Below, piece by piece: positions 1 to 64,000 of a DNA stretch of 64,000 nucleotides (positions are counted from its first letter, which is position 1; every line of letters begins with the position of its first letter). This stretch comes from Pseudomonas cavernicola (GTDB taxonomy: Bacteria; Pseudomonadota; Gammaproteobacteria; Pseudomonadales; Pseudomonadaceae): NCBI RefSeq assembly GCF_003596405.1, contig NZ_QYUR01000006.1, positions 744,001 through 808,000 of the forward strand, given 5' to 3'. The notes beneath the pieces were generated by a model, which did no database searches, was not told the DNA's origin, and saw only the letters and a program-made list of their open reading frames with translations. Made by a program: the position numbers and the translations under genes.

Positions 1-479
1 CTGCCACGCTAGTCGCCGCCCTGCTCAGCCCTTTCCAAATGGCCAGCGCGGATATTCGCCAACCACCCAGCAGCCTCAGCCGCCAGGAAACCCCGCGGGG
101 CTTCCAACCCTTGAGCGACTTGGAGATGAGCGATGTTAGCGCCCAAGGGTTGGACGACGTGCTGCAAGGGCTATTCATGCAGGCGGAAAATGGCGATGGG
201 CTTGGCACGGTCAGTCAGCTGGCCAAGCTAGTCATGCCTGTGCTGAATAATCTTGAAGCGGAAACCTCGATGACTGATGTGCGCTACGACACCAGCAAAC
301 TCACGTCAGCCATCAATGCGGACGGCACACTGAACGTGCGCCTGCCCAGCTCCATCGGTGAGCTGCGCTTCGACAACATCCGCGTGACGGCTGCGCCCCC
401 GGGCCAGAGCCTCGGCAACCTGAACCTGCAAGACATCGACTTATCACAGGCCTCACTGAAAATCAGCTTGCACCCCTGA
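1..479 (+). CDS. Secreted protein of unknown function, 5' end outside the window
   Basis: The reading frame is open to the window edge (codons begin at base 3), so the true start lies upstream. The visible N-terminus is hydrophobic (LVAALL) and runs to an Ala-Ser-Ala stretch, which fits the end of a signal peptide, so export is inferred. A methionine at base 39 is probably internal to that signal. The mature part has no Cys and no enzyme motif that I recognise. It contains a phrase LSDLEMSDVSAQG resembling the start of small secreted pilus-associated or surface proteins, but that resemblance is weak. A rho-independent terminator follows 14 bases after the stop, so this is the last gene of its transcript. 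Confidence 0.6.
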   Translation, partial: ATLVAALLSPFQMASADIRQPPSSLSRQETPRGFQPLSDLEMSDVSAQGLDDVLQGLFMQAENGDGLGTVSQLAKLVMPVLNNLEAETSMTDVRYDTSKLTSAINADGTLNVRLPSSIGELRFDNIRVTAAPPGQSLGNLNLQDIDLSQASLKISLHP

Positions 480-492
480 ATCGAGTGCAAGC

Positions 493-519
493 AAAAGGCG
501 CCTGACTGGCGCCTTTTTT
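493..519. terminator. Rho-independent terminator, possibly bidirectional
   Basis: The stem AAAGGCGCC/GGCGCCTTT with loop tgact is followed by a T run on the plus strand and by A residues giving a T run on the minus strand. It lies between two convergent genes: the secreted protein and the acyl-CoA thioesterase. Confidence 0.85.
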
Positions 520-542
520 ATATCTACTCATTTTTGTCTGAA

Positions 543-974
543 TCAGGCTGCAGCGTTGGGCTGTACGACTGAGTCAGGCAACACCGGAACCGGATGTTTG
601 TCCTCGTCGATGGCGACGAAGCTGAACAAACCATTGATGGCCTTCTCGCGACCGTCACTGTACATGCTCTCGACAAACACCTCGACCTCAACCTTGAGGC
701 TGGTATTGCCGACCTTAACCACTCGACCCACTAGCTCGACGATGGAGCCGGCGGGGATCGGATGCTTGAAATCGATGCGATCAGAGGACACCGTTACCAG
801 CGGCAAACGGCAAAACCGCGTGGCGGTGATAAACGACACTTCATCCATCCAGGCCAGCGCGGTGCCACCGAACAAGGTGTTGTGATGGTTGGTGGTCGGC
901 GGGAATACCGCCTTGGTGACGCGGGTTTCCGACAGATCAGTACGCCGGAGGATTTCTTGCTCTCTAAGGGTCAT
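543..974 (-). CDS. Acyl-CoA thioesterase, hotdog fold (YciA/ACOT type)
   Basis: This cytoplasmic enzyme hydrolyses acyl-CoA thioesters to free acid and CoA. From the chosen ATG the protein has 143 residues, one hotdog domain. The conserved active-site block is visible: N32, then LFGG at 34-37 and the catalytic-type D44 in the central helix (ALAWMDE). A GTG 36 bases upstream would extend the N-terminus by 12 residues, but the internal ATG gives the alignment usual for the family. It is a stand-alone gene with a terminator shared with the convergent upstream gene. The substrate chain length cannot be read from the sequence. Confidence 0.85.
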   Translation of the reverse strand: MTLREQEILRRTDLSETRVTKAVFPPTTNHHNTLFGGTALAWMDEVSFITATRFCRLPLVTVSSDRIDFKHPIPAGSIVELVGRVVKVGNTSLKVEVEVFVESMYSDGREKAINGLFSFVAIDEDKHPVPVLPDSVVQPNAAA

Positions 975-1159
975 ACCACTACTACCTGAATGAATCACTG
1001 TGGCTGCCACTGTGCTGCGGATATTGTCGTTGTTGTGCGCTGCCGCCTGGGCAGGCGCTAGTAGCTTGTGTGGCGAGCTCCATTAGTTAATGAACTAACC
1101 GTACAAACCACTTGTCACTGGAAAACATGCCTTTGGCAAACTCCAGGCAAGCAGGCAAG

Positions 1160-1187
1160 AAAAAAGCAGCCCGTGGGCTGCTTTTTT
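1160..1187. terminator. Terminator of the rpsP-rimM-trmD-rplS operon
   Basis: The hairpin AAAAGCAGCCC-gt-GGGCTGCTTTT is flanked by A and T runs on both sides. It lies 18 bases after the rplS stop codon on the minus strand. Confidence 0.9.
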
Positions 1188-1204
1188 CGCAAAGAAAACC
1201 GGGA

Positions 1205-1555
1205 TTAAGCCAGTTTTTCCTTGATACGTGCTGCCTTGCCGGACAGGTCACGCAGGTAGTAAAGCTTGGCTTTACGCACGTCACCACGACGCTTCACAGC
1301 CAGGCTATCAACCAGCGGGCTGTAAGTCTGGAAGGTACGCTCAACGCCAACACCGTTGGAAATTTTACGAACAGTGAAAGCACTGTTCACACCACGGTTA
1401 CGCTTGGCAATTACCACGCCCTCGAACGCTTGCAAACGCGAACGATCGCCTTCTTTCACTTTAACCTGAACGACTACGGTGTCGCCCGGAGCAAAAGGAG
1501 GAATCACTTTGCTCATCTGCTCTGCTTCGAGTTGCAGAATAATTTTGTTAGTCAT
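1205..1555 (-). CDS. rplS: 50S ribosomal protein L19
   Basis: L19 sits at the 30S-50S interface of the ribosome. The 116-residue product has the normal length and the family signatures [33 protein letters not shown] and the basic C-terminal KLYYLRDL segment. It is the last gene of the four-gene operon rpsP-rimM-trmD-rplS, 42 bases after trmD, and is followed at once by a strong terminator. The start ATG is preceded by AGGAG (on the minus strand, in the bases just above 1558). Confidence 0.98.
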
Positions 1556-1597
1556 GCTGTGCTCCTAAGACAAACCAACTGGCTTGCCATCGATACG

Positions 1598-2350
1598 TTA
1601 ACTATCGTCCCGTTGTCGGAGATACTCCGCCAACAGCTTTTTCTCTTCTCCAGAAAGCGAGCGGCTTTCCAGAAGATCGGCGCGCCGTTCACTAGTCCGA
1701 CCAAGGGACTGCTGCAAACGCCAGCGCCGGATATGTGCGTGATTGCCACTCAGCAACACGTCGGGAACGCGCTTATCCGCATACACCTCCGGTCGGGTGT
1801 AGTGCGGGCAGTCGAGCAAGCCATCCGTAAAGGAGTCTTCCTCAGCCGAATCCGCATGACCCAATGCACCGGGCAGCAGACGCGTCACCGCATCGATCAG
1901 GACCATCGCCGGTAGCTCGCCACCGGAGAGTACGTAGTCACCAATCGACCACTCTTCATCGACATGCGCTTCAATGAAACGCTCATCGATGCCTTCATAA
2001 CGCCCGGCGATGAGGATCAAAGCCTCCTCTTTCGCCAGTTCGCGGACCGCCGACTGCTTCAGTTGGCGGCCTTGCGGCGACAGGTAAATCACCTTCGCCT
2101 TCTCTCCGGCGGCTTGCTTGGCATCCGCCAAAGCGCCTTCCAGAGGCTTGATTTTCATCACCATGCCCGGACCGCCACCAAAAGGCCGATCATCCACCGT
2201 CTGGTGGCGATCTTCGGTGTAGTTCCGTGGATTCCAGCAGGTCAGCTGCAATAGCCCCTGTTTCACCGCGCGGCTGGTAATGCCATATTCGCTGATGGCT
2301 GCAAACATTTCCGGGAACAGACTGATGACTTCGACGCGCAGGCTAGCCAT
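1598..2350 (-). CDS. trmD: tRNA (guanine-N1)-methyltransferase TrmD
   Basis: TrmD methylates G37 of tRNAs that carry G36, using S-adenosylmethionine, and so prevents +1 frameshifting. The protein has 250 residues, a SPOUT-class trefoil-knot methyltransferase. Visible motifs are [13 protein letters not shown] (from residue 53), the knot-region segment [13 protein letters not shown], and [13 protein letters not shown] near the C-terminus. It follows rimM by 20 bases on the minus strand in the conserved ribosome-maturation operon. Length and motifs are complete. Confidence 0.98.
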
Positions 2351-2370
2351 GATTACTACTAACCAGTTGC

Positions 2371-2907
2371 TTAAAAGTCCGCATCCCAGTCAACCCGCAT
2401 CTCGCCGGCCGCCAGATCAACCGTCAACACACAGTGCGCCGTGTAGGGCAGCAAGCGTTCACGATCATCCAGGCTGTCTGCACAGGGCTTGACCACCATC
2501 ACATCATTAGCGCCAGTTTCCAGCAGGTGATCGATGCGCCCGAGCAATTGCCCGGCCTGGTCGATGACCTTCAAACCTTTTAGCTGGTACCAGTAGTACT
2601 CGCCGTCGGTCAGATCTGGGAGCAAGCTGCGGAGCACACAAATTTCGAAACCCGCGAGAAGGCGTGCCTCTTCACGGTCATCGAGCCCCTTCAGCTTTGC
2701 CACGAGGACCTTGTTCTGCAAGCGCCCGCTGGCAAGCTCAACCTGTCGAACCTCACCGTCACGCCTAAGCGTCCAGCGATGGTAATCCAGCAGGTTGTCA
2801 ATCGGATCGGTAAAGGAAAAGACCTTCACCTCGCCGCGAACACCGTGCACCGAAACAATCTTACCGATGACGATCAAATCATCGGCGGGAGCTGGCGTCG
2901 CGTTCAT
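2371..2907 (-). CDS. rimM: 16S rRNA processing protein RimM
   Basis: RimM helps assemble the 30S head by binding S19 and assisting 16S rRNA maturation. The 178-residue protein shows the N-terminal RimM beta-barrel ([16 protein letters not shown] near residues 12-28) and a C-terminal PRC-barrel with [11 protein letters not shown] and [17 protein letters not shown]. Its start is 5 bases from the rpsP stop, indicating translational coupling. No oddities are seen. Confidence 0.97.
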
Positions 2908-2912
2908 GCTGC

Positions 2913-3164
2913 TTAGGCTGCTGCCTTAGCGGCATCCTTGAGCAGCTGAGCAACACGCTCAGACGGCTGTGCGCCCTGGCCGAGCCAGTAGGTAGCGCGT
3001 TCCTGATCAACGGACAGACGCACTTCACCACCAGCGGCAACCGGGTTGAAGAAGCCAATACGCTCAACGAAACGACCGTCGCGCGCATTGCGGCTGTCGG
3101 TCACGGTCAGGTGGTAAAACGGGCGCTTCTTGGAGCCGCCACGGGCAAGACGGATGGTTACCAT
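2913..3164 (-). CDS. rpsP: 30S ribosomal protein S16
   Basis: S16 is an early-binding protein of the small subunit. The 83-residue product begins [21 protein letters not shown], the standard family start, and includes the [10 protein letters not shown] block. It is the first gene of the rpsP-rimM-trmD-rplS operon. A sigma-70-like promoter lies about 75-100 bases upstream, after the end of ffh. Confidence 0.98.
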
Positions 3165-3237
3165 GTGAACATCGTTCCTGTAGTCGGTGCTGCAAAACTA
3201 AAAATGCATGCTGGGCACTAGGCCCGAAAGGCCGCAT

Positions 3238-3265
3238 ATTCTAAGGATTATCAGGCTTTTTGCAA
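3238..3265 (-). promoter_or_regulatory. Sigma-70-type promoter for the rpsP operon
   Basis: On the minus strand TTGCAA (3260-3265) and TAGAAT (3238-3243) are separated by 16 bases. They lie in the short gap between the ffh stop and the rpsP start and point to rpsP. The assignment rests on consensus matching only. Confidence 0.6.
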
Positions 3266-3298
3266 ATCTCTTTTTCAGCCGCCTTATGACAGCCCCCC

Positions 3299-4672
3299 TT
3301 ACATCTTCGGCATGCCGCCAGGGAACATCCCGCCCATGCCGCGCATCATCTTGGCCATACCGCCTTTGGCGGTGACCTTTTTCATCATTTTCTGCATTTG
3401 CTTGTGCTGCTTGATCAATCGCCCAATGTCCTGCACTTGAGTGCCGGAACCCATGGCGATGCGACGCTTACGCGAGCCGCTGATCACGTCCGGGTCACGC
3501 CGCTCGCCTGGAGTCATCGAGTTGATGATGGCTTCCATCTGCTTGAACTGCTTCTCCGCCGCGCCCTGGGCGTTACCCATTTGCGCCAGGTTGACCCCAC
3601 CGATATTCGGCAACTTGTCCATCAGCCCACCGAGGCCGCCCATGCTTTTCATCTGTTGTAACTGATCACGGAAGTCTTCCAGATCGAAGCCTTTGCCTTT
3701 CTTCAGCTTCTTCGCCAGCTTGTCGGCTTTCTCACGATCGAGGTTCTGCTCAGCCTGCTCGATCAGGCTGAGCACATCCCCCATGCCGAGAATGCGCGAA
3801 GCGATACGATCGGGATGGAAAGGCTCAAGCGCATCGCTCTTCTCGCCCATACCAATGAACTTGATCGGCTTGCCGGTAATCGCCCGCACCGACAGTGCTG
3901 CGCCGCCACGAGCGTCACCATCGACCTTGGTCAGCACTACGCCAGTCAGCGGCAGCGCCTCGCCAAAGGCCTTAGCGGTGTTGGCCGCGTCCTGACCGGT
4001 CATGGCATCCACCACGAACAGTGTCTCGATCGGCTTGATCGCGGCGTGAACCGTCTGAATTTCGGCCATCATTTCGGCATCGATATGCAGACGACCGGCG
4101 GTATCGACGATCACGACATCGATGAACTTGAGCTTGGCTTCCTTGATCGCCGCTTCAGCGATGGCCACCGGCTTCTGGCTGAGGTCCGAGGGGAAGAAGG
4201 TCACGCCAATATCGGCAGCCAAGGTTTCCAGCTGCTTGATCGCCGCTGGGCGGTAAACGTCCGCCGAGACCACCATCACCGTCTTCTTTTTGCGCTCTTT
4301 CAGAAAGCGCGCCAGCTTGCCGACCGTGGTGGTCTTACCCGCACCTTGCAGGCCCGCCATCAACACGACCGCAGGTGGCGTTGTGTTCAGCGCCAGATCT
4401 TCGTTGGCCGCGCCCATTAGCTCTTCGAGCTCGGCGCGGACGATCTTCACGAAGGCCTGCCCCGGCGTCAGGCTTTTAGATACTTCTGTGCCGACTGCGC
4501 GGTCTTTGACCTTATTGACGAAGTCTTTGACCACCGGCAACGCGACGTCGGCTTCGAGCAAGGCCATGCGCACTTCACGCAAAGTATCCTTGATGTTGTC
4601 CTCGGTCAGCTTGGCCTTGCCAGTGACATTACGCAGGGTCTGGGAGAGGCGGTCGGTAAGATTTTCGAACAT
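3299..4672 (-). CDS. ffh: Signal recognition particle GTPase Ffh
   Basis: Ffh binds 4.5S RNA and signal sequences of nascent membrane proteins and delivers ribosomes to FtsY. The chosen ATG gives 457 residues and the standard N-terminus MFENLTDRLSQTL. An upstream in-frame ATG (4756) would add 28 residues that do not fit the family. Domains in order are the N helical bundle, the G domain with P-loop GLQGAGKTT, DTAGRLH and TKVDGDARGG, and a Met-rich M domain with GSGTQVQDIGRLIKQ and a Met/Gly-rich tail (MMRGMGGMFPGGMPKM). It is divergent from ypjD, with 157 bases between starts. Confidence 0.98.
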   Translation of the reverse strand: MFENLTDRLSQTLRNVTGKAKLTEDNIKDTLREVRMALLEADVALPVVKDFVNKVKDRAVGTEVSKSLTPGQAFVKIVRAELEELMGAANEDLALNTTPPAVVLMAGLQGAGKTTTVGKLARFLKERKKKTVMVVSADVYRPAAIKQLETLAADIGVTFFPSDLSQKPVAIAEAAIKEAKLKFIDVVIVDTAGRLHIDAEMMAEIQTVHAAIKPIETLFVVDAMTGQDAANTAKAFGEALPLTGVVLTKVDGDARGGAALSVRAITGKPIKFIGMGEKSDALEPFHPDRIASRILGMGDVLSLIEQAEQNLDREKADKLAKKLKKGKGFDLEDFRDQLQQMKSMGGLGGLMDKLPNIGGVNLAQMGNAQGAAEKQFKQMEAIINSMTPGERRDPDVISGSRKRRIAMGSGTQVQDIGRLIKQHKQMQKMMKKVTAKGGMAKMMRGMGGMFPGGMPKM

Positions 4673-4829
4673 GCGCGTTCCTTTCAGGCTCTCTGGAGCC
4701 GAGGTTGAGCTTGCGGCAAGCGGCAGATTATAACGAAGACTCAGCAACGCCGACACCGCCAGCGGTCTTTCGTGAATTGGCGGTTTTATGCCACACTCAC
4801 GGTCTTTCGGGCTCGCCTTACAAGGATTT

Positions 4830-5630
4830 ATGCACCCTCTGCTGCCCAGCCTCGCTGCCGCCTGCCTATATGCCGGCGCTACGGCCTACCAAGGCATTCG
4901 CCTGTCCCAGCGCGTAGCGCCGGACAAACGCTTGCTGACCCTACTCGGCGTCCTCGCCCTGCTCGCCCATGGCTTCAGCCTGTTTATCCAGCTGATCACC
5001 CCGGCCGGTCTCAACCTCGACTTCTTCAGCGCCGCTAGTCTGATCACGGCTTCGGTGATCCTCTTGACGCTGCTGGCGTGCATACGGATTCCTGTGGAGA
5101 ACCTGCTCCTGCTGCTGTTCCCACTGGCCTGCTTAACAGTTTTGCTAGCGCTATTTGTCCCAGCCGGCACGGTGCAAGTGATTGACGAAGAGCCTGGCAT
5201 CCTGGTGCATATCCTATTGTCGATCCTGGCTTACGGCATGCTGACCATCGCTGCACTCCAGTCGCTGCTGTTGCTGCTGCAGGATCACCAACTGAAGAAT
5301 AAACACCCGTCCGGCCTGAGCAAAAACTTCCCGCCGCTACAAACCATGGAAAGCCTGCTGTTCGGTTTTCTCTGGGCCGGCTGGGTGCTGCTGTCGTTGT
5401 CGCTGCTGTCCGGCTGGCTGTTCCTCGAAGACCTATTCGCCCAGCATCTGGCACATAAAACCTTGCTCGCCGGCGTGGCGTGGGTGATTTTTGCCGTGCT
5501 GCTGTGGGGCCGGCATCAGCGCGGCTGGCGCGGGCACAAGGCCATTCGCTGGACGCTGGCCGGCTTCTGCCTGCTGATGCTGGCGTATTTCGGCAGCAAG
5601 CTGGTACGCGAATTCATTCTGCACATGTAG
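4830..5630 (+). CDS. ypjD: CcsA-like inner-membrane protein YpjD
   Basis: This is a polytopic membrane protein of the cytochrome c assembly (CcsA/CcmF) family, usually encoded next to ffh. Its exact job is unsettled. The start at 4830 (MHPLLPSLAAACLYAG) has AAGGA nearby and places the first membrane segment at the N-terminus; an upstream ATG at 4788 adds 14 non-hydrophobic residues. The 266-residue product has about eight hydrophobic segments. The tail HQRGWRGHKAIRWTLAGF includes a conserved His/Arg-rich stretch. The next gene begins 10 bases downstream, suggesting cotranscription with the CBS-domain protein. Confidence 0.85.
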   Translation: MHPLLPSLAAACLYAGATAYQGIRLSQRVAPDKRLLTLLGVLALLAHGFSLFIQLITPAGLNLDFFSAASLITASVILLTLLACIRIPVENLLLLLFPLACLTVLLALFVPAGTVQVIDEEPGILVHILLSILAYGMLTIAALQSLLLLLQDHQLKNKHPSGLSKNFPPLQTMESLLFGFLWAGWVLLSLSLLSGWLFLEDLFAQHLAHKTLLAGVAWVIFAVLLWGRHQRGWRGHKAIRWTLAGFCLLMLAYFGSKLVREFILHM

Positions 5631-5640
5631 GTCGCCGCCT

Positions 5641-6933
<1,293 letters not shown>

Positions 6934-6984
6934 AATCGAACTGGCCAAGCCTGACGCACACCGCCTCGTTGTGCCGCGCTTAAC

Positions 6985-7716
6985 TTAGTTGGGCTCTTCA
7001 CTCAGCCACAGCGCCAGCGCCTCTCCCCAAACCCGATAACCAAGCACCGACGGGTGATAACCGTCGATCGCAAGGTAATCCTTGCGCATGGTGACTGCTG
7101 CGGGGCAATACGCCGCGCCCAACCGCTGCGCAAGCAGGCACAACTGGTTATCGAGCAGGCTTGCACGCCAACCGAGCAACTGCCGCAATAGCCAGGGTAA
7201 AGCGCTGAAATGCTGCAGGGGTGGCACCGCGGTACAGACCACTTGCGCGCCCTGCGCACGGAAATGATTAATCAACCGCTCGAGAGCGTTATGCCAGGTA
7301 CGCGAAGAGCTGCACTGCGTGGTGTCGTTGACGCCAAACACCAACACCACCAAATCGGCGGGCGGCTCCTGCGCCAAGGGCAGCCAGTGCCTGCAGGCCT
7401 GCTCGGCCGTGATGCCATTCTCGCCCAATGCCCGCCATGACACTGGCCGCCCCAGCCGTTCAGCCAGAGCGCTCGCCAGTTGCCCCACCAAGGCAAAATC
7501 CAGACACGAAACGCCAACCCCCGCTACCGTAGACTCCCCGAGCAACAACAGACGCAGCGGCGCAGCTGGAAACGCCACACCTGCCAATCCATGAGTCGGA
7601 CCCGCGGCCGGAGCAAGACGCAATGCGCTACGTCGAGTCTGCAGCGCTAGCGGCAGCAGCACCGGCAACAGTGGCAGCGCGACCGCCCACCAGGCCCAGC
7701 CGCGCCAAGATCTCAA
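6985..7716 (-). CDS. SGNH/GDSL-family hydrolase
   Basis: This is a predicted esterase or lipase-like hydrolase with an N-terminal hydrophobic segment (residues 8-25) that is either a membrane anchor or an uncleaved signal. The catalytic blocks are visible: GES at 60-62 with Ser62 as nucleophile, GEN at 98-100, GVND at 128-131, and D218-G-Y-H221. The length of 243 residues is normal. Its start overlaps the purT stop by 4 bases, so the two are probably cotranscribed and translationally coupled. The substrate cannot be inferred. Confidence 0.82.
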
Positions 7717-8894
7717 AATGCGACAGTCACCGCCTGTGCCGCGCGAGTCGCCTTGGCCCGAGCGGCCTCGATCGACTCATCACGCGCAAGGGCTACGCCC
7801 ATGCGGCGCTGGCCACTGACTTCAGGTTTACCGAACAAGCGCAGCGCGGTATCCGGCTCACTCAGAGCGGCGCCAAGGTTGGCGAAACTGGTTTGCGTCG
7901 ATTTACCTTCGACTAGTACTACCGCAGAAGCCGAGGGGCCGAGCTGACGAATCGCCGGAATTGGCAGGCCAAGAATGGCACGGGCATGCAGGGCAAATTC
8001 GGAGAGATCCTGGGAAATCAGCGTCACCAGTCCGGTATCGTGCGGGCGTGGCGAAATTTCGCAAAACCACACCTGGTCACCTTTAACGAACAGCTCAACG
8101 CCGAACAATCCTCGCCCACCCAACGATCCGGTGACGGCAAGGGCAATCCGCTCGGCCTCGGCCCGCGCCTTCGGACTCATCACCTGCGGCTGCCAGGACT
8201 CTTGATAGTCACCCTTGACCTGGCGATGGCCGACCGGCTGACAGAACGTAGTACCGCCGACATGCCGAACGGTGAGCAAGGCAATCTCATAGTCGAAGTC
8301 GATAAAACCCTCGACGATCACCCGCCCCTTTCCCGCACGGCCACCCGCCTGGGCATAGTCCCAAGCAGCTTGCAGGTCATCCAGGCTTTTCAGCACCGAC
8401 TGCCCCTTGCCCGAGGAGCTCATGATCGGCTTGATCAGGCACGGAAAGCCCAGCGCTTCAACCGCCTCCTGGCACTCTTGAAAAGAGTCGGCAAAGCGAT
8501 AAGGCGAAGTCGGCAAACCCAGCTCTTCCGCCGCCAGCCGACGAATACCTTCACGATTCATGGTCAGCTGCGCCGCACGCGCCGTAGGAATCACGGTGAA
8601 GCCTTCGACCTCCAGCTCGGCCAAGGTGGCGGTGGCAATGGCTTCGATTTCCGGAACGATGTAGTGCGGCTGCTCCTGCTCGATGACCGCGCGTAGCGCC
8701 GCCCCGTCGAGCATGTCGACGACATGGCTGCGGTGCGCCACCTGCATGGCCGGCGCATTGGCATAACGGTCGACGGCAATCACTTCAACGCCCAGGCGCT
8801 GCAGTTCGATCACCACCTCCTTGCCCAGCTCACCAGAGCCGCAGAGCAAGACGCGCGTCGCACTCGGCGACAAAGGGGTTCCGATACGGGGCAT
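7713..8894 (-). CDS. purT: Formate-dependent phosphoribosylglycinamide formyltransferase PurT
   Basis: PurT makes formyl-GAR from GAR, formate and ATP in purine synthesis, a folate-independent alternative to PurN. The ATG at 8894 ([19 protein letters not shown]) has AAGGA upstream; an ATG at 8927 would add 11 residues and is less likely. The 393-residue ATP-grasp enzyme shows [17 protein letters not shown], the ATP-grasp segment [14 protein letters not shown] and the metal-binding region [23 protein letters not shown]. It precedes the SGNH hydrolase with a 4-base overlap. Confidence 0.97.
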
Positions 8895-8927
8895 GGGAGC
8901 ATCCTTAGAAATAAAAGGGTTCGGCAA

Positions 8928-9140
8928 TCAAAAAGATTTTGTCGGCTCAATCAACAACTGGCCATTGGCGCGGGCGCGCTCCAGGCAGAGGCTCAGCACG
9001 TGGCGCCGCTCGCGGTTATCCATGCGGCTCCAGCGGGTGATTTCCTCCACATTGCGCTGGCAGCCGATGCAGATATCCGCATCGTCCAGCGCACAGACAC
9101 TCACGCAAGGCGAGGCCACTGGACGCTCAACGTCCATCAA
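8928..9140 (-). CDS. DUF1289 small cysteine-rich protein
   Basis: This is a 70-residue protein of the DUF1289 family (YdhL type), whose function is not established. Four cysteines at 12, 16, 24 and 27 (PCVSVC and CIGC) form a likely metal or Fe-S site. They are followed by the family signature [17 protein letters not shown]. The start overlaps the stop of the gamma-carbonic anhydrase gene by 4 bases, and purT begins 33 bases after its stop, so the run is probably one operon. Confidence 0.85.
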
Positions 9141-9661
9141 GCGTCCTGCTCGACCAAATCGCGCGCGTAGCGCTGGGCGTTATGTACGTAGTGCGCGGCG
9201 CTGGCTTCGAGCATTTTCTTCTGAGCTTCAGTCAGCTCGCGCACCACCTTACCCGGTGAGCCCATCACCAAAGAGCCGTCCGGAATTTCTTTGCCTTCGC
9301 CAATCAAGGCGTTAGCGCCGATGATGCAGTACTTGCCGATCTTGGCGCCGTTGAGCACCACGGCGTTAATCCCGATCAGGCTGTACTCGCCGACCGAGCA
9401 GCCATGCAGCATGGCGTTATGACCAATGGTCACGCCCTTGCCGATGGACAGTGGATAGCCCATGTCGGTGTGCATCACCGTTCCGTCCTGCACGTTACTG
9501 TTCTCACCGATATGGATCAGTTCGTTATCGCCACGCAGCACCACGTTGAACCAGACACTGGCCCCAGGCTCCAGCTTGACCTTGCCAACCAAGGTGGCAT
9601 TCGGCGCAACCCAACTGTCCGGATGCACGTCGACACTCGACTGTCCCAGGCGATATTTCAT
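9137..9661 (-). CDS. Gamma-class carbonic anhydrase-like hexapeptide protein
   Basis: The 174-residue left-handed beta-helix protein of the YrdA/PaaY/Cam family shows imperfect hexapeptide repeats (about residues 20-125) and a C-terminal helix. The three metal-binding histidines expected for the family are present at H64, H81 and H86. Homologues bind zinc or iron; carbonic anhydrase activity is often weak or absent, so the reaction is not certain. It is coupled to the DUF1289 gene by an ATGA overlap. Confidence 0.88.
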
Positions 9662-9687
9662 GATGTTGCCCTCAAAACTGCGACCAT

Positions 9688-10290
9688 TCAGCCCAGGTTG
9701 ATAAAGGATTCGGAAGGCTGATGCAGGGAGATCCCTGCGTCGTAAAGCAGATTGACCAATTCAACCACCATGATCGCGGTCAGGCCCCAGATTTTATATT
9801 CGCCATAGCGATAACTCGGTACATACCAACTGCGGCCGAGGTAGTCGATGCGATGAGTCATCTCCCGCGGATCGTCGCGAAAGAACTCCAGCGGCACCGT
9901 GAAGACCGAGGCGATTTCGCCATCGTTGGCCTGATACTCGACGTAAGCGGGGACAATGCCAACATAAGGTGTGACCTGAATGCCGTGCCGCGACACCAGG
10001 CTACTGAGCGGGCCAATCACTTCGACCAAACCCGCCGGCAGACCGATTTCCTCCTGCGCCTCACGCAGCGCGGTATCAATCAGATCGCGGTCTTCCGGGT
10101 CGCGCCGCCCACCGGGGAAGGCGACTTCGCCGCCATGGGTCGACAGACCACTGGCACGCAAAGTCAGCACCAGTTCCGGCGCGTCGCTGCGGGTGATAGG
10201 CACCAGCACCGCCGCCTCTGGGAAGCTATGGTCGGTCTCCAGAACGCGCGGCGTATAGCTGCGCACACGGTGGAGTAGCTCATCGAGCAT
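9688..10290 (-). CDS. NUDIX CoA pyrophosphatase
   Basis: This protein is predicted to cleave CoA and its derivatives to phosphopantetheine and adenosine 3',5'-bisphosphate. The ATG at 10290 ([12 protein letters not shown]) gives 200 residues; longer in-frame starts up to 10362 add a poorly conserved tail. The UPF0035-type block ([20 protein letters not shown]) is followed by the NUDIX box with [13 protein letters not shown] divergent second NUDIX gene begins 170 bases away. Specificity for CoA is inferred from the subfamily motif. Confidence 0.87.
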
Positions 10291-10460
10291 GGGCATTCTC
10301 GGTCTTTTGTTCTGCTCGGCATCATGGCATGAAAGAACCGGCTCGCCCAAGCCCTGCGCCACCAGGTGGCATCATTCAGCAGCGTGACTTTGCCTCCTCG
10401 ACAACTTGCCGCCAAGGCCACCCGCGCGCCAAGATGGACGACGAACACAGAGGATCCGGC

Positions 10461-11015
10461 ATGAAGTTTTGTAGCCAGTGCGGTAGCCCCGTGACGCAGC
10501 GCATTCCGGAGGGCGATAACCGCCCGCGCTTCGTCTGCGTTGAGTGCCAGACCATCCATTACCAGAACCCGCGAATCGTCGCCGGCTGCGTGCCAGTATG
10601 GGGCGAGCAAGTACTGCTCTGCCGTCGAGCGATTGAGCCGCGCCGCGGCTACTGGACGCTCCCCGCCGGCTTTATGGAGAACGGTGAGACCATGCAGCAG
10701 GCTGCCGCCCGGGAAACGCTGGAAGAGGCTTGCGCCCGCGTGCAAGGGCTGAGCCTCTACACCCTGTTCGATCTGCCGCATATCAGCCAGATGCATGTGT
10801 TTTTTCGCGCCGAGCTGGTCGACCTGGACTTTGCCGTCGGCGCCGAAAGCCTGGAGGTGAAGTTGTTCCACGAACGTGACATCCCATGGTCAGAGCTGGC
10901 TTTCCCGACGGTCGGCCGTACCTTAGAATGCTACTTTGCCGACCGGGTAGCGCAGACCTACCCCGTGCGCAATGAGTCCGTTGAGGCCTTGCGCGCGCAC
11001 TACAAGAAAACGTGA
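10461..11015 (+). CDS. NUDIX hydrolase with N-terminal zinc ribbon (NudC-like)
   Basis: This is a 184-residue hydrolase of nucleoside diphosphate-linked compounds. The start at 10461 has GAGGA 6 bases upstream and begins directly with the zinc ribbon, with cysteines at 4, 7, 26 and 29. The NUDIX box follows as GFMENGETMQQAAARETLEE. The layout resembles the C-terminal half of NADH pyrophosphatase NudC but lacks its N-terminal domain, so NADH is only one candidate substrate. Its stop overlaps the GTG of the next gene by 4 bases. Confidence 0.87.
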   Translation: MKFCSQCGSPVTQRIPEGDNRPRFVCVECQTIHYQNPRIVAGCVPVWGEQVLLCRRAIEPRRGYWTLPAGFMENGETMQQAAARETLEEACARVQGLSLYTLFDLPHISQMHVFFRAELVDLDFAVGAESLEVKLFHERDIPWSELAFPTVGRTLECYFADRVAQTYPVRNESVEALRAHYKKT

Positions 11016-11557
11016 CCGCCATGGCGGCTCCGATGACCTGGGATATAGCTCCGATGCGCTGGTTGTTAGCGGTTCTCTGTTTATCTTTTGCCACTTTATC
11101 CCACGCCAATGCCGCGCCGACTCTCGACGGCAAAGCCGTGGACAAGGTTCTAGTGGTGAAATCCGAGCGCAAGCTGCTGCTAATGGGACACGGCCAGGTG
11201 CTGAAGGCCTATCGCGTTTCTCTCGGCAAGCAACCCGAAGGCGCCAAACAGCGCGAGGGCGATCGCCGCACTCCAGAAGGTTTCTATTGGATCGACTGGC
11301 GCAAGAACAGTGACAAATACAACCTGGCCATGCATATCTCCTACCCGAATATCCGCGACCAGGCTAACGCGCGCAAAGAAGGGGTTCCGCCTGGCGGCAT
11401 GATCATGATCCACGGCACGCCATTGGATGAGGAGTACCCGGAGTGGTATTTCCATACCCTGGATTGGACCGAAGGCTGCATCGCCATGAAGAACAGCGAC
11501 ATGCGTGAAATCTGGAATGTGGTAAAAGATGGCACCCTGATCGAAATCCGCCCGTAG
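11012..11557 (+). CDS. L,D-transpeptidase family protein (YkuD domain)
   Basis: This is an exported enzyme predicted to cross-link or modify peptidoglycan through its catalytic Cys. The annotated GTG overlaps the previous gene; the ATG at 11054 would start precisely at the signal peptide MRWLLAVLCLSFATLSHANA. The YkuD domain follows, with HGTPLDEEYPEWYF and the active-site block DWTEGCIAMKN. With 181 residues (167 from the inner start) it is a minimal single-domain member. A hairpin overlaps the stop and a strong terminator follows 57 bases later. Confidence 0.88.
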   Translation: MTAMAAPMTWDIAPMRWLLAVLCLSFATLSHANAAPTLDGKAVDKVLVVKSERKLLLMGHGQVLKAYRVSLGKQPEGAKQREGDRRTPEGFYWIDWRKNSDKYNLAMHISYPNIRDQANARKEGVPPGGMIMIHGTPLDEEYPEWYFHTLDWTEGCIAMKNSDMREIWNVVKDGTLIEIRP

Positions 11558-11613
11558 GGTGGGTGAAACCCACCATCCAGCACCATTGGTGAGTTCCCCC
11601 CTACATCAAACAG

Positions 11614-11641
11614 CAAAAAGGCGCCCTCGAGCGCCTTTTTT
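11614..11641. terminator. Terminator between convergent L,D-transpeptidase and YqfO-like genes
   Basis: The stem AAAAAGGCGC-cctc-GAGCGCCTTTTT is flanked by A and T tracts, so it can act in both directions. A separate inverted repeat, GGTGGGTgaaACCCACC, lies at the L,D-transpeptidase stop codon. Confidence 0.85.
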
Positions 11642-11653
11642 GCTGGATGCATT

Positions 11654-11971
11654 TCAGAAGACCAAGTCCGACAAGCGCCACACCTCGAATGCCGGTGTCT
11701 CGTAGGGATGCGCCGTGCGCAACGCCTTCACCGCGTCGTGGATCAACTCGTCAGCCACCACCAACTCGACTTTCCACTCTGCCACTTGCTCGAGCAGACC
11801 GGCCTGACCGATGAACGGCTGACTGCCCGCCAGCGGCCGGAACTGCCCCTGCCCGAGGGCCTGCCAGCAGCAACTGTCATAGGCGCCGATACGCCCAGCA
11901 CCAGCGGCAAAAACAGCATTCTTAACAACGTCCAGATGAGTTTCCGGGACATAAAAACACAGTTTGTACAA
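11654..11971 (-). CDS. NIF3/YqfO-like domain protein, 5' end replaced by the integrative element
   Basis: This is a small stand-alone YqfO/NIF3-type domain of 105 residues starting (fM)YKLCFYVPETHLD, with AHPYETPAFEVWRL near the C-terminus, the family's conserved end. Its molecular role is not established. The element junction lies in codons 1-7. The original ATG and its GGAG now sit at the other end of the element (21715). Here the reading frame begins at TTG (11971) with GGAGG at 11979-11983, spaced 7 bases, both supplied by element DNA. An in-frame ATG at 12004 would instead add an 11-residue tail. The gene therefore looks expressed from element signals rather than destroyed. Confidence 0.85.
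   Translation of the reverse strand: MYKLCFYVPETHLDVVKNAVFAAGAGRIGAYDSCCWQALGQGQFRPLAGSQPFIGQAGLLEQVAEWKVELVVADELIHDAVKALRTAHPYETPAFEVWRLSDLVF
11952..11970. repeat. attL core, 19-bp direct repeat
   Basis: The sequence taaaaacacagtttgtaca is identical to 21696-21714. It covers codons 1-7 of the YqfO-like gene (read on the minus strand). It is the probable strand-exchange site of the adjacent integrase. Confidence 0.88.
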
Positions 11972-12018
11972 TATTGCACCTCCAGCCCTGCAAACACCGG
12001 CCATTCAAGGGTTTTGAT

Positions 12019-12058
12019 ATATTTTGGGTAGAAATATTGGGTAGAATTGGTGGGTAGA
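12019..12058. repeat. Left subterminal TGGGTAGAA repeats (possible integrase arm sites)
   Basis: Three TGGGTAGAA units are spaced 10-13 bases apart. The first 28 bases (12019-12046) are repeated exactly, in the same orientation, at 21611-21638, and the third unit is nearly matched there. They lie 49 bases inside attL and just upstream of the integrase gene, so they may serve both as arm-type integrase sites and as an operator for its promoter. Confidence 0.7.
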
Positions 12059-12080
12059 ATCCCCCTCCAGTGGTGTCATT

Positions 12081-13595
12081 ATGCCAGCAAAATCCAATCA
12101 CCTTGTGCAGCGCTCCACAACGTGGCATGTCCGCATAGATGTACCCGCCGACCTCCGCCACGCCTTTGGTAATCGTCGAATCCTTAGCAAATCCTTGAAG
12201 ACTGGCGACAAGATGCTGGCCAAGACCATTGCCACTCAAGTGATTGGACAATGGAAAGCTTCATTTAGATCAATACGTGACGCCAAGCTGGCTAAGGGGG
12301 ACGCATGGCGCGAGGAATTGGCAGACAATGCTAAAGCTCTAGGTGCAAGAATCGACAACAGCCTGCTATCAGCGATCAAGAACAAGCCCCACCCTAGCGA
12401 TCCATTCTTTGCACTGTCCGAGGCAGAACAGAATGCAAAACTATCCGAGGCAGCCGCCGACCTAGCTAAAGTCGTGGCCCTCCTTTACAGGGATGGTGCA
12501 ACCAGCCTCCCCTCTGAATTGATCCCCAGCTTGGAAGCTGCCCAAAAGGGCGACAGTATTGGCTTTCTCAGCTCAGCACTTAGCACCCTTCCAACCGCCC
12601 AATCACAGATCATTGCCAGACACTACAACCTGTCTCCCACCGAGGCAGCAGAAGCCCTTTCAATAGCTATCGATCCCAAGACCTATAAACCCAAGTCACC
12701 AATCAGCGCGGGTGCCATTGCAGCATTCAGGCAGCATTACGAAAGCCAGAACGACAACGCCCGCACTACCGCCGTACTCATCAGCAAGCTAGAAGCCTTC
12801 TCCTCATACCTGACCACACAGGTCAAGCCGCTGACGTTCGATACAGTGGCCGAGTACCTGGACACGATCAGCGACAAGCGCCAGACAAGGCAGGGCCACC
12901 TATGGGCCTTGCGCAAGTGGCATAAGTACGCCTGCCGGTATGTTCAGACCTACCGTGATCAGTTCGCCCACCTCCCCAGTCCATTCGCAGAACACACCCA
13001 CGCAAGGGTAGGCAAGGCCGGGGGTGAATCATGGGAAGCGTACACACGACAGGAAGCAGAACAGCTACACGCCGCAGCAGTGGCCAAGGGCGACCAAGAA
13101 TTAGCCGACCTAATCAAGTTTGCTTGTCTGACAGGTTGCCGGATTGAAGAGATTGGACGAATCAGCACCAGCACCACCGTGTTTGACGATAACCACCAGC
13201 CAATCGCTTTTAACGTGGAAGATTCAAAAACTGCCGCAGGTATCCGAACACTACCAATCCACCCGTCATTGCTCCCGCTGTACGTCCAGCGCCTCAAACA
13301 GACGAAGGATGGGTTCTTGTATGCAGCTAAACCAGATGCAGCCGGTAAACGCCTGAACGGCCCACAGCAACGGTTCACCAAGCTCAAGAAGGCCGAAGGG
13401 TTCACAGATCGCCACGTTTTCCATAGTTTTCGCAGCAGCACGGCAACGCAGCTAGAACAAGCCGGGGCCAGTCCACTGGTTATCTCAAGCATTTTGGGTC
13501 ATCGCCGTGGAAGCATAACCTTCGACGTTTACAGTGCAGGCGCTTCACTTGGGCAGAAGGCCGAGGCAATCAAGCTACTTGAGTTCAATTTCTAA
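12081..13595 (+). CDS. Tyrosine recombinase (element integrase)
   Basis: This site-specific recombinase presumably integrates and excises the element at the YqfO-like gene. The 504-residue protein has an N-terminal DUF6538-like segment (STTWHVRIDVPADLRHAFG), a core-binding SAM-like domain (about 210-300) and a C-terminal catalytic domain. Catalytic residues are visible as R in LTGCRIEEIG, H-x-x-R in HVFHSFR, GH in SILGHRRGS and the Tyr in FDVYSAG. It is complete. A hairpin follows the stop. No separate excisionase was recognised; one of the small RHH-like proteins could play that part. Confidence 0.95.
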   Translation: MPAKSNHLVQRSTTWHVRIDVPADLRHAFGNRRILSKSLKTGDKMLAKTIATQVIGQWKASFRSIRDAKLAKGDAWREELADNAKALGARIDNSLLSAIKNKPHPSDPFFALSEAEQNAKLSEAAADLAKVVALLYRDGATSLPSELIPSLEAAQKGDSIGFLSSALSTLPTAQSQIIARHYNLSPTEAAEALSIAIDPKTYKPKSPISAGAIAAFRQHYESQNDNARTTAVLISKLEAFSSYLTTQVKPLTFDTVAEYLDTISDKRQTRQGHLWALRKWHKYACRYVQTYRDQFAHLPSPFAEHTHARVGKAGGESWEAYTRQEAEQLHAAAVAKGDQELADLIKFACLTGCRIEEIGRISTSTTVFDDNHQPIAFNVEDSKTAAGIRTLPIHPSLLPLYVQRLKQTKDGFLYAAKPDAAGKRLNGPQQRFTKLKKAEGFTDRHVFHSFRSSTATQLEQAGASPLVISSILGHRRGSITFDVYSAGASLGQKAEAIKLLEFNF

Positions 13596-13622
13596 CCCAG
13601 CACCAGCACACAGGCTAAACAT

Positions 13623-13658
13623 GCCCCATCTTCCCCTATAACGTAGGGAAAATGGGGC
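13623..13658 (+). terminator. Hairpin after the integrase gene
   Basis: The stem is GCCCCAT-c-TTCCC / GGGAA-a-ATGGGGC with a 10-base loop. It lies 28 bases after the integrase stop and is followed by a moderately T-rich stretch, so it is a likely terminator. Confidence 0.6.
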
Positions 13659-14350
13659 TCTAAAATCGTTTTCTCGCTTTCTCCGTGTCCGACAACACCA
13701 AAACAAGAGAACGCGCAAAACACACTGTTTTTCCCGTATGTTTGTATTTCGTATGGTAGTGAAGTTATCCACAGAGTATGTAAAGTTTATAGAAATAGCT
13801 TTACAGAATTTCAGACCACTGTAGAGTGCTCTACCCGCTTTTGAAAACACCACAGATCGTAGTAGCGGTGTATGATCCACCGCAGATGCTCAGGTAAATA
13901 GAGTAGAATGTAAGAAAGTAGAGAAGATTAAGATCAACAGCGGTATAGCGTTAAGACAAATAGAGACAGAGATTGTGTTAAATTTCCGCTCTTGCGGGTG
14001 ATCTTGGTTGCGTAATCGGCAAAAGAGATTGTATTAGCAGTACCGTTCGTCGCATATTGAAAAATAATGAATTCAATCAAATATGGCTGCGAGCCTTTAG
14101 ATATGCGGGTTTCACTTGTTTAGTATATGTAAGTTAGTTTTCACCCTATTGCAATTTCGTTTGTAAGTATGATACTTTAAACTGACTGAATAAGATAAAG
14201 GTTTGGTGCAAGTATTCCGCAATGGACTTCCTACAATAGCTCTGTCCTTTCGCTCTATCCTCTTGATTCAAACTGTAATACCTCCTCTTCGCTTCACCCT
14301 CTGCTGTAAACAAACGCTGTCACTTACAAGACTGCCAGCGTAAATCAAAA
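13659..14350. other. AT-rich non-coding segment with a DnaA box and small palindromes
   Basis: No credible gene is seen in these 690 bases; the only longer minus-strand frame (13575-13880) runs through the integrase terminator. Visible elements are a perfect DnaA box TTATCCACA (13765-13773), GTAAAG/CTTTAC arms at about 13779-13804, the palindrome GTAGAGTGCTCTAC (13821-13834) and GCGGTG/CACCGC (13864-13882), followed by repeated TAGAG motifs. This could be an origin or a regulatory region, which is inference. The part from 13950 to 14350 is AT-rich without clear structure. Confidence 0.45.
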
Positions 14351-14500
14351 AACTGTAGCCTCGACTTTCCCACTCTGTGGGTTTTGTCGTTCTTGGCGTT
14401 AGATACCGATAGACCTACAGTTATTTTGTTATCGCCATTACACACTGGCATTCAGGTTACCTCATCCCTTCCGGGTGTTGGTGTGTTCTGGCGTTTTGTT
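14351..14500 (+). ncRNA. Putative structured RNA with two stem-loops and T-rich end
   Basis: The first stem-loop has outer arms AACTGTAG (14351-14358) and CTACAGTT (14415-14422), inner CGAC/GTCG and CCCAC-tct-GTGGG. The second (14433-14493) pairs CGCCA-tt-ACACAC with GTGTGT-tc-TGGCG around an inner ATCCC-ttcc-GGGT hairpin and is followed by TTTTGTTT. Symmetric internal loops and a terminator-like end suggest an RNA transcribed toward the small-protein operon. Strand and function are uncertain. No family was recognised. Confidence 0.4.
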
Positions 14501-14563
14501 TACCTTTAATTCGTTATTCCACCCATACAATCTAAACATCACCATTAAAACGGAGGCCTATTT

Positions 14564-14767
14564 ATGGCTGTTATTACCATTCGAAACTGCCTCATGTGCA
14601 ATGCCGAAATGCAATGCACCAGGGCAAGTAAACTAATCTGCTCAAACGTCTGCCACAGCAAAATGCACAAATTCCGTGTAAAACTCGGCCTAACAAATTC
14701 CGAAATGCTCGACATTCTTAAACAACAACAAAAGGAAAATGAAAATGACTCCACCGCAACAAAATAA
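14564..14767 (+). CDS. Small Zn-finger-like protein
   Basis: The 67-residue protein has the cysteine pattern CLMC (10-13), then CSNVC at about 46-50 and a nearby His, suggesting a treble-clef or zinc-ribbon fold. The middle is rich in basic residues and the C-terminus is Gln/Lys/Asn-rich. GGAGG lies 8 bases before the ATG. It is the first gene of the small-protein and replication operon and overlaps the next frame by 23 bases. A DNA-binding or host-takeover role is plausible for such proteins but not shown. Confidence 0.6.
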   Translation: MAVITIRNCLMCNAEMQCTRASKLICSNVCHSKMHKFRVKLGLTNSEMLDILKQQQKENENDSTATK

Positions 14768-14930
14768 GCACTACCCGAGCACACCCCGCGTAAGGCTTCA
14801 CCGTGCACGCCGAAAGCTACAGCTTACTTTTAAAGACTTGTTGTTCAAGCTTGATACAACTGAACAGCTTTTCACCCTTCAAGAGCAGATTGAACAGCTT
14901 TTGATTGAAGCAGAATCAAACCAGCTCTAA
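14745..14930 (+). CDS. Small basic protein of unknown function
   Basis: The protein has 61 residues from ATG 14745, which has AGGA at a usable distance (an ATG at 14739 is too close to it). The N-terminal half is basic (RVRLHRARRKLQ) and the C-terminal half is an amphipathic helix (TTEQLFTLQEQIEQLLIEAE), suggesting a DNA-binding or oligomerising small protein. It overlaps the end of the Zn-finger-like gene, consistent with translational coupling. No family was recognised. Confidence 0.5.
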   Translation: MTPPQQNKHYPSTPRVRLHRARRKLQLTFKDLLFKLDTTEQLFTLQEQIEQLLIEAESNQL

Positions 14931-14965
14931 GCACCCCTCTAAACATCGATCAAAACAGCATTGTT

Positions 14966-14987
14966 ATTAGTGTTTTTCAACACTAAT
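14966..14987. terminator. Perfect hairpin between small genes
   Basis: The 9-bp stem ATTAGTGTT/AACACTAAT with loop tttc lies between the basic protein and the RHH-like array. It may attenuate transcription or stabilise mRNA; there is no strong T run. Confidence 0.4.
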
Positions 14988-15069
14988 TTCATCGAACACA
15001 TCCAAGACAAGCCAACTACAGCTTATTCAGTGTGCGGGATTTTATCGCCTATAAACAAAGGATTTAACA

Positions 15070-15246
15070 ATGAGATCAGATTATCTGTATATCGGTAATG
15101 ACGTATTCAGTAAAGAGTTGATGCTAATCAGCTTGGAAAACCTCCACTACCTGCAACGCCAAGCAATTCTACTGGGCAAGTCGCCAAGTGAATTGGTTAA
15201 TGAATTTATCAACCACAAGAAGAAGGAGGTAGAAGTTAATGAGTAA
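15070..15246 (+). CDS. RHH-like small protein 1 of 4
   Basis: This is a 58-residue reading frame below the usual gene-finder limit. It has AAGGA 7 bases before the ATG and overlaps the next start by 8 bases. A predicted short strand (ELMLISL) is followed by two helices with the pattern LHYLQRQAILLGKSPSELVN, the ribbon-helix-helix layout where a Ser-x-x-Leu-Val/Ile-Asn helix cap begins the second helix. Its tail is Lys/Glu-rich. It is probably a DNA-binding regulator of the element. It is less similar to RHH proteins 2 and 3 than they are to each other. Confidence 0.55.
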   Translation: MRSDYLYIGNDVFSKELMLISLENLHYLQRQAILLGKSPSELVNEFINHKKKEVEVNE

Positions 15247-15421
15247 ACGTAAATGGCCAGATGGTTCAATTCGTCGGCATCAATCCTTCCGTTTATACAT
15301 CGACACTGAGGCTCTCAAGCGTCTTGAAAACTTACCAGATACAGAACACCCATCCTTAAGCTACCTAATTAATGAATTGCTTGAAGACTATCTAACAGAA
15401 AAGGAAAATACAAAACAATGA
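15239..15421 (+). CDS. RHH-like small protein 2 of 4
   Basis: The 60-residue protein has AGGAGG upstream. A basic N-terminus (MSKRKWPDGSIRRHQ) precedes the strand SFRLYID, helix A (TEALKRLENLP) and helix B (SLSYLINELLEDYLTE), the MetJ/Arc-type ribbon-helix-helix layout. The second helix closely matches that of the following protein (LSGLLNELLEDWI), indicating paralogues. It shares ATGA with the next gene. It is likely a dimeric DNA-binding protein, a possible repressor, partition or excision factor. Confidence 0.6.
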   Translation: MSKRKWPDGSIRRHQSFRLYIDTEALKRLENLPDTEHPSLSYLINELLEDYLTEKENTKQ

Positions 15422-15615
15422 GCGTTACACATTACGCCAGCGGTGAACCACGAAAATATAGGACTTGCCGCATTTGCTTAAGCATGAAGTTTGTAAGTGA
15501 ATATGAAGCCATTGAAGGTGACAAGCCTCCGTTGTCAGGTCTTCTGAATGAGCTACTGGAAGACTGGATTATTACTGAACAACTGAAAATCGAATTTAAG
15601 AAGGTGAACAAATGA
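15418..15615 (+). CDS. RHH-like small protein 3 of 4
   Basis: The 65-residue protein overlaps protein 2 by 4 bases and protein 4 by 4 bases. The strand TCRICLS is followed by a helix and the segment PPLSGLLNELLEDWIITEQ, nearly the same as in protein 2. The N-terminus keeps the same basic pattern (GEPRKYR). The two cysteines in the strand are unusual for RHH proteins. It probably arose by tandem duplication and divergence; function unknown. Confidence 0.6.
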   Translation: MSVTHYASGEPRKYRTCRICLSMKFVSEYEAIEGDKPPLSGLLNELLEDWIITEQLKIEFKKVNK

Positions 15616-15803
15616 AATCTAGCATCCGAATCACCCTTAGCGAGCGCTGCACACAAGAGTTAATCAAACTTATGAACCAACTCGATATCGACAGCCCCAC
15701 CCACTGCGTCAATACCATCATCACTGAATACTACAAAAACCATTGTCTATCCCTGAAAGAGGAAAATTCTAATGAATCAAGCAACACCAGCACCAACCAA
15801 TAA
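15612..15803 (+). CDS. RHH-like small protein 4 of 4
   Basis: The 63-residue protein begins MKSSIRITLSERCTQEL, a typical RHH strand start, with helix B at SPTHCVNTIITEYYKNH and a Ser/Asn-rich disordered tail. Its last 32 bases overlap the start of the helicase gene in another frame, so translation of the helicase may depend on it. It could act as the copy-number or operon repressor; this is inference from position and fold. Confidence 0.6.
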   Translation: MKSSIRITLSERCTQELIKLMNQLDIDSPTHCVNTIITEYYKNHCLSLKEENSNESSNTSTNQ

Positions 15804-17034
15804 CAACAAAGCAATTGCTGCCGTAAAATCTCGTTTTGTTCGCCTACCATCTGCTAATACCTACCCTCGTTTCCGTGACATTATCACAGGTATTGAGCAA
15901 GCAGACGCCGCCATTCTTTGCCATTACTACCGCAAGCATAGTAATAGTGCTGACAACACCCCTGAGGCCCAATATCTCGTTAACTGCCTTGAGTGGGTAT
16001 ATGGCGAAGGCTTCCAGCCTAATGCTGGCAATGTAATCAATGGTGGTTTACTAAACCTTTGGAAGCCTTCCAGCATTCAACCAAGCGGCCAGCTTGTTAA
16101 GCCTGAACAAGTACAACCATTCTTAGAATTCCTACGCCGCTGGTTTCCTAATGACCTTGAACGTCAGTATATGGGCTGGTGGCTCTCTCACACAGTACGC
16201 AAACCAGAAGTTAGAATTATCGCCACGCCAGTATTGAGAAGTGAACACGGCATAGGTAAGGGGTTTTTAGTTGAGACTCTGCTTTCTACCCTACTCGGTA
16301 AATCTTCTGTAGCGGTATGCGGCCTAAAGGACGTTGTAGGCGATTTTAACGACGTTGTAGAAGGTAAGACGCTGCTATTGATCGATGAGGTGTACAAGAG
16401 CAAAAAAAGCACTACAGACGCGCTCAAGAGCTTCCAGGGCAACGCCACTATCCCGCTGCACAGAAAGCACAAGCCAACGATCACCATTGATAACTATCTG
16501 AATTTCATCATCACCAGTAATGACCACTTACCGCTAATACTTGAGAAAGGCGATCGCCGCTTTTGGATTCCCGGTTTTATCACTCATAAAGAATCAGTCA
16601 CCGAGACAGCCGAATTTATCAACACGGTGTTGAAGCCTTGGCTACAGAATGAAAATGGTTTTCAGCTTGTGCGGGATTATTTGGAGCAAGTGGATTTGTC
16701 GAAATTCCGCCCAACTGATGCACCACCTATGACAACCAGTAAGCAGGAACTTATGGGCTTTAGCACTACTGACAAGCTGGAAGAGGTGTTAGCGGACGTT
16801 GTAGAGGCTAACAAAGTGCTGACCGTTAAGTGGGTGAAGGATACTTATGGTGGTGATTTTGAGCATGGCTTGTCTGAGATGGCCATTGCTAACGCCTTGC
16901 TTGCAATCGGTTGTAAGCAGCGCCGCACTAAAACCTGCCGGTTCTACATTACTCCCGCTGGCTTTGAGTCGGGGATGTCGTTGGAATCAGGCACTAAAGA
17001 ACTTGAGAAGGGTATGCCCGCACGGGGTTTCTAA
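15772..17034 (+). CDS. SF3-type helicase, DUF5906 primase-helicase family (helicase part only)
   Basis: This is a predicted replication helicase of the element. In the 420 residues, a Walker A-like segment EHGIGKGFL is followed by Walker B TLLLIDEV, the SF3 motif C region NFIITSNDHLPL and the arginine block KGDRRFWIPGF, with a winged-helix-like end (LTVKWVKDTYGGDF onward). The N-terminal 130 residues show no primase or toprim signature, unlike many phage and satellite primase-helicases of this group. The start ATG follows GAGGAAAA and overlaps the RHH gene. A repeat cluster directly after the stop suggests a nearby origin. Confidence 0.8.
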   Translation: MNQATPAPTNNNKAIAAVKSRFVRLPSANTYPRFRDIITGIEQADAAILCHYYRKHSNSADNTPEAQYLVNCLEWVYGEGFQPNAGNVINGGLLNLWKPSSIQPSGQLVKPEQVQPFLEFLRRWFPNDLERQYMGWWLSHTVRKPEVRIIATPVLRSEHGIGKGFLVETLLSTLLGKSSVAVCGLKDVVGDFNDVVEGKTLLLIDEVYKSKKSTTDALKSFQGNATIPLHRKHKPTITIDNYLNFIITSNDHLPLILEKGDRRFWIPGFITHKESVTETAEFINTVLKPWLQNENGFQLVRDYLEQVDLSKFRPTDAPPMTTSKQELMGFSTTDKLEEVLADVVEANKVLTVKWVKDTYGGDFEHGLSEMAIANALLAIGCKQRRTKTCRFYITPAGFESGMSLESGTKELEKGMPARGF

Positions 17035-17040
17035 GCAAAA

Positions 17041-17153
17041 GGTGACACTAAAAGGTGACAGGGTGACAGGTTGGGTGACAGGTTGGTGTTATAGGTGTCA
17101 CCTCTGTAAAGCCCAGTATATGCGGGCTGTAGAGGAAAGGTGACAGGGTGACA
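17041..17153. repeat. GGTGACA iteron-like cluster, candidate origin or operator
   Basis: Six GGTGACA copies lie at 17041, 17054, 17062, 17074, 17139 and 17147, all in the same orientation. Between them is one palindromic variant, GGTGTCACC (17094-17102). Spacing is irregular (8-13 bases, then a 65-base gap). The cluster starts 7 bases after the helicase stop. Iterons near a replication gene are typical of origins; binding by the RHH-like proteins is the alternative. Confidence 0.6.
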
Positions 17154-17364
17154 GCTTTACAGCATCTTTTTCTAATTAGATGTTAGTAAGTCAATAAGAG
17201 CGAAGCGATTATTGACGTAAGCGAAGCGAAAGCTGAGCGTAAGATTCTTTCCCGCCCCTCAAAGGCACATCTAAACAAACAACTAAACCAAAAGAATTTG
17301 ATTCATCAGAATCAATGCACGGGAGCGCTTTGCTCCAAATTCAATAAAAAGAGGTATTACAAAT
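17154..17364. other. Non-coding gap with an inverted and a direct repeat
   Basis: No gene is seen here. TCAATAA (17191-17197) and TTATTGA (17209-17215) form an inverted repeat, and GCGAAGCGA occurs twice (17200-17208 and 17221-17229). A GAGGT ribosome-binding site precedes the next gene. The segment may terminate the helicase transcript or extend the repeat cluster. Confidence 0.4.
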
Positions 17365-17886
17365 ATGAGCAACAAACAAGTAGTTAAGCAAGCAATGGTA
17401 TTCAGTCAAGCTGAGCTTGAGCAACGTCAAGAAGTAGCCAAAGAACGGATTATCTCCGGTTATTACCAAGAATACTCCCACACTGGTGGTCGCTGGGTAT
17501 TCCCCGCCGCCGCACCAACTGAAAGTTTCTCCAACTTTGAAGCATTCCTTGATTTTGTAGGTGAGATGGCCGTAAAGGGCATTAAACGCTTTCCGCACGA
17601 ATCTCCTTGGCACAGCCCTACACTTTGGCAAGTGACATATTACAAGCCAGACAAAGATATTGCAGAACTGATCGAACAAAGCAATCAGGAAGTAGAACAA
17701 GCCTACCGCCAAGAGGTTGAAGATTTTAATCAAGCTCAAATCGACCTGCTGACAGAACAGCTATTTGAACAAGAAAAGCGTAAGCAACAGAAGTTGATCG
17801 AAGAGAAAGAAGCCAAACAGCTTGCAGCAGCCCGTGTCGAGGCTGAGAAGTATGTTAAATCCCAGCTTGCAGCAGGTGCTAAGTAA
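17365..17886 (+). CDS. Element protein of unknown function with coiled-coil C-terminus
   Basis: I do not recognise this 173-residue protein. The N-terminal half (about 1-100) looks globular, with GRWVFPAAAPTESFSNFEAFLDFVGEM and HESPWHSPTLWQVTYYKP. The C-terminal half (about 105-170) is a continuous Glu/Lys/Gln-rich coiled coil with no membrane segment. The start has GAGGT upstream. The next small gene starts 2 bases after its stop, so the two are cotranscribed and may act together. AT content is higher than that of the host. Confidence 0.6.
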   Translation: MSNKQVVKQAMVFSQAELEQRQEVAKERIISGYYQEYSHTGGRWVFPAAAPTESFSNFEAFLDFVGEMAVKGIKRFPHESPWHSPTLWQVTYYKPDKDIAELIEQSNQEVEQAYRQEVEDFNQAQIDLLTEQLFEQEKRKQQKLIEEKEAKQLAAARVEAEKYVKSQLAAGAK

Positions 17887-17887
17887 T

Positions 17888-18157
17888 ATGTCTAATCTAA
17901 TGAACATCCTTAAAGCAAAACACCACCCCGAGCAATACGCAGCAGAACAAGCCAAAAAGAAACAGGAAACAGCTGAGCTACTCGCATTTGTGGACGGGGT
18001 GCTTGCAGAGCATAATCGAAAGAAGGCCGAGGAAGAACAGGACACAGAAGATAAAATTCTCTTTAAGTCTGATCCATCCTCGCCGACTAGCTTCATCCCC
18101 ACCGAGAAGGGGCACCAAGAATTGAAAGAGTCGATCAAGAAACTCTTTCATCGCTAG
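17888..18157 (+). CDS. Small charged element protein
   Basis: The 89-residue protein of unknown function starts at ATG 17888, 2 bases after the previous stop; an upstream in-frame ATG lies inside that gene and is rejected. It is rich in Glu, Lys and Ala with a helical core (AEQAKKKQETAELLAFVDGVLAEHNRKKAEEE) and a C-terminal amphipathic helix (QELKESIKKLFHR). Pairing with the preceding coiled-coil protein is plausible from the tight spacing. Confidence 0.5.
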   Translation: MSNLMNILKAKHHPEQYAAEQAKKKQETAELLAFVDGVLAEHNRKKAEEEQDTEDKILFKSDPSSPTSFIPTEKGHQELKESIKKLFHR

Positions 18158-18280
18158 TCGACGATATTAGCAACACAATATATAGATAGAAAAACAGATA
18201 AACAATTAGGCAGCCACCTCTGGAGACCCCATGTAAACTGGCCTTGATAGCATTCTTGCTAAACCGGATAGCTTCTCCCT

Positions 18281-18296
18281 ACACAATATATTGTGT
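18281..18296. promoter_or_regulatory. 16-bp perfect palindrome, possible operator
   Basis: ACACAATATATTGTGT is a perfect palindrome in the gap between two element genes. A partial copy (ACACAATATATAG) lies at about 18173-18185. It is a possible site for one of the RHH-like proteins or a resolvase. Confidence 0.4.
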
Positions 18297-18308
18297 TTTC
18301 AATCAAAC

Positions 18309-18342
18309 AAAACAGCTCAGCCTAAAAACCTGGGCTGTTTTT
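18309..18342 (+). terminator. Terminator after the small charged gene
   Basis: The stem AAAACAGC/GCTGTTTT with an inner AGCC/GGCT-type pairing is followed by TTTT. It ends the 17365-18157 transcription unit just before the small membrane-protein gene. Confidence 0.65.
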
Positions 18343-18349
18343 ACATCAA

Positions 18350-18649
18350 ATGGTTAAATTTACAATGCCCAACACTAATTATTGGCATGTGCTCAACACT
18401 TTCTTGAAGCTCACGAACACCATTGCTCTAGGTCTGATCTGTTTTCTTATCTACAACCCTCAACCCCAAGCAGAAACACCTAGCGACCTGTCGGCTGTAC
18501 ACAAGCGGATAGACGGACTCATAACATACAGTGACTCTAGAATTAATGGAGTTGCAGATAAGCTAGATACCTCCATCTCAAGACTGGAATCTAGACAGTC
18601 CATCATCGAGCAGAAGATTAAAATCATTGAAGAACGGAGGTTTAAATGA
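18350..18649 (+). CDS. Small single-pass membrane protein with coiled coil
   Basis: The 99-residue protein has one hydrophobic segment (about residues 18-41, LKLTNTIALGLICFLIY). A soluble tail with a heptad pattern follows (VHKRIDGLITYSDSRINGVADKLDTSISRLE). I recognise no family. It resembles phage or element spanin- or holin-like small proteins only in layout. No convincing ribosome-binding site is seen (it starts within the terminator tail), so expression is uncertain. Confidence 0.45.
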   Translation: MVKFTMPNTNYWHVLNTFLKLTNTIALGLICFLIYNPQPQAETPSDLSAVHKRIDGLITYSDSRINGVADKLDTSISRLESRQSIIEQKIKIIEERRFK

Positions 18650-18684
18650 TTTTAATCTGGTGAATCATCGAATGTCTTAACGGG

Positions 18685-19647
18685 TTAAAGTCTACATCTA
18701 AATAGGTAATAGATAAATCCGCCTGCAAGGGCGACGCTGTGTACAGCTCCAAAAAGTAGCGAGTAGGTGAGTAATGCGGGATCAGTAAGAGTGCTTGAGT
18801 AAATAGCTAATCCTGCCCATATCGCAAGCAAGATAGGCCCAAGGAGTATTGCAAAAACTCGTAACGGGGTGGAGGTGCACTGCCATTTAAACTTAAGTTC
18901 TGCGAGCAGTGGAAGGCGTGCTGATGAGTATTCTAACCAGACCTCTTCATACGCAAGGGTTTTCTGACTAACCATACTTTCTTTTTCCTTTAGTGCAGAG
19001 TTTACATTTGCTGCCTGATTTCGGATCTTTTTAACAATCTCCCCTTGCTGCCGGAGAAACTCAGTAACGCTTTCGTTTCTTGAGCCCCTAGCATTGATCG
19101 CATCGCGGAGCTTTCGAAGGTTCTCTTCAAGCTTGATTTCCGCAACAAAAGACCATGCATAGCCCGGCCCTGCAACCTCAAATTCAAGTTGGCGAGTATC
19201 TATTTCGCGTATTTGTGTTTTTACTTCGTTCTTACGCGTGGCAAGCACGCCAGCAGCAGCGCCTACAGGCCCCAGAAGCACGCCACCGACTATCCCGCCA
19301 CCTAAGCCGCTTTTCTGCTTGCTGCTAACGTCGCTCACTTGCTGGAGGCTGCCATGCTGAGTCAACTTTGCTTTGGCGTCCTTAATAGGTCCGCTGTATC
19401 CTGGAAGGTCAATCCAAAATTCATAGATTTTGATTGCTCCCTCTGATCCAAGTAAGGCTCCCCTGCCGGATTCAAGATCTTTCAAGCGAGCAAGCTCAAA
19501 GTCTAGTGTCTGCTGGAGACTGCTCAATAGCTCTTTAGTTTCTTTGTACTCAATCTGGGACGCTTTGAGGAGTTTCCGCTGATGAAGTACCTGTGCACGG
19601 AGTACCATCGCTGAGTCTTGTCGTAATTCTAGCTCTTGGGTTTCCAT
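18685..19647 (-). CDS. Cargo protein with coiled coils, glycine zipper and two C-terminal membrane segments
   Basis: I do not recognise this 320-residue protein. Visible parts are an N-terminal coiled coil (about 1-60), a Gly/Ala-rich zipper (114-135, GLGGGIVGGVLLGPVGAAAG) that could insert in membranes, a second coiled coil (about 170-245) and two strong transmembrane segments (263-285 and 291-315). It is in reverse orientation to the replication genes, so it has its own promoter. Membrane-active proteins of this layout on small elements are often defence or exclusion factors; that role is a hypothesis here. Confidence 0.6.
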   Translation of the reverse strand: METQELELRQDSAMVLRAQVLHQRKLLKASQIEYKETKELLSSLQQTLDFELARLKDLESGRGALLGSEGAIKIYEFWIDLPGYSGPIKDAKAKLTQHGSLQQVSDVSSKQKSGLGGGIVGGVLLGPVGAAAGVLATRKNEVKTQIREIDTRQLEFEVAGPGYAWSFVAEIKLEENLRKLRDAINARGSRNESVTEFLRQQGEIVKKIRNQAANVNSALKEKESMVSQKTLAYEEVWLEYSSARLPLLAELKFKWQCTSTPLRVFAILLGPILLAIWAGLAIYSSTLTDPALLTYSLLFGAVHSVALAGGFIYYLFRCRL

Positions 19648-19700
19648 ATCAGCATCTCCTAGCAGTTACATCGTGCTTTCTGCTGGTCTTTTCTTAGAGG

Positions 19701-20024
19701 CTATTTCAGTCTAATGATTTCCACATCATGGAGGGGGCGTAAACTACTCTTGTACGCCCCGTACGTGATTTTACCTACTTCAGCGCTCTCTAAATCTTCT
19801 GTAGTAGGGTCGTAGTTATCGTCGCTTGGGTGGCCTACTACTTTCTTGCCAGTGAGGATTGCAATGTTGGCTTTTGTAGCCAAGTCTCTCATTGCATCTA
19901 CCCACAATGGGCTATACGGGGAAAAAAGCCGTGGATCGATTTCAACCTCTCCTTGATAAGACTCTCCAGTACCTAATCCCGGTCCTACCGTGAGCTTGTA
20001 GTACGTGTGCGAATACTCAGCCAT
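19701..20024 (-). CDS. Element protein of unknown function upstream of the cargo gene
   Basis: The protein has 107 residues from ATG 20024, chosen because GAGGGA lies 6 bases upstream; an in-frame TTG at 20030 overlaps that site's spacer. The sequence is soluble and acidic, with LTVGPGLGTGESYQGEVEIDPRLFSPYS and AYKSSLRPLHDVEIIRLK. The next gene on this strand (the membrane cargo) starts 53 bases after its stop, so the two may form a two-gene unit. No family was recognised. Confidence 0.55.
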   Translation of the reverse strand: MAEYSHTYYKLTVGPGLGTGESYQGEVEIDPRLFSPYSPLWVDAMRDLATKANIAILTGKKVVGHPSDDNYDPTTEDLESAEVGKITYGAYKSSLRPLHDVEIIRLK

Positions 20025-20262
20025 TTCCAATCCCTCGGTTGTTTGTGGTAAGGGCAGATTGCCAGCAGCCAGCGGTTAGAAGCAAGCTGTGTCTGGCTTG
20101 CAGGCTTATGCACACACACTAAGGTAGTCACGGTGCTTCGCTCCCTCCCCATCGCGAATGCTCGCATGCCGTGGGGCATCTTTTCGTCCCTCATCCCCCC
20201 GCCTGTGCATCCAGAAGCTAACAGCAGCCGCTGCAAGCATGGAGTTCGTGTCTCGTCCTTCT
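20025..20262. other. Intergenic stretch before the resolvase control region
   Basis: There is no credible gene in about 240 bases. The sequence is closer to host composition than the replication module. It should hold the promoter of the minus-strand two-gene cargo unit, but I could not fix one. Confidence 0.3.
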
Positions 20263-20377
20263 GGTGTCATAAACGACCGTTTTTGAACCTACCTGTATTT
20301 CGAGCTTAACTAGTTTCACAAAATAGGGTTTGCACTTATGACACCGACAGGTATAATGAACCTACCTTTATGACACC
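20263..20377 (+). promoter_or_regulatory. Resolvase promoter with repeated operator or res-like sites
   Basis: TTGCAC (20330-20335) and TATAAT (20352-20357) are 16 bases apart and point to the resolvase gene. The motif GGTGTCATAA occurs three times: once forward (20263-20272), once inverted between the -35 and -10 boxes (20336-20345), and once inverted just below the -10 box (20368-20377). GAACCTACCT also occurs twice. The layout suggests autorepression and perhaps a recombination (res) site. Confidence 0.6.
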
Positions 20378-20392
20378 AAAGAGGAATCAGGC

Positions 20393-20953
20393 ATGAGCCG
20401 CTCCTTCCTTTACTGCCGTGTATCAACCGCAGACCAAACCACTGCCAACCAAGTTAAGGAAGTGAAAGCAGCCGGCTTTGATATTCAGCCTCAACGCATT
20501 GTCGAGGAGACTATCTCAGGTAGCACCAGCACCAGCGAGCGTAAGGGCTTCCAAAAGCTTCTTGAGCGTATGGAGAGTGGTGACGTTCTGGTGGTCACTA
20601 AGCTAGACCGTCTTGGCCGTAATGCCATCGACGTGCAGAGCACAGTGCAGATGCTAGAAGGTAAAGGTATCCGGGTTCACTGCCTCGCCTTGGGTGGCGT
20701 AGACCTCACCTCATCAACCGGTAAGATGACAATGGGCGTCCTCGCCGCTGTAGCAGAGTTTGAGCGTGATCTACTCATCGAACGTACCCAAGCTGGTCTT
20801 CAGCGCGCAAAGGCAGAAGGCACCACCCTTGGCCGTCCTGCTGCGACGAGCAAGGATGCAGTACAAGCACTGAGGCTTGAGGGTATGAGTCAGAGTCAGG
20901 TAGTTAAGGAACTTGGTGTAAGCCTTTCTACAGTTAAACGTCTATGGGCTTAG
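20393..20953 (+). CDS. Serine recombinase, resolvase/invertase family
   Basis: The 186-residue small serine recombinase has an N-terminal catalytic domain with Y-C-R-V-S-T (nucleophile Ser11, Arg9), the conserved KLDRLGRN and EFERDLLIERTQAGLQRAKAEG, and a C-terminal Hin-type helix-turn-helix (MSQSQVVKELGVSLSTVKRLWA). It is full-length. Such enzymes resolve dimers or invert segments. With no transposon ends visible, multimer resolution of the excised replicating circle is the most likely use. It has AGAGGAA upstream and a good terminator downstream. Confidence 0.93.
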   Translation: MSRSFLYCRVSTADQTTANQVKEVKAAGFDIQPQRIVEETISGSTSTSERKGFQKLLERMESGDVLVVTKLDRLGRNAIDVQSTVQMLEGKGIRVHCLALGGVDLTSSTGKMTMGVLAAVAEFERDLLIERTQAGLQRAKAEGTTLGRPAATSKDAVQALRLEGMSQSQVVKELGVSLSTVKRLWA

Positions 20954-20987
20954 CCACTACCCACCAGCACAACACACCACACACAAG

Positions 20988-21011
20988 AAAGCCCCTTAGT
21001 CGGGGCTTTTC
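20988..21011 (+). terminator. Terminator of the resolvase gene
   Basis: The stem AAAGCCCC/GGGGCTTTT with loop ttagtc and a trailing T run lies 35 bases after the stop. Confidence 0.85.
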
Positions 21012-21012
21012 T

Positions 21013-21444
21013 ATTGCGGGAAATAGAGCCATTTGAAGGGCTTTCAACATCACCCAAGCCCCTGCACGGAATGAAGCCAATCCCTTCAGTCTGAACGCTC
21101 TAGCCCCTGATAAATTGGGTTAATGCCCCATGCCTGGGCTACGTCAGCGGGTACAGCAGAGAGGGGCGACGATATTTGATTATCCTGTGACCGCACCACC
21201 CGACGCCCGTCCGTATAGCTTGACGATGGGTCGCCCGCGCCAAGTAAATCAACAGAACCATTCCCCAGGTGCATCGATATTTTCAGCCCATCCCCTACAG
21301 ATTATTTCTCACAGGCACACAGGCTGAAAATTGGGGCTGGTGGTATGCCTTGCGGCAGGGGGCTATGTAGGAAGCACCACCTCTTCACGCATTATCAGCA
21401 CGCAGTCAGGCGCTTCCTGACTACCACCAATCAAGGAGCGAACT
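21013..21444. other. Non-coding stretch between resolvase and CsrA-like gene
   Basis: No credible gene is seen. A 10-bp inverted repeat, ATTTTCAGCC (21279-21288) and GGCTGAAAAT (21322-21331), encloses 33 bases and could be a protein site or an RNA stem. Decayed coding sequence is possible, but I see no recognisable fragment. Confidence 0.3.
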
Positions 21445-21636
21445 GTGGGCAGACTTGCACTGACAAGGAAGGAAGCGCAGGGGCTTAGATTTACGATCAA
21501 GCCTGAGCATGTGGCAGAGCTGGGCGACCTGATCCGCGACGGCATCACCATTACCTTTATCGACTTAGATAGAAGTACAGCCAACCGGATGCATCAGGAC
21601 GCTTGCAGCGATATTTTGGGTAGAAATATTGGGTAG
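21445..21636 (+). CDS. CsrA/RsmA-like translational regulator, probably C-terminally altered
   Basis: The GTG start has AAGGAG 6 bases upstream. The 63-residue product starts MGRLALTRKEAQGLRFTI, matching the LxLTRxxGxxLxI start of CsrA/RsmA proteins, and continues DGITITFIDLDRSTANRMHQDA, similar to the second strand pair and RxxIxAP core. An insertion of about 12 residues separates the two, as in CsrA-like proteins of genomic islands. The usual AP-x-x-I-x-V-x-R end is degenerate (ACSDILGRN) and the last codons run into the 28-bp subterminal repeat. RNA binding is therefore uncertain. Confidence 0.5.
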   Translation: MGRLALTRKEAQGLRFTIKPEHVAELGDLIRDGITITFIDLDRSTANRMHQDACSDILGRNIG

Positions 21637-21650
21637 AAAGGCTGGGTAGA
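21611..21650. repeat. Right subterminal TGGGTAGAA repeats
   Basis: The first 28 bases are identical and parallel to 12019-12046, and a third TGGGTAGA unit follows with altered spacing. They lie 45 bases inside attR and overlap the 3' end of the CsrA-like gene. Confidence 0.7.
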
Positions 21651-21695
21651 TAATGCAGCAAACTATTGATATATAATGGCTTTTCATAAGACCAT

Positions 21696-21714
21696 TAAAA
21701 ACACAGTTTGTACA
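21696..21714. repeat. attR core, 19-bp direct repeat
   Basis: This is identical to attL at 11952-11970. Read on the minus strand with the adjoining base it gives ATG-TAC-AAA-CTG-TGT-TTT, the authentic first codons of the YqfO-like gene. The element then supplies TAA, leaving a six-codon stub. Confidence 0.88.
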
Positions 21715-21877
21715 TCAAACTCTCCGCAAGGAAATGGCAGGGTAAACAGCAACCAACAAATGATGGCACTTTGCCTTGAGTCGACCAAGCGGCGCAGTTC
21801 ACAAGTCTGTAATTGGACTTACCGACAGCCGCAGCGTTCAGCCAGACATAGAGCGCTTAGCCATAAGCCGCAGCAGC
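21715..21877 (-). promoter_or_regulatory. Displaced 5' region of the YqfO-like gene
   Basis: This is the original upstream region, now separated from its gene by the element. It keeps GGAG (21722-21725), 6 bases before the ATG at 21713-21715. It follows the CDGSH gene on the minus strand, indicating that the two genes were neighbours before integration. Confidence 0.65.
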
Positions 21878-22216
21878 CTAATACCCGACCCAGAAGCGTC
21901 GCCACTTAGCGGTTAGTGAAGGTGCAGGCGGATTGTGACTGCCATCGCAATACGGCAGACGCCTGGATTGGCCGCAGCGACAGAGCAATAGATGTTGCTC
22001 ACGCGCGATCGGCACGCTCAACCCCAGCGAGCAGTCGGCAGAGCAGTCAGGTAATTGCGGCGAGCTGCCGCAGGTACACAGCCGTAAGGTCGCACCCGGC
22101 TGAACCAGGCGCACCTCAGGAAGGATGGGAAGAACAGCGGGCGTTAAGGCCTGGGTGAAAGCGGCTGTATTCGGAGACCCGACGCTTTCACCCGGGCAGA
22201 CCGGCGGCTTGCGCAT
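21878..22216 (-). CDS. CDGSH iron-sulfur domain protein
   Basis: This small protein is predicted to bind redox-active 2Fe-2S clusters. Two CDGSH-type units are visible: a degenerate one (CTCGSSPQLPDCSADC) and a canonical one (CRCGQSRRLPYCDGSH). The end LTAKWRRFW is typical of bacterial members. The ATG at 22216 has GAGG 7 bases upstream and gives 112 residues, but its first 34 include a hairpin region. A GTG at 22114 giving 78 residues better fits the family length. The start is therefore uncertain. It follows purL by 20 bases on the same strand. Confidence 0.75.
   Translation of the reverse strand: MRKPPVCPGESVGSPNTAAFTQALTPAVLPILPEVRLVQPGATLRLCTCGSSPQLPDCSADCSLGLSVPIAREQHLLLCRCGQSRRLPYCDGSHNPPAPSLTAKWRRFWVGY
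22153..22193. terminator. Inverted repeat downstream of purL
   Basis: The 11-bp arms GGGTGAAAGCG and CGCTTTCACCC are perfect and enclose 19 bases. No T run is present, so this may be an mRNA-stabilising or attenuating hairpin or a REP-like unit rather than a true terminator. If it terminates purL, the short start of the CDGSH gene is favoured. Confidence 0.45.
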
Positions 22217-22235
22217 GCCGGCGCCTCTTGACGGC

Positions 22236-25200
22236 TTAGTTAACCCAGACGCGAGCGTTGCGGAACATTCGCAGCCAGCCGCCATCTTCCTGCCACTCTT
22301 CCGGGCGCCAGGAGTTCTGTGCTGCGCGGAACACTCGTTCCGGATGCGGCATCATAATGGTGACGCGGCCGTCGCGACTGGTCAGGCCGGTAATCCCGCG
22401 CGGCGAGCCGTTCGGGTTGGCCGGGTAGGTCTCGGTAACCTTGCCGTGGTTATCAACGAAGCGCAGAGACACGCAGCCGGACAGATCGGCCTCAAGCAAA
22501 GCTTCCTCGCTTTCGAACTCGGCATGCCCCTCGCCGTGAGCGATGGCGATTGGCATCCGCGAACCGACCATATCGCGCAGGAAGATCGATGCCGACTCCT
22601 GCACCTGAACCATCGCCACCCGCGCCTCGAACTGCTCCGAACGATTACGCACGAAGTGCGGCCAGAACTCACTGCCAGGGATCAGTTCGTGCAGATTGGA
22701 GAGCATCTGGCAGCCGTTGCACACCCCAAGGGTGAAGCTGTCTTTGCGTTCGAAAAACGCGCTGAACGCATCACGGGCGCGGCTGTTGAACAAGATCGAC
22801 TTGGCCCAGCCCTCACCTGCACCGAGTACGTCACCGTAGGAGAATCCACCACAAGCGACCAGACCTTTGAATGCTTCGAGGTCGACACGCCCGGCAAGAA
22901 TATCGCTCATGTGCACGTCGATCGCGTTGAAGCCGGCACGGTCGAAAGCCGCCGCCATTTCCACCTGACCGTTAACACCTTGCTCACGCAAGACGGCAAT
23001 CTGCGGACGGACGTTTTTCTTGATAAAGGGCGCGGCGATGTCCTGGTTAACGTCGAAGCCGAGTTTGATGCTCAGGCCTGGGTTGTCTTCGTCCAGCAGC
23101 GCATCGAACTCCTGCTCGGCACACACAACGTTATCGCGCAGGCGCTGGATCTGGTAACTGGTCTCGGCCCACTGACGCTGCAACAGACGACGCTGACCGG
23201 CGAATACCGGCTGGCCGTTGAAGCTGATAGCGACCTCAGCGTTGTTCACCGGCTGACCGATCACCGCAACGCAATCACCCAGACCCGCAGCGCTGAATTG
23301 CGCCAGCACTTCCGGGGTCGAGTCCTGATGCACCTGAATCACCACGCCGAGCTCTTCGTTGAACAACACGGCTGCCAGCTCTGCGCGATTGTCGGCCAGG
23401 GCATCGAGATAGATGTTCAGACCGCAATGCCCGGCGAACGCCATTTCCAGCACGGTGACCAGCAAGCCACCGTCAGAGCGGTCGTGATAAGACAGCAGGC
23501 GGCCATCGGCATTCAAACCCTGGATCACGGCGAAGAAGGCCTTCAGGTCTTCGGCATCGTCCACGTCCGGCGCCTGGCGCCCCAGTTGACCATGCACCTG
23601 AGCGAGGATCGAAGCGCCCATGCGGTTCTGCCCACGGCCCAGGTCGATCAGGATCAGATCCGTCTCGCCCTTATCCATACGCAGTTGCGGAGTCAGGGTC
23701 TGACGCACGTCGAGCACCGGAGCGAAGCCGGACACGATCAGCGACAGCGGCGAAGTCACGCTCTTCTCCGTGCCCGCATCCGTCCAACGGGTTTTCATCG
23801 ACATCGAGTCTTTGCCGACCGGGATGGTGATGCCCAGTTCCGGGCACAGCTGCATACCGACCGCTTTGACCGTGTCGTAAAGACGGGCGTCTTCACCCGG
23901 GTGACCGGCGGCAGACATCCAGTTGGCGGACAGTTTGATGTCGGAAATCTTGGCAATTCGCGCCGCCGCAATGTTGGTCAGGGTCTCGCCTATCGCCATG
24001 CGCCCGGACGCCGGGGCATCCAGCAGCGCCAGCGGCGTGCGTTCGCCCATGGCCATTGCTTCGCCGCTATACACGTCGAAGCTGGTGGCGGTCACGGCGC
24101 AGTCGGCCACCGGTACCTGCCAGGGGCCGACCATCTGATCGCGCGCTACCAGACCGGTGATAGTGCGGTCGCCGATGGTAATCAGGAAGCTTTTGCTGGC
24201 CACGGCCGGGTGGCGCAGCACGCGCTCCACGGCCGCGTCGATATCCAGGGTCGAGGCATCGAAGTCATCGCCCAGCTCGGCTTCTCGGCTCGCCGAACGG
24301 TGCATGCGCGGTGCCTTGCCGAGCAGCACTTCCAGCGGCATGTCCACGGCATTGTTGCCGAAATGGCTGTCGGCCACAGTCAGCTGCGGCTCTGCAAGGG
24401 CCTCGCCGACCACTGCAAACGGGCAACGCTCGCGCTCGCAGATCGCTTTGAAGCGTTCGAAGTCCGCCGCATCGACCGCCAGCACGTAGCGTTCCTGGGA
24501 TTCGTTGCACCAGATTTCCAGCGGGGCCATGCCCGGCTCGTCGTTTGGCACCGCGCGCAGTTCAAAACGGCCGCCACGGCCAGCATCGTTGACCAGTTCC
24601 GGGAAGGCGTTGGAGAGACCACCGGCGCCAACGTCATGAATGAAGCTGATTGGGTTGTGCTCGCCGAGCTGCCAGCAACGGTCGATCACTTCCTGACAGC
24701 GGCGCTCCATCTCCGGGTTTTCCCGCTGTACCGAAGCGAAGTCCAAATCTGCCGAACTGGTGCCGGTGGCCATCGAGGAGGCTGCACCGCCACCCAGGCC
24801 GATCAACATCGCCGGGCCGCCGAGCACAATCAGCTTGGACCCCACGGTAATCTCGGCTTTCTGCACGTGTTCGGCGCGGATGTTGCCCATGCCCCCAGCC
24901 AGCATGATTGGCTTGTGGTAACCGCGGACTTCTTCGCCACGCGGGGTAGTGATCGCCTGCTCGAAGGTACGGAAGTAGCCGGTCAGTGCCGGGCGACCGA
25001 ATTCGTTGTTGAACGCCGCACCGCCAAGCGGGCCTTCGATCATGATGTCCAGCGCCGTGACGATGCGCTCGGGCTTGCCGTACGGGGTTTCCCACGGCTG
25101 TTCGAAACCCGGAATTTGCAGGTTGGAGACGGTGAAACCGGTCAGGCCGGCTTTCGGCTTGGCTCCGCGCCCGGTGGCACCTTCGTCGCGAATCTCGCCG

Positions 25201-26132
25201 CCGGAACCCGTCGATGCACCGGGGAACGGCGCGATGGCGGTCGGGTGGTTATGGGTTTCCACCTTCATCAGTATGTGTACCGGCTCCTCGACCGCGCCGT
25301 ACTGGCGGGTTTCTGGATTCGGGAAGAAACGTCCGGCGACCGAGCCTTCGATCACCGCAGCGTTGTCCTTGTAAGCCGACAAGACCCCTTCGCCGTGCAT
25401 CTGGAAGGTGTTCTTGATCATGCCGAACAGGCTTTTTTCCTGATTCTCGCCGTCGATATCCCAGCTGGCATTGAAGATCTTGTGCCGACAATGCTCGGAG
25501 TTGGCTTGGGCGAACATCATCAGTTCGATGTCGTGGGGGTTGCGTCCCAGGCTGGTGAAGCTGGTCACCAGATAGTCGATCTCGTCTTCCGCCAGGGCCA
25601 GGCCCAGCTCGACGTTGGCTTGCTCCAACGCCGCACGGCCGCCGCCGAGGACGTCGACCACGGTCAATGGCTTGGGCTGGGCATGGCTGAACAGACCAGC
25701 CGCCTGCTCCAGGTTGTCCAGTACCAACTGGGTCATGCGGTCATGCAGGCTGGCGGCGACCAGCTCGGCCTCAGCCTCGCTGAATTCGCCAACGATGTAG
25801 TAGGCGATCCCGCGCTCTAGCCGCTGAACCTTCGCCAGGCCACAGTTACGGGCAATGTCGCTGGCCTTGCTCGACCAGGGCGAAATGGTGCCGAAACGCG
25901 GCAGCACCAGGAACAGTCGGCCGCTCGGCTCTTGTACCGGCACGCTAGGGCCGTACTTGAGCAGGCGGGCGAGCACTTTCTCTTCTTCGCCGGTCAATAC
26001 GCCGGTGACCTCGGCAAAGTGGGCAAATTCGGCATACACACCGCTTACAGCGGGGACCTTCTGGGTCAGTTGCTCGAGTAATTTGCCGTGGCGGAAGGCA
26101 GAAAGGGCAGGAGCGCCGCGCAGGATCAACAT
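22236..26132 (-). CDS. purL: Phosphoribosylformylglycinamidine synthase PurL
   Basis: PurL converts FGAR, glutamine and ATP to FGAM in purine synthesis. The single-chain large form has 1298 residues. An N-terminal domain ([19 protein letters not shown]), two AIRS-type synthase halves (with [15 protein letters not shown] [24 protein letters not shown] [16 protein letters not shown], and [11 protein letters not shown]) and a C-terminal class I glutamine amidotransferase with the nucleophile in GVCNGCQML and HGEGHAEF are all visible. It is complete. A long plus-strand frame across it is a composition artefact. Confidence 0.98.
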
Positions 26133-26400
26133 CTTCGGGACAGCCTCGGGAAGGGGGATGCTTTGAGGCCGTGCATTCTAGCGCAAACCGCCCGCCAAGG
26201 CACTCGTGACGGGTACTCTGCTGGTGCTGCGGCGTGAGTACCTCGACACACAAGGTTCGGACAAATCCTGGCGGCGTCTTTTGCCGCCATATGGCGTTGC
26301 CACGGAACAAAGTAGCTGGGTTATGACTCATCGTGGCGCCTTGCCTGACGACGAAGTCCACTCGCCATCCCTTCGCCAATCCTATGAGTCGAGGCCCTAA

Positions 26401-27952
<1,552 letters not shown>

Positions 27953-27957
<5 letters not shown>

Positions 27958-28429
27958 CACGGCGCGCCTTGAAAAACTCACTCAACATCGTGCTGCACTC
28001 CTCCGCCAGCACCCCACCTTCGACCAACACTCGATGATTGAGAAAGCCCTGGATGAAGAACTGGCCGCGGCTTTGCACCACGCCCGCCTTTGGCTCCGTC
28101 GCCCCGAACACCACTCGATTGATCCGGGCATGCACGATCAAACCGGCGCACATGCTGCACGGCTCCAGCGTCACATACAGAGTGCTGCCAGGCAGGCGGT
28201 AATTCTCCAGGCTTTGCGCCGCCGCACGGATCGCCACCATCTCGGCATGGGCGCTGGGGTCATGTCGGGAAATTGGGCAGTTGAAGCCGCGCCCAATGAC
28301 TTCACCGTTTTGCACCAGCAGCGCGCCAACCGGCACCTCGCCCAGGCTCGCGCCCTCGGCAGCCAACGTCAGGGCCTCGCGCATAAAGCGCCGATCCTGA
28401 CTGCGGTCGATGATCTGCGTTTTCTTCAT
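27953..28429 (-). CDS. tadA: tRNA-specific adenosine deaminase TadA
   Basis: TadA converts A34 to inosine in the wobble position of tRNA-Arg(ACG). The 158-residue zinc deaminase shows the H-A-E motif in SAHAEMVAIRAAA with catalytic Glu, and the zinc cysteines in PCSMCAG. TEPKAGVVQSRGQFF and the C-terminal ECSTMLSEFFKARR are typical. It converges on mltF with overlapping hairpin-forming 3' ends. A large hairpin lies upstream, between it and the multicopper oxidase gene. Confidence 0.95.
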
Positions 28430-28455
28430 AAATATTCAGACTTCAGATTCAAATC

Positions 28456-28534
28456 GTAAGCGGGCGTAGAGCGAAGCTAAGCCCAGCGCTATCCTCGCTG
28501 GGTTTCGGCAAAAAAAAGCCTCTACCCAGCTTAC
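28456..28534. repeat. Large nested hairpin between the oxidase and tadA genes
   Basis: Arms pair as GTAAGC/GCTTAC (28456-28461, 28529-28534), GTAGAG/CTCTAC (28466-28471, 28520-28525) and CCCAGCG/CGCTGGG (28482-28488, 28496-28502). An A8 run lies inside the right half. It may be a REP-like or MITE-derived unit, or the terminator of the oxidase gene. Confidence 0.55.
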
Positions 28535-28561
28535 AACCAGAGCTTCTGCCTTCCACCTCTT

Positions 28562-29944
28562 CTATACCACCGCGATAGACGCCATCAGGCCGGTTTCCAT
28601 GTGGTCGATCACATGGCAGTGGAACATCCACACACCTGGGTTATCCGCCACCAAGGCGACGCGTGCACGCTCGTTTTTGCCGAGCAGATAAGTGTCGGTG
28701 AAGTACGGAATGATCTTCTTCCGGTCCGAGTTCAACACCTTGAAGCTCATGCCATGCAGATGAATCGGGTGCTGGTACTGGGCCATGTTGCGCAGCTCGA
28801 AGATGTAGCTCTTACCGAGCTCCAGCTTGGCGATCGGCCGATCGGCGCAGGTCTTGTCGTTAATATCCCAAGCCTTGCCATTGATCTGCCAGAAGCTCGG
28901 CGCGGCACCATTGGCCGCATTCGCCGAGACCGCCCCGACCCACTCGAAGTTGAAGCGGAGGGTTTCAGCATTGGCCAGATCCGGCTCAGCCACCGGGTTG
29001 GCCGGCAACGCCGGTGGCCAATCACCCGCAGCGTCTGTGCTCGCCAGCGAGCGTAGCGTCGCCAGACGTACCGGGCCATTACGCAGCGACAGTTCTTGTC
29101 CCGCAGCCGGCACTCGCAAGGCCAGATCCATACGCATCCCCGGCCCTAGCCAATACTCCTTGCCCAACGGGCGCGGCGCGACCGGATTACCGTCGAGCGC
29201 ATAGATCCGCGCCTCGGCGTCCGGCAGGTTGAGCCGATAGGTCAAGGTGTTATCCAGATTAAGCAGACGCAGGCGCACGACCTGGCCAGCCGGCAGATCC
29301 AAAGTCGGCAAATGCTGGCCACTGACGGTGGAAAAACTCCCCGCCGTACCACCGCGCGCCGCCTCCCGCGGGATGCTGAATGGGGTGAAGGCGCCCTGCT
29401 CGTCAATATGCCAAGTCTTCAAGCTGAGCGTGCGCTCATGCAGAAAACCGCTTGGCTCACGCTCTTCGACAATCAGCGGCCCGACCAGGCCGTGCCCAAG
29501 TTGCTGGCTACTGGAAACATGCGGGTGATACCAGTAGTTCCCGGCATCCGGCGTCTTGAATCGGTAGTCGAAATATTCGCCCGGCAGCACCGGTAGCTGC
29601 GAGACGTAGGGCACGCCATCCATTTCCAGCGGCAAACGGATGCCGTGCCAGTGAATGGTGGTTGGGTGATCGAGCTTGTTGATAAAGCGCACCCGCAACC
29701 ACTCGCCCTGCTTGGCGCGCAACTCCACACCCGGCGCCTGGCCACCATAAGCCCAGGCCGGAGTGAGGTGGCCCGGCACCAACTCGAGATCCACGGGTGC
29801 AGCAATCAGTTCGTAGTCATGGCTTTGCCCATCCTGCATGCGGCCCAACCAGTAGCGCGCACCACCGGCACCGAGCCCGACAACGGCCAGCCCGGCCAAG
29901 CCACCAAGAATCTGTCGACGTGAGAAAGACACGGGGTCAGGCAC
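28562..29944 (-). CDS. Multicopper oxidase family protein, Tat-exported
   Basis: This predicted periplasmic oxidase is possibly a cuprous oxidase or metallo-oxidase. The 460-residue protein starts with a twin-arginine signal (SRRQILGGLAGLAVVGLG). Copper ligands are visible in TIHWHGIRLP, YHPHVSSSQQLGHGL, HPIHLHGMSF and the T1/T2-T3 block HCHVIDHMETGLM. All three cupredoxin domains appear present. There is no Met-rich insert like that of CueO. Neighbouring genes give no substrate hint, although an OprC-type copper receptor lies 7 kb away. Confidence 0.9.
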   Translation of the reverse strand: MPDPVSFSRRQILGGLAGLAVVGLGAGGARYWLGRMQDGQSHDYELIAAPVDLELVPGHLTPAWAYGGQAPGVELRAKQGEWLRVRFINKLDHPTTIHWHGIRLPLEMDGVPYVSQLPVLPGEYFDYRFKTPDAGNYWYHPHVSSSQQLGHGLVGPLIVEEREPSGFLHERTLSLKTWHIDEQGAFTPFSIPREAARGGTAGSFSTVSGQHLPTLDLPAGQVVRLRLLNLDNTLTYRLNLPDAEARIYALDGNPVAPRPLGKEYWLGPGMRMDLALRVPAAGQELSLRNGPVRLATLRSLASTDAAGDWPPALPANPVAEPDLANAETLRFNFEWVGAVSANAANGAAPSFWQINGKAWDINDKTCADRPIAKLELGKSYIFELRNMAQYQHPIHLHGMSFKVLNSDRKKIIPYFTDTYLLGKNERARVALVADNPGVWMFHCHVIDHMETGLMASIAVV

Positions 29945-30042
29945 CTCAAAGAAAAGGACTTCGCTGGCCCATCAGGTAATAGCGCCAACCTCTAACGGGC
30001 GGCTCACACGGGGCGGACAAAATACACCTAGCCGCAAACGAC

Positions 30043-30070
30043 GATGAGGGCGACCTCGGCCGCCCTCATC
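30043..30070. terminator. Perfect hairpin downstream of guaA
   Basis: The arms GATGAGGGCG and CGCCCTCATC with an 8-base loop lie 11 bases after the guaA stop on the minus strand. The T run is weak, but position and stem favour a terminator. Confidence 0.6.
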
Positions 30071-30080
30071 TCTAGCTACA

Positions 30081-31658
30081 TCATTCCCACTCGATAGTGG
30101 CCGGCGGCTTGCTCGACACATCGTAAGTCACGCGGGAGATACCTTCGATTTCGTTGATGATCCGACCGCTCACCGTTTCCAGCAGTTCGTAGGGCAAGTG
30201 CGCCCAACGGGCGGTCATGAAGTCGATGGTTTCCACCGCACGCAAGGCCACGACCCAGGCGTAGCGACGGCCATCACCGACAACACCCACCGACTTGACC
30301 GGTTGGAACACCACGAAGGCCTGGCTGACCTTGTGATACCAGTCGGCCTTGCGCAGTTCTTCGATAAAGATGTGGTCGGCGCGACGCAGCAGGTCGGCGT
30401 ACTCCCTCTTCACTTCACCGAGGATACGCACGCCCAGGCCCGGCCCCGGGAACGGGTGGCGGTAGACCATGTCGTACGGCAGGCCAAGCTCCAGACCGAG
30501 CTTGCGCACCTCATCCTTGAACAGCTCGCGGAGCGGTTCGACCAGCTTGAGGTTCATCTCCTCCGGCAGGCCACCGACGTTGTGGTGCGACTTGATCACG
30601 TGGGCCTTGCCGCTCTTGGCGCCAGCCGACTCAATCACGTCCGGGTAGATGGTGCCCTGAGCGAGGAATTTGATGTTGTCCAGCTTGCAGGACTCGGCAT
30701 CGAACACATCGATAAAGGTGCGGCCGATGATTTTGCGTTTCTTCTCTGGATCGGCTTCGCCGGCCAGGTTAGTCAGGAACTGCTCTTCGGCATTGGCGCG
30801 AATCACTTTGACGCCCATGTTCTCGGCGAACATGGCCATCACCTGCTCACCTTCGTGCAAGCGCAGCAGACCATTGTCGACGAACACGCAGGTCAGCTGA
30901 TCGCCAATCGCCTTGTGCAGTAACGCCGCCACCACGGAGGAGTCCACCCCACCGGACAGCCCTAGCAGCACGTTGGAGCCACCGACCTGGGCACGCACTT
31001 GAGCGATGGCGTCGTCGACGATATTCGACGGTGTCCACAGCGCTTCGCAGCCGCAGATATCGAGAATGAAGCGCGACAGAATGCGCCCGCCCTGCTTGGT
31101 GTGGGTCACTTCCGGGTGGAACTGCACACCGTAATAACCGCGGTGATCGTCGGCCATGGCCGCAATCGGGCAGTTCGGGGTGCTAGCGAGGATATGGAAG
31201 CCTTCCGGCAGCACGGTGACCTTGTCGCCGTGGCTCATCCACACATCGAGACCGAGCACGCCATCGACGTCCACATGATCTTCGATGCCATTGAGCAGAC
31301 GCGCCTTGCCGACTACGTCGACGCGCGCATAACCGAACTCACGCAGGCTGGAACCTTCGACCTTGCCGCCCAGCTGTTCGGCCATGGTCTGCATGCCGTA
31401 GCAGATGCCGAACACCGGTACGCCAAGGTCGAACACCGCCTTGCGCGCACGCGGGCTATTGGCCTCGTGCACCGACTCCGGGCCACCGGCGAGGATGATG
31501 CCGCGCGGCGCGAACGCGCGGATGTCGTCATCGCTCATGTCGAACGGATGCAGCTCGCAATACACGCCGATTTCGCGCACGCGACGGGCGATCAGCTGGG
31601 TGTACTGGGAACCGAAGTCGAGGATCAGGATGCGGTGGGCGTGGATATCGTGGGCCAT
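30081..31658 (-). CDS. guaA: GMP synthase (glutamine-hydrolysing)
   Basis: GuaA aminates XMP to GMP. The 525-residue protein has an N-terminal class I glutamine amidotransferase with nucleophile Cys in GICYGMQTM and the His/Glu pair in [10 protein letters not shown], then an ATP-pyrophosphatase domain with [12 protein letters not shown] and a C-terminal dimerisation domain ending [17 protein letters not shown]. It follows guaB by 76 bases on the same strand, the standard guaBA operon. It is complete. Confidence 0.98.
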
Positions 31659-31734
31659 GGCCGTCTCTCGTAGCGGAATTCACAAATGACTCGGGGCTGA
31701 ATAACAGCCCCGTGACGATTCAATGCAGTGGACC

Positions 31735-33279
<1,545 letters not shown>

Positions 33280-33364
33280 TTAATTAGATAGGCGCCTCAC
33301 CATTTAATGCGCCAGCCCCGACGCTCAGCCCAGGCATAGCCGGGAAAGCCCTCGAGTTGTCTGG

Positions 33365-33934
33365 CTAGAGAAGCACCTGCACCACTGCGATCGGATAACC
33401 CAGGCGCTCGGCAAACTCCTTCAAGAAGCTTTGCTTGAAATAAGCGCCGGCCCAATTGTTGAAGATGAACCCCAGATCGGAAAAGCCGCAAGCCTGCTGG
33501 AACGGGAACGCATTGATATCGTCCTCGTATTCGCACACTGGGCAGATGAAATTATCCGTCTCGGCCGGCATCCAGTTTTCCAGATGCTCCAGCAACACCT
33601 CACCCACCTCCGCCCTGCATTCTGGGCAGCTCGCCACCCCGTCAAAACCCTGCATGGGCGTGAAGATGCAACGCTTGGTGACGATCTCCAAGCCATTCAC
33701 CGTGCGACCGAACGGCAGATACCGCTCAACCGCCGCGCCCGCTGGAATATCCATGACCCGAGTCGCCCCGGCCGCCACGGCATAACCCAGCTCGCCAGGG
33801 CCCAAGCCGCATTTCGACAGTTGCCACTCGACAATATTGTTGCTCGCCAGCCAGCGCAGTACTTCCCGCGCCTTGGCCTCATGCCCGGGATAGCTGGAGA
33901 TTTGCGGAACGATGATGGTCTGTTGATCACTCAT
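33365..33934 (-). CDS. Conserved protein of unknown function with zinc-ribbon-like cysteines
   Basis: This 189-residue cytoplasmic protein is common in Pseudomonas and often labelled 'sugar ABC transporter ATPase', although I see no Walker A motif or ABC signature. Two Cys pairs (CPEC near 103-106 and CPVC near 129-132) suggest a zinc ribbon. The C-terminal half contains FSDLGFIFNNWAGAYFKQSFLKEFAERLG. It is divergent from xseA. No role can be assigned. The label seen elsewhere should not be trusted. Confidence 0.75.
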   Translation of the reverse strand: MSDQQTIIVPQISSYPGHEAKAREVLRWLASNNIVEWQLSKCGLGPGELGYAVAAGATRVMDIPAGAAVERYLPFGRTVNGLEIVTKRCIFTPMQGFDGVASCPECRAEVGEVLLEHLENWMPAETDNFICPVCEYEDDINAFPFQQACGFSDLGFIFNNWAGAYFKQSFLKEFAERLGYPIAVVQVLL

Positions 33935-34107
33935 GGCACAGCCTTACTTTATCCAGAGAAGAGAGGGGCGGCGAAAAAAGCCGGCAGCTTAATCGCCCGC
34001 GCCGTCGGGTCAAACTATTGCGGCTAGGGGCACTCGCAAGCAGCTGGCCCACGCTTCGAAGTGCAACGACCTTTGGCCTGACTCACAAAGCCTTTATGAT
34101 GCCTTCC

Positions 34108-35487
34108 ATGATTAAAGACCCCTTCCAGCGTCTCGGCCTCGATCGCGAAGTACTTACCGTCAGCCAACTCAACGGCCGCGCCCGCGTGTTGCTGGAGGAC
34201 GTGTTCGCCAATATCTGGGTCGAGGGTGAAATTTCCAACCTGGCCAAACCCGCGTCTGGCCACATCTACTTCACCCTGAAAGACAGCCAGGCGCAGGTAC
34301 GCTGCGCCCTGTTCCGGCAGAACGCCGCTCGCGTACGCCAGGCATTGCGTGACGGCTTGGCGGTGAAGGTGCACGGCAAGGTCTCGTTGTTCGAAGGCCG
34401 TGGCGATTATCAGCTGATTCTCGACAGCGTCGAACCCGCTGGCGATGGCGCTTTGCGCCTGGCGTTCGAAGCGCTGAAGGAGAAACTCAGTGCCGAAGGC
34501 CTGTTCGCCACCGAACAGAAGATCCCGCTGCCTGCGCACCCACAGAAGATCGGCATCATCAGCTCACCGACCGGCGCGGTGATTCGCGACATCATCAGCG
34601 TATTCCGCCGGCGCGCACCGCACGTCCAGTTGACCCTGATCCCCACCGCCGTGCAGGGCCGCGAAGCCACCGCGCAGATTGTCCGCGCCCTCGAACTGGC
34701 CGATGCCCGCGGCTTCGATGCACTGATCCTGGCTCGTGGCGGCGGCTCGCTGGAAGACCTCTGGTGCTTCAACGAAGAAGCCGTCGCCCGCGCGGTAGCA
34801 GCCTGCCAAACACCAATCGTCAGCGCCGTTGGCCATGAGACCGATGTGTCGATCAGTGATTTCGTCGCCGATGTTCGCGCGCCCACGCCGTCCGCCGCCG
34901 CCGAGTTGCTAGCCCCGGACTCCAGCGATTTGCAACAACGCCTGAACAGCCTGCACCGCCGTTTGATTTTGCGCATTCAGGATCGCCTCGGTCGCGAACG
35001 CTTGCGCCTGGAGGGCGTCACCCGCCGCCTGCGCCATCCCGGTGAGCGCCTGCGCCAGCAAGCGCAGCGCCTGGATGATCTGGACATGCGCCTGCGACGC
35101 GCCTTCGAACGGCAACTGAATAACCGCCGCGAACGCCTGGCCCGCTTAGATACACGCCTGGCGGCGCAGCACCCGGGGCGCGTCCTGACCCTGCTGCGCC
35201 AACGCCTGGACAGCCTGGCCGAACGCCTCCCGCGGGCGATTCGCGAGAGCCTGAAAGAGCGTCGCCTACAGCTGCAAAGCCAGGTACAAACGCTGCATGC
35301 CATCAGCCCTTTGGCCACCCTTGGCCGTGGCTACAGCATCCTCCTCGACGAACGCGGCCAGGCTATCCGCAGCGCCGGGCAAACCCACCTCGGCCAACGC
35401 CTGAAAGCCCGCCTGGGTGAAGGTGAACTGGACGTGCGCGTTGAGGACAACCACCTGACGCCGGTCACCCTTTCCCTGCTTGATTGA
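34108..35487 (+). CDS. xseA: Exodeoxyribonuclease VII large subunit
   Basis: XseA with the small subunit XseB degrades single-stranded DNA. The ATG at 34108 (MIKDPFQRLGLDREVLTVSQLN) gives 459 residues; further in-frame starts at 34096 and 34018 extend a non-conserved tail. An N-terminal OB fold (VEGEISNLAKPASGHIYFTLKD), a catalytic domain with GRGGGSLEDLWCFNEE-type LARGGGSLEDLWCFN and GHETDVSISDFVADVRAPTPSAAAE, and an Arg-rich coiled coil are complete. The next gene starts 52 bases after the stop. Confidence 0.96.
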   Translation: MIKDPFQRLGLDREVLTVSQLNGRARVLLEDVFANIWVEGEISNLAKPASGHIYFTLKDSQAQVRCALFRQNAARVRQALRDGLAVKVHGKVSLFEGRGDYQLILDSVEPAGDGALRLAFEALKEKLSAEGLFATEQKIPLPAHPQKIGIISSPTGAVIRDIISVFRRRAPHVQLTLIPTAVQGREATAQIVRALELADARGFDALILARGGGSLEDLWCFNEEAVARAVAACQTPIVSAVGHETDVSISDFVADVRAPTPSAAAELLAPDSSDLQQRLNSLHRRLILRIQDRLGRERLRLEGVTRRLRHPGERLRQQAQRLDDLDMRLRRAFERQLNNRRERLARLDTRLAAQHPGRVLTLLRQRLDSLAERLPRAIRESLKERRLQLQSQVQTLHAISPLATLGRGYSILLDERGQAIRSAGQTHLGQRLKARLGEGELDVRVEDNHLTPVTLSLLD

Positions 35488-35539
35488 TAATCTGCCGGCG
35501 GATGAGTCAAAGCGTCATCCGCCCTATCAGGACCAAACC

Positions 35540-36370
35540 ATGCGATTACTTCTCGCCGTTCTGCTCTGCTTTGCCTTGCCCGTTCACGCCGAAGGCTTCA
35601 TCAGCCGCCTGCTGAACAAGCCAGTGCCCGGCGGCGTAGCCGTGATTCCCCTGGGTGACGGCCCCCAGCCACCGCAGGCCAGTTACCAAGGCAAACGCGT
35701 GCTGGTGGTACGTGAAGAGGCGAAGCAGTGGATCGCGATTGTCGGCATTCCGCTGACGGTCAAGCCGGGTAATCAGAGCCTTCAGATCAAACTGCCGAGC
35801 GGCTCACAGGCCGTGCCGTTCAACGTGGACGCCAAGCTCTACAAGGAACAGCACATCACCTTGAAAAACACCCGGCAGGTCAACCCAAACCCCGCCGACC
35901 TGAAGCGCATCGAGCGCGAACTGGCCGAACAGACCCACGCCTATCAAAGTTTCAGCGCCGGCACGCCGAGCAACCTGATGCTCGATAAACCGGTCAACGG
36001 CCCGCTCTCCAGCCGCTTCGGCCTGCGCCGCTTCTTCAACGGTGAGGAACGTAATCCCCACGCAGGCCTGGATTTCGCTGTAGCAGCCGGCACTCCGATC
36101 CAATCCCCGGCGGCGGGAAAAGTGATCTTGATCGGAAATTACTTCTTCAATGGCAACACGGTGTTCGTCGACCACGGCCAGGGCTTCATCAGCATGTTCT
36201 GCCACATGTCGAAAATCGACGTGAAGCACGGCCAGCAACTGGGCCGTGGCGACGTGGTCGGTCGCGTCGGCGCAACTGGCCGAGCGACCGGCCCGCACAT
36301 GCACTGGAACATCAGCCTGAACGACGCGCGCGTCGATCCGGCAATCTTTATCGGCGCATTCCAACCCTGA
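35540..36370 (+). CDS. M23 family metallopeptidase (LytM/NlpD-like), exported
   Basis: This is a predicted periplasmic peptidoglycan endopeptidase. The ATG at 35540 gives a clear signal peptide (MRLLLAVLLCFALPVHAEG) and 276 residues; an upstream ATG at 35480 overlaps xseA and would bury the signal. A beta-rich N-terminal domain (about 25-125) is followed by the M23 domain with zinc ligands in NPHAGLDFAV (H and D) and GPHMHWNISL (HxH). The active-site set appears intact, so it is probably an active enzyme rather than an EnvC/NlpD-type activator. Confidence 0.9.
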   Translation: MRLLLAVLLCFALPVHAEGFISRLLNKPVPGGVAVIPLGDGPQPPQASYQGKRVLVVREEAKQWIAIVGIPLTVKPGNQSLQIKLPSGSQAVPFNVDAKLYKEQHITLKNTRQVNPNPADLKRIERELAEQTHAYQSFSAGTPSNLMLDKPVNGPLSSRFGLRRFFNGEERNPHAGLDFAVAAGTPIQSPAAGKVILIGNYFFNGNTVFVDHGQGFISMFCHMSKIDVKHGQQLGRGDVVGRVGATGRATGPHMHWNISLNDARVDPAIFIGAFQP

Positions 36371-36415
36371 CTTGGATGGGCATGCCCCCTCCACACGCGG
36401 AGGGGCATGCACGGG

Positions 36416-38530
36416 TCAGAAGCTGAAATCCACTTTGCTCCAGAGGGTGCGGCCCGGCTCATGGAGAGCCTGCGGATCATCCGCCGGATAGCCAAAGCCG
36501 GCGTTACCCGCCAGGTTCAGGTGCTCGGCGTAATCCTTGTCCAGCAGGTTGTCGATGCCGACACTGAGCTTGAGGTGCTTGCTCATACGATGGACTCCGT
36601 TGACGGACAGCACGCCGAAACCGGCGCTTTCACCGAAGTCCTTGCCGACCACGTTGCCCTGCCCTTCGGCGATTCGACCCTGGCGGGCGACCACCCGCCA
36701 CAGGCCACCAGCGCTCCAGTCACCCTCCTCGTAAATCAGCCCGAAGCGCGTTTCCAGCGGCGGCATTTGCGGCAGCGCGCGGTCATCGCTGGTGTTCTTG
36801 CCCCAGGCATAAGCCAGGGTCGCGTCGGTTTTCCAATTCGCGCTCAACTGATAGGCCGCACCGAGTTCGCCACCCATGGTCCGCGCATCGACATTGTTCG
36901 CCCGGGACGACGAACCCATCATGCCGCCGCTGCTGTAAGTGAACAGGATGTAGTCGCGGATCTCGCCGACATAACCGGACGCCCAGGCCTTGAGCTGCTC
37001 GCCCTCGTACTGCGCGCCGAAATCGAACTGGGTGGTCTTCTCCGGTTCGATGCCCTCGAAGGCATTCGGCGAACCCGCCGGCCCACGGATCGGGGAAAAC
37101 AATTCCCAGTAGTCGGGGAAACGCTGCACATGACCGAGCCCGGCGTAGAGGGTGGTCGGGCTGTCCTGCAGGTCATGCTCGTAGCGCAGGAAACCGCCGG
37201 GCAGGGTATCGCTGCGGGTAGTGTCGGCGGTCGGATTGGGCAGCGTCATCATCCCGGAACCTAGGGTTTGCCGGTAATCCTTGGTAGAGGCCCGGTCCAG
37301 GCGTGCACCGCCGATCACCCGGCCGCGCTCGGCGGCATACCAGGTCAGTTCGCCGAAGACGCCATAGTTGTGGAAGTCGGCGTCCTTGTTCCACGGCTGG
37401 TCGTCGTAGGTGCCGATGCCTTTGCCGCTGCGCTTGCGGTGCTCATTGGTCTGCGCATCGACGCCGGAGATCAACTGCAAGTCATCCCAGCGCAAAGTGG
37501 TCGCCAGGCGACCGCCGAGAGTACGGCGATCGACATTGGAAGCCCTCGGCCCGGCCATCCTCCCAGTGTTCGGCGGCGTGCGCAGGCTGTAGTTGTCCAT
37601 CACGTGGTCGGCATAGTTGTAGTAGAGCTGCGCTTCGAGTGTCTCCAGCGTTTCACCGATGTTCGCTTTGACGAAGCGCAGCCCCAGGCTTTCGCGCTCG
37701 AACTGCGCGCCATCCATGCCGCGCCCGGCATAGCGCGCCTCGCCATCGCCCTTGCCGGCGCTGAGTTCTACCAGGGTGTCCGCGTCCGGCGTCCAACCGA
37801 CGGCGACATCGCCGTTCCACTTGTTCCAACGCGAGGGCACGGTATCGCCCGCACCATCCTCGTAGTCGTCGGACTGCGAACGATTGCCGATGAAGCGCAG
37901 GTAACCTTCCGGGCCTCCCGCCGCCGCATCCAGCACCCGGTCGAAGCGACCATTGGAACCGCCGACCAGGCTGCCGCTGACTCGCGTACCCAGCTCACCG
38001 AAACGCTCGGGCTCGCGATCGAAGCGAATCGTCCCGGCCGAGGCTCCCGCCCCCCAGAGCACCGTCTCCGGGCCTTTCACAACGGTCAGCTTGTCGTAGG
38101 TTTCCGGCGAGATATAGGAGGTCGGCGCGTCCATCCGCCCTGGACAGGCACCGAGCATCACACCACCGTTGCTGAGGATGTTCAGGCGTGAACCAAACAT
38201 CCCCCGCAGCACCGGGTCGCCGTTGGTGCCACCGTTGCGGATGGCGGCAAAGCCGGGAATGGTCTTCAGGTAATCGGCACCGTCACTGGCCGGGATCGGC
38301 TGGCGGGCCTGTTTCGGGTCGGTGACGATGGTCAGCGGCGAGCTTTGCGCGACAGCCGTGATCACGCTCGGCTCGAGCTGGACGGCGTGGCCGGCGTGAA
38401 GATCGACTTCATCAGCGAAGACAGCGAATGGGAGGCCGGCGAGACCGCCAATGGCGGTGAGTGCATGAAAAGCACACAGGGAGCGCAGGCGTGCAGGGCC
38501 TTTCCGCCCACAACGAGAATGTCTGGACAT
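36416..38530 (-). CDS. oprC: TonB-dependent copper receptor (OprC/NosA type)
   Basis: This outer-membrane channel takes up copper or a copper complex with TonB energy. The ATG at 38530 gives 704 residues with a signal peptide, a plug domain (about 60-210, PGFAAIRNGGTNGDPVLRGMFGSRLNILSNGG and GACPGRMDAPTSYISPE) and a 22-strand barrel ending in Phe (LWSKVDFSF). The plug keeps the Met/Cys-bearing segment (GVMLGACPGRMDAP) that is a hallmark of OprC. Directly upstream on the same strand is a DUF2946 protein, the usual companion in copper loci. Confidence 0.95.
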   Translation of the reverse strand: MSRHSRCGRKGPARLRSLCAFHALTAIGGLAGLPFAVFADEVDLHAGHAVQLEPSVITAVAQSSPLTIVTDPKQARQPIPASDGADYLKTIPGFAAIRNGGTNGDPVLRGMFGSRLNILSNGGVMLGACPGRMDAPTSYISPETYDKLTVVKGPETVLWGAGASAGTIRFDREPERFGELGTRVSGSLVGGSNGRFDRVLDAAAGGPEGYLRFIGNRSQSDDYEDGAGDTVPSRWNKWNGDVAVGWTPDADTLVELSAGKGDGEARYAGRGMDGAQFERESLGLRFVKANIGETLETLEAQLYYNYADHVMDNYSLRTPPNTGRMAGPRASNVDRRTLGGRLATTLRWDDLQLISGVDAQTNEHRKRSGKGIGTYDDQPWNKDADFHNYGVFGELTWYAAERGRVIGGARLDRASTKDYRQTLGSGMMTLPNPTADTTRSDTLPGGFLRYEHDLQDSPTTLYAGLGHVQRFPDYWELFSPIRGPAGSPNAFEGIEPEKTTQFDFGAQYEGEQLKAWASGYVGEIRDYILFTYSSGGMMGSSSRANNVDARTMGGELGAAYQLSANWKTDATLAYAWGKNTSDDRALPQMPPLETRFGLIYEEGDWSAGGLWRVVARQGRIAEGQGNVVGKDFGESAGFGVLSVNGVHRMSKHLKLSVGIDNLLDKDYAEHLNLAGNAGFGYPADDPQALHEPGRTLWSKVDFSF

Positions 38531-38636
38531 ACGGTTTCCATGATCGGGAAAGGTGTTGCTTGGCCGACGAATGCCCACGATCAGCCGGCAGGCAAGCTGC
38601 GGACTTCAGGCAGACGACGACAGTGAGAACAAGCGA

Positions 38637-39041
38637 TCAGGCGACCGGGAACGGCGGCGCACGGGTTCGGGCTCCGGGGAACACCGGGGAGGTGGGGACA
38701 ATCTGGCTAACGACTAACAGCGACGACACGCTGACCGGCAAATCCGCCGAGGTAACGAGTGCGGGCGACGTGAGCGGTGGGCTATGGATCAGCAGACTGC
38801 AATAGCCGCACTTCTCCATGAACAGCTCAGCGGACGGCTTCTGCGTGTGGGGCACGGTCGTCGCCATCTGCTGCGCCGGGGCGTATTGCCCGTCGGAACA
38901 GGCCAGCTCGTCCATGCCGCTGAGCATCGGCATGGCGTGATCCATCGGCATCGACTGGGACACCAGCGGGCCGACATAGATCAGCAGCATGGCGAAGAGC
39001 GCCAGCCGTGTACCGATGCCTTGTCGTTGATGCCGAGTCAC
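38637..39041 (-). CDS. DUF2946 protein, probable copper-linked periplasmic or membrane protein
   Basis: The 134-residue protein has an N-terminal hydrophobic segment (about 10-28). A Met/His-rich stretch follows (SMPMDHAMPMLSGMDELAC), then the DUF2946 hallmark CGYCSLLIHSPPL. Met, His and Cys clusters suggest Cu(I) binding. It lies 106 bases upstream of oprC on the same strand, and the two are likely cotranscribed. The family has no settled biochemical role. Confidence 0.85.
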   Translation of the reverse strand: MTRHQRQGIGTRLALFAMLLIYVGPLVSQSMPMDHAMPMLSGMDELACSDGQYAPAQQMATTVPHTQKPSAELFMEKCGYCSLLIHSPPLTSPALVTSADLPVSVSSLLVVSQIVPTSPVFPGARTRAPPFPVA

Positions 39042-39309
39042 TGCGAGCCCTTCCCTAGGTGGCCATCCTGGGCCGCACGGGCGTTAGTAGCGCGTGCTGC
39101 ATAAGGCGTAATGATCACATATGTCAGCTCCACCCCCCTGTGCGGCATGAAGACGCATAGGATCAGCCGCCCCCAAACGCAGCGCAATTCATTGCGAGTT
39201 AAGCAGGGTAGCTAGGCAGATAAAACCAAAAAACCAACGTATAAAGTTATTTCTACCAATTTTTCAACAATGTTTGCCATTGCCACGAAGCCGCACTAGG
39301 GTGAAGCCC

Positions 39310-39387
39310 ATGAAAACCTCACATACCCTCATTTTGCTGCGCCAACACGCCTGCCTGCGCTTGGTCAGCCCGCGACTGCAGTGCTGA
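39310..39387 (+). CDS. Candidate leu leader peptide upstream of leuA
   Basis: This 25-codon frame begins MKTSHTLILLRQHACLRLV, with AGGGTGA 3 bases before the ATG. Six of 25 codons are Leu, three of them near the start (TLILL). An inverted repeat GTGCTG-aa-CAGCAC (39381-39394) overlaps the stop, and a second stem AGGCC/GGCCT (39422-39441) precedes the leuA ribosome-binding site. The layout fits leucine-dependent attenuation, but no classical T-run attenuator is seen. The bases between 39042 and 39309 hold only a likely promoter region. Confidence 0.6.
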   Translation: MKTSHTLILLRQHACLRLVSPRLQC

Positions 39388-39460
39388 ACAGCACGCCTCG
39401 CCCCTCTCTCGTTTCATAGGCAGGCCGCCGTTATCAGGCCTCGACTAAAAGGATTGCCCC

Positions 39461-41131
39461 ATGAGCATGCTCAAAGACCCGTCGAAGAAATACCGCGCCT
39501 TCCCAGCTATCGACTTGCCCGACCGTACTTGGCCGTCGAAAACCATCACCGAAGTGCCGATCTGGTGCAGCTCAGATCTGCGCGACGGCAACCAGTCGCT
39601 GATCGAACCGATGGACGCGGAGAAGAAGCTGCGCTTCTTCCAGACCCTGGTGAAAGTCGGGGTGAAGGAAATCGAGGTGGCCTTCCCGTCCGCCTCGCAA
39701 ACCGACTTCGATTTCGTGCGCACCCTGATCGAGGACAAGCACATCCCTGACGACACCACCATCCAGGTGTTGACCCAGGCCCGCGATGACCTCATTACCC
39801 GCACCTTCGAATCCTTGAAGGGCGCCAAGAAGGCCATCGTCCACGTCTACAACGCCACTGCGCCGGCGTTCCGCCGCATCGTCTTCAATCAGGACAAGCA
39901 GGGCGTGATCGATATCGCCGTGAACGCCGCCAAGCTGATCAAGAAGCTCGCCGCGCAACAGCCAGAAACCCAGTGGACCTTCCAGTATTCGCCGGAAATC
40001 TTCACCTCCACCGAGCTGGATTTCGCCGTGCAGGTCTGCGATGCCGTGCTCGACGTCTGGCAGCCGACCCCGCAGAACAAGGTCATCCTCAACCTGCCGG
40101 CCACCGTGGAAGTTGCCACGCCGAACATCTACGCCGACCAGATCGAGTGGTTCGGCCGGAACATCAGCCGCCGCGACAGCGTATTGATCAGCCTGCACAC
40201 CCACAACGACCGTGGCACCGGCGTGGCCGCTACCGAGTTGGGCCTGATGGCTGGCGCCGACCGCGTCGAAGGTTGCCTGTTCGGCAACGGCGAGCGCACC
40301 GGCAACGTCGACCTGGTGACCCTGGCGCTGAACATGTACACCCAGGGCCTGCACCCGCAGCTGGACTTCTCCGACATCGATGGCGTGCGCAAGGTGGTCG
40401 AGGAATGCAATCAACTGCCGGTACATCCGCGTCATCCCTATGTCGGCGATCTGGTGCATACCGCGTTCTCCGGCTCGCACCAGGATGCGATCCGCAAGGG
40501 CTTCAGCCAGCAGCAGGCCGATACCTTGTGGGAAGTGCCCTACTTGCCGATCGACCCAGCCGATATCGGCCGCAGCTACGAGGCGGTGATCCGCGTCAAC
40601 AGCCAGTCCGGTAAGGGCGGCATCACCTTCCTGCTCGAACAGGAATACGGCATCAGCCTGCCGCGCCGCACACAGATCGAGTTCAGCCAAGTGGTGCAGC
40701 GCGAGACTGACCGTCTCGGCCTGGAAATGAGCGCCAAGCAGATCTACGAACTGCTCGACAACGAATACCTGCGCGCCACCGCGCCTTACGCCCTGAAGGG
40801 CCATCGCCTACAGGAAGAAAACGGCACCAGCGCGGTGGATATCGAAGTCAGCGTCAAGGGTGAAACCCAGCATTGGCGTGGCATCGGCAACGGTCCGCTG
40901 GAAGCGCTGGTGGCCAGCCTGCCGCAGAAAGTCGAGATCATGGATTACGCTGAGCACTCCATCGGCGCCGGCACCAACGCCAAGGCCGCGGCCTACATCG
41001 AACTGCGCGTCGATGGCGGTCGCGCCCTGCATGGCGTCGGTATCGACGAAAACATCACTACCGCCAGCTTCCGCGCACTGTTCAGTGCATTGAACCGCGC
41101 CTTGAGCCAGGCTGACGCCCAAGCGGCCTGA
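39461..41131 (+). CDS. leuA: 2-isopropylmalate synthase LeuA
   Basis: LeuA condenses acetyl-CoA with 2-ketoisovalerate, the first committed step to leucine. The 556-residue product is the long form (LeuA type 2) with an N-terminal extension ([21 protein letters not shown]). The DRE-TIM-metallolyase barrel follows, with [42 protein letters not shown] and [12 protein letters not shown]. The C-terminal LeuA dimer regulatory domain for leucine feedback spans about residues 430-550. AAAGGA lies upstream. Its terminator is split by a small insertion. Confidence 0.98.
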
Positions 41132-41140
41132 ACTGACTGA

Positions 41141-41382
41141 GCCTTAAAACAAAACCCCGCCAAATAGCGCAGTGCTGTTCACTTAAGCATACGTCTTCGC
41201 CTTTTATCCCCTCGCCCCTCTGGGGAGAGGGTTAGGGAGAGGGGTGCATGCCAGATGAATTCACTTTTGCCCGCTATTTACCCTCTCCCCCAGCCCCTCT
41301 CCCGTAAACGGGAGAGGGGAGCTCAGGCGCACATCGCTTAAGTGAACAGCATTGCGCCAAATAGCGGGGTTTTGTTTTAAGG
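41141..41382. terminator. leuA terminator split by an inserted element
   Basis: The outer arms (41141-41158 and 41367-41383) pair CCTTAAAACAAAACCCC with GGGGTTTTGTTTTAAGG. Removing the insertion and one copy of the 12-bp duplication restores a compact hairpin with loop around CCAAATA and a T-rich tail in both directions. The convergent gene at 41405 would use it as well. Confidence 0.75.
41170..41354. mobile_element. 185-bp MITE-like insertion with 19-bp terminal inverted repeats
   Basis: The left end CAGTGCTGTTCACTTAAGC (41170-41188) is the reverse complement of the right end (41336-41354) with one mismatch. The 12-bp sequence CGCCAAATAGCG flanks it on both sides (41158-41169 and 41355-41366) as a target duplication. 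The interior is two blocks rich in CCCTCTCCC/GGGAGAGGG motifs and codes for nothing. A duplication of this length fits IS4-type transposases; the mobilising enzyme is not in the window. Confidence 0.75.
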
Positions 41383-41404
41383 CGGATTACTCAGCGAACC
41401 CAGA

Positions 41405-41863
41405 TCAAGCCACATCAAGCAACAGAACCAGCGGTACAACCAGCACAAGCAGCGCCAGCAGGATCAACAAACCAATACCCACCGCTCGCCAGTTGGAATA
41501 GAACACACCGCCCCGCTGAGCATGCCCCGCCACCTGCTCGGCCCACGTCACTTTGCCGTACTGGTACATCCCCACCACCTGAGCCGCCGTGAAAGCAGCC
41601 GCCGGTATGTTCTCCGGCAGGATAAACGCCAGCACTAATAGTGCGACGAGCACCCCAACACCGGTTAGCCAGACTTTGCGCACCTCGGTGCCGCGGCCAA
41701 GGATTCGAAGATTCTGCGCAATGATATAGGCACCTGCCAACGGTGAACCAAAGACCGTCGCCCACCCCACCGCCGCCAGGCTATAGAGACGCTGCCCAGC
41801 ATCGGTGCTGAGGGGAGTACTTAACTCGGCGTTCGGCGTTTGATAGGGATTGTCGGCGTCCAT
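41405..41863 (-). CDS. Small polytopic membrane protein of unknown function
   Basis: The 152-residue protein has an N-terminal polar segment (MDADNPYQTPNAEL, a pattern seen in many DUF membrane proteins). About four hydrophobic segments follow, near residues 25-50, 65-82, 85-98 and 127-150, the last being Leu/Val-rich. No catalytic motif is visible. It lies downstream of the omega-amidase gene on the same strand with a 16-base gap and could be cotranscribed. No function can be assigned. Confidence 0.7.
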   Translation of the reverse strand: MDADNPYQTPNAELSTPLSTDAGQRLYSLAAVGWATVFGSPLAGAYIIAQNLRILGRGTEVRKVWLTGVGVLVALLVLAFILPENIPAAAFTAAQVVGMYQYGKVTWAEQVAGHAQRGGVFYSNWRAVGIGLLILLALLVLVVPLVLLLDVA

Positions 41864-41879
41864 GCGGCACTACTGCTGA

Positions 41880-42671
41880 TCAGTTGATAAGGAAGCTATC
41901 GGCATCCAGATACGCCGGAAAACGCTCGCGATAAGCCGCCAACGCACTAGCCGAGAGGTCAAGCAGAAAGACGCCATCACCCTCAATGGCATTCAGTAAA
42001 GACTCGCCCTGGAAATCCAGGACCTGGCTGTCACCGCTATAGGCAAAACCTTTGCCATCCGTGCCGACTCGGTTGACCGCGGCCACATAACAGAGATTCT
42101 CGATCGCCCGCGCCGGTAACAGCCGGTTCCAATGCTGGCGGCGCGCGGCCGGCCAGTTGGCGGTGTAGAGCAACAAGTCGGTGTCATGCGGATCACGGCT
42201 CCACACCGGGAAGCGCAGGTCGTAACAAATCAGCGGGCGAATCCGCCAGCCTTTCAGCTCCAGCTGCACCTGACGCTCGCCCGGGGTGTAATGCTTGTGT
42301 TCGCCGGCCATGCGGAACAGGTGACGCTTGTCGTAGTGCAGCACTTCGCCATCCGGGCGCGCCCACAGCAAGCGGTTGCGATGGCTGCCATCGGCGGCCT
42401 GGATGATCACGCTACCGGTAACCACCGCATCGAGGCGGCGCGCCTGCTCACGCAACCAAGCGTAGGCGGCGCCCTCTTCCGGCTCGGCCAGAGTGGCCGA
42501 ATCCATGGAGAAGCCGGTGGTAAACATCTCCGGCAGGATGATCAGATCCGCGCCGCGTGCCTGCTCGAGCAAGCGTTCGAAATGCGCAAAATTAGCGGCC
42601 GGGTCATGCCAGGCCAGCGTGGTCTGGATCAGCGCCAGCTTCAGATCGGGCAAATCACTTAGATCGCGCAT
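41880..42671 (-). CDS. Omega-amidase-like nitrilase superfamily protein (YafV type)
   Basis: This protein is predicted to hydrolyse 2-oxoglutaramate or 2-oxosuccinamate to the oxoacid and ammonia. The 263-residue carbon-nitrogen hydrolase has the Glu-Lys-Cys triad in LPEMFTTGF, YDKRHLF and LICYDLRFPVW. Its start overlaps the aminotransferase stop by 13 bases. This pairing with a methionine/glutamine aminotransferase is a known partnership in the methionine salvage and glutamine transaminase-omega-amidase pathway, and supports the assignment. Confidence 0.88.
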   Translation of the reverse strand: MRDLSDLPDLKLALIQTTLAWHDPAANFAHFERLLEQARGADLIILPEMFTTGFSMDSATLAEPEEGAAYAWLREQARRLDAVVTGSVIIQAADGSHRNRLLWARPDGEVLHYDKRHLFRMAGEHKHYTPGERQVQLELKGWRIRPLICYDLRFPVWSRDPHDTDLLLYTANWPAARRQHWNRLLPARAIENLCYVAAVNRVGTDGKGFAYSGDSQVLDFQGESLLNAIEGDGVFLLDLSASALAAYRERFPAYLDADSFLIN

Positions 42672-43807
42672 AGTTTTTCTGCCGCCTGGCCCAGAGTCTC
42701 TTCGCGCTTGGCAAAACAGAACCGCACCAGACGCAAATCCTTAGGCGCTTGCTGATAGAACACCGATACCGGAATGGCCGCGACCCCATGCTCGCGAGTC
42801 AGCCACTCGGCCATCGCCACGTCGTCCAAGTCCGGACGAATCAATGAATAGTCGACCAACTGGAAGAAGGTCCCGGCCGCCCGGGTAAAGCGAAATTTCG
42901 AGCCGGCCAACAAATCGCAGAATAGATCACGCTTGGCCTGATAGAACCCCGGCAACTCGCTGACATGCTCGGGATGCTCGGCCATGAAGTCCGCCAACCC
43001 CCACTGCACAGGGGTCACGCCACAAAAGCTGACGTATTGATGCACCTTGCGCAGTTCGGCGCTCAAGGCCGGCGGCGCCACCACATAACCGGTCTTCCAA
43101 CCCGTGACGTGGTAGCTCTTGCCAAACGAGCTGACCACGAAGGCGCGCTGATACAGCTCTTCATGGCTGAGCACGCTGTCGTGCTGAGCACCGTCGAACA
43201 CTAGGTGCTCATACACCTCATCGCTGATCAGGTAGATATCGCGCTGGCGGATCAACTCGGCCAGGCGATCCAAATCTGCCCGACTGATGAGTGCACCGCT
43301 AGGGTTGTGCGGGCTGTTGAGAATGATCAGGCGCGTGCGCGGGCTCAAGGCATCGCTCAGCCGCTGCCAGTCAATCGCAAATGCCGGCTGGCTCAGCGGC
43401 ACATGCACGCAGCGCCCACCCGCCAACTCCACCGAGGGCTCATAGCTGTCGTAGCTAGGGTCGAAAACGACGACCTCATCGCCCGGCTGAATCAGCGCCT
43501 GAATGGCGCAGAAAATTGCCTGGGTCGCTCCCGGCGTGATAGTGATTTCATGCTCGGCGCTGACGCTGCTGCCATAACAACGGGCAATCTTTGCCGCCAC
43601 TTGCTCGCGCAGCGCCGGCAGGCCAGTCATTGGCGCATATTGATTATGGCCAGCCGCAATATGCCGGCAAACCGCATCACGCAGGGCCTGCGGGCCGTCA
43701 AAATCAGGAAAGCCTTGGGAGAGATTCAGCGCACCGACTTCGGCGGCGAGCTGGGACATACGAGTAAAGATAGTGGTGCCGACATTTGGCAGTTTGCTAT
43801 GCAACAT
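42659..43807 (-). CDS. PLP-dependent aminotransferase, methionine/glutamine type (YbdL-like)
   Basis: This fold-type I aminotransferase is predicted to transaminate ketomethiobutyrate or similar acceptors, using glutamine. The ATG at 43807 (MLHSKLPNVGTTIFTRMSQLA) gives 382 residues; a start at 43903 would add a 32-residue tail. LNLSQGFPDFDGP, the substrate-binding PHNPSGAL and the PLP lysine in SSFGKSYHVTGWKTGY are visible. It overlaps the omega-amidase gene downstream, supporting a joint role in glutamine-linked methionine salvage. Confidence 0.88.
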   Translation of the reverse strand: MLHSKLPNVGTTIFTRMSQLAAEVGALNLSQGFPDFDGPQALRDAVCRHIAAGHNQYAPMTGLPALREQVAAKIARCYGSSVSAEHEITITPGATQAIFCAIQALIQPGDEVVVFDPSYDSYEPSVELAGGRCVHVPLSQPAFAIDWQRLSDALSPRTRLIILNSPHNPSGALISRADLDRLAELIRQRDIYLISDEVYEHLVFDGAQHDSVLSHEELYQRAFVVSSFGKSYHVTGWKTGYVVAPPALSAELRKVHQYVSFCGVTPVQWGLADFMAEHPEHVSELPGFYQAKRDLFCDLLAGSKFRFTRAAGTFFQLVDYSLIRPDLDDVAMAEWLTREHGVAAIPVSVFYQQAPKDLRLVRFCFAKREETLGQAAEKLCAI

Positions 43808-43828
43808 GATCTCTCCTACGAACCCCTC

Positions 43829-43979
43829 GTAGGGTGGGTTAGGCCAGCGGCCGTAACCCACCAACCGGCCAGGGAGGGCCGGCGTTTTATCTGCTTGGCG
43901 CAAGGTCAGTGCCCTGGCGATTGGGCGGTGCCTGCGGCACCGATGGTGGGTTACGCCGCACCCGGCTAACCCACCCTAC
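43829..43979. repeat. Inverted GTAGGGTGGGTTA repeat pair, REP/MITE-like
   Basis: Perfect 13-bp arms GTAGGGTGGGTTA (43829-43841) and its complement (43967-43979) bound about 150 bases. Inner copies of the same GGTGGGTTA motif (around 43852-43863 and 43944-43953) give a nested palindromic structure. Related short copies occur at 11555 and 27921. The unit lies between the der stop and the aminotransferase start. Confidence 0.65.
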
Positions 43980-44003
43980 GGATGACTGCCAGACGTACGC
44001 TAA

Positions 44004-45473
44004 TCAGCGCTTGTCTCTACGCTTCTTGTCGGCTTTCTTATGGTGCGACATCAACCGGCGCTTCTTGTTGACCTGGCGATCGGTCAGGGTGTTCTTGTTG
44101 CCTTCGTACGGGTTTTCACCGCCCTTGAACTCGATACGGATTGGCGTACCGACCAGTTTCAATACGCGGCGATAGGTGTTCTCCAGGTAGCGGACATAGG
44201 ACTTGGGCACCTTCTCTACCTGATTGCCGTGAATCACGATCAGCGGTGGGTTGGCCCCGCCCAAGTGGGCATAGCGCAGCTTGATCCGGCGGTTATTAAC
44301 CATCGGCGGCGCGTGCTCACTGACCGCATCTTCGAGGATCTGGGTCAGGCGGCTAGTCGGCCAACGGGTGATCGCCGACTTGAACGAGGCCTGGACCGAC
44401 TGGTACAGATTGCCGACACCGGTGCCGTGCAACGCGGAAATGAAGTGAATGTCTGCGAAGTCGACAAAGAACAAGCGGCGTTGCAGCTCGGTCTTCACAT
44501 AATCACGCTCGCCCGGCTCCATGCCGTCCCATTTGTTCAACGCGATGACCAGCGCACGACCGGTTTCCAGCGCGAACCCCAGCAGGTTGAGGTCGTGGTC
44601 GACCACGCCTTCGCGGGCATCCATGACGAAAATCACCACGTTGGCGTCTTTGATCGCCTGCAGGGTTTTCACCACCGAAAACTTCTCGACCTCTTCCGAG
44701 ATCTTGCCGCGCTTGCGCACCCCGGCAGTGTCGATCAGCGTGTACTTCTCGCCACTACGCTCGAAGGGAATATAAATACTGTCGCGCGTGGTGCCGGGCT
44801 GGTCATACACGATCACCCGGTCCTCACCGAGCATGCGGTTGACCAGGGTCGACTTGCCGACGTTGGGCCGACCGATGATGGCGATCTTGATGCCATCCTT
44901 CTCGCTCGGACCAGGGATGCGCTTGGCTTCTTCGCCTTCGGCAACCACCTCACCCTCGAGTGGTTCGTCTTCGACCGCATCCTTGGGGAATTCCGACAAG
45001 GCCGCTTCGAGCATCTGGCTGATACCACGGCCATGGGCGCCGGCAATCGGCAACGCATCGCCCAGACCCAGGGGGCTGAACTCGGCACGCGCCAGGTCCG
45101 GGTCAATGCTGTCGACCTTGTTCGCCACCAGGAAGCAACGCTTGTTGCGCTTGCGCAAGTGCTCGCCAATCATCTGGTCGGCGGCCGACATGCCGGCTTT
45201 GGCATCCACCAGGAACAGCACGGCATCGGCTTCTTCAATGGCCAGCAGCGATTGCTCGGCCATTTTCGAGTCCATACCGTCTTCGTCACCGGAAATACCG
45301 CCGGTATCGATCAAGATGTAGGTTCGCCCTTGCCACTTAGCCTCACCGTACTGGCGATCACGGGTCAGACCAGACAGATCGCCGACAATAGCGTCGCGAC
45401 TCTTGGTCAGGCGGTTAAACAGGGTGGACTTGCCGACGTTCGGACGGCCCACCAGGGCGATTACGGGAACCAT
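44004..45473 (-). CDS. der: Ribosome-associated GTPase Der (EngA)
   Basis: Der is a tandem GTPase for 50S assembly. The ATG at 45473 ([22 protein letters not shown]) gives 489 residues; a start at 45539 would run through a terminator hairpin. Two G domains are visible: GRPNVGKST with DTGGI, and a second with [22 protein letters not shown] and NKWDG. A C-terminal KH-like domain ends in a Lys/Arg-rich tail ([21 protein letters not shown]). It follows bamB in a conserved cluster, although a hairpin lies between them. Confidence 0.97.
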
Positions 45474-45506
45474 GCGGCCCCTCCACTCAATTTCAGAAAA
45501 CACAAA

Positions 45507-45533
45507 GGCCGCTGCCGTCAAACGGCAGCGGCC
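45507..45533 (-). terminator. Strong hairpin between bamB and der
   Basis: The 12-bp perfect stem GGCCGCTGCCGT/ACGGCAGCGGCC with loop caa is followed on the minus strand by TTTGTGTTTTC. It would end or attenuate the bamB transcript before der. Confidence 0.75.
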
Positions 45534-45550
45534 GGACACTAAATCACAGC

Positions 45551-46702
45551 TTAGCGGATGGTCAGCGCGACCAGATCTCCGCTATTGCCGAAGGCATACA
45601 GCCAATCACCGACCACCAGCGGACGTGCGCGCAAACCGTCGCTGTCGATACGCTCGCGACCAACAAAACGGCCATCCACCTGGCTGACCAGGTGCAGGTA
45701 GCCTTCAAAATCGCCGAACGCTACGTAACTGGAGAACACTTCCGGAGCTGACAGCTGGCGACGAGCCAAGGCTTCGTTACTCCACAGCGCCGACGCGGAA
45801 CGCTCGTCGATACCTTCGATGGTGCCATTGGCCAAGCTCACGTAGACGTTGCCGAGCCCCTGAGCCAGACCGACGTTACTGGATGCTTCGCGCTGCCAAA
45901 GAATCCGTCCACTTTCCAGATCCAGCCCAGCGACACGGCCTTGGTAGCTCACGACATAGAGCACATTGTCAGACAGAACCAAACCGCCATCGATGTCGAC
46001 CACGCGCTCCAGCTCGGAGCGGCCTTGCGGTACAGCCACGCGCTGCTCCCACACAGGCAGGCCACGCTGAGTATCAAGCGCGATCACCTTGCCACTGGAG
46101 AGACCAGCAAACGCCAAACGACTGGTGACAATCGGCGCCCCGGTGCCACGCAGCGTCAATACTGCCGGGGTGTTTTCGTAGATCCAGCGCTGATTGCCGG
46201 TTGCCGCATCAAGCGCGATCAAGCGGTCATCCTGGGTCTGCACGACGACTACGTCACCATTGGTAGCCGGTGCCGCCAGCACTTCGCTGGTAACCCGCGA
46301 GCGCCATTTTTCTTCGCCTGTGGCAGCATCCAGAGCAATCACTTCGCCCTTCAGCGTACCCAGCAGTACCAAGCCATAACCCGCCCCAACCGCGCCCGAC
46401 ACCGGCAAGTCGAGGTCTTGTTCCCAGAGCTTGTCGCCACTGAAACGGTTGAGCGCCATCACTTCGCCGTTTACGTCGGAGGCGAAGATCTGATCGCCAT
46501 CCACCGCCGGCACCAGCATATTGAAGGAGTCGCCTTGGCCATCGCCCACCGAACGGCTCCACTCTTTTTTCAACTCGACCTCTTCAGTGAAGTCGGGCAG
46601 CTCGGCCGGCGGCAGTTCCTTCTTGCTATTGCTGCTGCAACCCGCGGCCAGAACGGCCAGGGCCAGCAGTGCGGCATATTTCCAGCGCATCACGTCACGC
46701 AT
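45551..46702 (-). CDS. bamB: Outer-membrane assembly lipoprotein BamB
   Basis: BamB is a beta-propeller subunit of the BAM complex that inserts outer-membrane proteins. The 383-residue lipoprotein has a signal ending LAVLAAGC with the acylated Cys, then repeated PQQ-like blades (for example [34 protein letters not shown]). The start overlaps the stop of the yfgM-like gene. An ATG 12 bases further in would still leave a complete signal. A terminator-like hairpin separates it from der. Confidence 0.96.
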
Positions 46703-47339
46703 CCCCTTTCGCCAAGTCGTCGAGCTTCATTTGCAGACTGCCTACCGCAGCTTCGTCCGACAGCGCTGCCTTGGCCTTCTCGTAGGCAGCATGCGCCTCA
46801 TCGCGACGACCCAGCTTGACCAGCAGATCACCTTTGAGCTCTTCGCGACTGGCCAAGAAGGCCTTATCCGCATCGCCTTCAAGCAGCTTGAGCGCGTCTT
46901 CCGCCTTATTTTGCGCGGCCAACACACGGGCCAAACGTTGACGAGACAGCTCGGCCAGGGTGTCATCGGCCGGTTTGGCGACAATGGCTTGCAGCTCAGC
47001 CGCCGCATCGTCCAGCTTGCCCGTGTCTACCGCGACTTTAGCGACGAACAGGCTGCCGTACTGGGCGTAATAGGTACCACCGAAGTCTTTCTTCAGTTTG
47101 TTCGCCAGCTCAGCCACTTGGCCCGCATCCGGCTCGCCACTCGGATTAAACGCGGTTTCCAGCAACTGCTGGTAAACCATCGAAGCACCTTGAGCCTGGT
47201 TGGTCTGGTACTTCTGCCAAGCCTGCCAGCCAAAGACCACGACCAGCGCCAAGGCGCCCCCTGTCAGCAGGGGTTTGCCATTGCGCTCCCACCAGTCTTT
47301 GATCAGCGCCAGCTCTTCATCTTCAGTACGCGACGTCAC
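46695..47339 (-). CDS. YfgM-like membrane-anchored TPR protein
   Basis: Homologues are periplasmic chaperone-like partners of the Sec translocon. The GTG at 47339 has AAGGAG 7 bases upstream and gives 214 residues; the longer ATG at 47369 overlaps hisS. A short cytoplasmic start (TSRTEDEELALIKDWWERNGKP) is followed by one membrane segment (LLTGGALALVVVFGWQAW) and a tetratricopeptide-repeat region. It sits between hisS and bamB, the usual order in this cluster, and overlaps bamB. Confidence 0.92.
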   Translation of the reverse strand: MTSRTEDEELALIKDWWERNGKPLLTGGALALVVVFGWQAWQKYQTNQAQGASMVYQQLLETAFNPSGEPDAGQVAELANKLKKDFGGTYYAQYGSLFVAKVAVDTGKLDDAAAELQAIVAKPADDTLAELSRQRLARVLAAQNKAEDALKLLEGDADKAFLASREELKGDLLVKLGRRDEAHAAYEKAKAALSDEAAVGSLQMKLDDLAKGDA

Positions 47340-47365
47340 CCCAATACTCCTTATTCGCTGAATGC

Positions 47366-48655
47366 TCAAACCTGCTTCAGGCAGGCTACCAGATGCTCAG
47401 ACAAAGCATCCCAGGCAATATTTTGTTGTTCGCCCTGACCACGAAGGGGCTTGAAACCTATCACTTGCTGAGCCAGCTCGTCCTCGCCCAATACCAAGGC
47501 GAACAATGCACCGCTCTTATCGGCCTTTTTCAACTGACTCTTGAAGCTGCCAGCCCCGGCATTCACCTGCAAACGCACCCCTGGCAACTGATCGCGTAAA
47601 CGCTCAGCCAGCGAGAGCCCCGCCAACTCGGCCGGCTCACCAAACGCACAGAGGTACACATCGACTTGGCGGGAAATTTCGGCGGGGACCTGTTCCAGGG
47701 TTTCCAGCAGCAATATCAGCCGTTCAATACCCATGGCGAAACCAACACCAGCGGTCGACTTACCACCCATCTGCTCGACCAGGCCATCGTAACGACCGCC
47801 CGCGCACACCGTACCTTGAGCTCCGAGCTGATCAGTGACCCACTCGAACACGGTCTTGCTGTAATAATCGAGGCCGCGTACCAGCTTGGGGTTGAGCACA
47901 TAGGGAATGCCGGCGGCATCCAGGCGCGCCTTGAGGCCGTCGAAGTGGCTCCGCGACTCTTCGTCGAGATAATCCGCCATCTTCGGCGCATCGGCCAACA
48001 TGGCCTGAGTTTCCGGCACCTTGCTGTCGAGAATCCGCAACGGGTTGCTGGCTAGACGCCGCTTGCTGTCTTCATCCAGCAGGTCGAGACGCGCCGACAA
48101 ATATTGCACCAGGGCTTCGCGGTAATTCGCCCGCGCGGCACTGGTGCCGAGGCTGTTCAACTCCAGCTTCACCGCATCGCGAATGCCCAGCAGGCCCCAG
48201 AGGCGCCAGGTCAGCACAATCAGCTCGGCATCGATGTCCGGCCCGTCGAGGTTAAAGACCTCCACGCCAATTTGGTGGAACTGGCGATAGCGACCTTTCT
48301 GCGGCCGCTCATAGCGAAACATCGGGCCGATGTACCAGAGTTTCTGCACCTGGCCGCCACCGGAAATACCGTGCTCCAGCACCGCGCGAACGCAGCTGGC
48401 AGTCCCTTCCGGGCGCAGGGTCAAGGAGTCGCCATTACGGTCTGCGAAGGTGTACATCTCCTTCTCGACGATATCCGTGACTTCGCCGATAGAGCGCTTG
48501 AACAGCTCGGTGACCTCAACGATCGGCATGCGGATCTGCCGATAGCCATAGCCATCCAGCAGGTTTGCCACAGCACCTTCGAAGTAGCGCCAGAGCGGCG
48601 TCTGCTCAGGCAGAATGTCGTTCATGCCACGAATGGCTTGTAGAGACTTACTCAC
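47366..48655 (-). CDS. hisS: Histidyl-tRNA synthetase
   Basis: HisS charges tRNA-His. The 429-residue class II synthetase has the start [19 protein letters not shown], motif 2 region with [19 protein letters not shown], the histidine-A loop [15 protein letters not shown] and the [13 protein letters not shown] block, followed by the anticodon-binding domain. It follows ispG by 24 bases in the pilW-rodZ-ispG-hisS-yfgM-bamB cluster. It is complete. Confidence 0.98.
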
Positions 48656-48679
48656 ACAAAATCCTTAGTATTCTTGGCT

Positions 48680-49792
48680 CTAGCCACGGGCGATTAGCGC
48701 CGCGTCGGCTTCGACCTTCTCGGCCGCCTTCTGGCGTATCAGCCTTTCCAGCTCATCGACCAGATTGTCATTGGTCAGTTTCTGCGCCGGCTTGCCGTCG
48801 ATGTAAATCAGGTTATTCGGCGTACCGCCGGTGAGGCCGATATGCGCCTCCTTGGCTTCGCCAGGACCATTGACGATACAGCCGATCACGGCCACATCGA
48901 GCGGTACCAAGAGGTCTTCCAAGCGGCCTTCAAGCTCGTTCATGGTCTTGACCACATCGAAGTTTTGCCGCGAGCAGCTCGGGCAAGCGATGAAGTTGAT
49001 GCCACGGGAACGCAAGCGCAGCGACTTGAGGATGTCGTAACCGACCTTGACCTCTTCCACCGGATCGGCAGCCAAGGAGATGCGGATGGTATCGCCAATC
49101 CCATCGGCGAGCAGCATGCCCAAACCGACGGCGGACTTCACGGTGCCAGAACGCAGACCGCCTGCTTCCGTGATGCCCAAGTGCAACGGCTGCTCGATCT
49201 GCTTGGCCAACAGTCGATAAGCCGCAACCGCCATAAATACATCAGAAGCTTTGACGCTGACCTTGAAGTCCGGAAAATTCAGGCGATCCAGATGTTCAAC
49301 GTGTCGGAGTGCCGACTCGACCAAGGCTTCCGGCGTTGGCTCGCCGTATTTCTTCTGCAGGTCTTTTTCCAGGGAGCCGGCGTTAACGCCGATGCGGATG
49401 GAAATGCCACGGTCACGCGCCGCATCAACGACCGCCTTGACGCGATCTTCGCGGCCAATGTTGCCTGGATTGATCCGCAAGCAATCAACCCCCAACTCGG
49501 CAACGCGCAACGCAATCTTGTAGTCAAAATGGATGTCGGCAACCAGGGGTACCTGAACCAGTTGCTTGATCTTGCCAAACGCTTCAGCAGCATCCATATC
49601 CGGCACAGACACACGGACGATATCGGCGCCGGCTTCTTCCAAGCGACGGATCTGCGCCACTGTGGCGGCGACATCGCAGGTATCGGTATTGGTCATGCTC
49701 TGCACAGCGATAGGCGCATCACCGCCCACCGGAACAGTGCCGACCCAAATCTTGCGCGATTGACGACGGAGGATTGGTGATTCGCCGTGCAT
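48680..49792 (-). CDS. ispG: 4-hydroxy-3-methylbut-2-enyl diphosphate synthase IspG
   Basis: IspG is the Fe-S enzyme that converts MEcPP to HMBPP in the MEP isoprenoid pathway. The 370-residue protein starts [18 protein letters not shown]. The 4Fe-4S ligands lie in [12 protein letters not shown] (two Cys) and [12 protein letters not shown] (third Cys, with Glu as fourth ligand at a distance). The TIM barrel is intact. The gene follows rodZ by 3 bases, so the two are translationally linked. Confidence 0.98.
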
Positions 49793-49795
49793 GGT

Positions 49796-50812
49796 TTATT
49801 GCCCCAACTTCAAGCGTGCAGTTTCGCCACTGGTGAAGGGCGCGACATCCACCACCTGACCGTTGTAACGAACTTGTGCGCCGCGCGCATAACCCAGACG
49901 CAACTCCAGAGGAGCTTTTCCACTCAATTCCAGCTTCTCACCCGCGCGTTTCAGGCCGCTAACCAGCACTTTGCCAGAAGCATCCGTAAGTTGAATCCAG
50001 CAGTTGGCGCTGAATTCAAGAGCCACCAGACCTTCACCCACCGCTGCGACCGCAGGAGCAGGAGTAGCGGCAGCGGCAGCAGGCGCTGGAGGGGCGACAG
50101 GAGTTACAGGAGTCACAGGAGTTACAGGAACAGGTGTTACGGCGGCGACCGGCGCACTAGGCACAACCAAAGGGCTGATAGCTGCCGGCGGTGTAGCTAC
50201 AGCGCCCGGCAGTTCCGCCTCGGGCTGCGCAGCCAACTCGGGAGACATTTCCGCCAAGCCAGATTCACCCTCGCTCTGCGCATCGGCTACGGCTTGATCT
50301 TCCGGCTCGTCCAGCGGGTGAATTTGCGTAGTGCCGTCGGCGCTCTCTACTTCAACGTGCTCCAGGCTAACCTCGGCCGACTCGCCAGAGCGGCCTGCCG
50401 ACTGATCCTGCCACCAGAGAAAACCGATACCGGCCAGCACTAGCAGCAAGACAAAGCTGACCAAGCGCAACACGCTCTGCGACAAACGCACGGGCTCTTC
50501 GATGCGCCCCAGACCATGCACGCTGCTGCCAGTGGCATCAGTTCCGGTGTATTGGTCGAACTCCTGCACCACAAGACTCTGATCCATACCGAGCAACTTG
50601 GCGTAAGCACGCACATAGCCACGGGCAAAGGTATGCCCCGGCAGCTGATCGAACGCACCCGCCTCGAGCTGGCTCAGACGCTGAGTAGTCAAATTGAGCT
50701 GCGCAGCCACTTCGGCTACCGACCAGTCCTTATTTTCGCGGGCCTTACGCAGAGTCTCGCCTGGGTTGCTGCGAGTCACAGCTAGAGCTTCGGGATGCAC
50801 CGCTTTCATCAT
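49796..50812 (-). CDS. rodZ: RodZ-like cytoskeletal protein (HTH, membrane, DUF4115)
   Basis: RodZ links MreB to the cell-wall elongation machinery. The 338-residue protein has a cytoplasmic Cro-type helix-turn-helix (about 15-80, ETLRKARENKDWSVAEVAAQLNL), one transmembrane segment (about 113-133), a periplasmic linker rich in Ala, Pro and Val with VTP repeats (about 215-245) and a C-terminal DUF4115 beta domain (about 262-335). The VTP stretch is encoded by near-identical 9-base units, so its length may vary. It overlaps pilW by 4 bases. Confidence 0.93.
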   Translation of the reverse strand: MMKAVHPEALAVTRSNPGETLRKARENKDWSVAEVAAQLNLTTQRLSQLEAGAFDQLPGHTFARGYVRAYAKLLGMDQSLVVQEFDQYTGTDATGSSVHGLGRIEEPVRLSQSVLRLVSFVLLLVLAGIGFLWWQDQSAGRSGESAEVSLEHVEVESADGTTQIHPLDEPEDQAVADAQSEGESGLAEMSPELAAQPEAELPGAVATPPAAISPLVVPSAPVAAVTPVPVTPVTPVTPVAPPAPAAAAATPAPAVAAVGEGLVALEFSANCWIQLTDASGKVLVSGLKRAGEKLELSGKAPLELRLGYARGAQVRYNGQVVDVAPFTSGETARLKLGQ

Positions 50813-51567
50813 TGCTCCGACAGGTATTGCTGATATTCCGGTGTACCGGGATAAAGGCGTTTGAGTTGCAGGCCTAGGCTAGCTGCTTTATCCCGATCTT
50901 CGAAGATGTTTGCGAGGCGCGAGCCGAGCAGCAAGCTGCGTGAGTTCTGCTCGCTGAGCGCACTAAAACTCTCATAGTAATCACGCGCGGGCACATACGC
51001 TTTGCCCTCAAAGGACAACTCGGCCATCTCTAGCAGGGCTCGTGGCTGACGCTTGTTCAGCCGCAGCGAACGCTCAAAATATTTCTTCGCTTCATCACTC
51101 TTATTCAGCTTGAGCGCTGTCATACCCAGATTTTCAAACACCCGCGAGCGCTCGGGGTACAGATTATCTTGAGCCGCTTGCTGGTAACGCTCAAAAGCTT
51201 CTTTGTAGCGCCCTTGCTCAAACAGGAAGCTACCGTAATTATTCAAAAACCGCGGGTCGTTGCTGCGCTCCGAAATCGCTTTGCGAAAATGCTCGTCAGC
51301 GAGTTCAGGCTCCATCTCGATCTGGAACAGCAACGCTAGTGCTGCGTGCGCATCGGCATTTGAGGGATCAAGCTGCAGGGCTTTCTTCAGGGGAACCTTT
51401 GCCTGCTCGGTTGAGCCTTGCTGCAGGTAGCCAATCCCAAGCTGGACGTAGGCATCACGCGCTTGGTCGCGGCCTTTACCGGTTTTCATCGGATCGACGT
51501 TGCCAGTGGACACGCAACCTACCAATAAGCTGGTGAAAAACAGAAGCAGCGCAGCGCGCAAGGTCAT
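50809..51567 (-). CDS. pilW: Type IV pilus biogenesis lipoprotein PilW (PilF)
   Basis: This outer-membrane lipoprotein helps the PilQ secretin assemble. The 252-residue product has a lipobox (LLVGC) and about six tetratricopeptide repeats (DAYVQLGIGYLQQGSTEQAK, DAHAALALLFQIEMEPE, DPRFLNNYGSFLFEQGRY and so on). It lies 14 bases after rlmN and overlaps rodZ by 4 bases, matching the conserved rlmN-pilW-rodZ order. It is named PilF in P. aeruginosa and PilW in Neisseria. Confidence 0.94.
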   Translation of the reverse strand: MTLRAALLLFFTSLLVGCVSTGNVDPMKTGKGRDQARDAYVQLGIGYLQQGSTEQAKVPLKKALQLDPSNADAHAALALLFQIEMEPELADEHFRKAISERSNDPRFLNNYGSFLFEQGRYKEAFERYQQAAQDNLYPERSRVFENLGMTALKLNKSDEAKKYFERSLRLNKRQPRALLEMAELSFEGKAYVPARDYYESFSALSEQNSRSLLLGSRLANIFEDRDKAASLGLQLKRLYPGTPEYQQYLSEQ

Positions 51568-51580
51568 AGATATCCTACCT

Positions 51581-52729
51581 TCAGGTTCGGTTTACAGCGG
51601 TACGGGGCGTGTCAGCCTCGCTGCTCAGCTCGCGCACGGCAATGTAGCGCTCGCTACGCCGAGTACGGTCCATGACCTGACCGACCAACTGCCCGCAAGC
51701 TGCGTCAATGTCTTCGCCACGGGTCGTGCGTACGGTGACATTGTGCCCAGCCTTATACAGCAGGTCTTGGAAGCGACGAATGGCGTTGTTGCTCGGCCGC
51801 TCATAACCGGAAAAGGGGAAGGGATTAAACGGGATTAGATTGATCTTGCAAGGCACATCCTTGAGAAGTGCGATCATCTCCTCAGCATGCTCAGGCTTAT
51901 CGTTCACATCTTTAAGCAAGGTGTATTCGATCGTCAGCACACGCTTCTCGCCAAGCCGTGCGACATAACGCTTGCAGGCAGCCAGCAACATCTCCAGCGG
52001 GTACTTCTTGTTGATCGGCACCAGCTTGTTGCGCAGTTCATCGTTAGGCGCGTGCAAAGAAAGCGCCAGAGATACGTCGATGACTTCGCCCAACTTGTCG
52101 ATCATCGGCACCACGCCCGAAGTGGACAGGGTCACCTTGCGCTTGGAGATGCCATAACCGAGGTCATCCATCATCAGGTGCATGGCGGCGACCACATTAT
52201 CGAAGTTCAGCAGCGGCTCGCCCATGCCCATCATCACCACGTTGGTGATGGCGCGATCGATCTTCGCCGGCACACTGCCGAACGACTTGTTGGCAATCCA
52301 CACCTGGCCGATCACCTCGGCGGCAGTGAGATCGCTATTGAAACCTTGTTTACCGGTGGAGCAGAAACTGCAATCCAGCGCGCAACCGGCCTGTGAGGAA
52401 ACACAGAGGGTGCCGCGATTGCCTTGCGGGATATACACGGTCTCGACACAGCTGCCAGACGCCACGCGGACGACCCATTTACGGGTACCGTCGGTGGAAA
52501 TGTCTTCACTGACAACCTCTGGACCGCGAATCTCGGCGCAGGCCTTGAGCTTTTCGCGCAAGGCCTTGCCGACATTGCTCATGGCGTCGAAGTCATCGAC
52601 GCCAAAGTGGTGAATCCACTTCATCACTTGACCGGCACGGAAACGCTTCTCCCCGATAGAGTCGAAGAACTGTTCCATTTCAGGCTGGGTCAGACCCAGT
52701 AGATTGATTTTGCCGGTAACTTCAGTCAT
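51581..52729 (-). CDS. rlmN: Dual-specificity RNA methyltransferase RlmN
   Basis: RlmN is a radical-SAM enzyme that makes 2-methyladenosine at A2503 of 23S rRNA and A37 of some tRNAs. The ATG at 52729 ([22 protein letters not shown]) gives 382 residues; a longer start at 52771 overlaps upstream control sequence. The radical-SAM motif C-x3-C-x2-C is visible in [36 protein letters not shown] and the C-terminal Cys in DIDAACGQL complete the family features. It is followed by pilW. Confidence 0.97.
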
Positions 52730-52752
52730 GGCCTCACCCTCGCACGTTCGCC

Positions 52753-53184
52753 TTAGCGAATGCGCGCGCACACTTCGGTAGCGGAGAAGAAGTAAGCGAT
52801 TTCACGAGCAGCAGCAGCTTCGGAATCCGAACCGTGTACAGCGTTGGCGTCGATGGATTCAGCGAAGTCGGCACGGATGGTGCCGGCAGCAGCTTCTTTA
52901 GGGTTGGTAGCGCCCATCAGCTCACGGTTCTTGGCGATTGCGTCTTCGCCTTCCAGTACCTGAACGACAACCGGACCGGAAATCATGAAAGCAACCAGAT
53001 CGCCGAAGAAGCCACGTGCACTGTGCTCAGCGTAGAAACCTTCAGCTTCAGCCTTGGACAGCTGTTTCATCTTCGAAGCGACGACGCGCAGACCGGCTTT
53101 TTCGAAACGAGTGACGATCTCGCCAATGACGTTTTTAGCAACGGCATCAGGCTTGATGATGGAGAAAGTGCGTTGAACAGCCAT
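52753..53184 (-). CDS. ndk: Nucleoside diphosphate kinase
   Basis: Ndk balances nucleoside triphosphates by phosphate transfer through an active-site His. The 143-residue protein starts [23 protein letters not shown] and holds the catalytic site [12 protein letters not shown]. All positions of the family core are present. The gene lies 24 bases upstream of rlmN on the same strand and has its own terminator-bounded upstream region after iscX. Confidence 0.98.
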
Positions 53185-53222
53185 GTGAAACTCCAGAAAC
53201 TAAGGATTAAAGCCAAAAATTA

Positions 53223-53245
53223 AACCCGCGAATTATACGCGGGTT
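53223..53245 (-). terminator. Terminator of the isc operon
   Basis: The stem AACCCGCG/CGCGGGTT with a 7-base AT loop is followed on the minus strand by TTAATTTTTGG. It lies between iscX and ndk. Confidence 0.8.
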
Positions 53246-53287
53246 CAGGTTAAATGCGTAGGGCTCACGCCCGAGGGCTGTACGAGC

Positions 53288-53488
53288 TCAATCGGCTTCT
53301 TCGATCCAGGCCGCCTGAATCGCCTCAAGCACCTTCTCGCCACCGTGCCGCGGGTCATCATTGAACTCCGGCAGCGCCAGCACCCATTGATGCAAATCAA
53401 CGAAATTAACGAATCGCGGATCGACCCCTGGTCGGCTATCGACCAGTTGGATGGCGATTTCCTGCACATCGACCCATTTCAGGCTCAT
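53288..53488 (-). CDS. iscX: Fe-S assembly protein IscX
   Basis: IscX is a small acidic partner of IscS that modulates cluster assembly and iron delivery. The 66-residue protein begins MSLKWVDVQEIAIQL and includes DPRFVNFVDLHQWVLALPEFNDDP, the family signature. It is the last gene of the isc operon, 10 bases after fdx. Length is normal. The short size and acidic nature are typical. Confidence 0.95.
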   Translation of the reverse strand: MSLKWVDVQEIAIQLVDSRPGVDPRFVNFVDLHQWVLALPEFNDDPRHGGEKVLEAIQAAWIEEAD

Positions 53489-53498
53489 GAACAGCTCC

Positions 53499-53837
53499 TT
53501 AATGTTTTTCCGAGACTTGGTTGAGGGTGTATTTGGGGATCTCTACCACCAGATCCTTATCCTTCACTACCGCCTGGCAGGACAGCCGCGACTCCGCCTC
53601 AAGCCCCCAAGCCTTGTCCAGCAAGTCATCTTCCAGTTCGTCAGATGGCTCCAGCGACTGAAAGCCCTCGCGCACGACCACATGACACGTGGTGCAGGCA
53701 CAGGACATTTCGCACGCGTGCTCAATATCCAAACCGTTGCGCATTGCCGCCGCAATAATGGTCTCGCCAGGTTGCGCCTCAACCACCATACCTTCGGGGC
53801 AATGGTCGGCATTGGGCAGAAAAACGATCTGCGGCAT
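53499..53837 (-). CDS. fdx: 2Fe-2S ferredoxin of the ISC system
   Basis: Fdx supplies electrons for Fe-S cluster assembly. The 112-residue protein has the adrenodoxin-type ligand pattern with three cysteines in CEMSCACTTC and the fourth in LSCQAVV. PQIVFLPNADHCPEGMVVEAQPGETI is the standard start. It overlaps nothing but lies 3 bases after the hscA stop, so the two are coupled. Confidence 0.96.
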   Translation of the reverse strand: MPQIVFLPNADHCPEGMVVEAQPGETIIAAAMRNGLDIEHACEMSCACTTCHVVVREGFQSLEPSDELEDDLLDKAWGLEAESRLSCQAVVKDKDLVVEIPKYTLNQVSEKH

Positions 53838-53840
53838 CAG

Positions 53841-55706
53841 TTATTCCTCAATTTCATTCAGTCGGCGCCCAGCCAGCGCCGCCTTCACCGTGGCATCCAT
53901 TCGGCGCGCGGCAAAAGCATCGGTAACCTGGGATAGGCGCTTGGTTTGCCGCTCGATAGCCGGACCATCAGCCCCAACCATCAACTCGCGCAAGTGCTGC
54001 ATTTGCAACTCGATCACAACGCGCTCTTCCTCACTCAGCAGACGCTGGCCATCAACTTCCAACGCAGTCTGCACAGCTTCGAGCAGACGTTCGGCATCCA
54101 CCTGCTGCTCACGCAGAGCACGAGCAACCTTGTCATCACTCGCGTTCTGGAAAGAATCCTGCAGCATGCGGGTAATTTCGCCATCGGTCAGACCATAGGA
54201 CGGCTTCACCTGAATGCTCGCCTCCACGCCCGAACCGAGCTCGCGCGCAGCGACGCTCAGCAGGCCGTCAGCATCTACCTGAAAGGTCACGCGAATCTTC
54301 GCCGCACCCGCCACCATCGGCGGGATACCGCGCAATTCAAAACGCGCCAGAGAGCGGCAATCACTGATCAGCTCACGCTCGCCCTGCAGCACATGAATCT
54401 TCATGGCCGTCTGGCCGTCTTTATAAGTAGTGAAGTCTTGCGCCCGCGCCACCGGAATAGTGGTGTTGCGCGGAATGACCTTTTCCATCAGCCCGCCCAT
54501 AGTCTCCAGGCCGAGCGACAGCGGAATCACATCGAGCAGCAACAGCTCTTCACCCTCGCCTCGCTTATTACCGGCCAGAGTATCCGCCTGGATCGCAGCC
54601 CCAATGGCCACCACTTGATCCGGGTCGATATCGGTCAACGGCTCACGCGCAAACAGCTCGCCCACCGCCGAACGCACGCGCGGCACACGAGTGGAGCCGC
54701 CGACCATCACTACCGCTTCGACGTCTTCAATCTCGATCCCTGCATCACGCAGCGCCCTGCGGCAGGACTTGAGGCTGCGCGCCAGCATCGACTCGATCAA
54801 CGCCTCGAAATGCTCACGCGTGAGCACGCCACGCCATGCACCATGCGCCACATCAACCGACGCTGCACTGGTCAACGCCTCTTTGGCGGCACAAGCGCTG
54901 TGCAACAAGCTGCGCTGGGCACCCGGCTCGATATCCGCGGAGAGTCCCGCTTCCTGCACGATCCAGCCAGCGATCGCGAGATCGAAGTCATCGCCACCCA
55001 GCGCGCTATCGCCACCAGTCGCCAACACCTCGAAGACCCCGCCTGTCAGACGCAGAATCGAAATATCGAAAGTGCCGCCGCCCAGGTCATAAATCGCCAC
55101 GACCCCTTCGGCCTGCTGATCGAGACCATAAGCCACCGCCGCCGCCGTCGGCTCATTGAGCAGGCGCAGCACATTGAGCCCAGCCAGCCGCGCAGCATCT
55201 TTCGTGGCCTGGCGCTGGGCGTCGTCGAAATAGGCGGGCACCGTGATCACCGCACCGACCAATTCGCCACCCAGAGTGGCTTCGGCGCGCTGACGCAGCA
55301 CTTTCAAAATATCGGCCGACACCTCGACCGGGCTTTTCGGCCCCTGTACGGTGCCGATAAACGGCATATGCGACTCACCATCGACGAAGCGGTAAGGCAA
55401 TTGCTCGCCCAGTTGCTTGACGTCAGCCAGACCACGCCCCATCAGGCGCTTGACCGACAACACAGTATTGAATGGGTCGCTAGCAGCCGCCGCCTTGGCG
55501 GCTTGCCCCACTTCCACGCGATCTGCGTGGTAGCGCACCGCCGACGGCAGGATTACCTGACCATCAGCATCAGGCAAAGGCTCGGACAGGCCACTGCGCA
55601 GTGCAGCGACCAGTGAATTGGTAGTCCCCAGGTCAATTCCCACCGCCAAACGACGCTGGTGCGGCTGCGGGCTCTGTCCGGGTTCAGCGATCTGCAGTAG
55701 GGCCAT
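53841..55706 (-). CDS. hscA: Fe-S chaperone HscA (Hsp70 type)
   Basis: HscA binds the LPPVK-type loop of IscU and helps cluster transfer with HscB. The 621-residue protein has the Hsp70 ATPase domain ([59 protein letters not shown]) and a substrate-binding domain with [21 protein letters not shown]. The C-terminal helical lid is shorter than in DnaK, as usual for HscA. The gene follows hscB by 42 bases. Confidence 0.97.
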
Positions 55707-55748
55707 GCTTGTCTGCGTATCAGGCGCGCCGCCGAGGCAGCGCGGAGG

Positions 55749-56270
55749 TTAATCGTCGAGGCGCTCTTCCAACTGGCGCACTTCGTAGCTGAGCTTGTCG
55801 AGGAACTGCATGCGCCGCACTAGGCGCTCGGCCTCTTCACGACGCGCAGTTTCATCCCAACAGGCAGCAAAGCTTTCATTCAGCTCATCCTGAGCAATCT
55901 TCAGGCGGCGCTTGAAGGTTGCCACCCCAGCCAGATCCGCACTGTCCTGGAGGTCTTCCAACTCTTCACGCCAGTGCATCTGCTGCAGAAGAAACTCAGG
56001 GTCTTTTACCGTCACTTCTAGCGGCAGCTCATGACCGCGCAAAGCCAATAAATAGCGCGCGCGCTGCGGAGCATTTTTCAGCGTTCGGTAGGCTTCATTG
56101 AGGCTGGCGGAGTGTTCCAGCGCAAGCCGCTGCTCACGCTCCGAAGCATCTGCAAAGCGATCCGGATGAACACTGCGCGCCAGCTCGCGATAACGCGCGG
56201 CTAGCTGCTCAAGATCCAAGCGGAAGCTCGGCTGCAGATCAAATAAGGCGAAATGACAAGGGGTACCCAC
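55749..56270 (-). CDS. hscB: Co-chaperone HscB (J-type)
   Basis: HscB recruits IscU to HscA and stimulates its ATPase. The GTG at 56270 ([18 protein letters not shown]) has GAGG 5 bases upstream and gives 173 residues; an upstream start at 56306 overlaps iscA. The J domain holds the HPD motif in RSVHPDRF, and the C-terminal three-helix bundle ([27 protein letters not shown]) is complete. It overlaps neither neighbour. The start choice is supported by the family N-terminus. Confidence 0.95.
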
Positions 56271-56277
56271 AGCAGCC

Positions 56278-56601
56278 TCAGATATTGAAGCTCTCGCCGC
56301 AGCCACATTCGCCGCGCACGTTGGGGTTATTGAACTTGAAGCCTTCGTTCAAACCTTCCTTGACGAAGTCGAGCTCAGTACCATCGAGGTAGACCAGGCT
56401 TTTCGGGTCGATAATCACCTTGACGCCATGACTCTCGAACACCTGATCCTCACTCTGAGCCTCATCAACGAACTCCAGCACGTAGGCCAGGCCAGAGCAG
56501 CCCGTGGTGCGAACACCCAAACGAATGCCCTCACCCTTGCCACGCCCATCAAGGGAACGACGCACGTGCTGCGCAGCTGCTTCGGTCATGCTGATAGCCA
56601 T
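56278..56601 (-). CDS. iscA: A-type Fe-S carrier IscA
   Basis: IscA carries iron or Fe-S clusters to target proteins. The 107-residue protein has the three conserved cysteines, one in [10 protein letters not shown] and two in [11 protein letters not shown] at the C-terminus. The start [17 protein letters not shown] is standard. It lies between iscU (44 bases upstream) and hscB (7 bases downstream of its stop) in the operon. Confidence 0.97.
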
Positions 56602-56645
56602 CGGAACTCCTTACTCGTAGAGCGGTTACTCGTAGAACCGTTTAC

Positions 56646-57032
56646 TTAGAGCAAACCTTTCTTCTGCTTGTAGTCATGCACGGCCGCCTTGATGGCGTCT
56701 TCGGCGAGTACAGAGCAGTGGATCTTCACCGGTGGCAGCGCCAGTTCTTCGGCAAGCTGGGTGTTCTTGATGGTCTCAGCCTCATCCAGCGTCTTGCCCT
56801 TCATCCACTCAGTGGCGAGGGAGCTGGAAGCGATCGCCGAACCGCAGCCGTAAGTCTTGAACTTGGCATCTTCAATCACGCCTTGCTCGTTGACTTTGAT
56901 TTGCAGACGCATCACGTCGCCGCAAGCCGGTGCGCCGACCATGCCGGTGCCGACATTGGGGTCTTCCGCATCCATCTTGCCGACATTGCGCGGATTCTCG
57001 TAGTGGTCAATGACCTTTTCACTGTATGCCAT
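56646..57032 (-). CDS. iscU: Fe-S cluster scaffold IscU
   Basis: IscU is the scaffold on which IscS, Fdx and iron build clusters. The 128-residue protein has three conserved cysteines in GAPACGDVM, KTYGCGSAIASSS and KIHCSVLAEDA, and the HscA-recognition motif LPPVK (LALPPVKIHC). Length is normal. It lies 41 bases after iscS on the minus strand. Confidence 0.98.
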   Translation of the reverse strand: MAYSEKVIDHYENPRNVGKMDAEDPNVGTGMVGAPACGDVMRLQIKVNEQGVIEDAKFKTYGCGSAIASSSLATEWMKGKTLDEAETIKNTQLAEELALPPVKIHCSVLAEDAIKAAVHDYKQKKGLL

Positions 57033-57073
57033 GGTGCTATTCCTCTCTCATCAGGTGCCGCTCAGCGGCAGCG

Positions 57074-58288
57074 TTAGTGTGCCGCCCATTCGACCTTGGA
57101 CAGATCGACACCCTCTTTGAACATGTCCCACAGCGGCGACAGTTCGCGCAGCTTGGTAACCGCCTCGCAGACTTTCTTCGCGGCGTAATCGACTTCTTCT
57201 TCCGTGGTGAAGCGGCCGAAGGTGAAGCGGATCGAGCTGTGCGCCAACTCATCATTGCGGCCCAAGGCACGCAGCACGTAAGACGGCTCCAGCGAAGCCG
57301 AGGTGCAGGCCGAACCGGACGATACCGCCAGATCCTTGAGCGCCATGATCAGCGACTCGCCTTCGACGTAATTGAAGCTCAGGTTGAGGTTGTGCGGCAC
57401 GCGGGCAGTGATGCTGCCGTTCACGTACAGCTCCTCGAGGTTCTCGACCTGCTTGAAGAAGCGATCGCGCAGGGCACGAATACGCTCGCTTTCCTGGGCC
57501 ATGTCTTCCTTGGCGACGCGGAACGCCTCGCCCATGCCGACGATCTGGTGAGTCGCCAGGGTGCCCGAACGCATGCCGCGCTCATGGCCACCGCCATGAG
57601 TCTGGGCCTCCAGACGCACACGCGGCTTGCGGCTTACATAAAGTGCGCCAATGCCTTTCGGGCCGTAGGTTTTGTGGGCGGAGAAGGACATCAGATCGAC
57701 CTTGAGCTTTTCCAGGTCGATCTCCACTTTGCCAGTGGACTGAGCCGCATCAACATGGAACAGCACGCCACGGGAGCGGGTCAGCTCACCGATGGCCGCG
57801 ATGTCGTTGATGGTGCCGATTTCGTTGTTGACGTGCATAACCGACACCAAAATGGTGTCTTCACGCAGGGCTGCCTCGACCATCGCCGGAGTGATCAGAC
57901 CATCTTCGCCGGGCTCGAGGTAGGTAACTTCGAAACCTTCGCGCTCGAGCTGCCGGGTAGTGTCCAACACGGCCTTGTGTTCGATCTTCGAGGTAATCAG
58001 GTGCTTACCCTTAGTCGAGTAGAAGTGCGCAACCCCCTTGATCGCCAGGTTGTCGGACTCGGTAGCGCCGGAGGTCCAGACGATCTCGCGCGGATCGGCG
58101 TTGACCAGTTCAGCCACATGGCGACGCGCATTCTCCACCGCCTCCTCAGCCTTCCAGCCAAACACATGGGAGCGCGACGCCGGATTACCGAAGTTGCCAT
58201 CGACCAACAGGCACTCGCTCATCTTCTGCGCAACACGCGGATCGACCGGTGTCGTCGCGGAATAATCGAGATAAATCGGCAATTTCAT
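57074..58288 (-). CDS. iscS: Cysteine desulfurase IscS
   Basis: IscS takes sulfur from cysteine and delivers it as persulfide for Fe-S clusters, thiamine and tRNA thiolation. The 404-residue PLP enzyme starts [20 protein letters not shown]. It carries the PLP lysine in [12 protein letters not shown] and the catalytic Cys loop [21 protein letters not shown]. It follows iscR by 45 bases and precedes iscU in the standard order. Confidence 0.98.
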
Positions 58289-58333
58289 TGATGCTCTCCT
58301 ATCAGGTATAGGCCTATCAGCCAGGCGCCCTGC

Positions 58334-58825
58334 TCAGTCAACGGCGGACGCTTCAATCTTATCTAGGCGCGGCGCCCTGCCATTGCAGTGACGCTGATCC
58401 TGGCGCTGGGCGACTTCTTGCACCTCATGACGAGTAACAAGGTCAGCCAGGCTGATACCACTCAGAAACTCATGAATCTGCTGGCTGAGGTCGAACCACA
58501 GATGGTGAGTCAGGCAGGTGTCACCGGCATGGCAATCGCCCAGCCCCTGGCAACGAGTGGCATCAACCGACTCATTGACAGCATCAATGACCTGCGCAAC
58601 CTGGATGCCGTGCATGTCTCGCGACAGCCGATAACCGCCACCTGGACCGCGCACACTGGAGACCAAATTGCCGCGACGCAGCTTGGCGAACAACTGCTCC
58701 AGATAGGACAGGGAAATGCCTTGGCGTTCGGAAATATCAGCCAGAGACACTGGCCCGTGCTGCGCATGCAGCGCTAAATCGAGCATGGCGGTAACGGCGT
58801 AACGGCCTTTGGTAGTCAGTCGCAT
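58334..58825 (-). CDS. iscR: Fe-S-sensing transcription factor IscR
   Basis: IscR represses the isc operon when it carries a 2Fe-2S cluster. The 163-residue Rrf2 protein has an N-terminal winged helix ([19 protein letters not shown] and [20 protein letters not shown]). The cluster ligands are C92, C98, C104 and H107 ([17 protein letters not shown]), all intact. It is the first gene of iscRSUA-hscBA-fdx-iscX and lies just below a typical IscR-site promoter. Confidence 0.97.
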
Positions 58826-58857
58826 GGCTTGTACCGCGAGTTCACTGGTTTGGCGCG

Positions 58858-58890
58858 AGTATGCTATTTCCGAGTATTTAGGTCAACTAT
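58858..58890 (-). promoter_or_regulatory. isc operon promoter with type 1 IscR site
   Basis: On the minus strand TTGACC (58881-58886) and CATACT (58858-58863) are 17 bases apart, upstream of iscR. The -35 region is embedded in ATAGTTGACCTAAATACTCG, which matches the known type 1 IscR operator pattern with its partly palindromic GACC/CTCG-type arms. Autorepression of the operon is therefore expected. Confidence 0.7.
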
Positions 58891-58962
58891 AAGACCTATC
58901 AAGACACTCGGAATTAACCTTGATAAGGGCGCGCATCATAGCAAAACAGACCTAGCGCCGCA

Positions 58963-59739
58963 TTAAGCTGCCGGCTTGTCGCCCGACTCTTTAACGTCCG
59001 CGAAATCCTCGTCACGCAAAGCTGGCAACTCTTTTGCGCAGTAGTCACTACCCAACGCTTTGAGGGCAGCGCACATGCCCTCCAGGCGACCATCTACGGC
59101 TTGCAGATGATCAAGCAGCTGACCAATGGCTTTAGCTATAGGATCCGGCATGTCCTGGCTGACGCCATACGCATCGAACCCCAGCTTTTCGGCGATAGCC
59201 TGGCGCTTAGCCTCCAGCTCATCATCAACCTTAACGATGATTCGCCCCGGAATCCCGACCACGGTAGCGCCAGCCGGCACTGCCTTGGTCACCACCGCAT
59301 TGGAGCCGATCTTGGCCCCCGCACCGACAGTGAACGGCCCCAGCACCTTGGCCCCCGCCCCCACGACCACACCATCCTCCAGCGTTGGATGGCGCTTGCC
59401 TTTATTCCAGCTAGTACCGCCAAGCGTCACACCCTGATAAAGCGTGACGTCGTCACCGATTTCCGCAGTCTCGCCGATCACAATGCCCATACCGTGATCG
59501 ATGAAAAACCGCCGACCTATCTTCGCCCCCGGATGAATCTCAACCCCGGTCAACCATCGGCCAAAGTTAGAGACCACTCGCGCCAGCCATTTCCAACCCG
59601 CCAGCCAAAGCCAGCCGGACAGGCGATGCAACCAGATCGCATGCAAACCGGGATAGCAAGTCAGAATCTCGAAAGCATTGCGCGCAGCCGGATCGCGATG
59701 GAATACGCTCTGAATATCTTCTCGCACGCGCTCAAACAT
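58963..59739 (-). CDS. cysE: Serine O-acetyltransferase CysE
   Basis: CysE makes O-acetylserine, the precursor of cysteine. The ATG at 59739 ([26 protein letters not shown]) follows GGAGAG by 6 bases; ATGs at 59742 and 59745 lie too close to it. The 258-residue protein has the N-terminal helical domain and the left-handed beta helix with [28 protein letters not shown] and [10 protein letters not shown]. The tail extends beyond the usual regulatory C-terminus. It overlaps trmJ by 8 bases. Confidence 0.95.
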
Positions 59740-60511
59740 CATCATCTCTCCGCTTATGGGGCTCACCGCGGGCAGCCTTCTGAGCTTCAGTCAAAATGCC
59801 GCGCAGGATGTTCATTTCAGACTTGTTAACCGCACTGCGACCAAATAGGCGACGCAGGCGAGACATCAAATGCCGCGGCTTCTCCGGATCAAGAAAACCA
59901 ATAGCAACCAGGGTACTCTCGAGATGCCCGTAGAACAGTTCCATCTCATCCATGGTAGCCAGTTGCCCACTGCGCACCGAGGTCACCTCGAACTTCTCCA
60001 CCTTCGTCGGCAGCCCCTGCGCAGCCAACCAGGCCATGCGCACCTCATAACCCAATACCTGTACCGCTGCAGCAAGGTTGAGCGAGCTGAACTCAGGATC
60101 AGAAGGAATGTGCACATGAAAATGACAGCGCTGCAGTTCGTCATTGGTCAGCCCGGCATACTCTCGACCGAACACCAGCGCTACCTCTGCACCCTGCCCA
60201 GCATGCTCACAGGCAGCTGCTCCACATTCACGCGGATCCAGTAGAGGCCAAGGAATTCGCCGATCTCTTGCACTGGTACCAAGCACCAGACTGCAGCCGA
60301 CCAAAGCCTCTTCAAGCGTGGCGACTACCTGGGCGTTATCCAGAATATCGTTTGCTCCGGAAGCGCGGGCGACAGCCTCGGCACTGGGAAAGTCCTCTGG
60401 ATCCACCAGCACCAAACGCGACAAACCCATGTTCTTCATGGCGCGCGCAGCCCCGCCGATATTGCCGGGATGACTGGTATTGACCAAGATCACGCGAATA
60501 TTTTGCAGCAA
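59732..60511 (-). CDS. trmJ: tRNA (cytidine/uridine-2'-O)-methyltransferase TrmJ
   Basis: TrmJ methylates the 2'-OH of nucleotide 32 in the tRNA anticodon loop. The 259-residue SPOUT enzyme starts at TTG (60511) with [28 protein letters not shown] and carries [20 protein letters not shown] and [14 protein letters not shown], the knot motifs. The C-terminal dimerisation extension is present. The TTG start is unusual but the second codon position fits the family. It overlaps cysE at its 3' end. Confidence 0.94.
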
Positions 60512-60656
60512 CGCAAGCGCTCACACAGACAGCAAAGGGGAGCAAATCTTACAGAACCCCCCCAGCAAACGCCATGCAGGGCACAGGCGACCCTACTTAC
60601 TTGGAGGTTTTCTGCTAGAATGTTCGGCTTTCTTTAACGACCCAGGTGAAACCTCC

Positions 60657-61472
60657 ATGCAGCCCATGCTGAATATCGCGCTGCGCGCAGCCCGCAGCGC
60701 CGCAGAACTGATTTTCCGCTCCATCGAGCGCCTGGACGTCATCTCGGTCGACGAGAAAGATGCCAAGGATTACGTGACCGAGGTCGATCGCGCCGCCGAG
60801 CAGAGCATCATCGCCGCGCTGCGCAAAGCCTATCCCACCCATAGCTTCCTCGGCGAAGAAGGCGGCCTGATCGAAGGCAGCGGTGATGGCGCCGACTACC
60901 TGTGGATCATCGACCCGCTCGACGGCACTACTAACTTCGTGCGCGGTGTGCCGCACTTTGCCGTCAGCATCGCCTGCAAATACCGCGGCCGCCTGGAGCA
61001 CGCAGTCGTGCTCGACCCGGTTCGCCAGGAAGAATTTACCGCCAGCCGCGGCCGCGGCGCCGCACTCAATGGTCGTCGCCTGCGCGTAAGCCCACGCAAG
61101 AGCCTGGAAGGCGCGCTGATCGGTACCGGCTTCCCGTTCCGCGATAGCCAGATCGACAACCTGGACAACTACCTCAACATGTTCCGCAGCCTGGTCGGCC
61201 AGACCGCCGGTATCCGCCGCGCAGGCGCCGCCAGCCTGGATCTAGCCTACGTCGCCGCCGGACGCTTCGATGCATTCTGGGAGTTCGGCCTATCCGAATG
61301 GGACATGGCCGCCGGCGCACTACTTATCCAGGAAGCTGGAGGCCTGGTCAGCGACTTCAGCGGCGGCCACGAATTCCTTGAGAAGGGTCATATCGTTGCA
61401 GGTAACACCAAGTGCTTCAAAGCCGTGCTGACAGCCATCCAGCCACACCTGTCACCTTCGCTGAAACGCTAA
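60657..61472 (+). CDS. suhB: Inositol-1-monophosphatase family protein SuhB
   Basis: SuhB is an inositol monophosphatase homologue that also binds the rRNA antitermination complex. The ATG at 60657 (MQPMLNIALRAARSAAELIF) gives 271 residues with GGTGAAACC just upstream; a longer frame from 60480 is not supported. Metal-binding motifs GEEGG, DPLDGTTNFVRG and WDMAAGALLIQEAGG are intact. TAGAAT at 60616-60621 is a likely -10 box. It is divergent from trmJ and ends in a strong terminator. Confidence 0.97.
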   Translation: MQPMLNIALRAARSAAELIFRSIERLDVISVDEKDAKDYVTEVDRAAEQSIIAALRKAYPTHSFLGEEGGLIEGSGDGADYLWIIDPLDGTTNFVRGVPHFAVSIACKYRGRLEHAVVLDPVRQEEFTASRGRGAALNGRRLRVSPRKSLEGALIGTGFPFRDSQIDNLDNYLNMFRSLVGQTAGIRRAGAASLDLAYVAAGRFDAFWEFGLSEWDMAAGALLIQEAGGLVSDFSGGHEFLEKGHIVAGNTKCFKAVLTAIQPHLSPSLKR

Positions 61473-61490
61473 ATCCGACAGCGAATAAGA

Positions 61491-61517
61491 AACCCGGCCC
61501 AGCGCCGGGTTTTTTCT
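61491..61517 (+). terminator. Terminator of suhB
   Basis: The stem AACCCGGC/GCCGGGTT with a T6 run lies 18 bases after the suhB stop. The 3' end of the group II intron begins 4 bases further on. Confidence 0.88.
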
Positions 61518-61520
61518 ACC

Positions 61521-62200
61521 ATCGGGTAGGAGGCGGGGTCACCCCCGCCGTCCTCCCACACCACCGTACGTACGGTTCCGTATACGGCGGTTCCTGCCTA
61601 CTGACAAACTGCATCAGCGAGCTTGGTTTCGTTCGATGTGTCGCCCGCGTAGTCTAAGCACCCGGACAGGCTCTCGGGACTTCCGGCCCCTACCTCCTGA
61701 TTGTCCAGGCCTCCGTATAAGGGAGCTTGTGCCTGCGACCCGCTCAGAGAGCACACCTGACTATCCGCTCATGGCAGGTTCAGCCCTTCATTGCTCCGGT
61801 TCCGAGCAACTACTACGGCCTCGGCTGACTTCTGCTCGCCCATCCCGTCACCTCACGATGCCGGTAGCACATGGCAGGCGAACAGATCTCCCAGGGTAAT
61901 TCGCGCGACCTTCCTGCTTATGCCTGTCGGATATACGTCGTAGCGTTCCGTGCAAGTATCGGGCTTTGGCAATTATGGCTACCTCACCCTGCTACGCCGC
62001 CTAATCCGCTTCCTGTTCGTCAGGCCAGCAGTTTGCCTTCGGCTTCCTTCAGATTCGCAGTCGCCCGCGACACCCTTGCCTTCAGCTAACACTTCCCCTT
62101 GCCGGGTGTGTAGAGGACTTCCACCTCCAAGTCATCCAGCTCACCACCACAGTGAGCCAGACAGCGCCAGTCACGGCGCTACGCGCCATGCCTGGCGCAC
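61521..62200 (-). mobile_element. Group II (IIC-like) intron without a maturase gene
   Basis: On the minus strand the segment starts GTGCGCC, directly after the T run of the glycine-zipper gene terminator, and ends CCTACCCGAT. Near the end lie a domain V-like hairpin (about 61560-61592, with arms ACCGCC/GGTGGT, GTATACGGAACC in the loop region and CGTACGTACGG) and a domain VI-like stem (GGGAGGACGGCGGGG / CCCCGCCTCCTACCC) with an unpaired A near the 3' end. The start and the insertion after a terminator stem are typical of class C introns. At about 680 bases it has room only for the ribozyme. The exact ends are inferred from consensus. Confidence 0.75.
61769..61843 (-). pseudogene. Remnant of the intron-encoded reverse transcriptase, N-terminus only
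   Basis: The 24-codon stub (GEQKSAEAVVVARNRSNEGL) resembles the start of group II intron reverse transcriptase/maturase proteins and ends in TGA. The rest of that gene is missing, so the intron is a deletion derivative that would need a helper protein. Confidence 0.5.
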
Positions 62201-62203
62201 CAT

Positions 62204-62232
62204 AAAAAAAGCGCCTCGAAAGGCGCATTTTT
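62204..62232. terminator. Terminator of the glycine-zipper gene
   Basis: The stem GCGCCT-cgaa-AGGCGC has A7 on one side (T7 for the minus-strand gene) and a T run on the other. It is the apparent recognition site for the intron, whose 5' end lies 4 bases beyond it. Confidence 0.9.
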
Positions 62233-62245
62233 ATTTGCATCCAAG

Positions 62246-62788
62246 CTACTGAGCAACCTGCCCCAGCACCAACTGCCCTTCTTTGTCGACCGGAATCCGG
62301 GCGCCCGGGTCGCGATCCATACGGACCTGCCCAACCTTACCGTCCAACTCATATTTGACGTTGTAACCCACCAGCTTGTCACTGGTATCGGTCACGGTGT
62401 TGCAGCGCGCTTCAGTAGTGGTGTAAGTGTCGTTGGCCTGCATGTTTTCCTGAACTTTGTTACCGGCATAGCCACCACCAACGGCACCAGCCACGGTGGC
62501 AATCTTCTTGCCAGTGCCACCACCAACCTGGTTTCCGAGCAAGCCACCAGCTACCGCACCTAGCACGCTACCAACAACCTGGTGCTGATCCTTGACCGGT
62601 TTCTGCCGAGTAACGGCGACATCTTTGCAGACCTGACGAGGAGTTTTGATGATTTCCTTGATCGGCTCTACAGCAAGCACTTCAGCGTACTCGGGGCCGC
62701 CACCAACCAAACTGTAAGTAGCCACAGCACCACCGGCGGTAACACCTACCGCACCAAGCACCGCACCAACGAGCATCGACTTGTTCAC
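62246..62788 (-). CDS. Glycine-zipper 2TM domain protein
   Basis: The 180-residue envelope protein has an N-terminal hydrophobic segment (MNKSMLVGAVLGAVGVTAGGAVATYSL, signal or anchor). A glycine-zipper domain follows at about residues 72-108 (VGSVLGAVAGGLLGNQVGGGTGKKIATVAG), then a soluble C-terminal part (QVRMDRDPGARIPV). It is similar in layout to the Rickettsia 17-kDa antigen and SlyB-like proteins of unknown exact role. Two Cys flank the zipper. It follows secF on the same strand with a 127-base gap and its own terminator. Confidence 0.85.
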   Translation of the reverse strand: MNKSMLVGAVLGAVGVTAGGAVATYSLVGGGPEYAEVLAVEPIKEIIKTPRQVCKDVAVTRQKPVKDQHQVVGSVLGAVAGGLLGNQVGGGTGKKIATVAGAVGGGYAGNKVQENMQANDTYTTTEARCNTVTDTSDKLVGYNVKYELDGKVGQVRMDRDPGARIPVDKEGQLVLGQVAQ

Positions 62789-62915
62789 TTGAACCTCCTG
62801 GTTTCACTCAAACAGGCATTTACACGCCTTACTCCTAGCCTTGGAGTCAGCTATACACCCCAAGTTCCCTGCCCATGCCCGCCGTCACGCGACGACCGAG
62901 ATATGCATCACAGCC

Positions 62916-63827
62916 CTAGGGGCGCTCATCGACCTCTTCAGCGGCGACCGGCGGAATCAGGTCCTCGACACCCAAGTTCAGCCAAATCAGCACCACGTTG
63001 GCGATATAGATCGAGGAGTAGGTACCAGCCAGCACACCAATGAACAGAGTTATGGAGAAACCAAACAAGTTATCGCCACCCCACACCAACAAAGCCACGA
63101 TGGCCAGCAGGGTAGAGATAGAGGTCGCCATGGTTCGCAGCAGCGTCTGAGTGGTCGAGATATTGATGTTCTCGATCAAACTGGCTTTACGAAGCACGCG
63201 GAAGTTCTCACGCACCCGGTCAAACACCACGATAGTGTCGTTCAACGAGTAACCGATGATAGCCAGCACCGCAGCCAACACCGTCAGGTCGAAGGTAATT
63301 TGGAAAAACGAAATAATCCCAATCGCAACCACCACGTCATGCACCAACGACACGATGGCGCCGACCGCGAACTTCCACTGAAAGCGAAAAGCCAGGTAGA
63401 GCATGATGCCGCCAAGGGCCAGCAACATACCCAAGCCACCTTGATCGCGCAGCTCCTCCCCCACCTGCGGCCCAACAAATTCGACACGCTTGATCTGCGC
63501 CGGATTGTCCGCGCCAGCCTGGCGTAATGCCGCGGCCACCTGATTGCCCAACTGCGGATCATCACCAGGCATCCGCACCAGCAAATCAGTAGTGGCGCCA
63601 AAGCTCTGCACCACAGCCTCCTCATAGCCAGCCTTGACCAGCTGCTCACGCACCTTGGCGAGATCGGCCGGACGCTCATAGGTCAGCTCGATCAGCGTCC
63701 CCCCGGTAAAGTCCAGGCCAAGGTTGAGCCCCTTGTGGAACAAACTGAACAACGCCAAGGCCGTCAGGAACAGAGTCACGGCGAACGCAACGTTGCGCAC
63801 GCCCATAAAGTTAATCGTACGTTTCAT
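62916..63827 (-). CDS. secF: Preprotein translocase subunit SecF
   Basis: SecF works with SecD to use the proton gradient in late protein export. The 303-residue protein has six membrane segments, a first periplasmic loop, the signature FTGGTLIELTYERPADL and the motif YSLNDTIVVFDRVREN, and ends with the last helices and a short acidic tail. It lies 9 bases after secD. It is complete. Confidence 0.97.
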   Translation of the reverse strand: MKRTINFMGVRNVAFAVTLFLTALALFSLFHKGLNLGLDFTGGTLIELTYERPADLAKVREQLVKAGYEEAVVQSFGATTDLLVRMPGDDPQLGNQVAAALRQAGADNPAQIKRVEFVGPQVGEELRDQGGLGMLLALGGIMLYLAFRFQWKFAVGAIVSLVHDVVVAIGIISFFQITFDLTVLAAVLAIIGYSLNDTIVVFDRVRENFRVLRKASLIENINISTTQTLLRTMATSISTLLAIVALLVWGGDNLFGFSITLFIGVLAGTYSSIYIANVVLIWLNLGVEDLIPPVAAEEVDERP

Positions 63828-63836
63828 AGCCGCCCC

Positions 63837-64000
63837 TTAAACCCACAACTTCTTGAAGTCACGACCACCGAAGATCAGGTTGACCATGCCACGAGTCACC
63901 AAGATGGCGGTGAACATCGAGGTAAAGATGCCGAGCGACATGGTCACCGCGAAGCCTTTAACCGGCCCGGTACCCATAGCGAAGAGAATCCCGCCCACCA
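63837..64000 (-). CDS. secD: Preprotein translocase subunit SecD, C-terminal end only
   Basis: The window contains the last 54 codons of secD. The translated end reads [20 protein letters not shown], followed by a hydrophobic helix and ending [10 protein letters not shown], which matches the last two membrane helices and tail of SecD. The gene continues beyond the window edge and overlaps nothing; secF starts 9 bases after its stop. It is the first gene of the secDF unit as seen here. Confidence 0.95.

Follow-up and report, generated by a model that had tools for sequence, protein, structure and literature searches.

An island of about 9.8 kb (9.76 kb, positions 11952..21714 of the window, i.e., the whole 64-kb stretch of Pseudomonas cavernicola DNA that was analysed) lies in the 5′ end of yqfO, which we take to be a Nif3/YqfO-like gene. 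The island is best read as an intact, integrative and circularly replicating element that belongs to a modular Pseudomonas family and behaves as a small satellite of a helper phage, with a probability of roughly 0.55. The satellite part of this reading was adopted because some islands of the family probably carry a phage tail-length gene; the copy in the window has no tail gene, and we infer its mobilisation by a phage from its relatives. The first-pass annotation had treated the element as being of an unrecognised type, whereas it now appears as one member of a modular, widespread and apparently undescribed family of small islands.

Insertion site and recombination ends

The ends of the island comprise the following features.

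11654..11971, minus strand: yqfO coding region with its start replaced by the element (new TTG at 11971-11969; GGAGGT at 11983-11978, from the element)
11952..11970, no strand: attL, 19-bp core repeat inside the yqfO 5′ end; occurs once at the empty site of genome G093
12025..12058, plus strand: three arm-type repeats TGGGTAGA, left, 13-bp spacing
12081..13595, plus strand: tyrosine integrase, 504 aa, DUF6538 and Phage_integrase domains, R/K/HxxR/GH/Y motifs present
21617..21650, plus strand: three arm-type repeats TGGGTAGA, right, 13-bp spacing
21696..21714, no strand: attR, 19-bp core repeat adjoining the native yqfO ATG

The exact 19-bp repeat that bounds the island, TAAAAACACAGTTTGTACA, occurs twice in the window (11952-11970 and 21696-21714) and had a mean of 0.00 copies in 100 shuffles of the window, which bears out the borders and att repeats first proposed. 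The G+C content of the island is 0.47 vs. 0.60 at 9000-11951 and 0.62 at 21715-25000. An empty site and relatives with the same borders had been named beforehand as a check, which did not refute the element. In G093, another Pseudomonas genome, positions 4-907 of the joined flanks align unbroken and the 19-mer is present once, and two more elements, one of them a remnant, lie at yqfO in G164 and G270. The island thus combines an integrase, direct repeats and a matching empty site, the features of an integrative genetic element, and its integration can be read from the sequence itself.

The subterminal repeats proposed earlier were also recovered, with TGGGTAGA three times at each end and nine copies in the window vs. 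a mean of 0.70 in shuffles; the end of the G164 element carries TTCTACCCA twice at the same 13-bp spacing. The assignments of the integrase (Phage_integrase 59.0 bits, DUF6538 53.0 bits), the SF3 helicase (DUF5906 65.1 bits) and the serine resolvase (135 bits) held in Pfam, and catalytic motifs are retained in all three. The integrase would recombine the 19-bp core into the yqfO 5′ end via the three arm repeats per end. The native ATG lies beyond attR, and the left end of the island offers yqfO a substitute Shine–Dalgarno sequence and TTG start; both are present in the DNA, and this new ribosome site and start would keep yqfO alive if the restarted gene is expressed as presumed.

Replication module

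The integrase gene is followed by a leader, a series of small genes, the helicase gene and two non-coding elements.

13596..14563, no strand: AT-rich leader without long ORFs, with little similarity in relatives
14564..14767, plus strand: zinc-finger-like CxxC...CxxxC protein, 67 aa, 46% over 35 residues in loci L035, L036 and L040; no match in the Pfam scan
14739..14930, plus strand: small ORF, 63 aa; no match in the Pfam scan
15070..15246, plus strand: small ORF, 58 aa; no recognised family in the domain scan
15239..15421, plus strand: ribbon-helix-helix (RHH; Arc/CopG-like) protein, 60 aa, by PHROG and Pfam
15418..15615, plus strand: small ORF, 65 aa; taken singly, no recognised family in the domain scan
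15612..15803, plus strand: RHH-slot gene, 63 aa, with a 32-nt overlap with the helicase start; four relatives have a counterpart that likewise overlaps the helicase
15772..17034, plus strand: SF3/DUF5906 helicase of 420 aa with Walker A/B and further downstream motifs; a winged helix is predicted at the C terminus
17041..17153, no strand: iterons, 7 of the 8 GGTGACA copies of the element, spacing kept in relatives
17190..17216, plus strand: conserved hairpin GTCAATAA-GAGCGAAGCGA-TTATTGAC, from a five-element alignment

A profile of the helicase and three relatives matched only two PDB entries at E ≤ 0.01, 6k9e and 6k9c, whose chains are named Primase (E 5.5e-12) and which are presumably proteins of phage NrS-1. 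No primase domain was recognised in the 420-aa helicase, suggesting that priming would have to come from the host or a helper. The iteron cluster, 113 bp long, lies just 3′ of the helicase gene; its 8-, 12- and 73-nt spacings recur in both L035 and L036, L042 preserves the 12- and 73-nt ones, and L040 has GGTAGACA or GGAAGACA at the aligned places. Tandem conserved iterons beside a replication gene are the arrangement of an iteron-controlled replicon, in which the helicase would initiate replication. After excision, the helicase would very probably copy the circle from the iterons and the hairpin 3′ of its own gene, and we strongly infer circular replication of the island.

The small genes had been described as an RHH array, a description that stands in part: the 60-aa ORF is recognised by PHROG (2.1e-4; Pfam 19.4 bits, slightly below the 20.5 cut-off) and the 63-aa ORF fits the RHH slot, but two other ORFs were not recognised. 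The overlap between the RHH-slot ORF and the helicase start recurs in all five helicase loci, and in five other loci an RHH ORF overlaps a different conserved large protein that replaces the helicase; by profile, an RHH gene is present in 16 of the 29 loci having either protein. The protein encoded across the helicase start is very probably a regulator or accessory factor.

Coiled-coil, cargo and resolvase genes

17365..17886, plus strand: 173-aa coiled-coil protein, whose gene marks the wider family
17888..18157, plus strand: small conserved ORF, 89 aa, 48% over 58 residues in L040
18350..18649, plus strand: probable membrane-anchored coiled-coil protein, 99 aa; similar-design protein in locus L079
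18685..19647, minus strand: cargo protein, 320 aa, glycine-rich and hydrophobic stretches, from sequence and domain scans
19701..20030, minus strand: cargo ORF, about 107 aa, weakly similar to an L079 ORF (39% over 66 residues)
20263..20392, no strand: res-like site with repeated GACACC/GGTGTC boxes upstream of the resolvase; nine loci compared
20393..20953, plus strand: serine resolvase, 186 aa, by Pfam (135 bits), PHROG and catalytic motifs
21445..21636, plus strand: weakly RsmN/CsrA-like ORF, 63 aa, by PDB profile match

The model of the 173-aa coiled-coil protein matched nothing in the searches. The L079 protein that resembles the 99-aa protein in design (21% identity) comes after a tape-measure gene. 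The cargo lies between the core and the resolvase, and the resolvase would split multimers at the upstream res-like site, where ACGACCGTT is exact in 6/9 and AAATAGGGTTT in 4/9 of the loci compared. The last ORF had been called CsrA-like; its two best PDB matches, RsmF (E 0.44) and RsmN (E 0.53), are suggestive but not significant, and a Pfam CsrA match is absent.

Relatives in Pseudomonas and on plasmids

Four other Pseudomonas loci have the same core of zinc-finger and RHH genes, helicase, 3′ iterons, coiled-coil gene and resolvase. Their helicases (70-74% identity) each share a stretch with both an integrase and a resolvase; three lie between 18-21-bp repeats at tRNA-Ser(CGA), and the fourth stands with a large serine recombinase instead. 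A relative was found in P. poae DSM 14936. The coiled-coil family extends to 43 of 298 Pseudomonas genomes, as counted with family profiles built from some of the same loci. Among its 50 loci, 29 have the helicase or the replacement protein, and in 46 the stretch includes a second small recombinase. A tape-measure-like gene is present in 12/50, the member in G164 being one example, always downstream of the coiled-coil gene and on the same strand; one of these is split into two frames, and 4 of the 11 proteins scanned match a public tape-measure model, one only at the cut-off. Integrase loci without the coiled-coil gene have neither a tape-measure-like gene (0/13) nor a helicase or replacement protein (0/13). 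The tape-measure gene is absent from all five helicase-type loci, the window island included.

Related helicases also occur in circular plasmid records, with a recombinase in Klebsiella pneumoniae (6.5 kb) and C. freundii (9.3 kb) and with a tape-measure gene in P. mirabilis (9.0 kb; PhageMin_Tail 130.8 bits). The "phage tail protein" of plasmid pMP1 matched none of the tape-measure models.

Comparison with known systems

PICI, cfPICI and P4-like satellites are marked by an AlpA or Stl-type regulator, small terminase, and capsid or polarity genes, none of which was found among the scanned ORFs of the island. Comparable replication proteins are those of the P4 alpha and NrS-1 type; the island helicase shares the SF3 domain with a predicted C-terminal winged helix but has only 420 aa and no recognised primase domain. 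Four DUF5906 plasmid records (pKP-2683-1-6.5, pIsolateG_E, pW47-1 and pMP1) have related helicases at 24-28% identity, beside a recombinase in the first two and with a clear tape-measure gene in pW47-1; however, they are annotated as free plasmids, and an integrase is absent from their gene tables, which are incomplete according to PLSDB.

PLEs of Vibrio cholerae integrate by a large serine recombinase, a type also present in one relative of the window island. Like PLEs, part of the Pseudomonas family has its own tape-measure-like gene (PMC12987554). However, tmp and tac are conserved across PLEs, whereas a tape-measure gene is absent from the window island and its four helicase-type relatives.

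PICMIs (phage-inducible chromosomal minimalist islands) of Vibrionaceae, with a prototype of 6.1 kb, resemble the island in small size, integrase, DUF5906- or DUF3987-type replication protein (primase), short direct repeats and, reportedly, no capsid-remodelling genes (PMC10803314). In contrast to the published model, in which the AlpA regulator is mandatory (PMC10803314), no AlpA was found among the scanned ORFs of the island, which sits at yqfO rather than fis in a Pseudomonas host and has in addition a coiled-coil core, a resolvase gene, and genes of the RHH and zinc-finger types. The tmRNA-integrated Pseudomonas islands I23, I44 and I55, of which I55 moves by a jumbo phage, share the host genus, the tyrosine integrase, the direct repeats, the presence of cargo and the reported lack of recognised transfer genes (PMC12595487); they differ in their site, in having been discovered through alpA or a common terminal sequence, in their frequent RadC and YqaJ, and in their size of <20 to >70 kb (PMC12595487).

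Mode of transfer and alternative explanations

No relaxase, capsid, terminase, AlpA, tail or lysis gene was found among the scanned ORFs of the island, in agreement with the earlier description of an integrative element that has a replication module and no recognised transfer or structural genes. A single AlpA match (PF05930) was obtained for the genome, and it lies on a different contig, C3. PF05065 and PF03354 had no match in the whole host genome, so a resident helper of those families is absent. The 43 coiled-coil genomes gave 17 HK97-capsid and 12 TerL matches, all on another contig or at least 0.6 Mb from the coiled-coil locus, a distance test limited by draft contig ends. Megablast of the island against 50,697 phage records gave no match, and IMG/VR yielded no close relative when probed with the helicase or the integrase. 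The predicted circular junction was not found in the assembly, nor was a multicopy contig; a second contig with part of the island, C5, was rejected as a free circle because it consists of an inverted duplication that takes in host DNA, i.e., an assembly artefact.

A plasmid-like replicon that integrates into the chromosome (a cryptic plasmid plus an integrase), lacks a dedicated helper and now and then spreads through transformation, generalised transduction or co-integration with a plasmid would account for the lack of transfer genes and for helicase and resolvase modules found as small circular plasmid records that MOB-suite classes as non-mobilizable. A replacement-protein homologue also lies on the 6-kb plasmid pA6H2, although a RepB gene is there too. 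The tape-measure-like genes of the Pseudomonas loci and the P. mirabilis record are difficult to account for unless phage particles are involved, which makes such a replicon rather unlikely. Mobilisation by a relaxase acting in trans on an unrecognised oriT is suggested by five loci in which integrase relatives lie near MobA/VirD2-like relaxases (the two proteins tested match Pfam Relaxase, and a further three fall into the same cluster); however, the coiled-coil gene, the helicase and the replacement protein were found in none of the five, and with no relaxase among the scanned ORFs of the island this route is improbable. Descent from a larger prophage by loss of head, tail and lysis genes fits the resemblance of the helicase to phage primase-helicases and the one IMG/VR contig on which the core adjoins a siphophage tail module, an arrangement that may reflect simple integration next to a prophage. 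Against it, the att sites and recombinase motifs are intact and the five helicase loci share one compact gene order, with 7.5-10.3 kb between repeats in three, so that a remnant is very improbable.

The first-pass suggestion of a helper-mobilised satellite or IME-like element is thus narrowed towards a phage satellite, because none of the core genes was found in the relaxase loci and tape-measure-like genes occur in the coiled-coil loci. As a phage satellite, the island would be transferred by packaging into helper-phage particles. Part of the family would supply its own tape-measure protein, a gene that the window copy lacks, and the coiled-coil protein, whose gene precedes that of the tape measure, may partner in tail assembly or helper take-over.

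Implications

It is tentatively proposed that these islands form an undescribed phage-satellite family in about 1 in 7 species genomes, with constant core genes (zinc finger, RHH, coiled-coil, resolvase) and cassette-swapped integrase, replication protein and tape measure. Some members might assemble hybrid tails around a tape measure of their own, and window-type members might combine minimal SF3 helicase-iteron replication with the whole tail of the helper. According to a 2026 PLE paper, no other satellite had previously been reported with a tape-measure protein, and that paper contributes putative additional cases (PMC12987554). If this is true, tail piracy would become testable in tractable Pseudomonas strains that are non-clinical, with the core gene in 43/298 genomes and a tape-measure-like gene in 12/50 loci, and many small unexplained islands would become readable as one family with exchangeable parts.

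Insertion site and gene content

The 19-mer TAAAAACACAGTTTGTACA, which the first-pass annotation had named as an exact att repeat, occurs exactly twice in the window (starts 11952 and 21696), and the 9.76 kb between the copies has a lower G+C content (0.47) than the DNA outside (0.60 and 0.62). The left copy lies in yqfO, a minus-strand gene here, among its opening codons. The native yqfO start, ATGTACAAACTG, is now found at the right end of the element, and its place is taken by the element's left end, GGAGGTGCAATATTGTACAAACTG, which supplies a strong Shine–Dalgarno sequence and an in-frame TTG codon. In the empty-site genome G093, the joined flanks are matched by one continuous stretch (83%, 4–907 of 907) with the 19-mer in single copy. 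Among the matches listed, at least 12 places extend at least 250 nt beyond the junction of the joined flanks on both sides. Taken together, the exact repeats, the yqfO restart, the uninterrupted G093 site and the places spanning the junction establish that the insertion is real and precise; integration of the element is shown. The subterminal repeats of the same annotation were also recovered, as three copies of TGGGTAGA per end with 13-bp spacing, which is the layout of integrase arm sites. Contig C5 of the window's own genome, G000 (L005, 14115 bases), is an inverted repeat of window 9001–16876 with many indels and host DNA included, and is probably a long-read palindrome artefact.

Three genes of the element with recognised domains keep their motifs:
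12081–13595, integrase (Phage_integrase 59.0 bits, DUF6538 53.0 bits)
15772–17034, helicase (DUF5906 65.1 bits)
20393–20953, resolvase (135 bits)

At E ≤ 0.01 the helicase profile matches just two PDB chains, 6k9e and 6k9c (E 5.5e-12), both named Primase, which we take to be those of phage NrS-1. Small genes fill the interval between integrase and helicase, including those for a zinc-finger-like protein and an Arc/CopG-like RHH protein. On its 3′ side, the helicase gene is followed by three genes for proteins of 173 aa (coiled-coil), 89 aa and 99 aa (coiled-coil and probably membrane-anchored), and then by two cargo genes on the opposite strand, to which no function was assigned. For the claimed CsrA-like protein (ORF at 21445), RsmF and RsmN do rank best in the PDB, yet with E values of 0.44 and 0.53, so that the CsrA/RsmN likeness is only a hint.

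Candidate origin and resolution site

Seven of the eight GGTGACA copies in the element fall inside 17041–17153, directly 3′ of the helicase gene. Their spacings of 8, 12 and 73 nt are kept in the helicase relatives L035 and L036, and those of 12 and 73 nt in L042; a fourth relative, L040, has GGTAGACA or GGAAGACA at the aligned places. A hairpin follows the iterons in all five helicase-type elements; as read from the alignment, its stem extends further in both directions in the window element than in the others. The iterons and the hairpin are taken as a putative replication origin. Within the hairpin loop, at 17200–17206, stands GCGAAGC, a very stable DNA mini-hairpin, which is kept in L035 and L036. 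Upstream of the resolvase gene, repeated GATACC/GACACC boxes common to nine loci with the same resolvase type (ACGACCGTT exact in six, AAATAGGGTTT in four, near matches in most others) form a predicted res-like site, and multimer resolution is likely.

A helicase match was found in 10 plasmid records, four of which (6.5–9.3 kb) were inspected. Their helicases are 24–28% identical to that of the window; two have a resolvase-type recombinase beside the helicase, and in one the helicase is accompanied by a gene that clearly encodes a tape-measure protein (PhageMin_Tail 130.8 bits). On pMP1, the protein annotated as a tail protein did not match the tape-measure models. The plasmid records support the view that helicases of this kind replicate circles and, as separate evidence, link one of them to a tail gene. 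For the window element, we consider circular replication from the helicase–iteron unit likely.

Relatives of the helicase and the integrase

A helicase match of some kind is present in 28 of 298 Pseudomonas genomes, with at least 70% identity in just three, the window's own included; among 293 genomes of the order, none outside Pseudomonas reached E 1e-20. GTDB contigs added two close helicases, one in P. izuensis and one in Pseudomonas sp. CFBP 13711; P. poae DSM 14936 carries another of the four relatives. All four keep the order small genes, RHH, helicase, coiled-coil gene, and have a resolvase. Three lie at tRNA-Ser(CGA), flanked by 18–21-bp repeats, and the P. poae relative lacks an integrase of the window's family but carries a large serine recombinase. 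Integrase and site are thus exchangeable and the core is not. Defence-like cargo was also seen: a reverse transcriptase, an N6-methylase with an HsdR-like N terminus and an Mrr-type nuclease (L101:5151-6752, L104:11128-13617, L040:13130-14758).

Integrase matches of some kind occur in 84 of 298 Pseudomonas genomes. The best besides the window's own (50% identical) lies beside yqfO in G164, and in G270 yqfO is the site of a 1.9-kb remnant with a truncated integrase and 17-bp repeats on either side. All 25 further integrase loci contain a tRNA gene within the stretch, for tRNA-Ser in 22 and for tRNA-Leu in 3, with a repeat at the tRNA in all four checked. Ten of 26 integrase loci, G164's counted, encode a zinc-finger protein of 335–503 aa; an RHH ORF runs across the start of its gene in five and a zinc-finger ORF in three. 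Since the RHH ORF overlaps the start of the helicase gene here in the same way, this protein may be a replacement replication protein. On ORF inspection, L093 and L100 showed neither ORF over that start; the profile search found an RHH gene in L100. Homology searches gave the replacement protein no homologue of known function; in its alignment, C, H, N and H residues are invariant, a pattern reminiscent of an HNH nuclease. The P. aeruginosa record NZ_CP137508.1 (L111, 60090-79040) is labelled as a plasmid, yet it has minCDE and a tail cluster and thus looks chromosomal; in it, a homologue of the replacement protein and a recombinase adjoin tail genes.

Five integrase loci with tRNA-Ser or tRNA-Leu in the stretch (L094, L099, L103, L105, L106) encode MobA/VirD2-type relaxases, two of them recognised by Pfam and three through clustering. 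A search for core genes found none in these loci, and they are probably integrative mobilisable elements sharing the integrase alone.

The coiled-coil family and its tape-measure-like genes

The coiled-coil profile found 49 places in 43 of 298 Pseudomonas genomes; 48 of these and two GTDB loci make up the 50 loci studied, set against 13 contrast integrase loci lacking the gene. The helicase is present in five and a replacement protein of at least 300 aa in 24, giving one or the other in 29/50 versus 0/13 (Fisher 1e-4, for non-independent loci picked by sequence search, some of them used in building the profiles). The remaining 21 lack both, some having other conserved proteins of 262–286 aa. 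A second small recombinase lies in the stretch in 46/50 versus 6/13, profiles detect an RHH gene in 21/50, and an integrase or large serine recombinase in 36/50, to which clustering adds large serine recombinases in L126, L128 and L148. Such an enzyme takes the place of the tyrosine integrase in these three, L134 and others; other loci have tyrosine recombinases of 184–191 aa, often without a serine resolvase.

A tape-measure-like gene occurs in 12/50 coiled-coil loci versus 0/13 contrast loci, always downstream of the coiled-coil gene on the same strand (distance −3 to 2313 nt), and in none of the five helicase loci. Public models were run on 11 of the 12 proteins, leaving out L138, which is split into two frames, and recognised four. 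L079 matched TMP_3 (50.6 bits, cut-off 41) as well as PHROGs, L093 scored 41.6 bits, right at the cut-off, with no PHROG match at 0.001, and L136 and L145 matched PHROGs. The other seven (L090, L092, L139, L143, L147, L149, L152), of which L090 and L092 were Pfam-scanned, had no public-model match, and their call rests on the family profile. In the 43 genomes, a search covering the HK97-capsid and TerL families gave 17 and 12 matches, all on contigs apart or at least 0.6 Mb from the coiled-coil loci. On one 34-kb IMG/VR contig (L112 and L113), a siphophage-like tail module adjoins zinc-finger, RHH, coiled-coil, resolvase and integrase genes; the module could be a prophage neighbour of a family element.

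According to PMC10803314, the PICMI model demands AlpA and integration at fis, whereas the scanned ORFs of the window element include no AlpA and it sits in yqfO. It likewise differs in site, size and genes from the islands that Zhao et al. describe at the tmRNA site (PMC12595487). PLEs carry tape-measure and tail-chaperone genes and make hybrid tails; PMC12987554 states that a tape-measure gene had been reported from no other satellite, and points to further putative cases in Extended Data Fig. 10. No title or abstract in the literature searched, which took in no bioRxiv preprints and only a minority of subscription papers, describes the coiled-coil family.

The best single reading of the element is that of a helper-phage satellite (probability roughly 0.55), a view drawn from its relatives. 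By itself, the window copy would be a neat, ordinary small island, and it is the family behind it that deserves attention.
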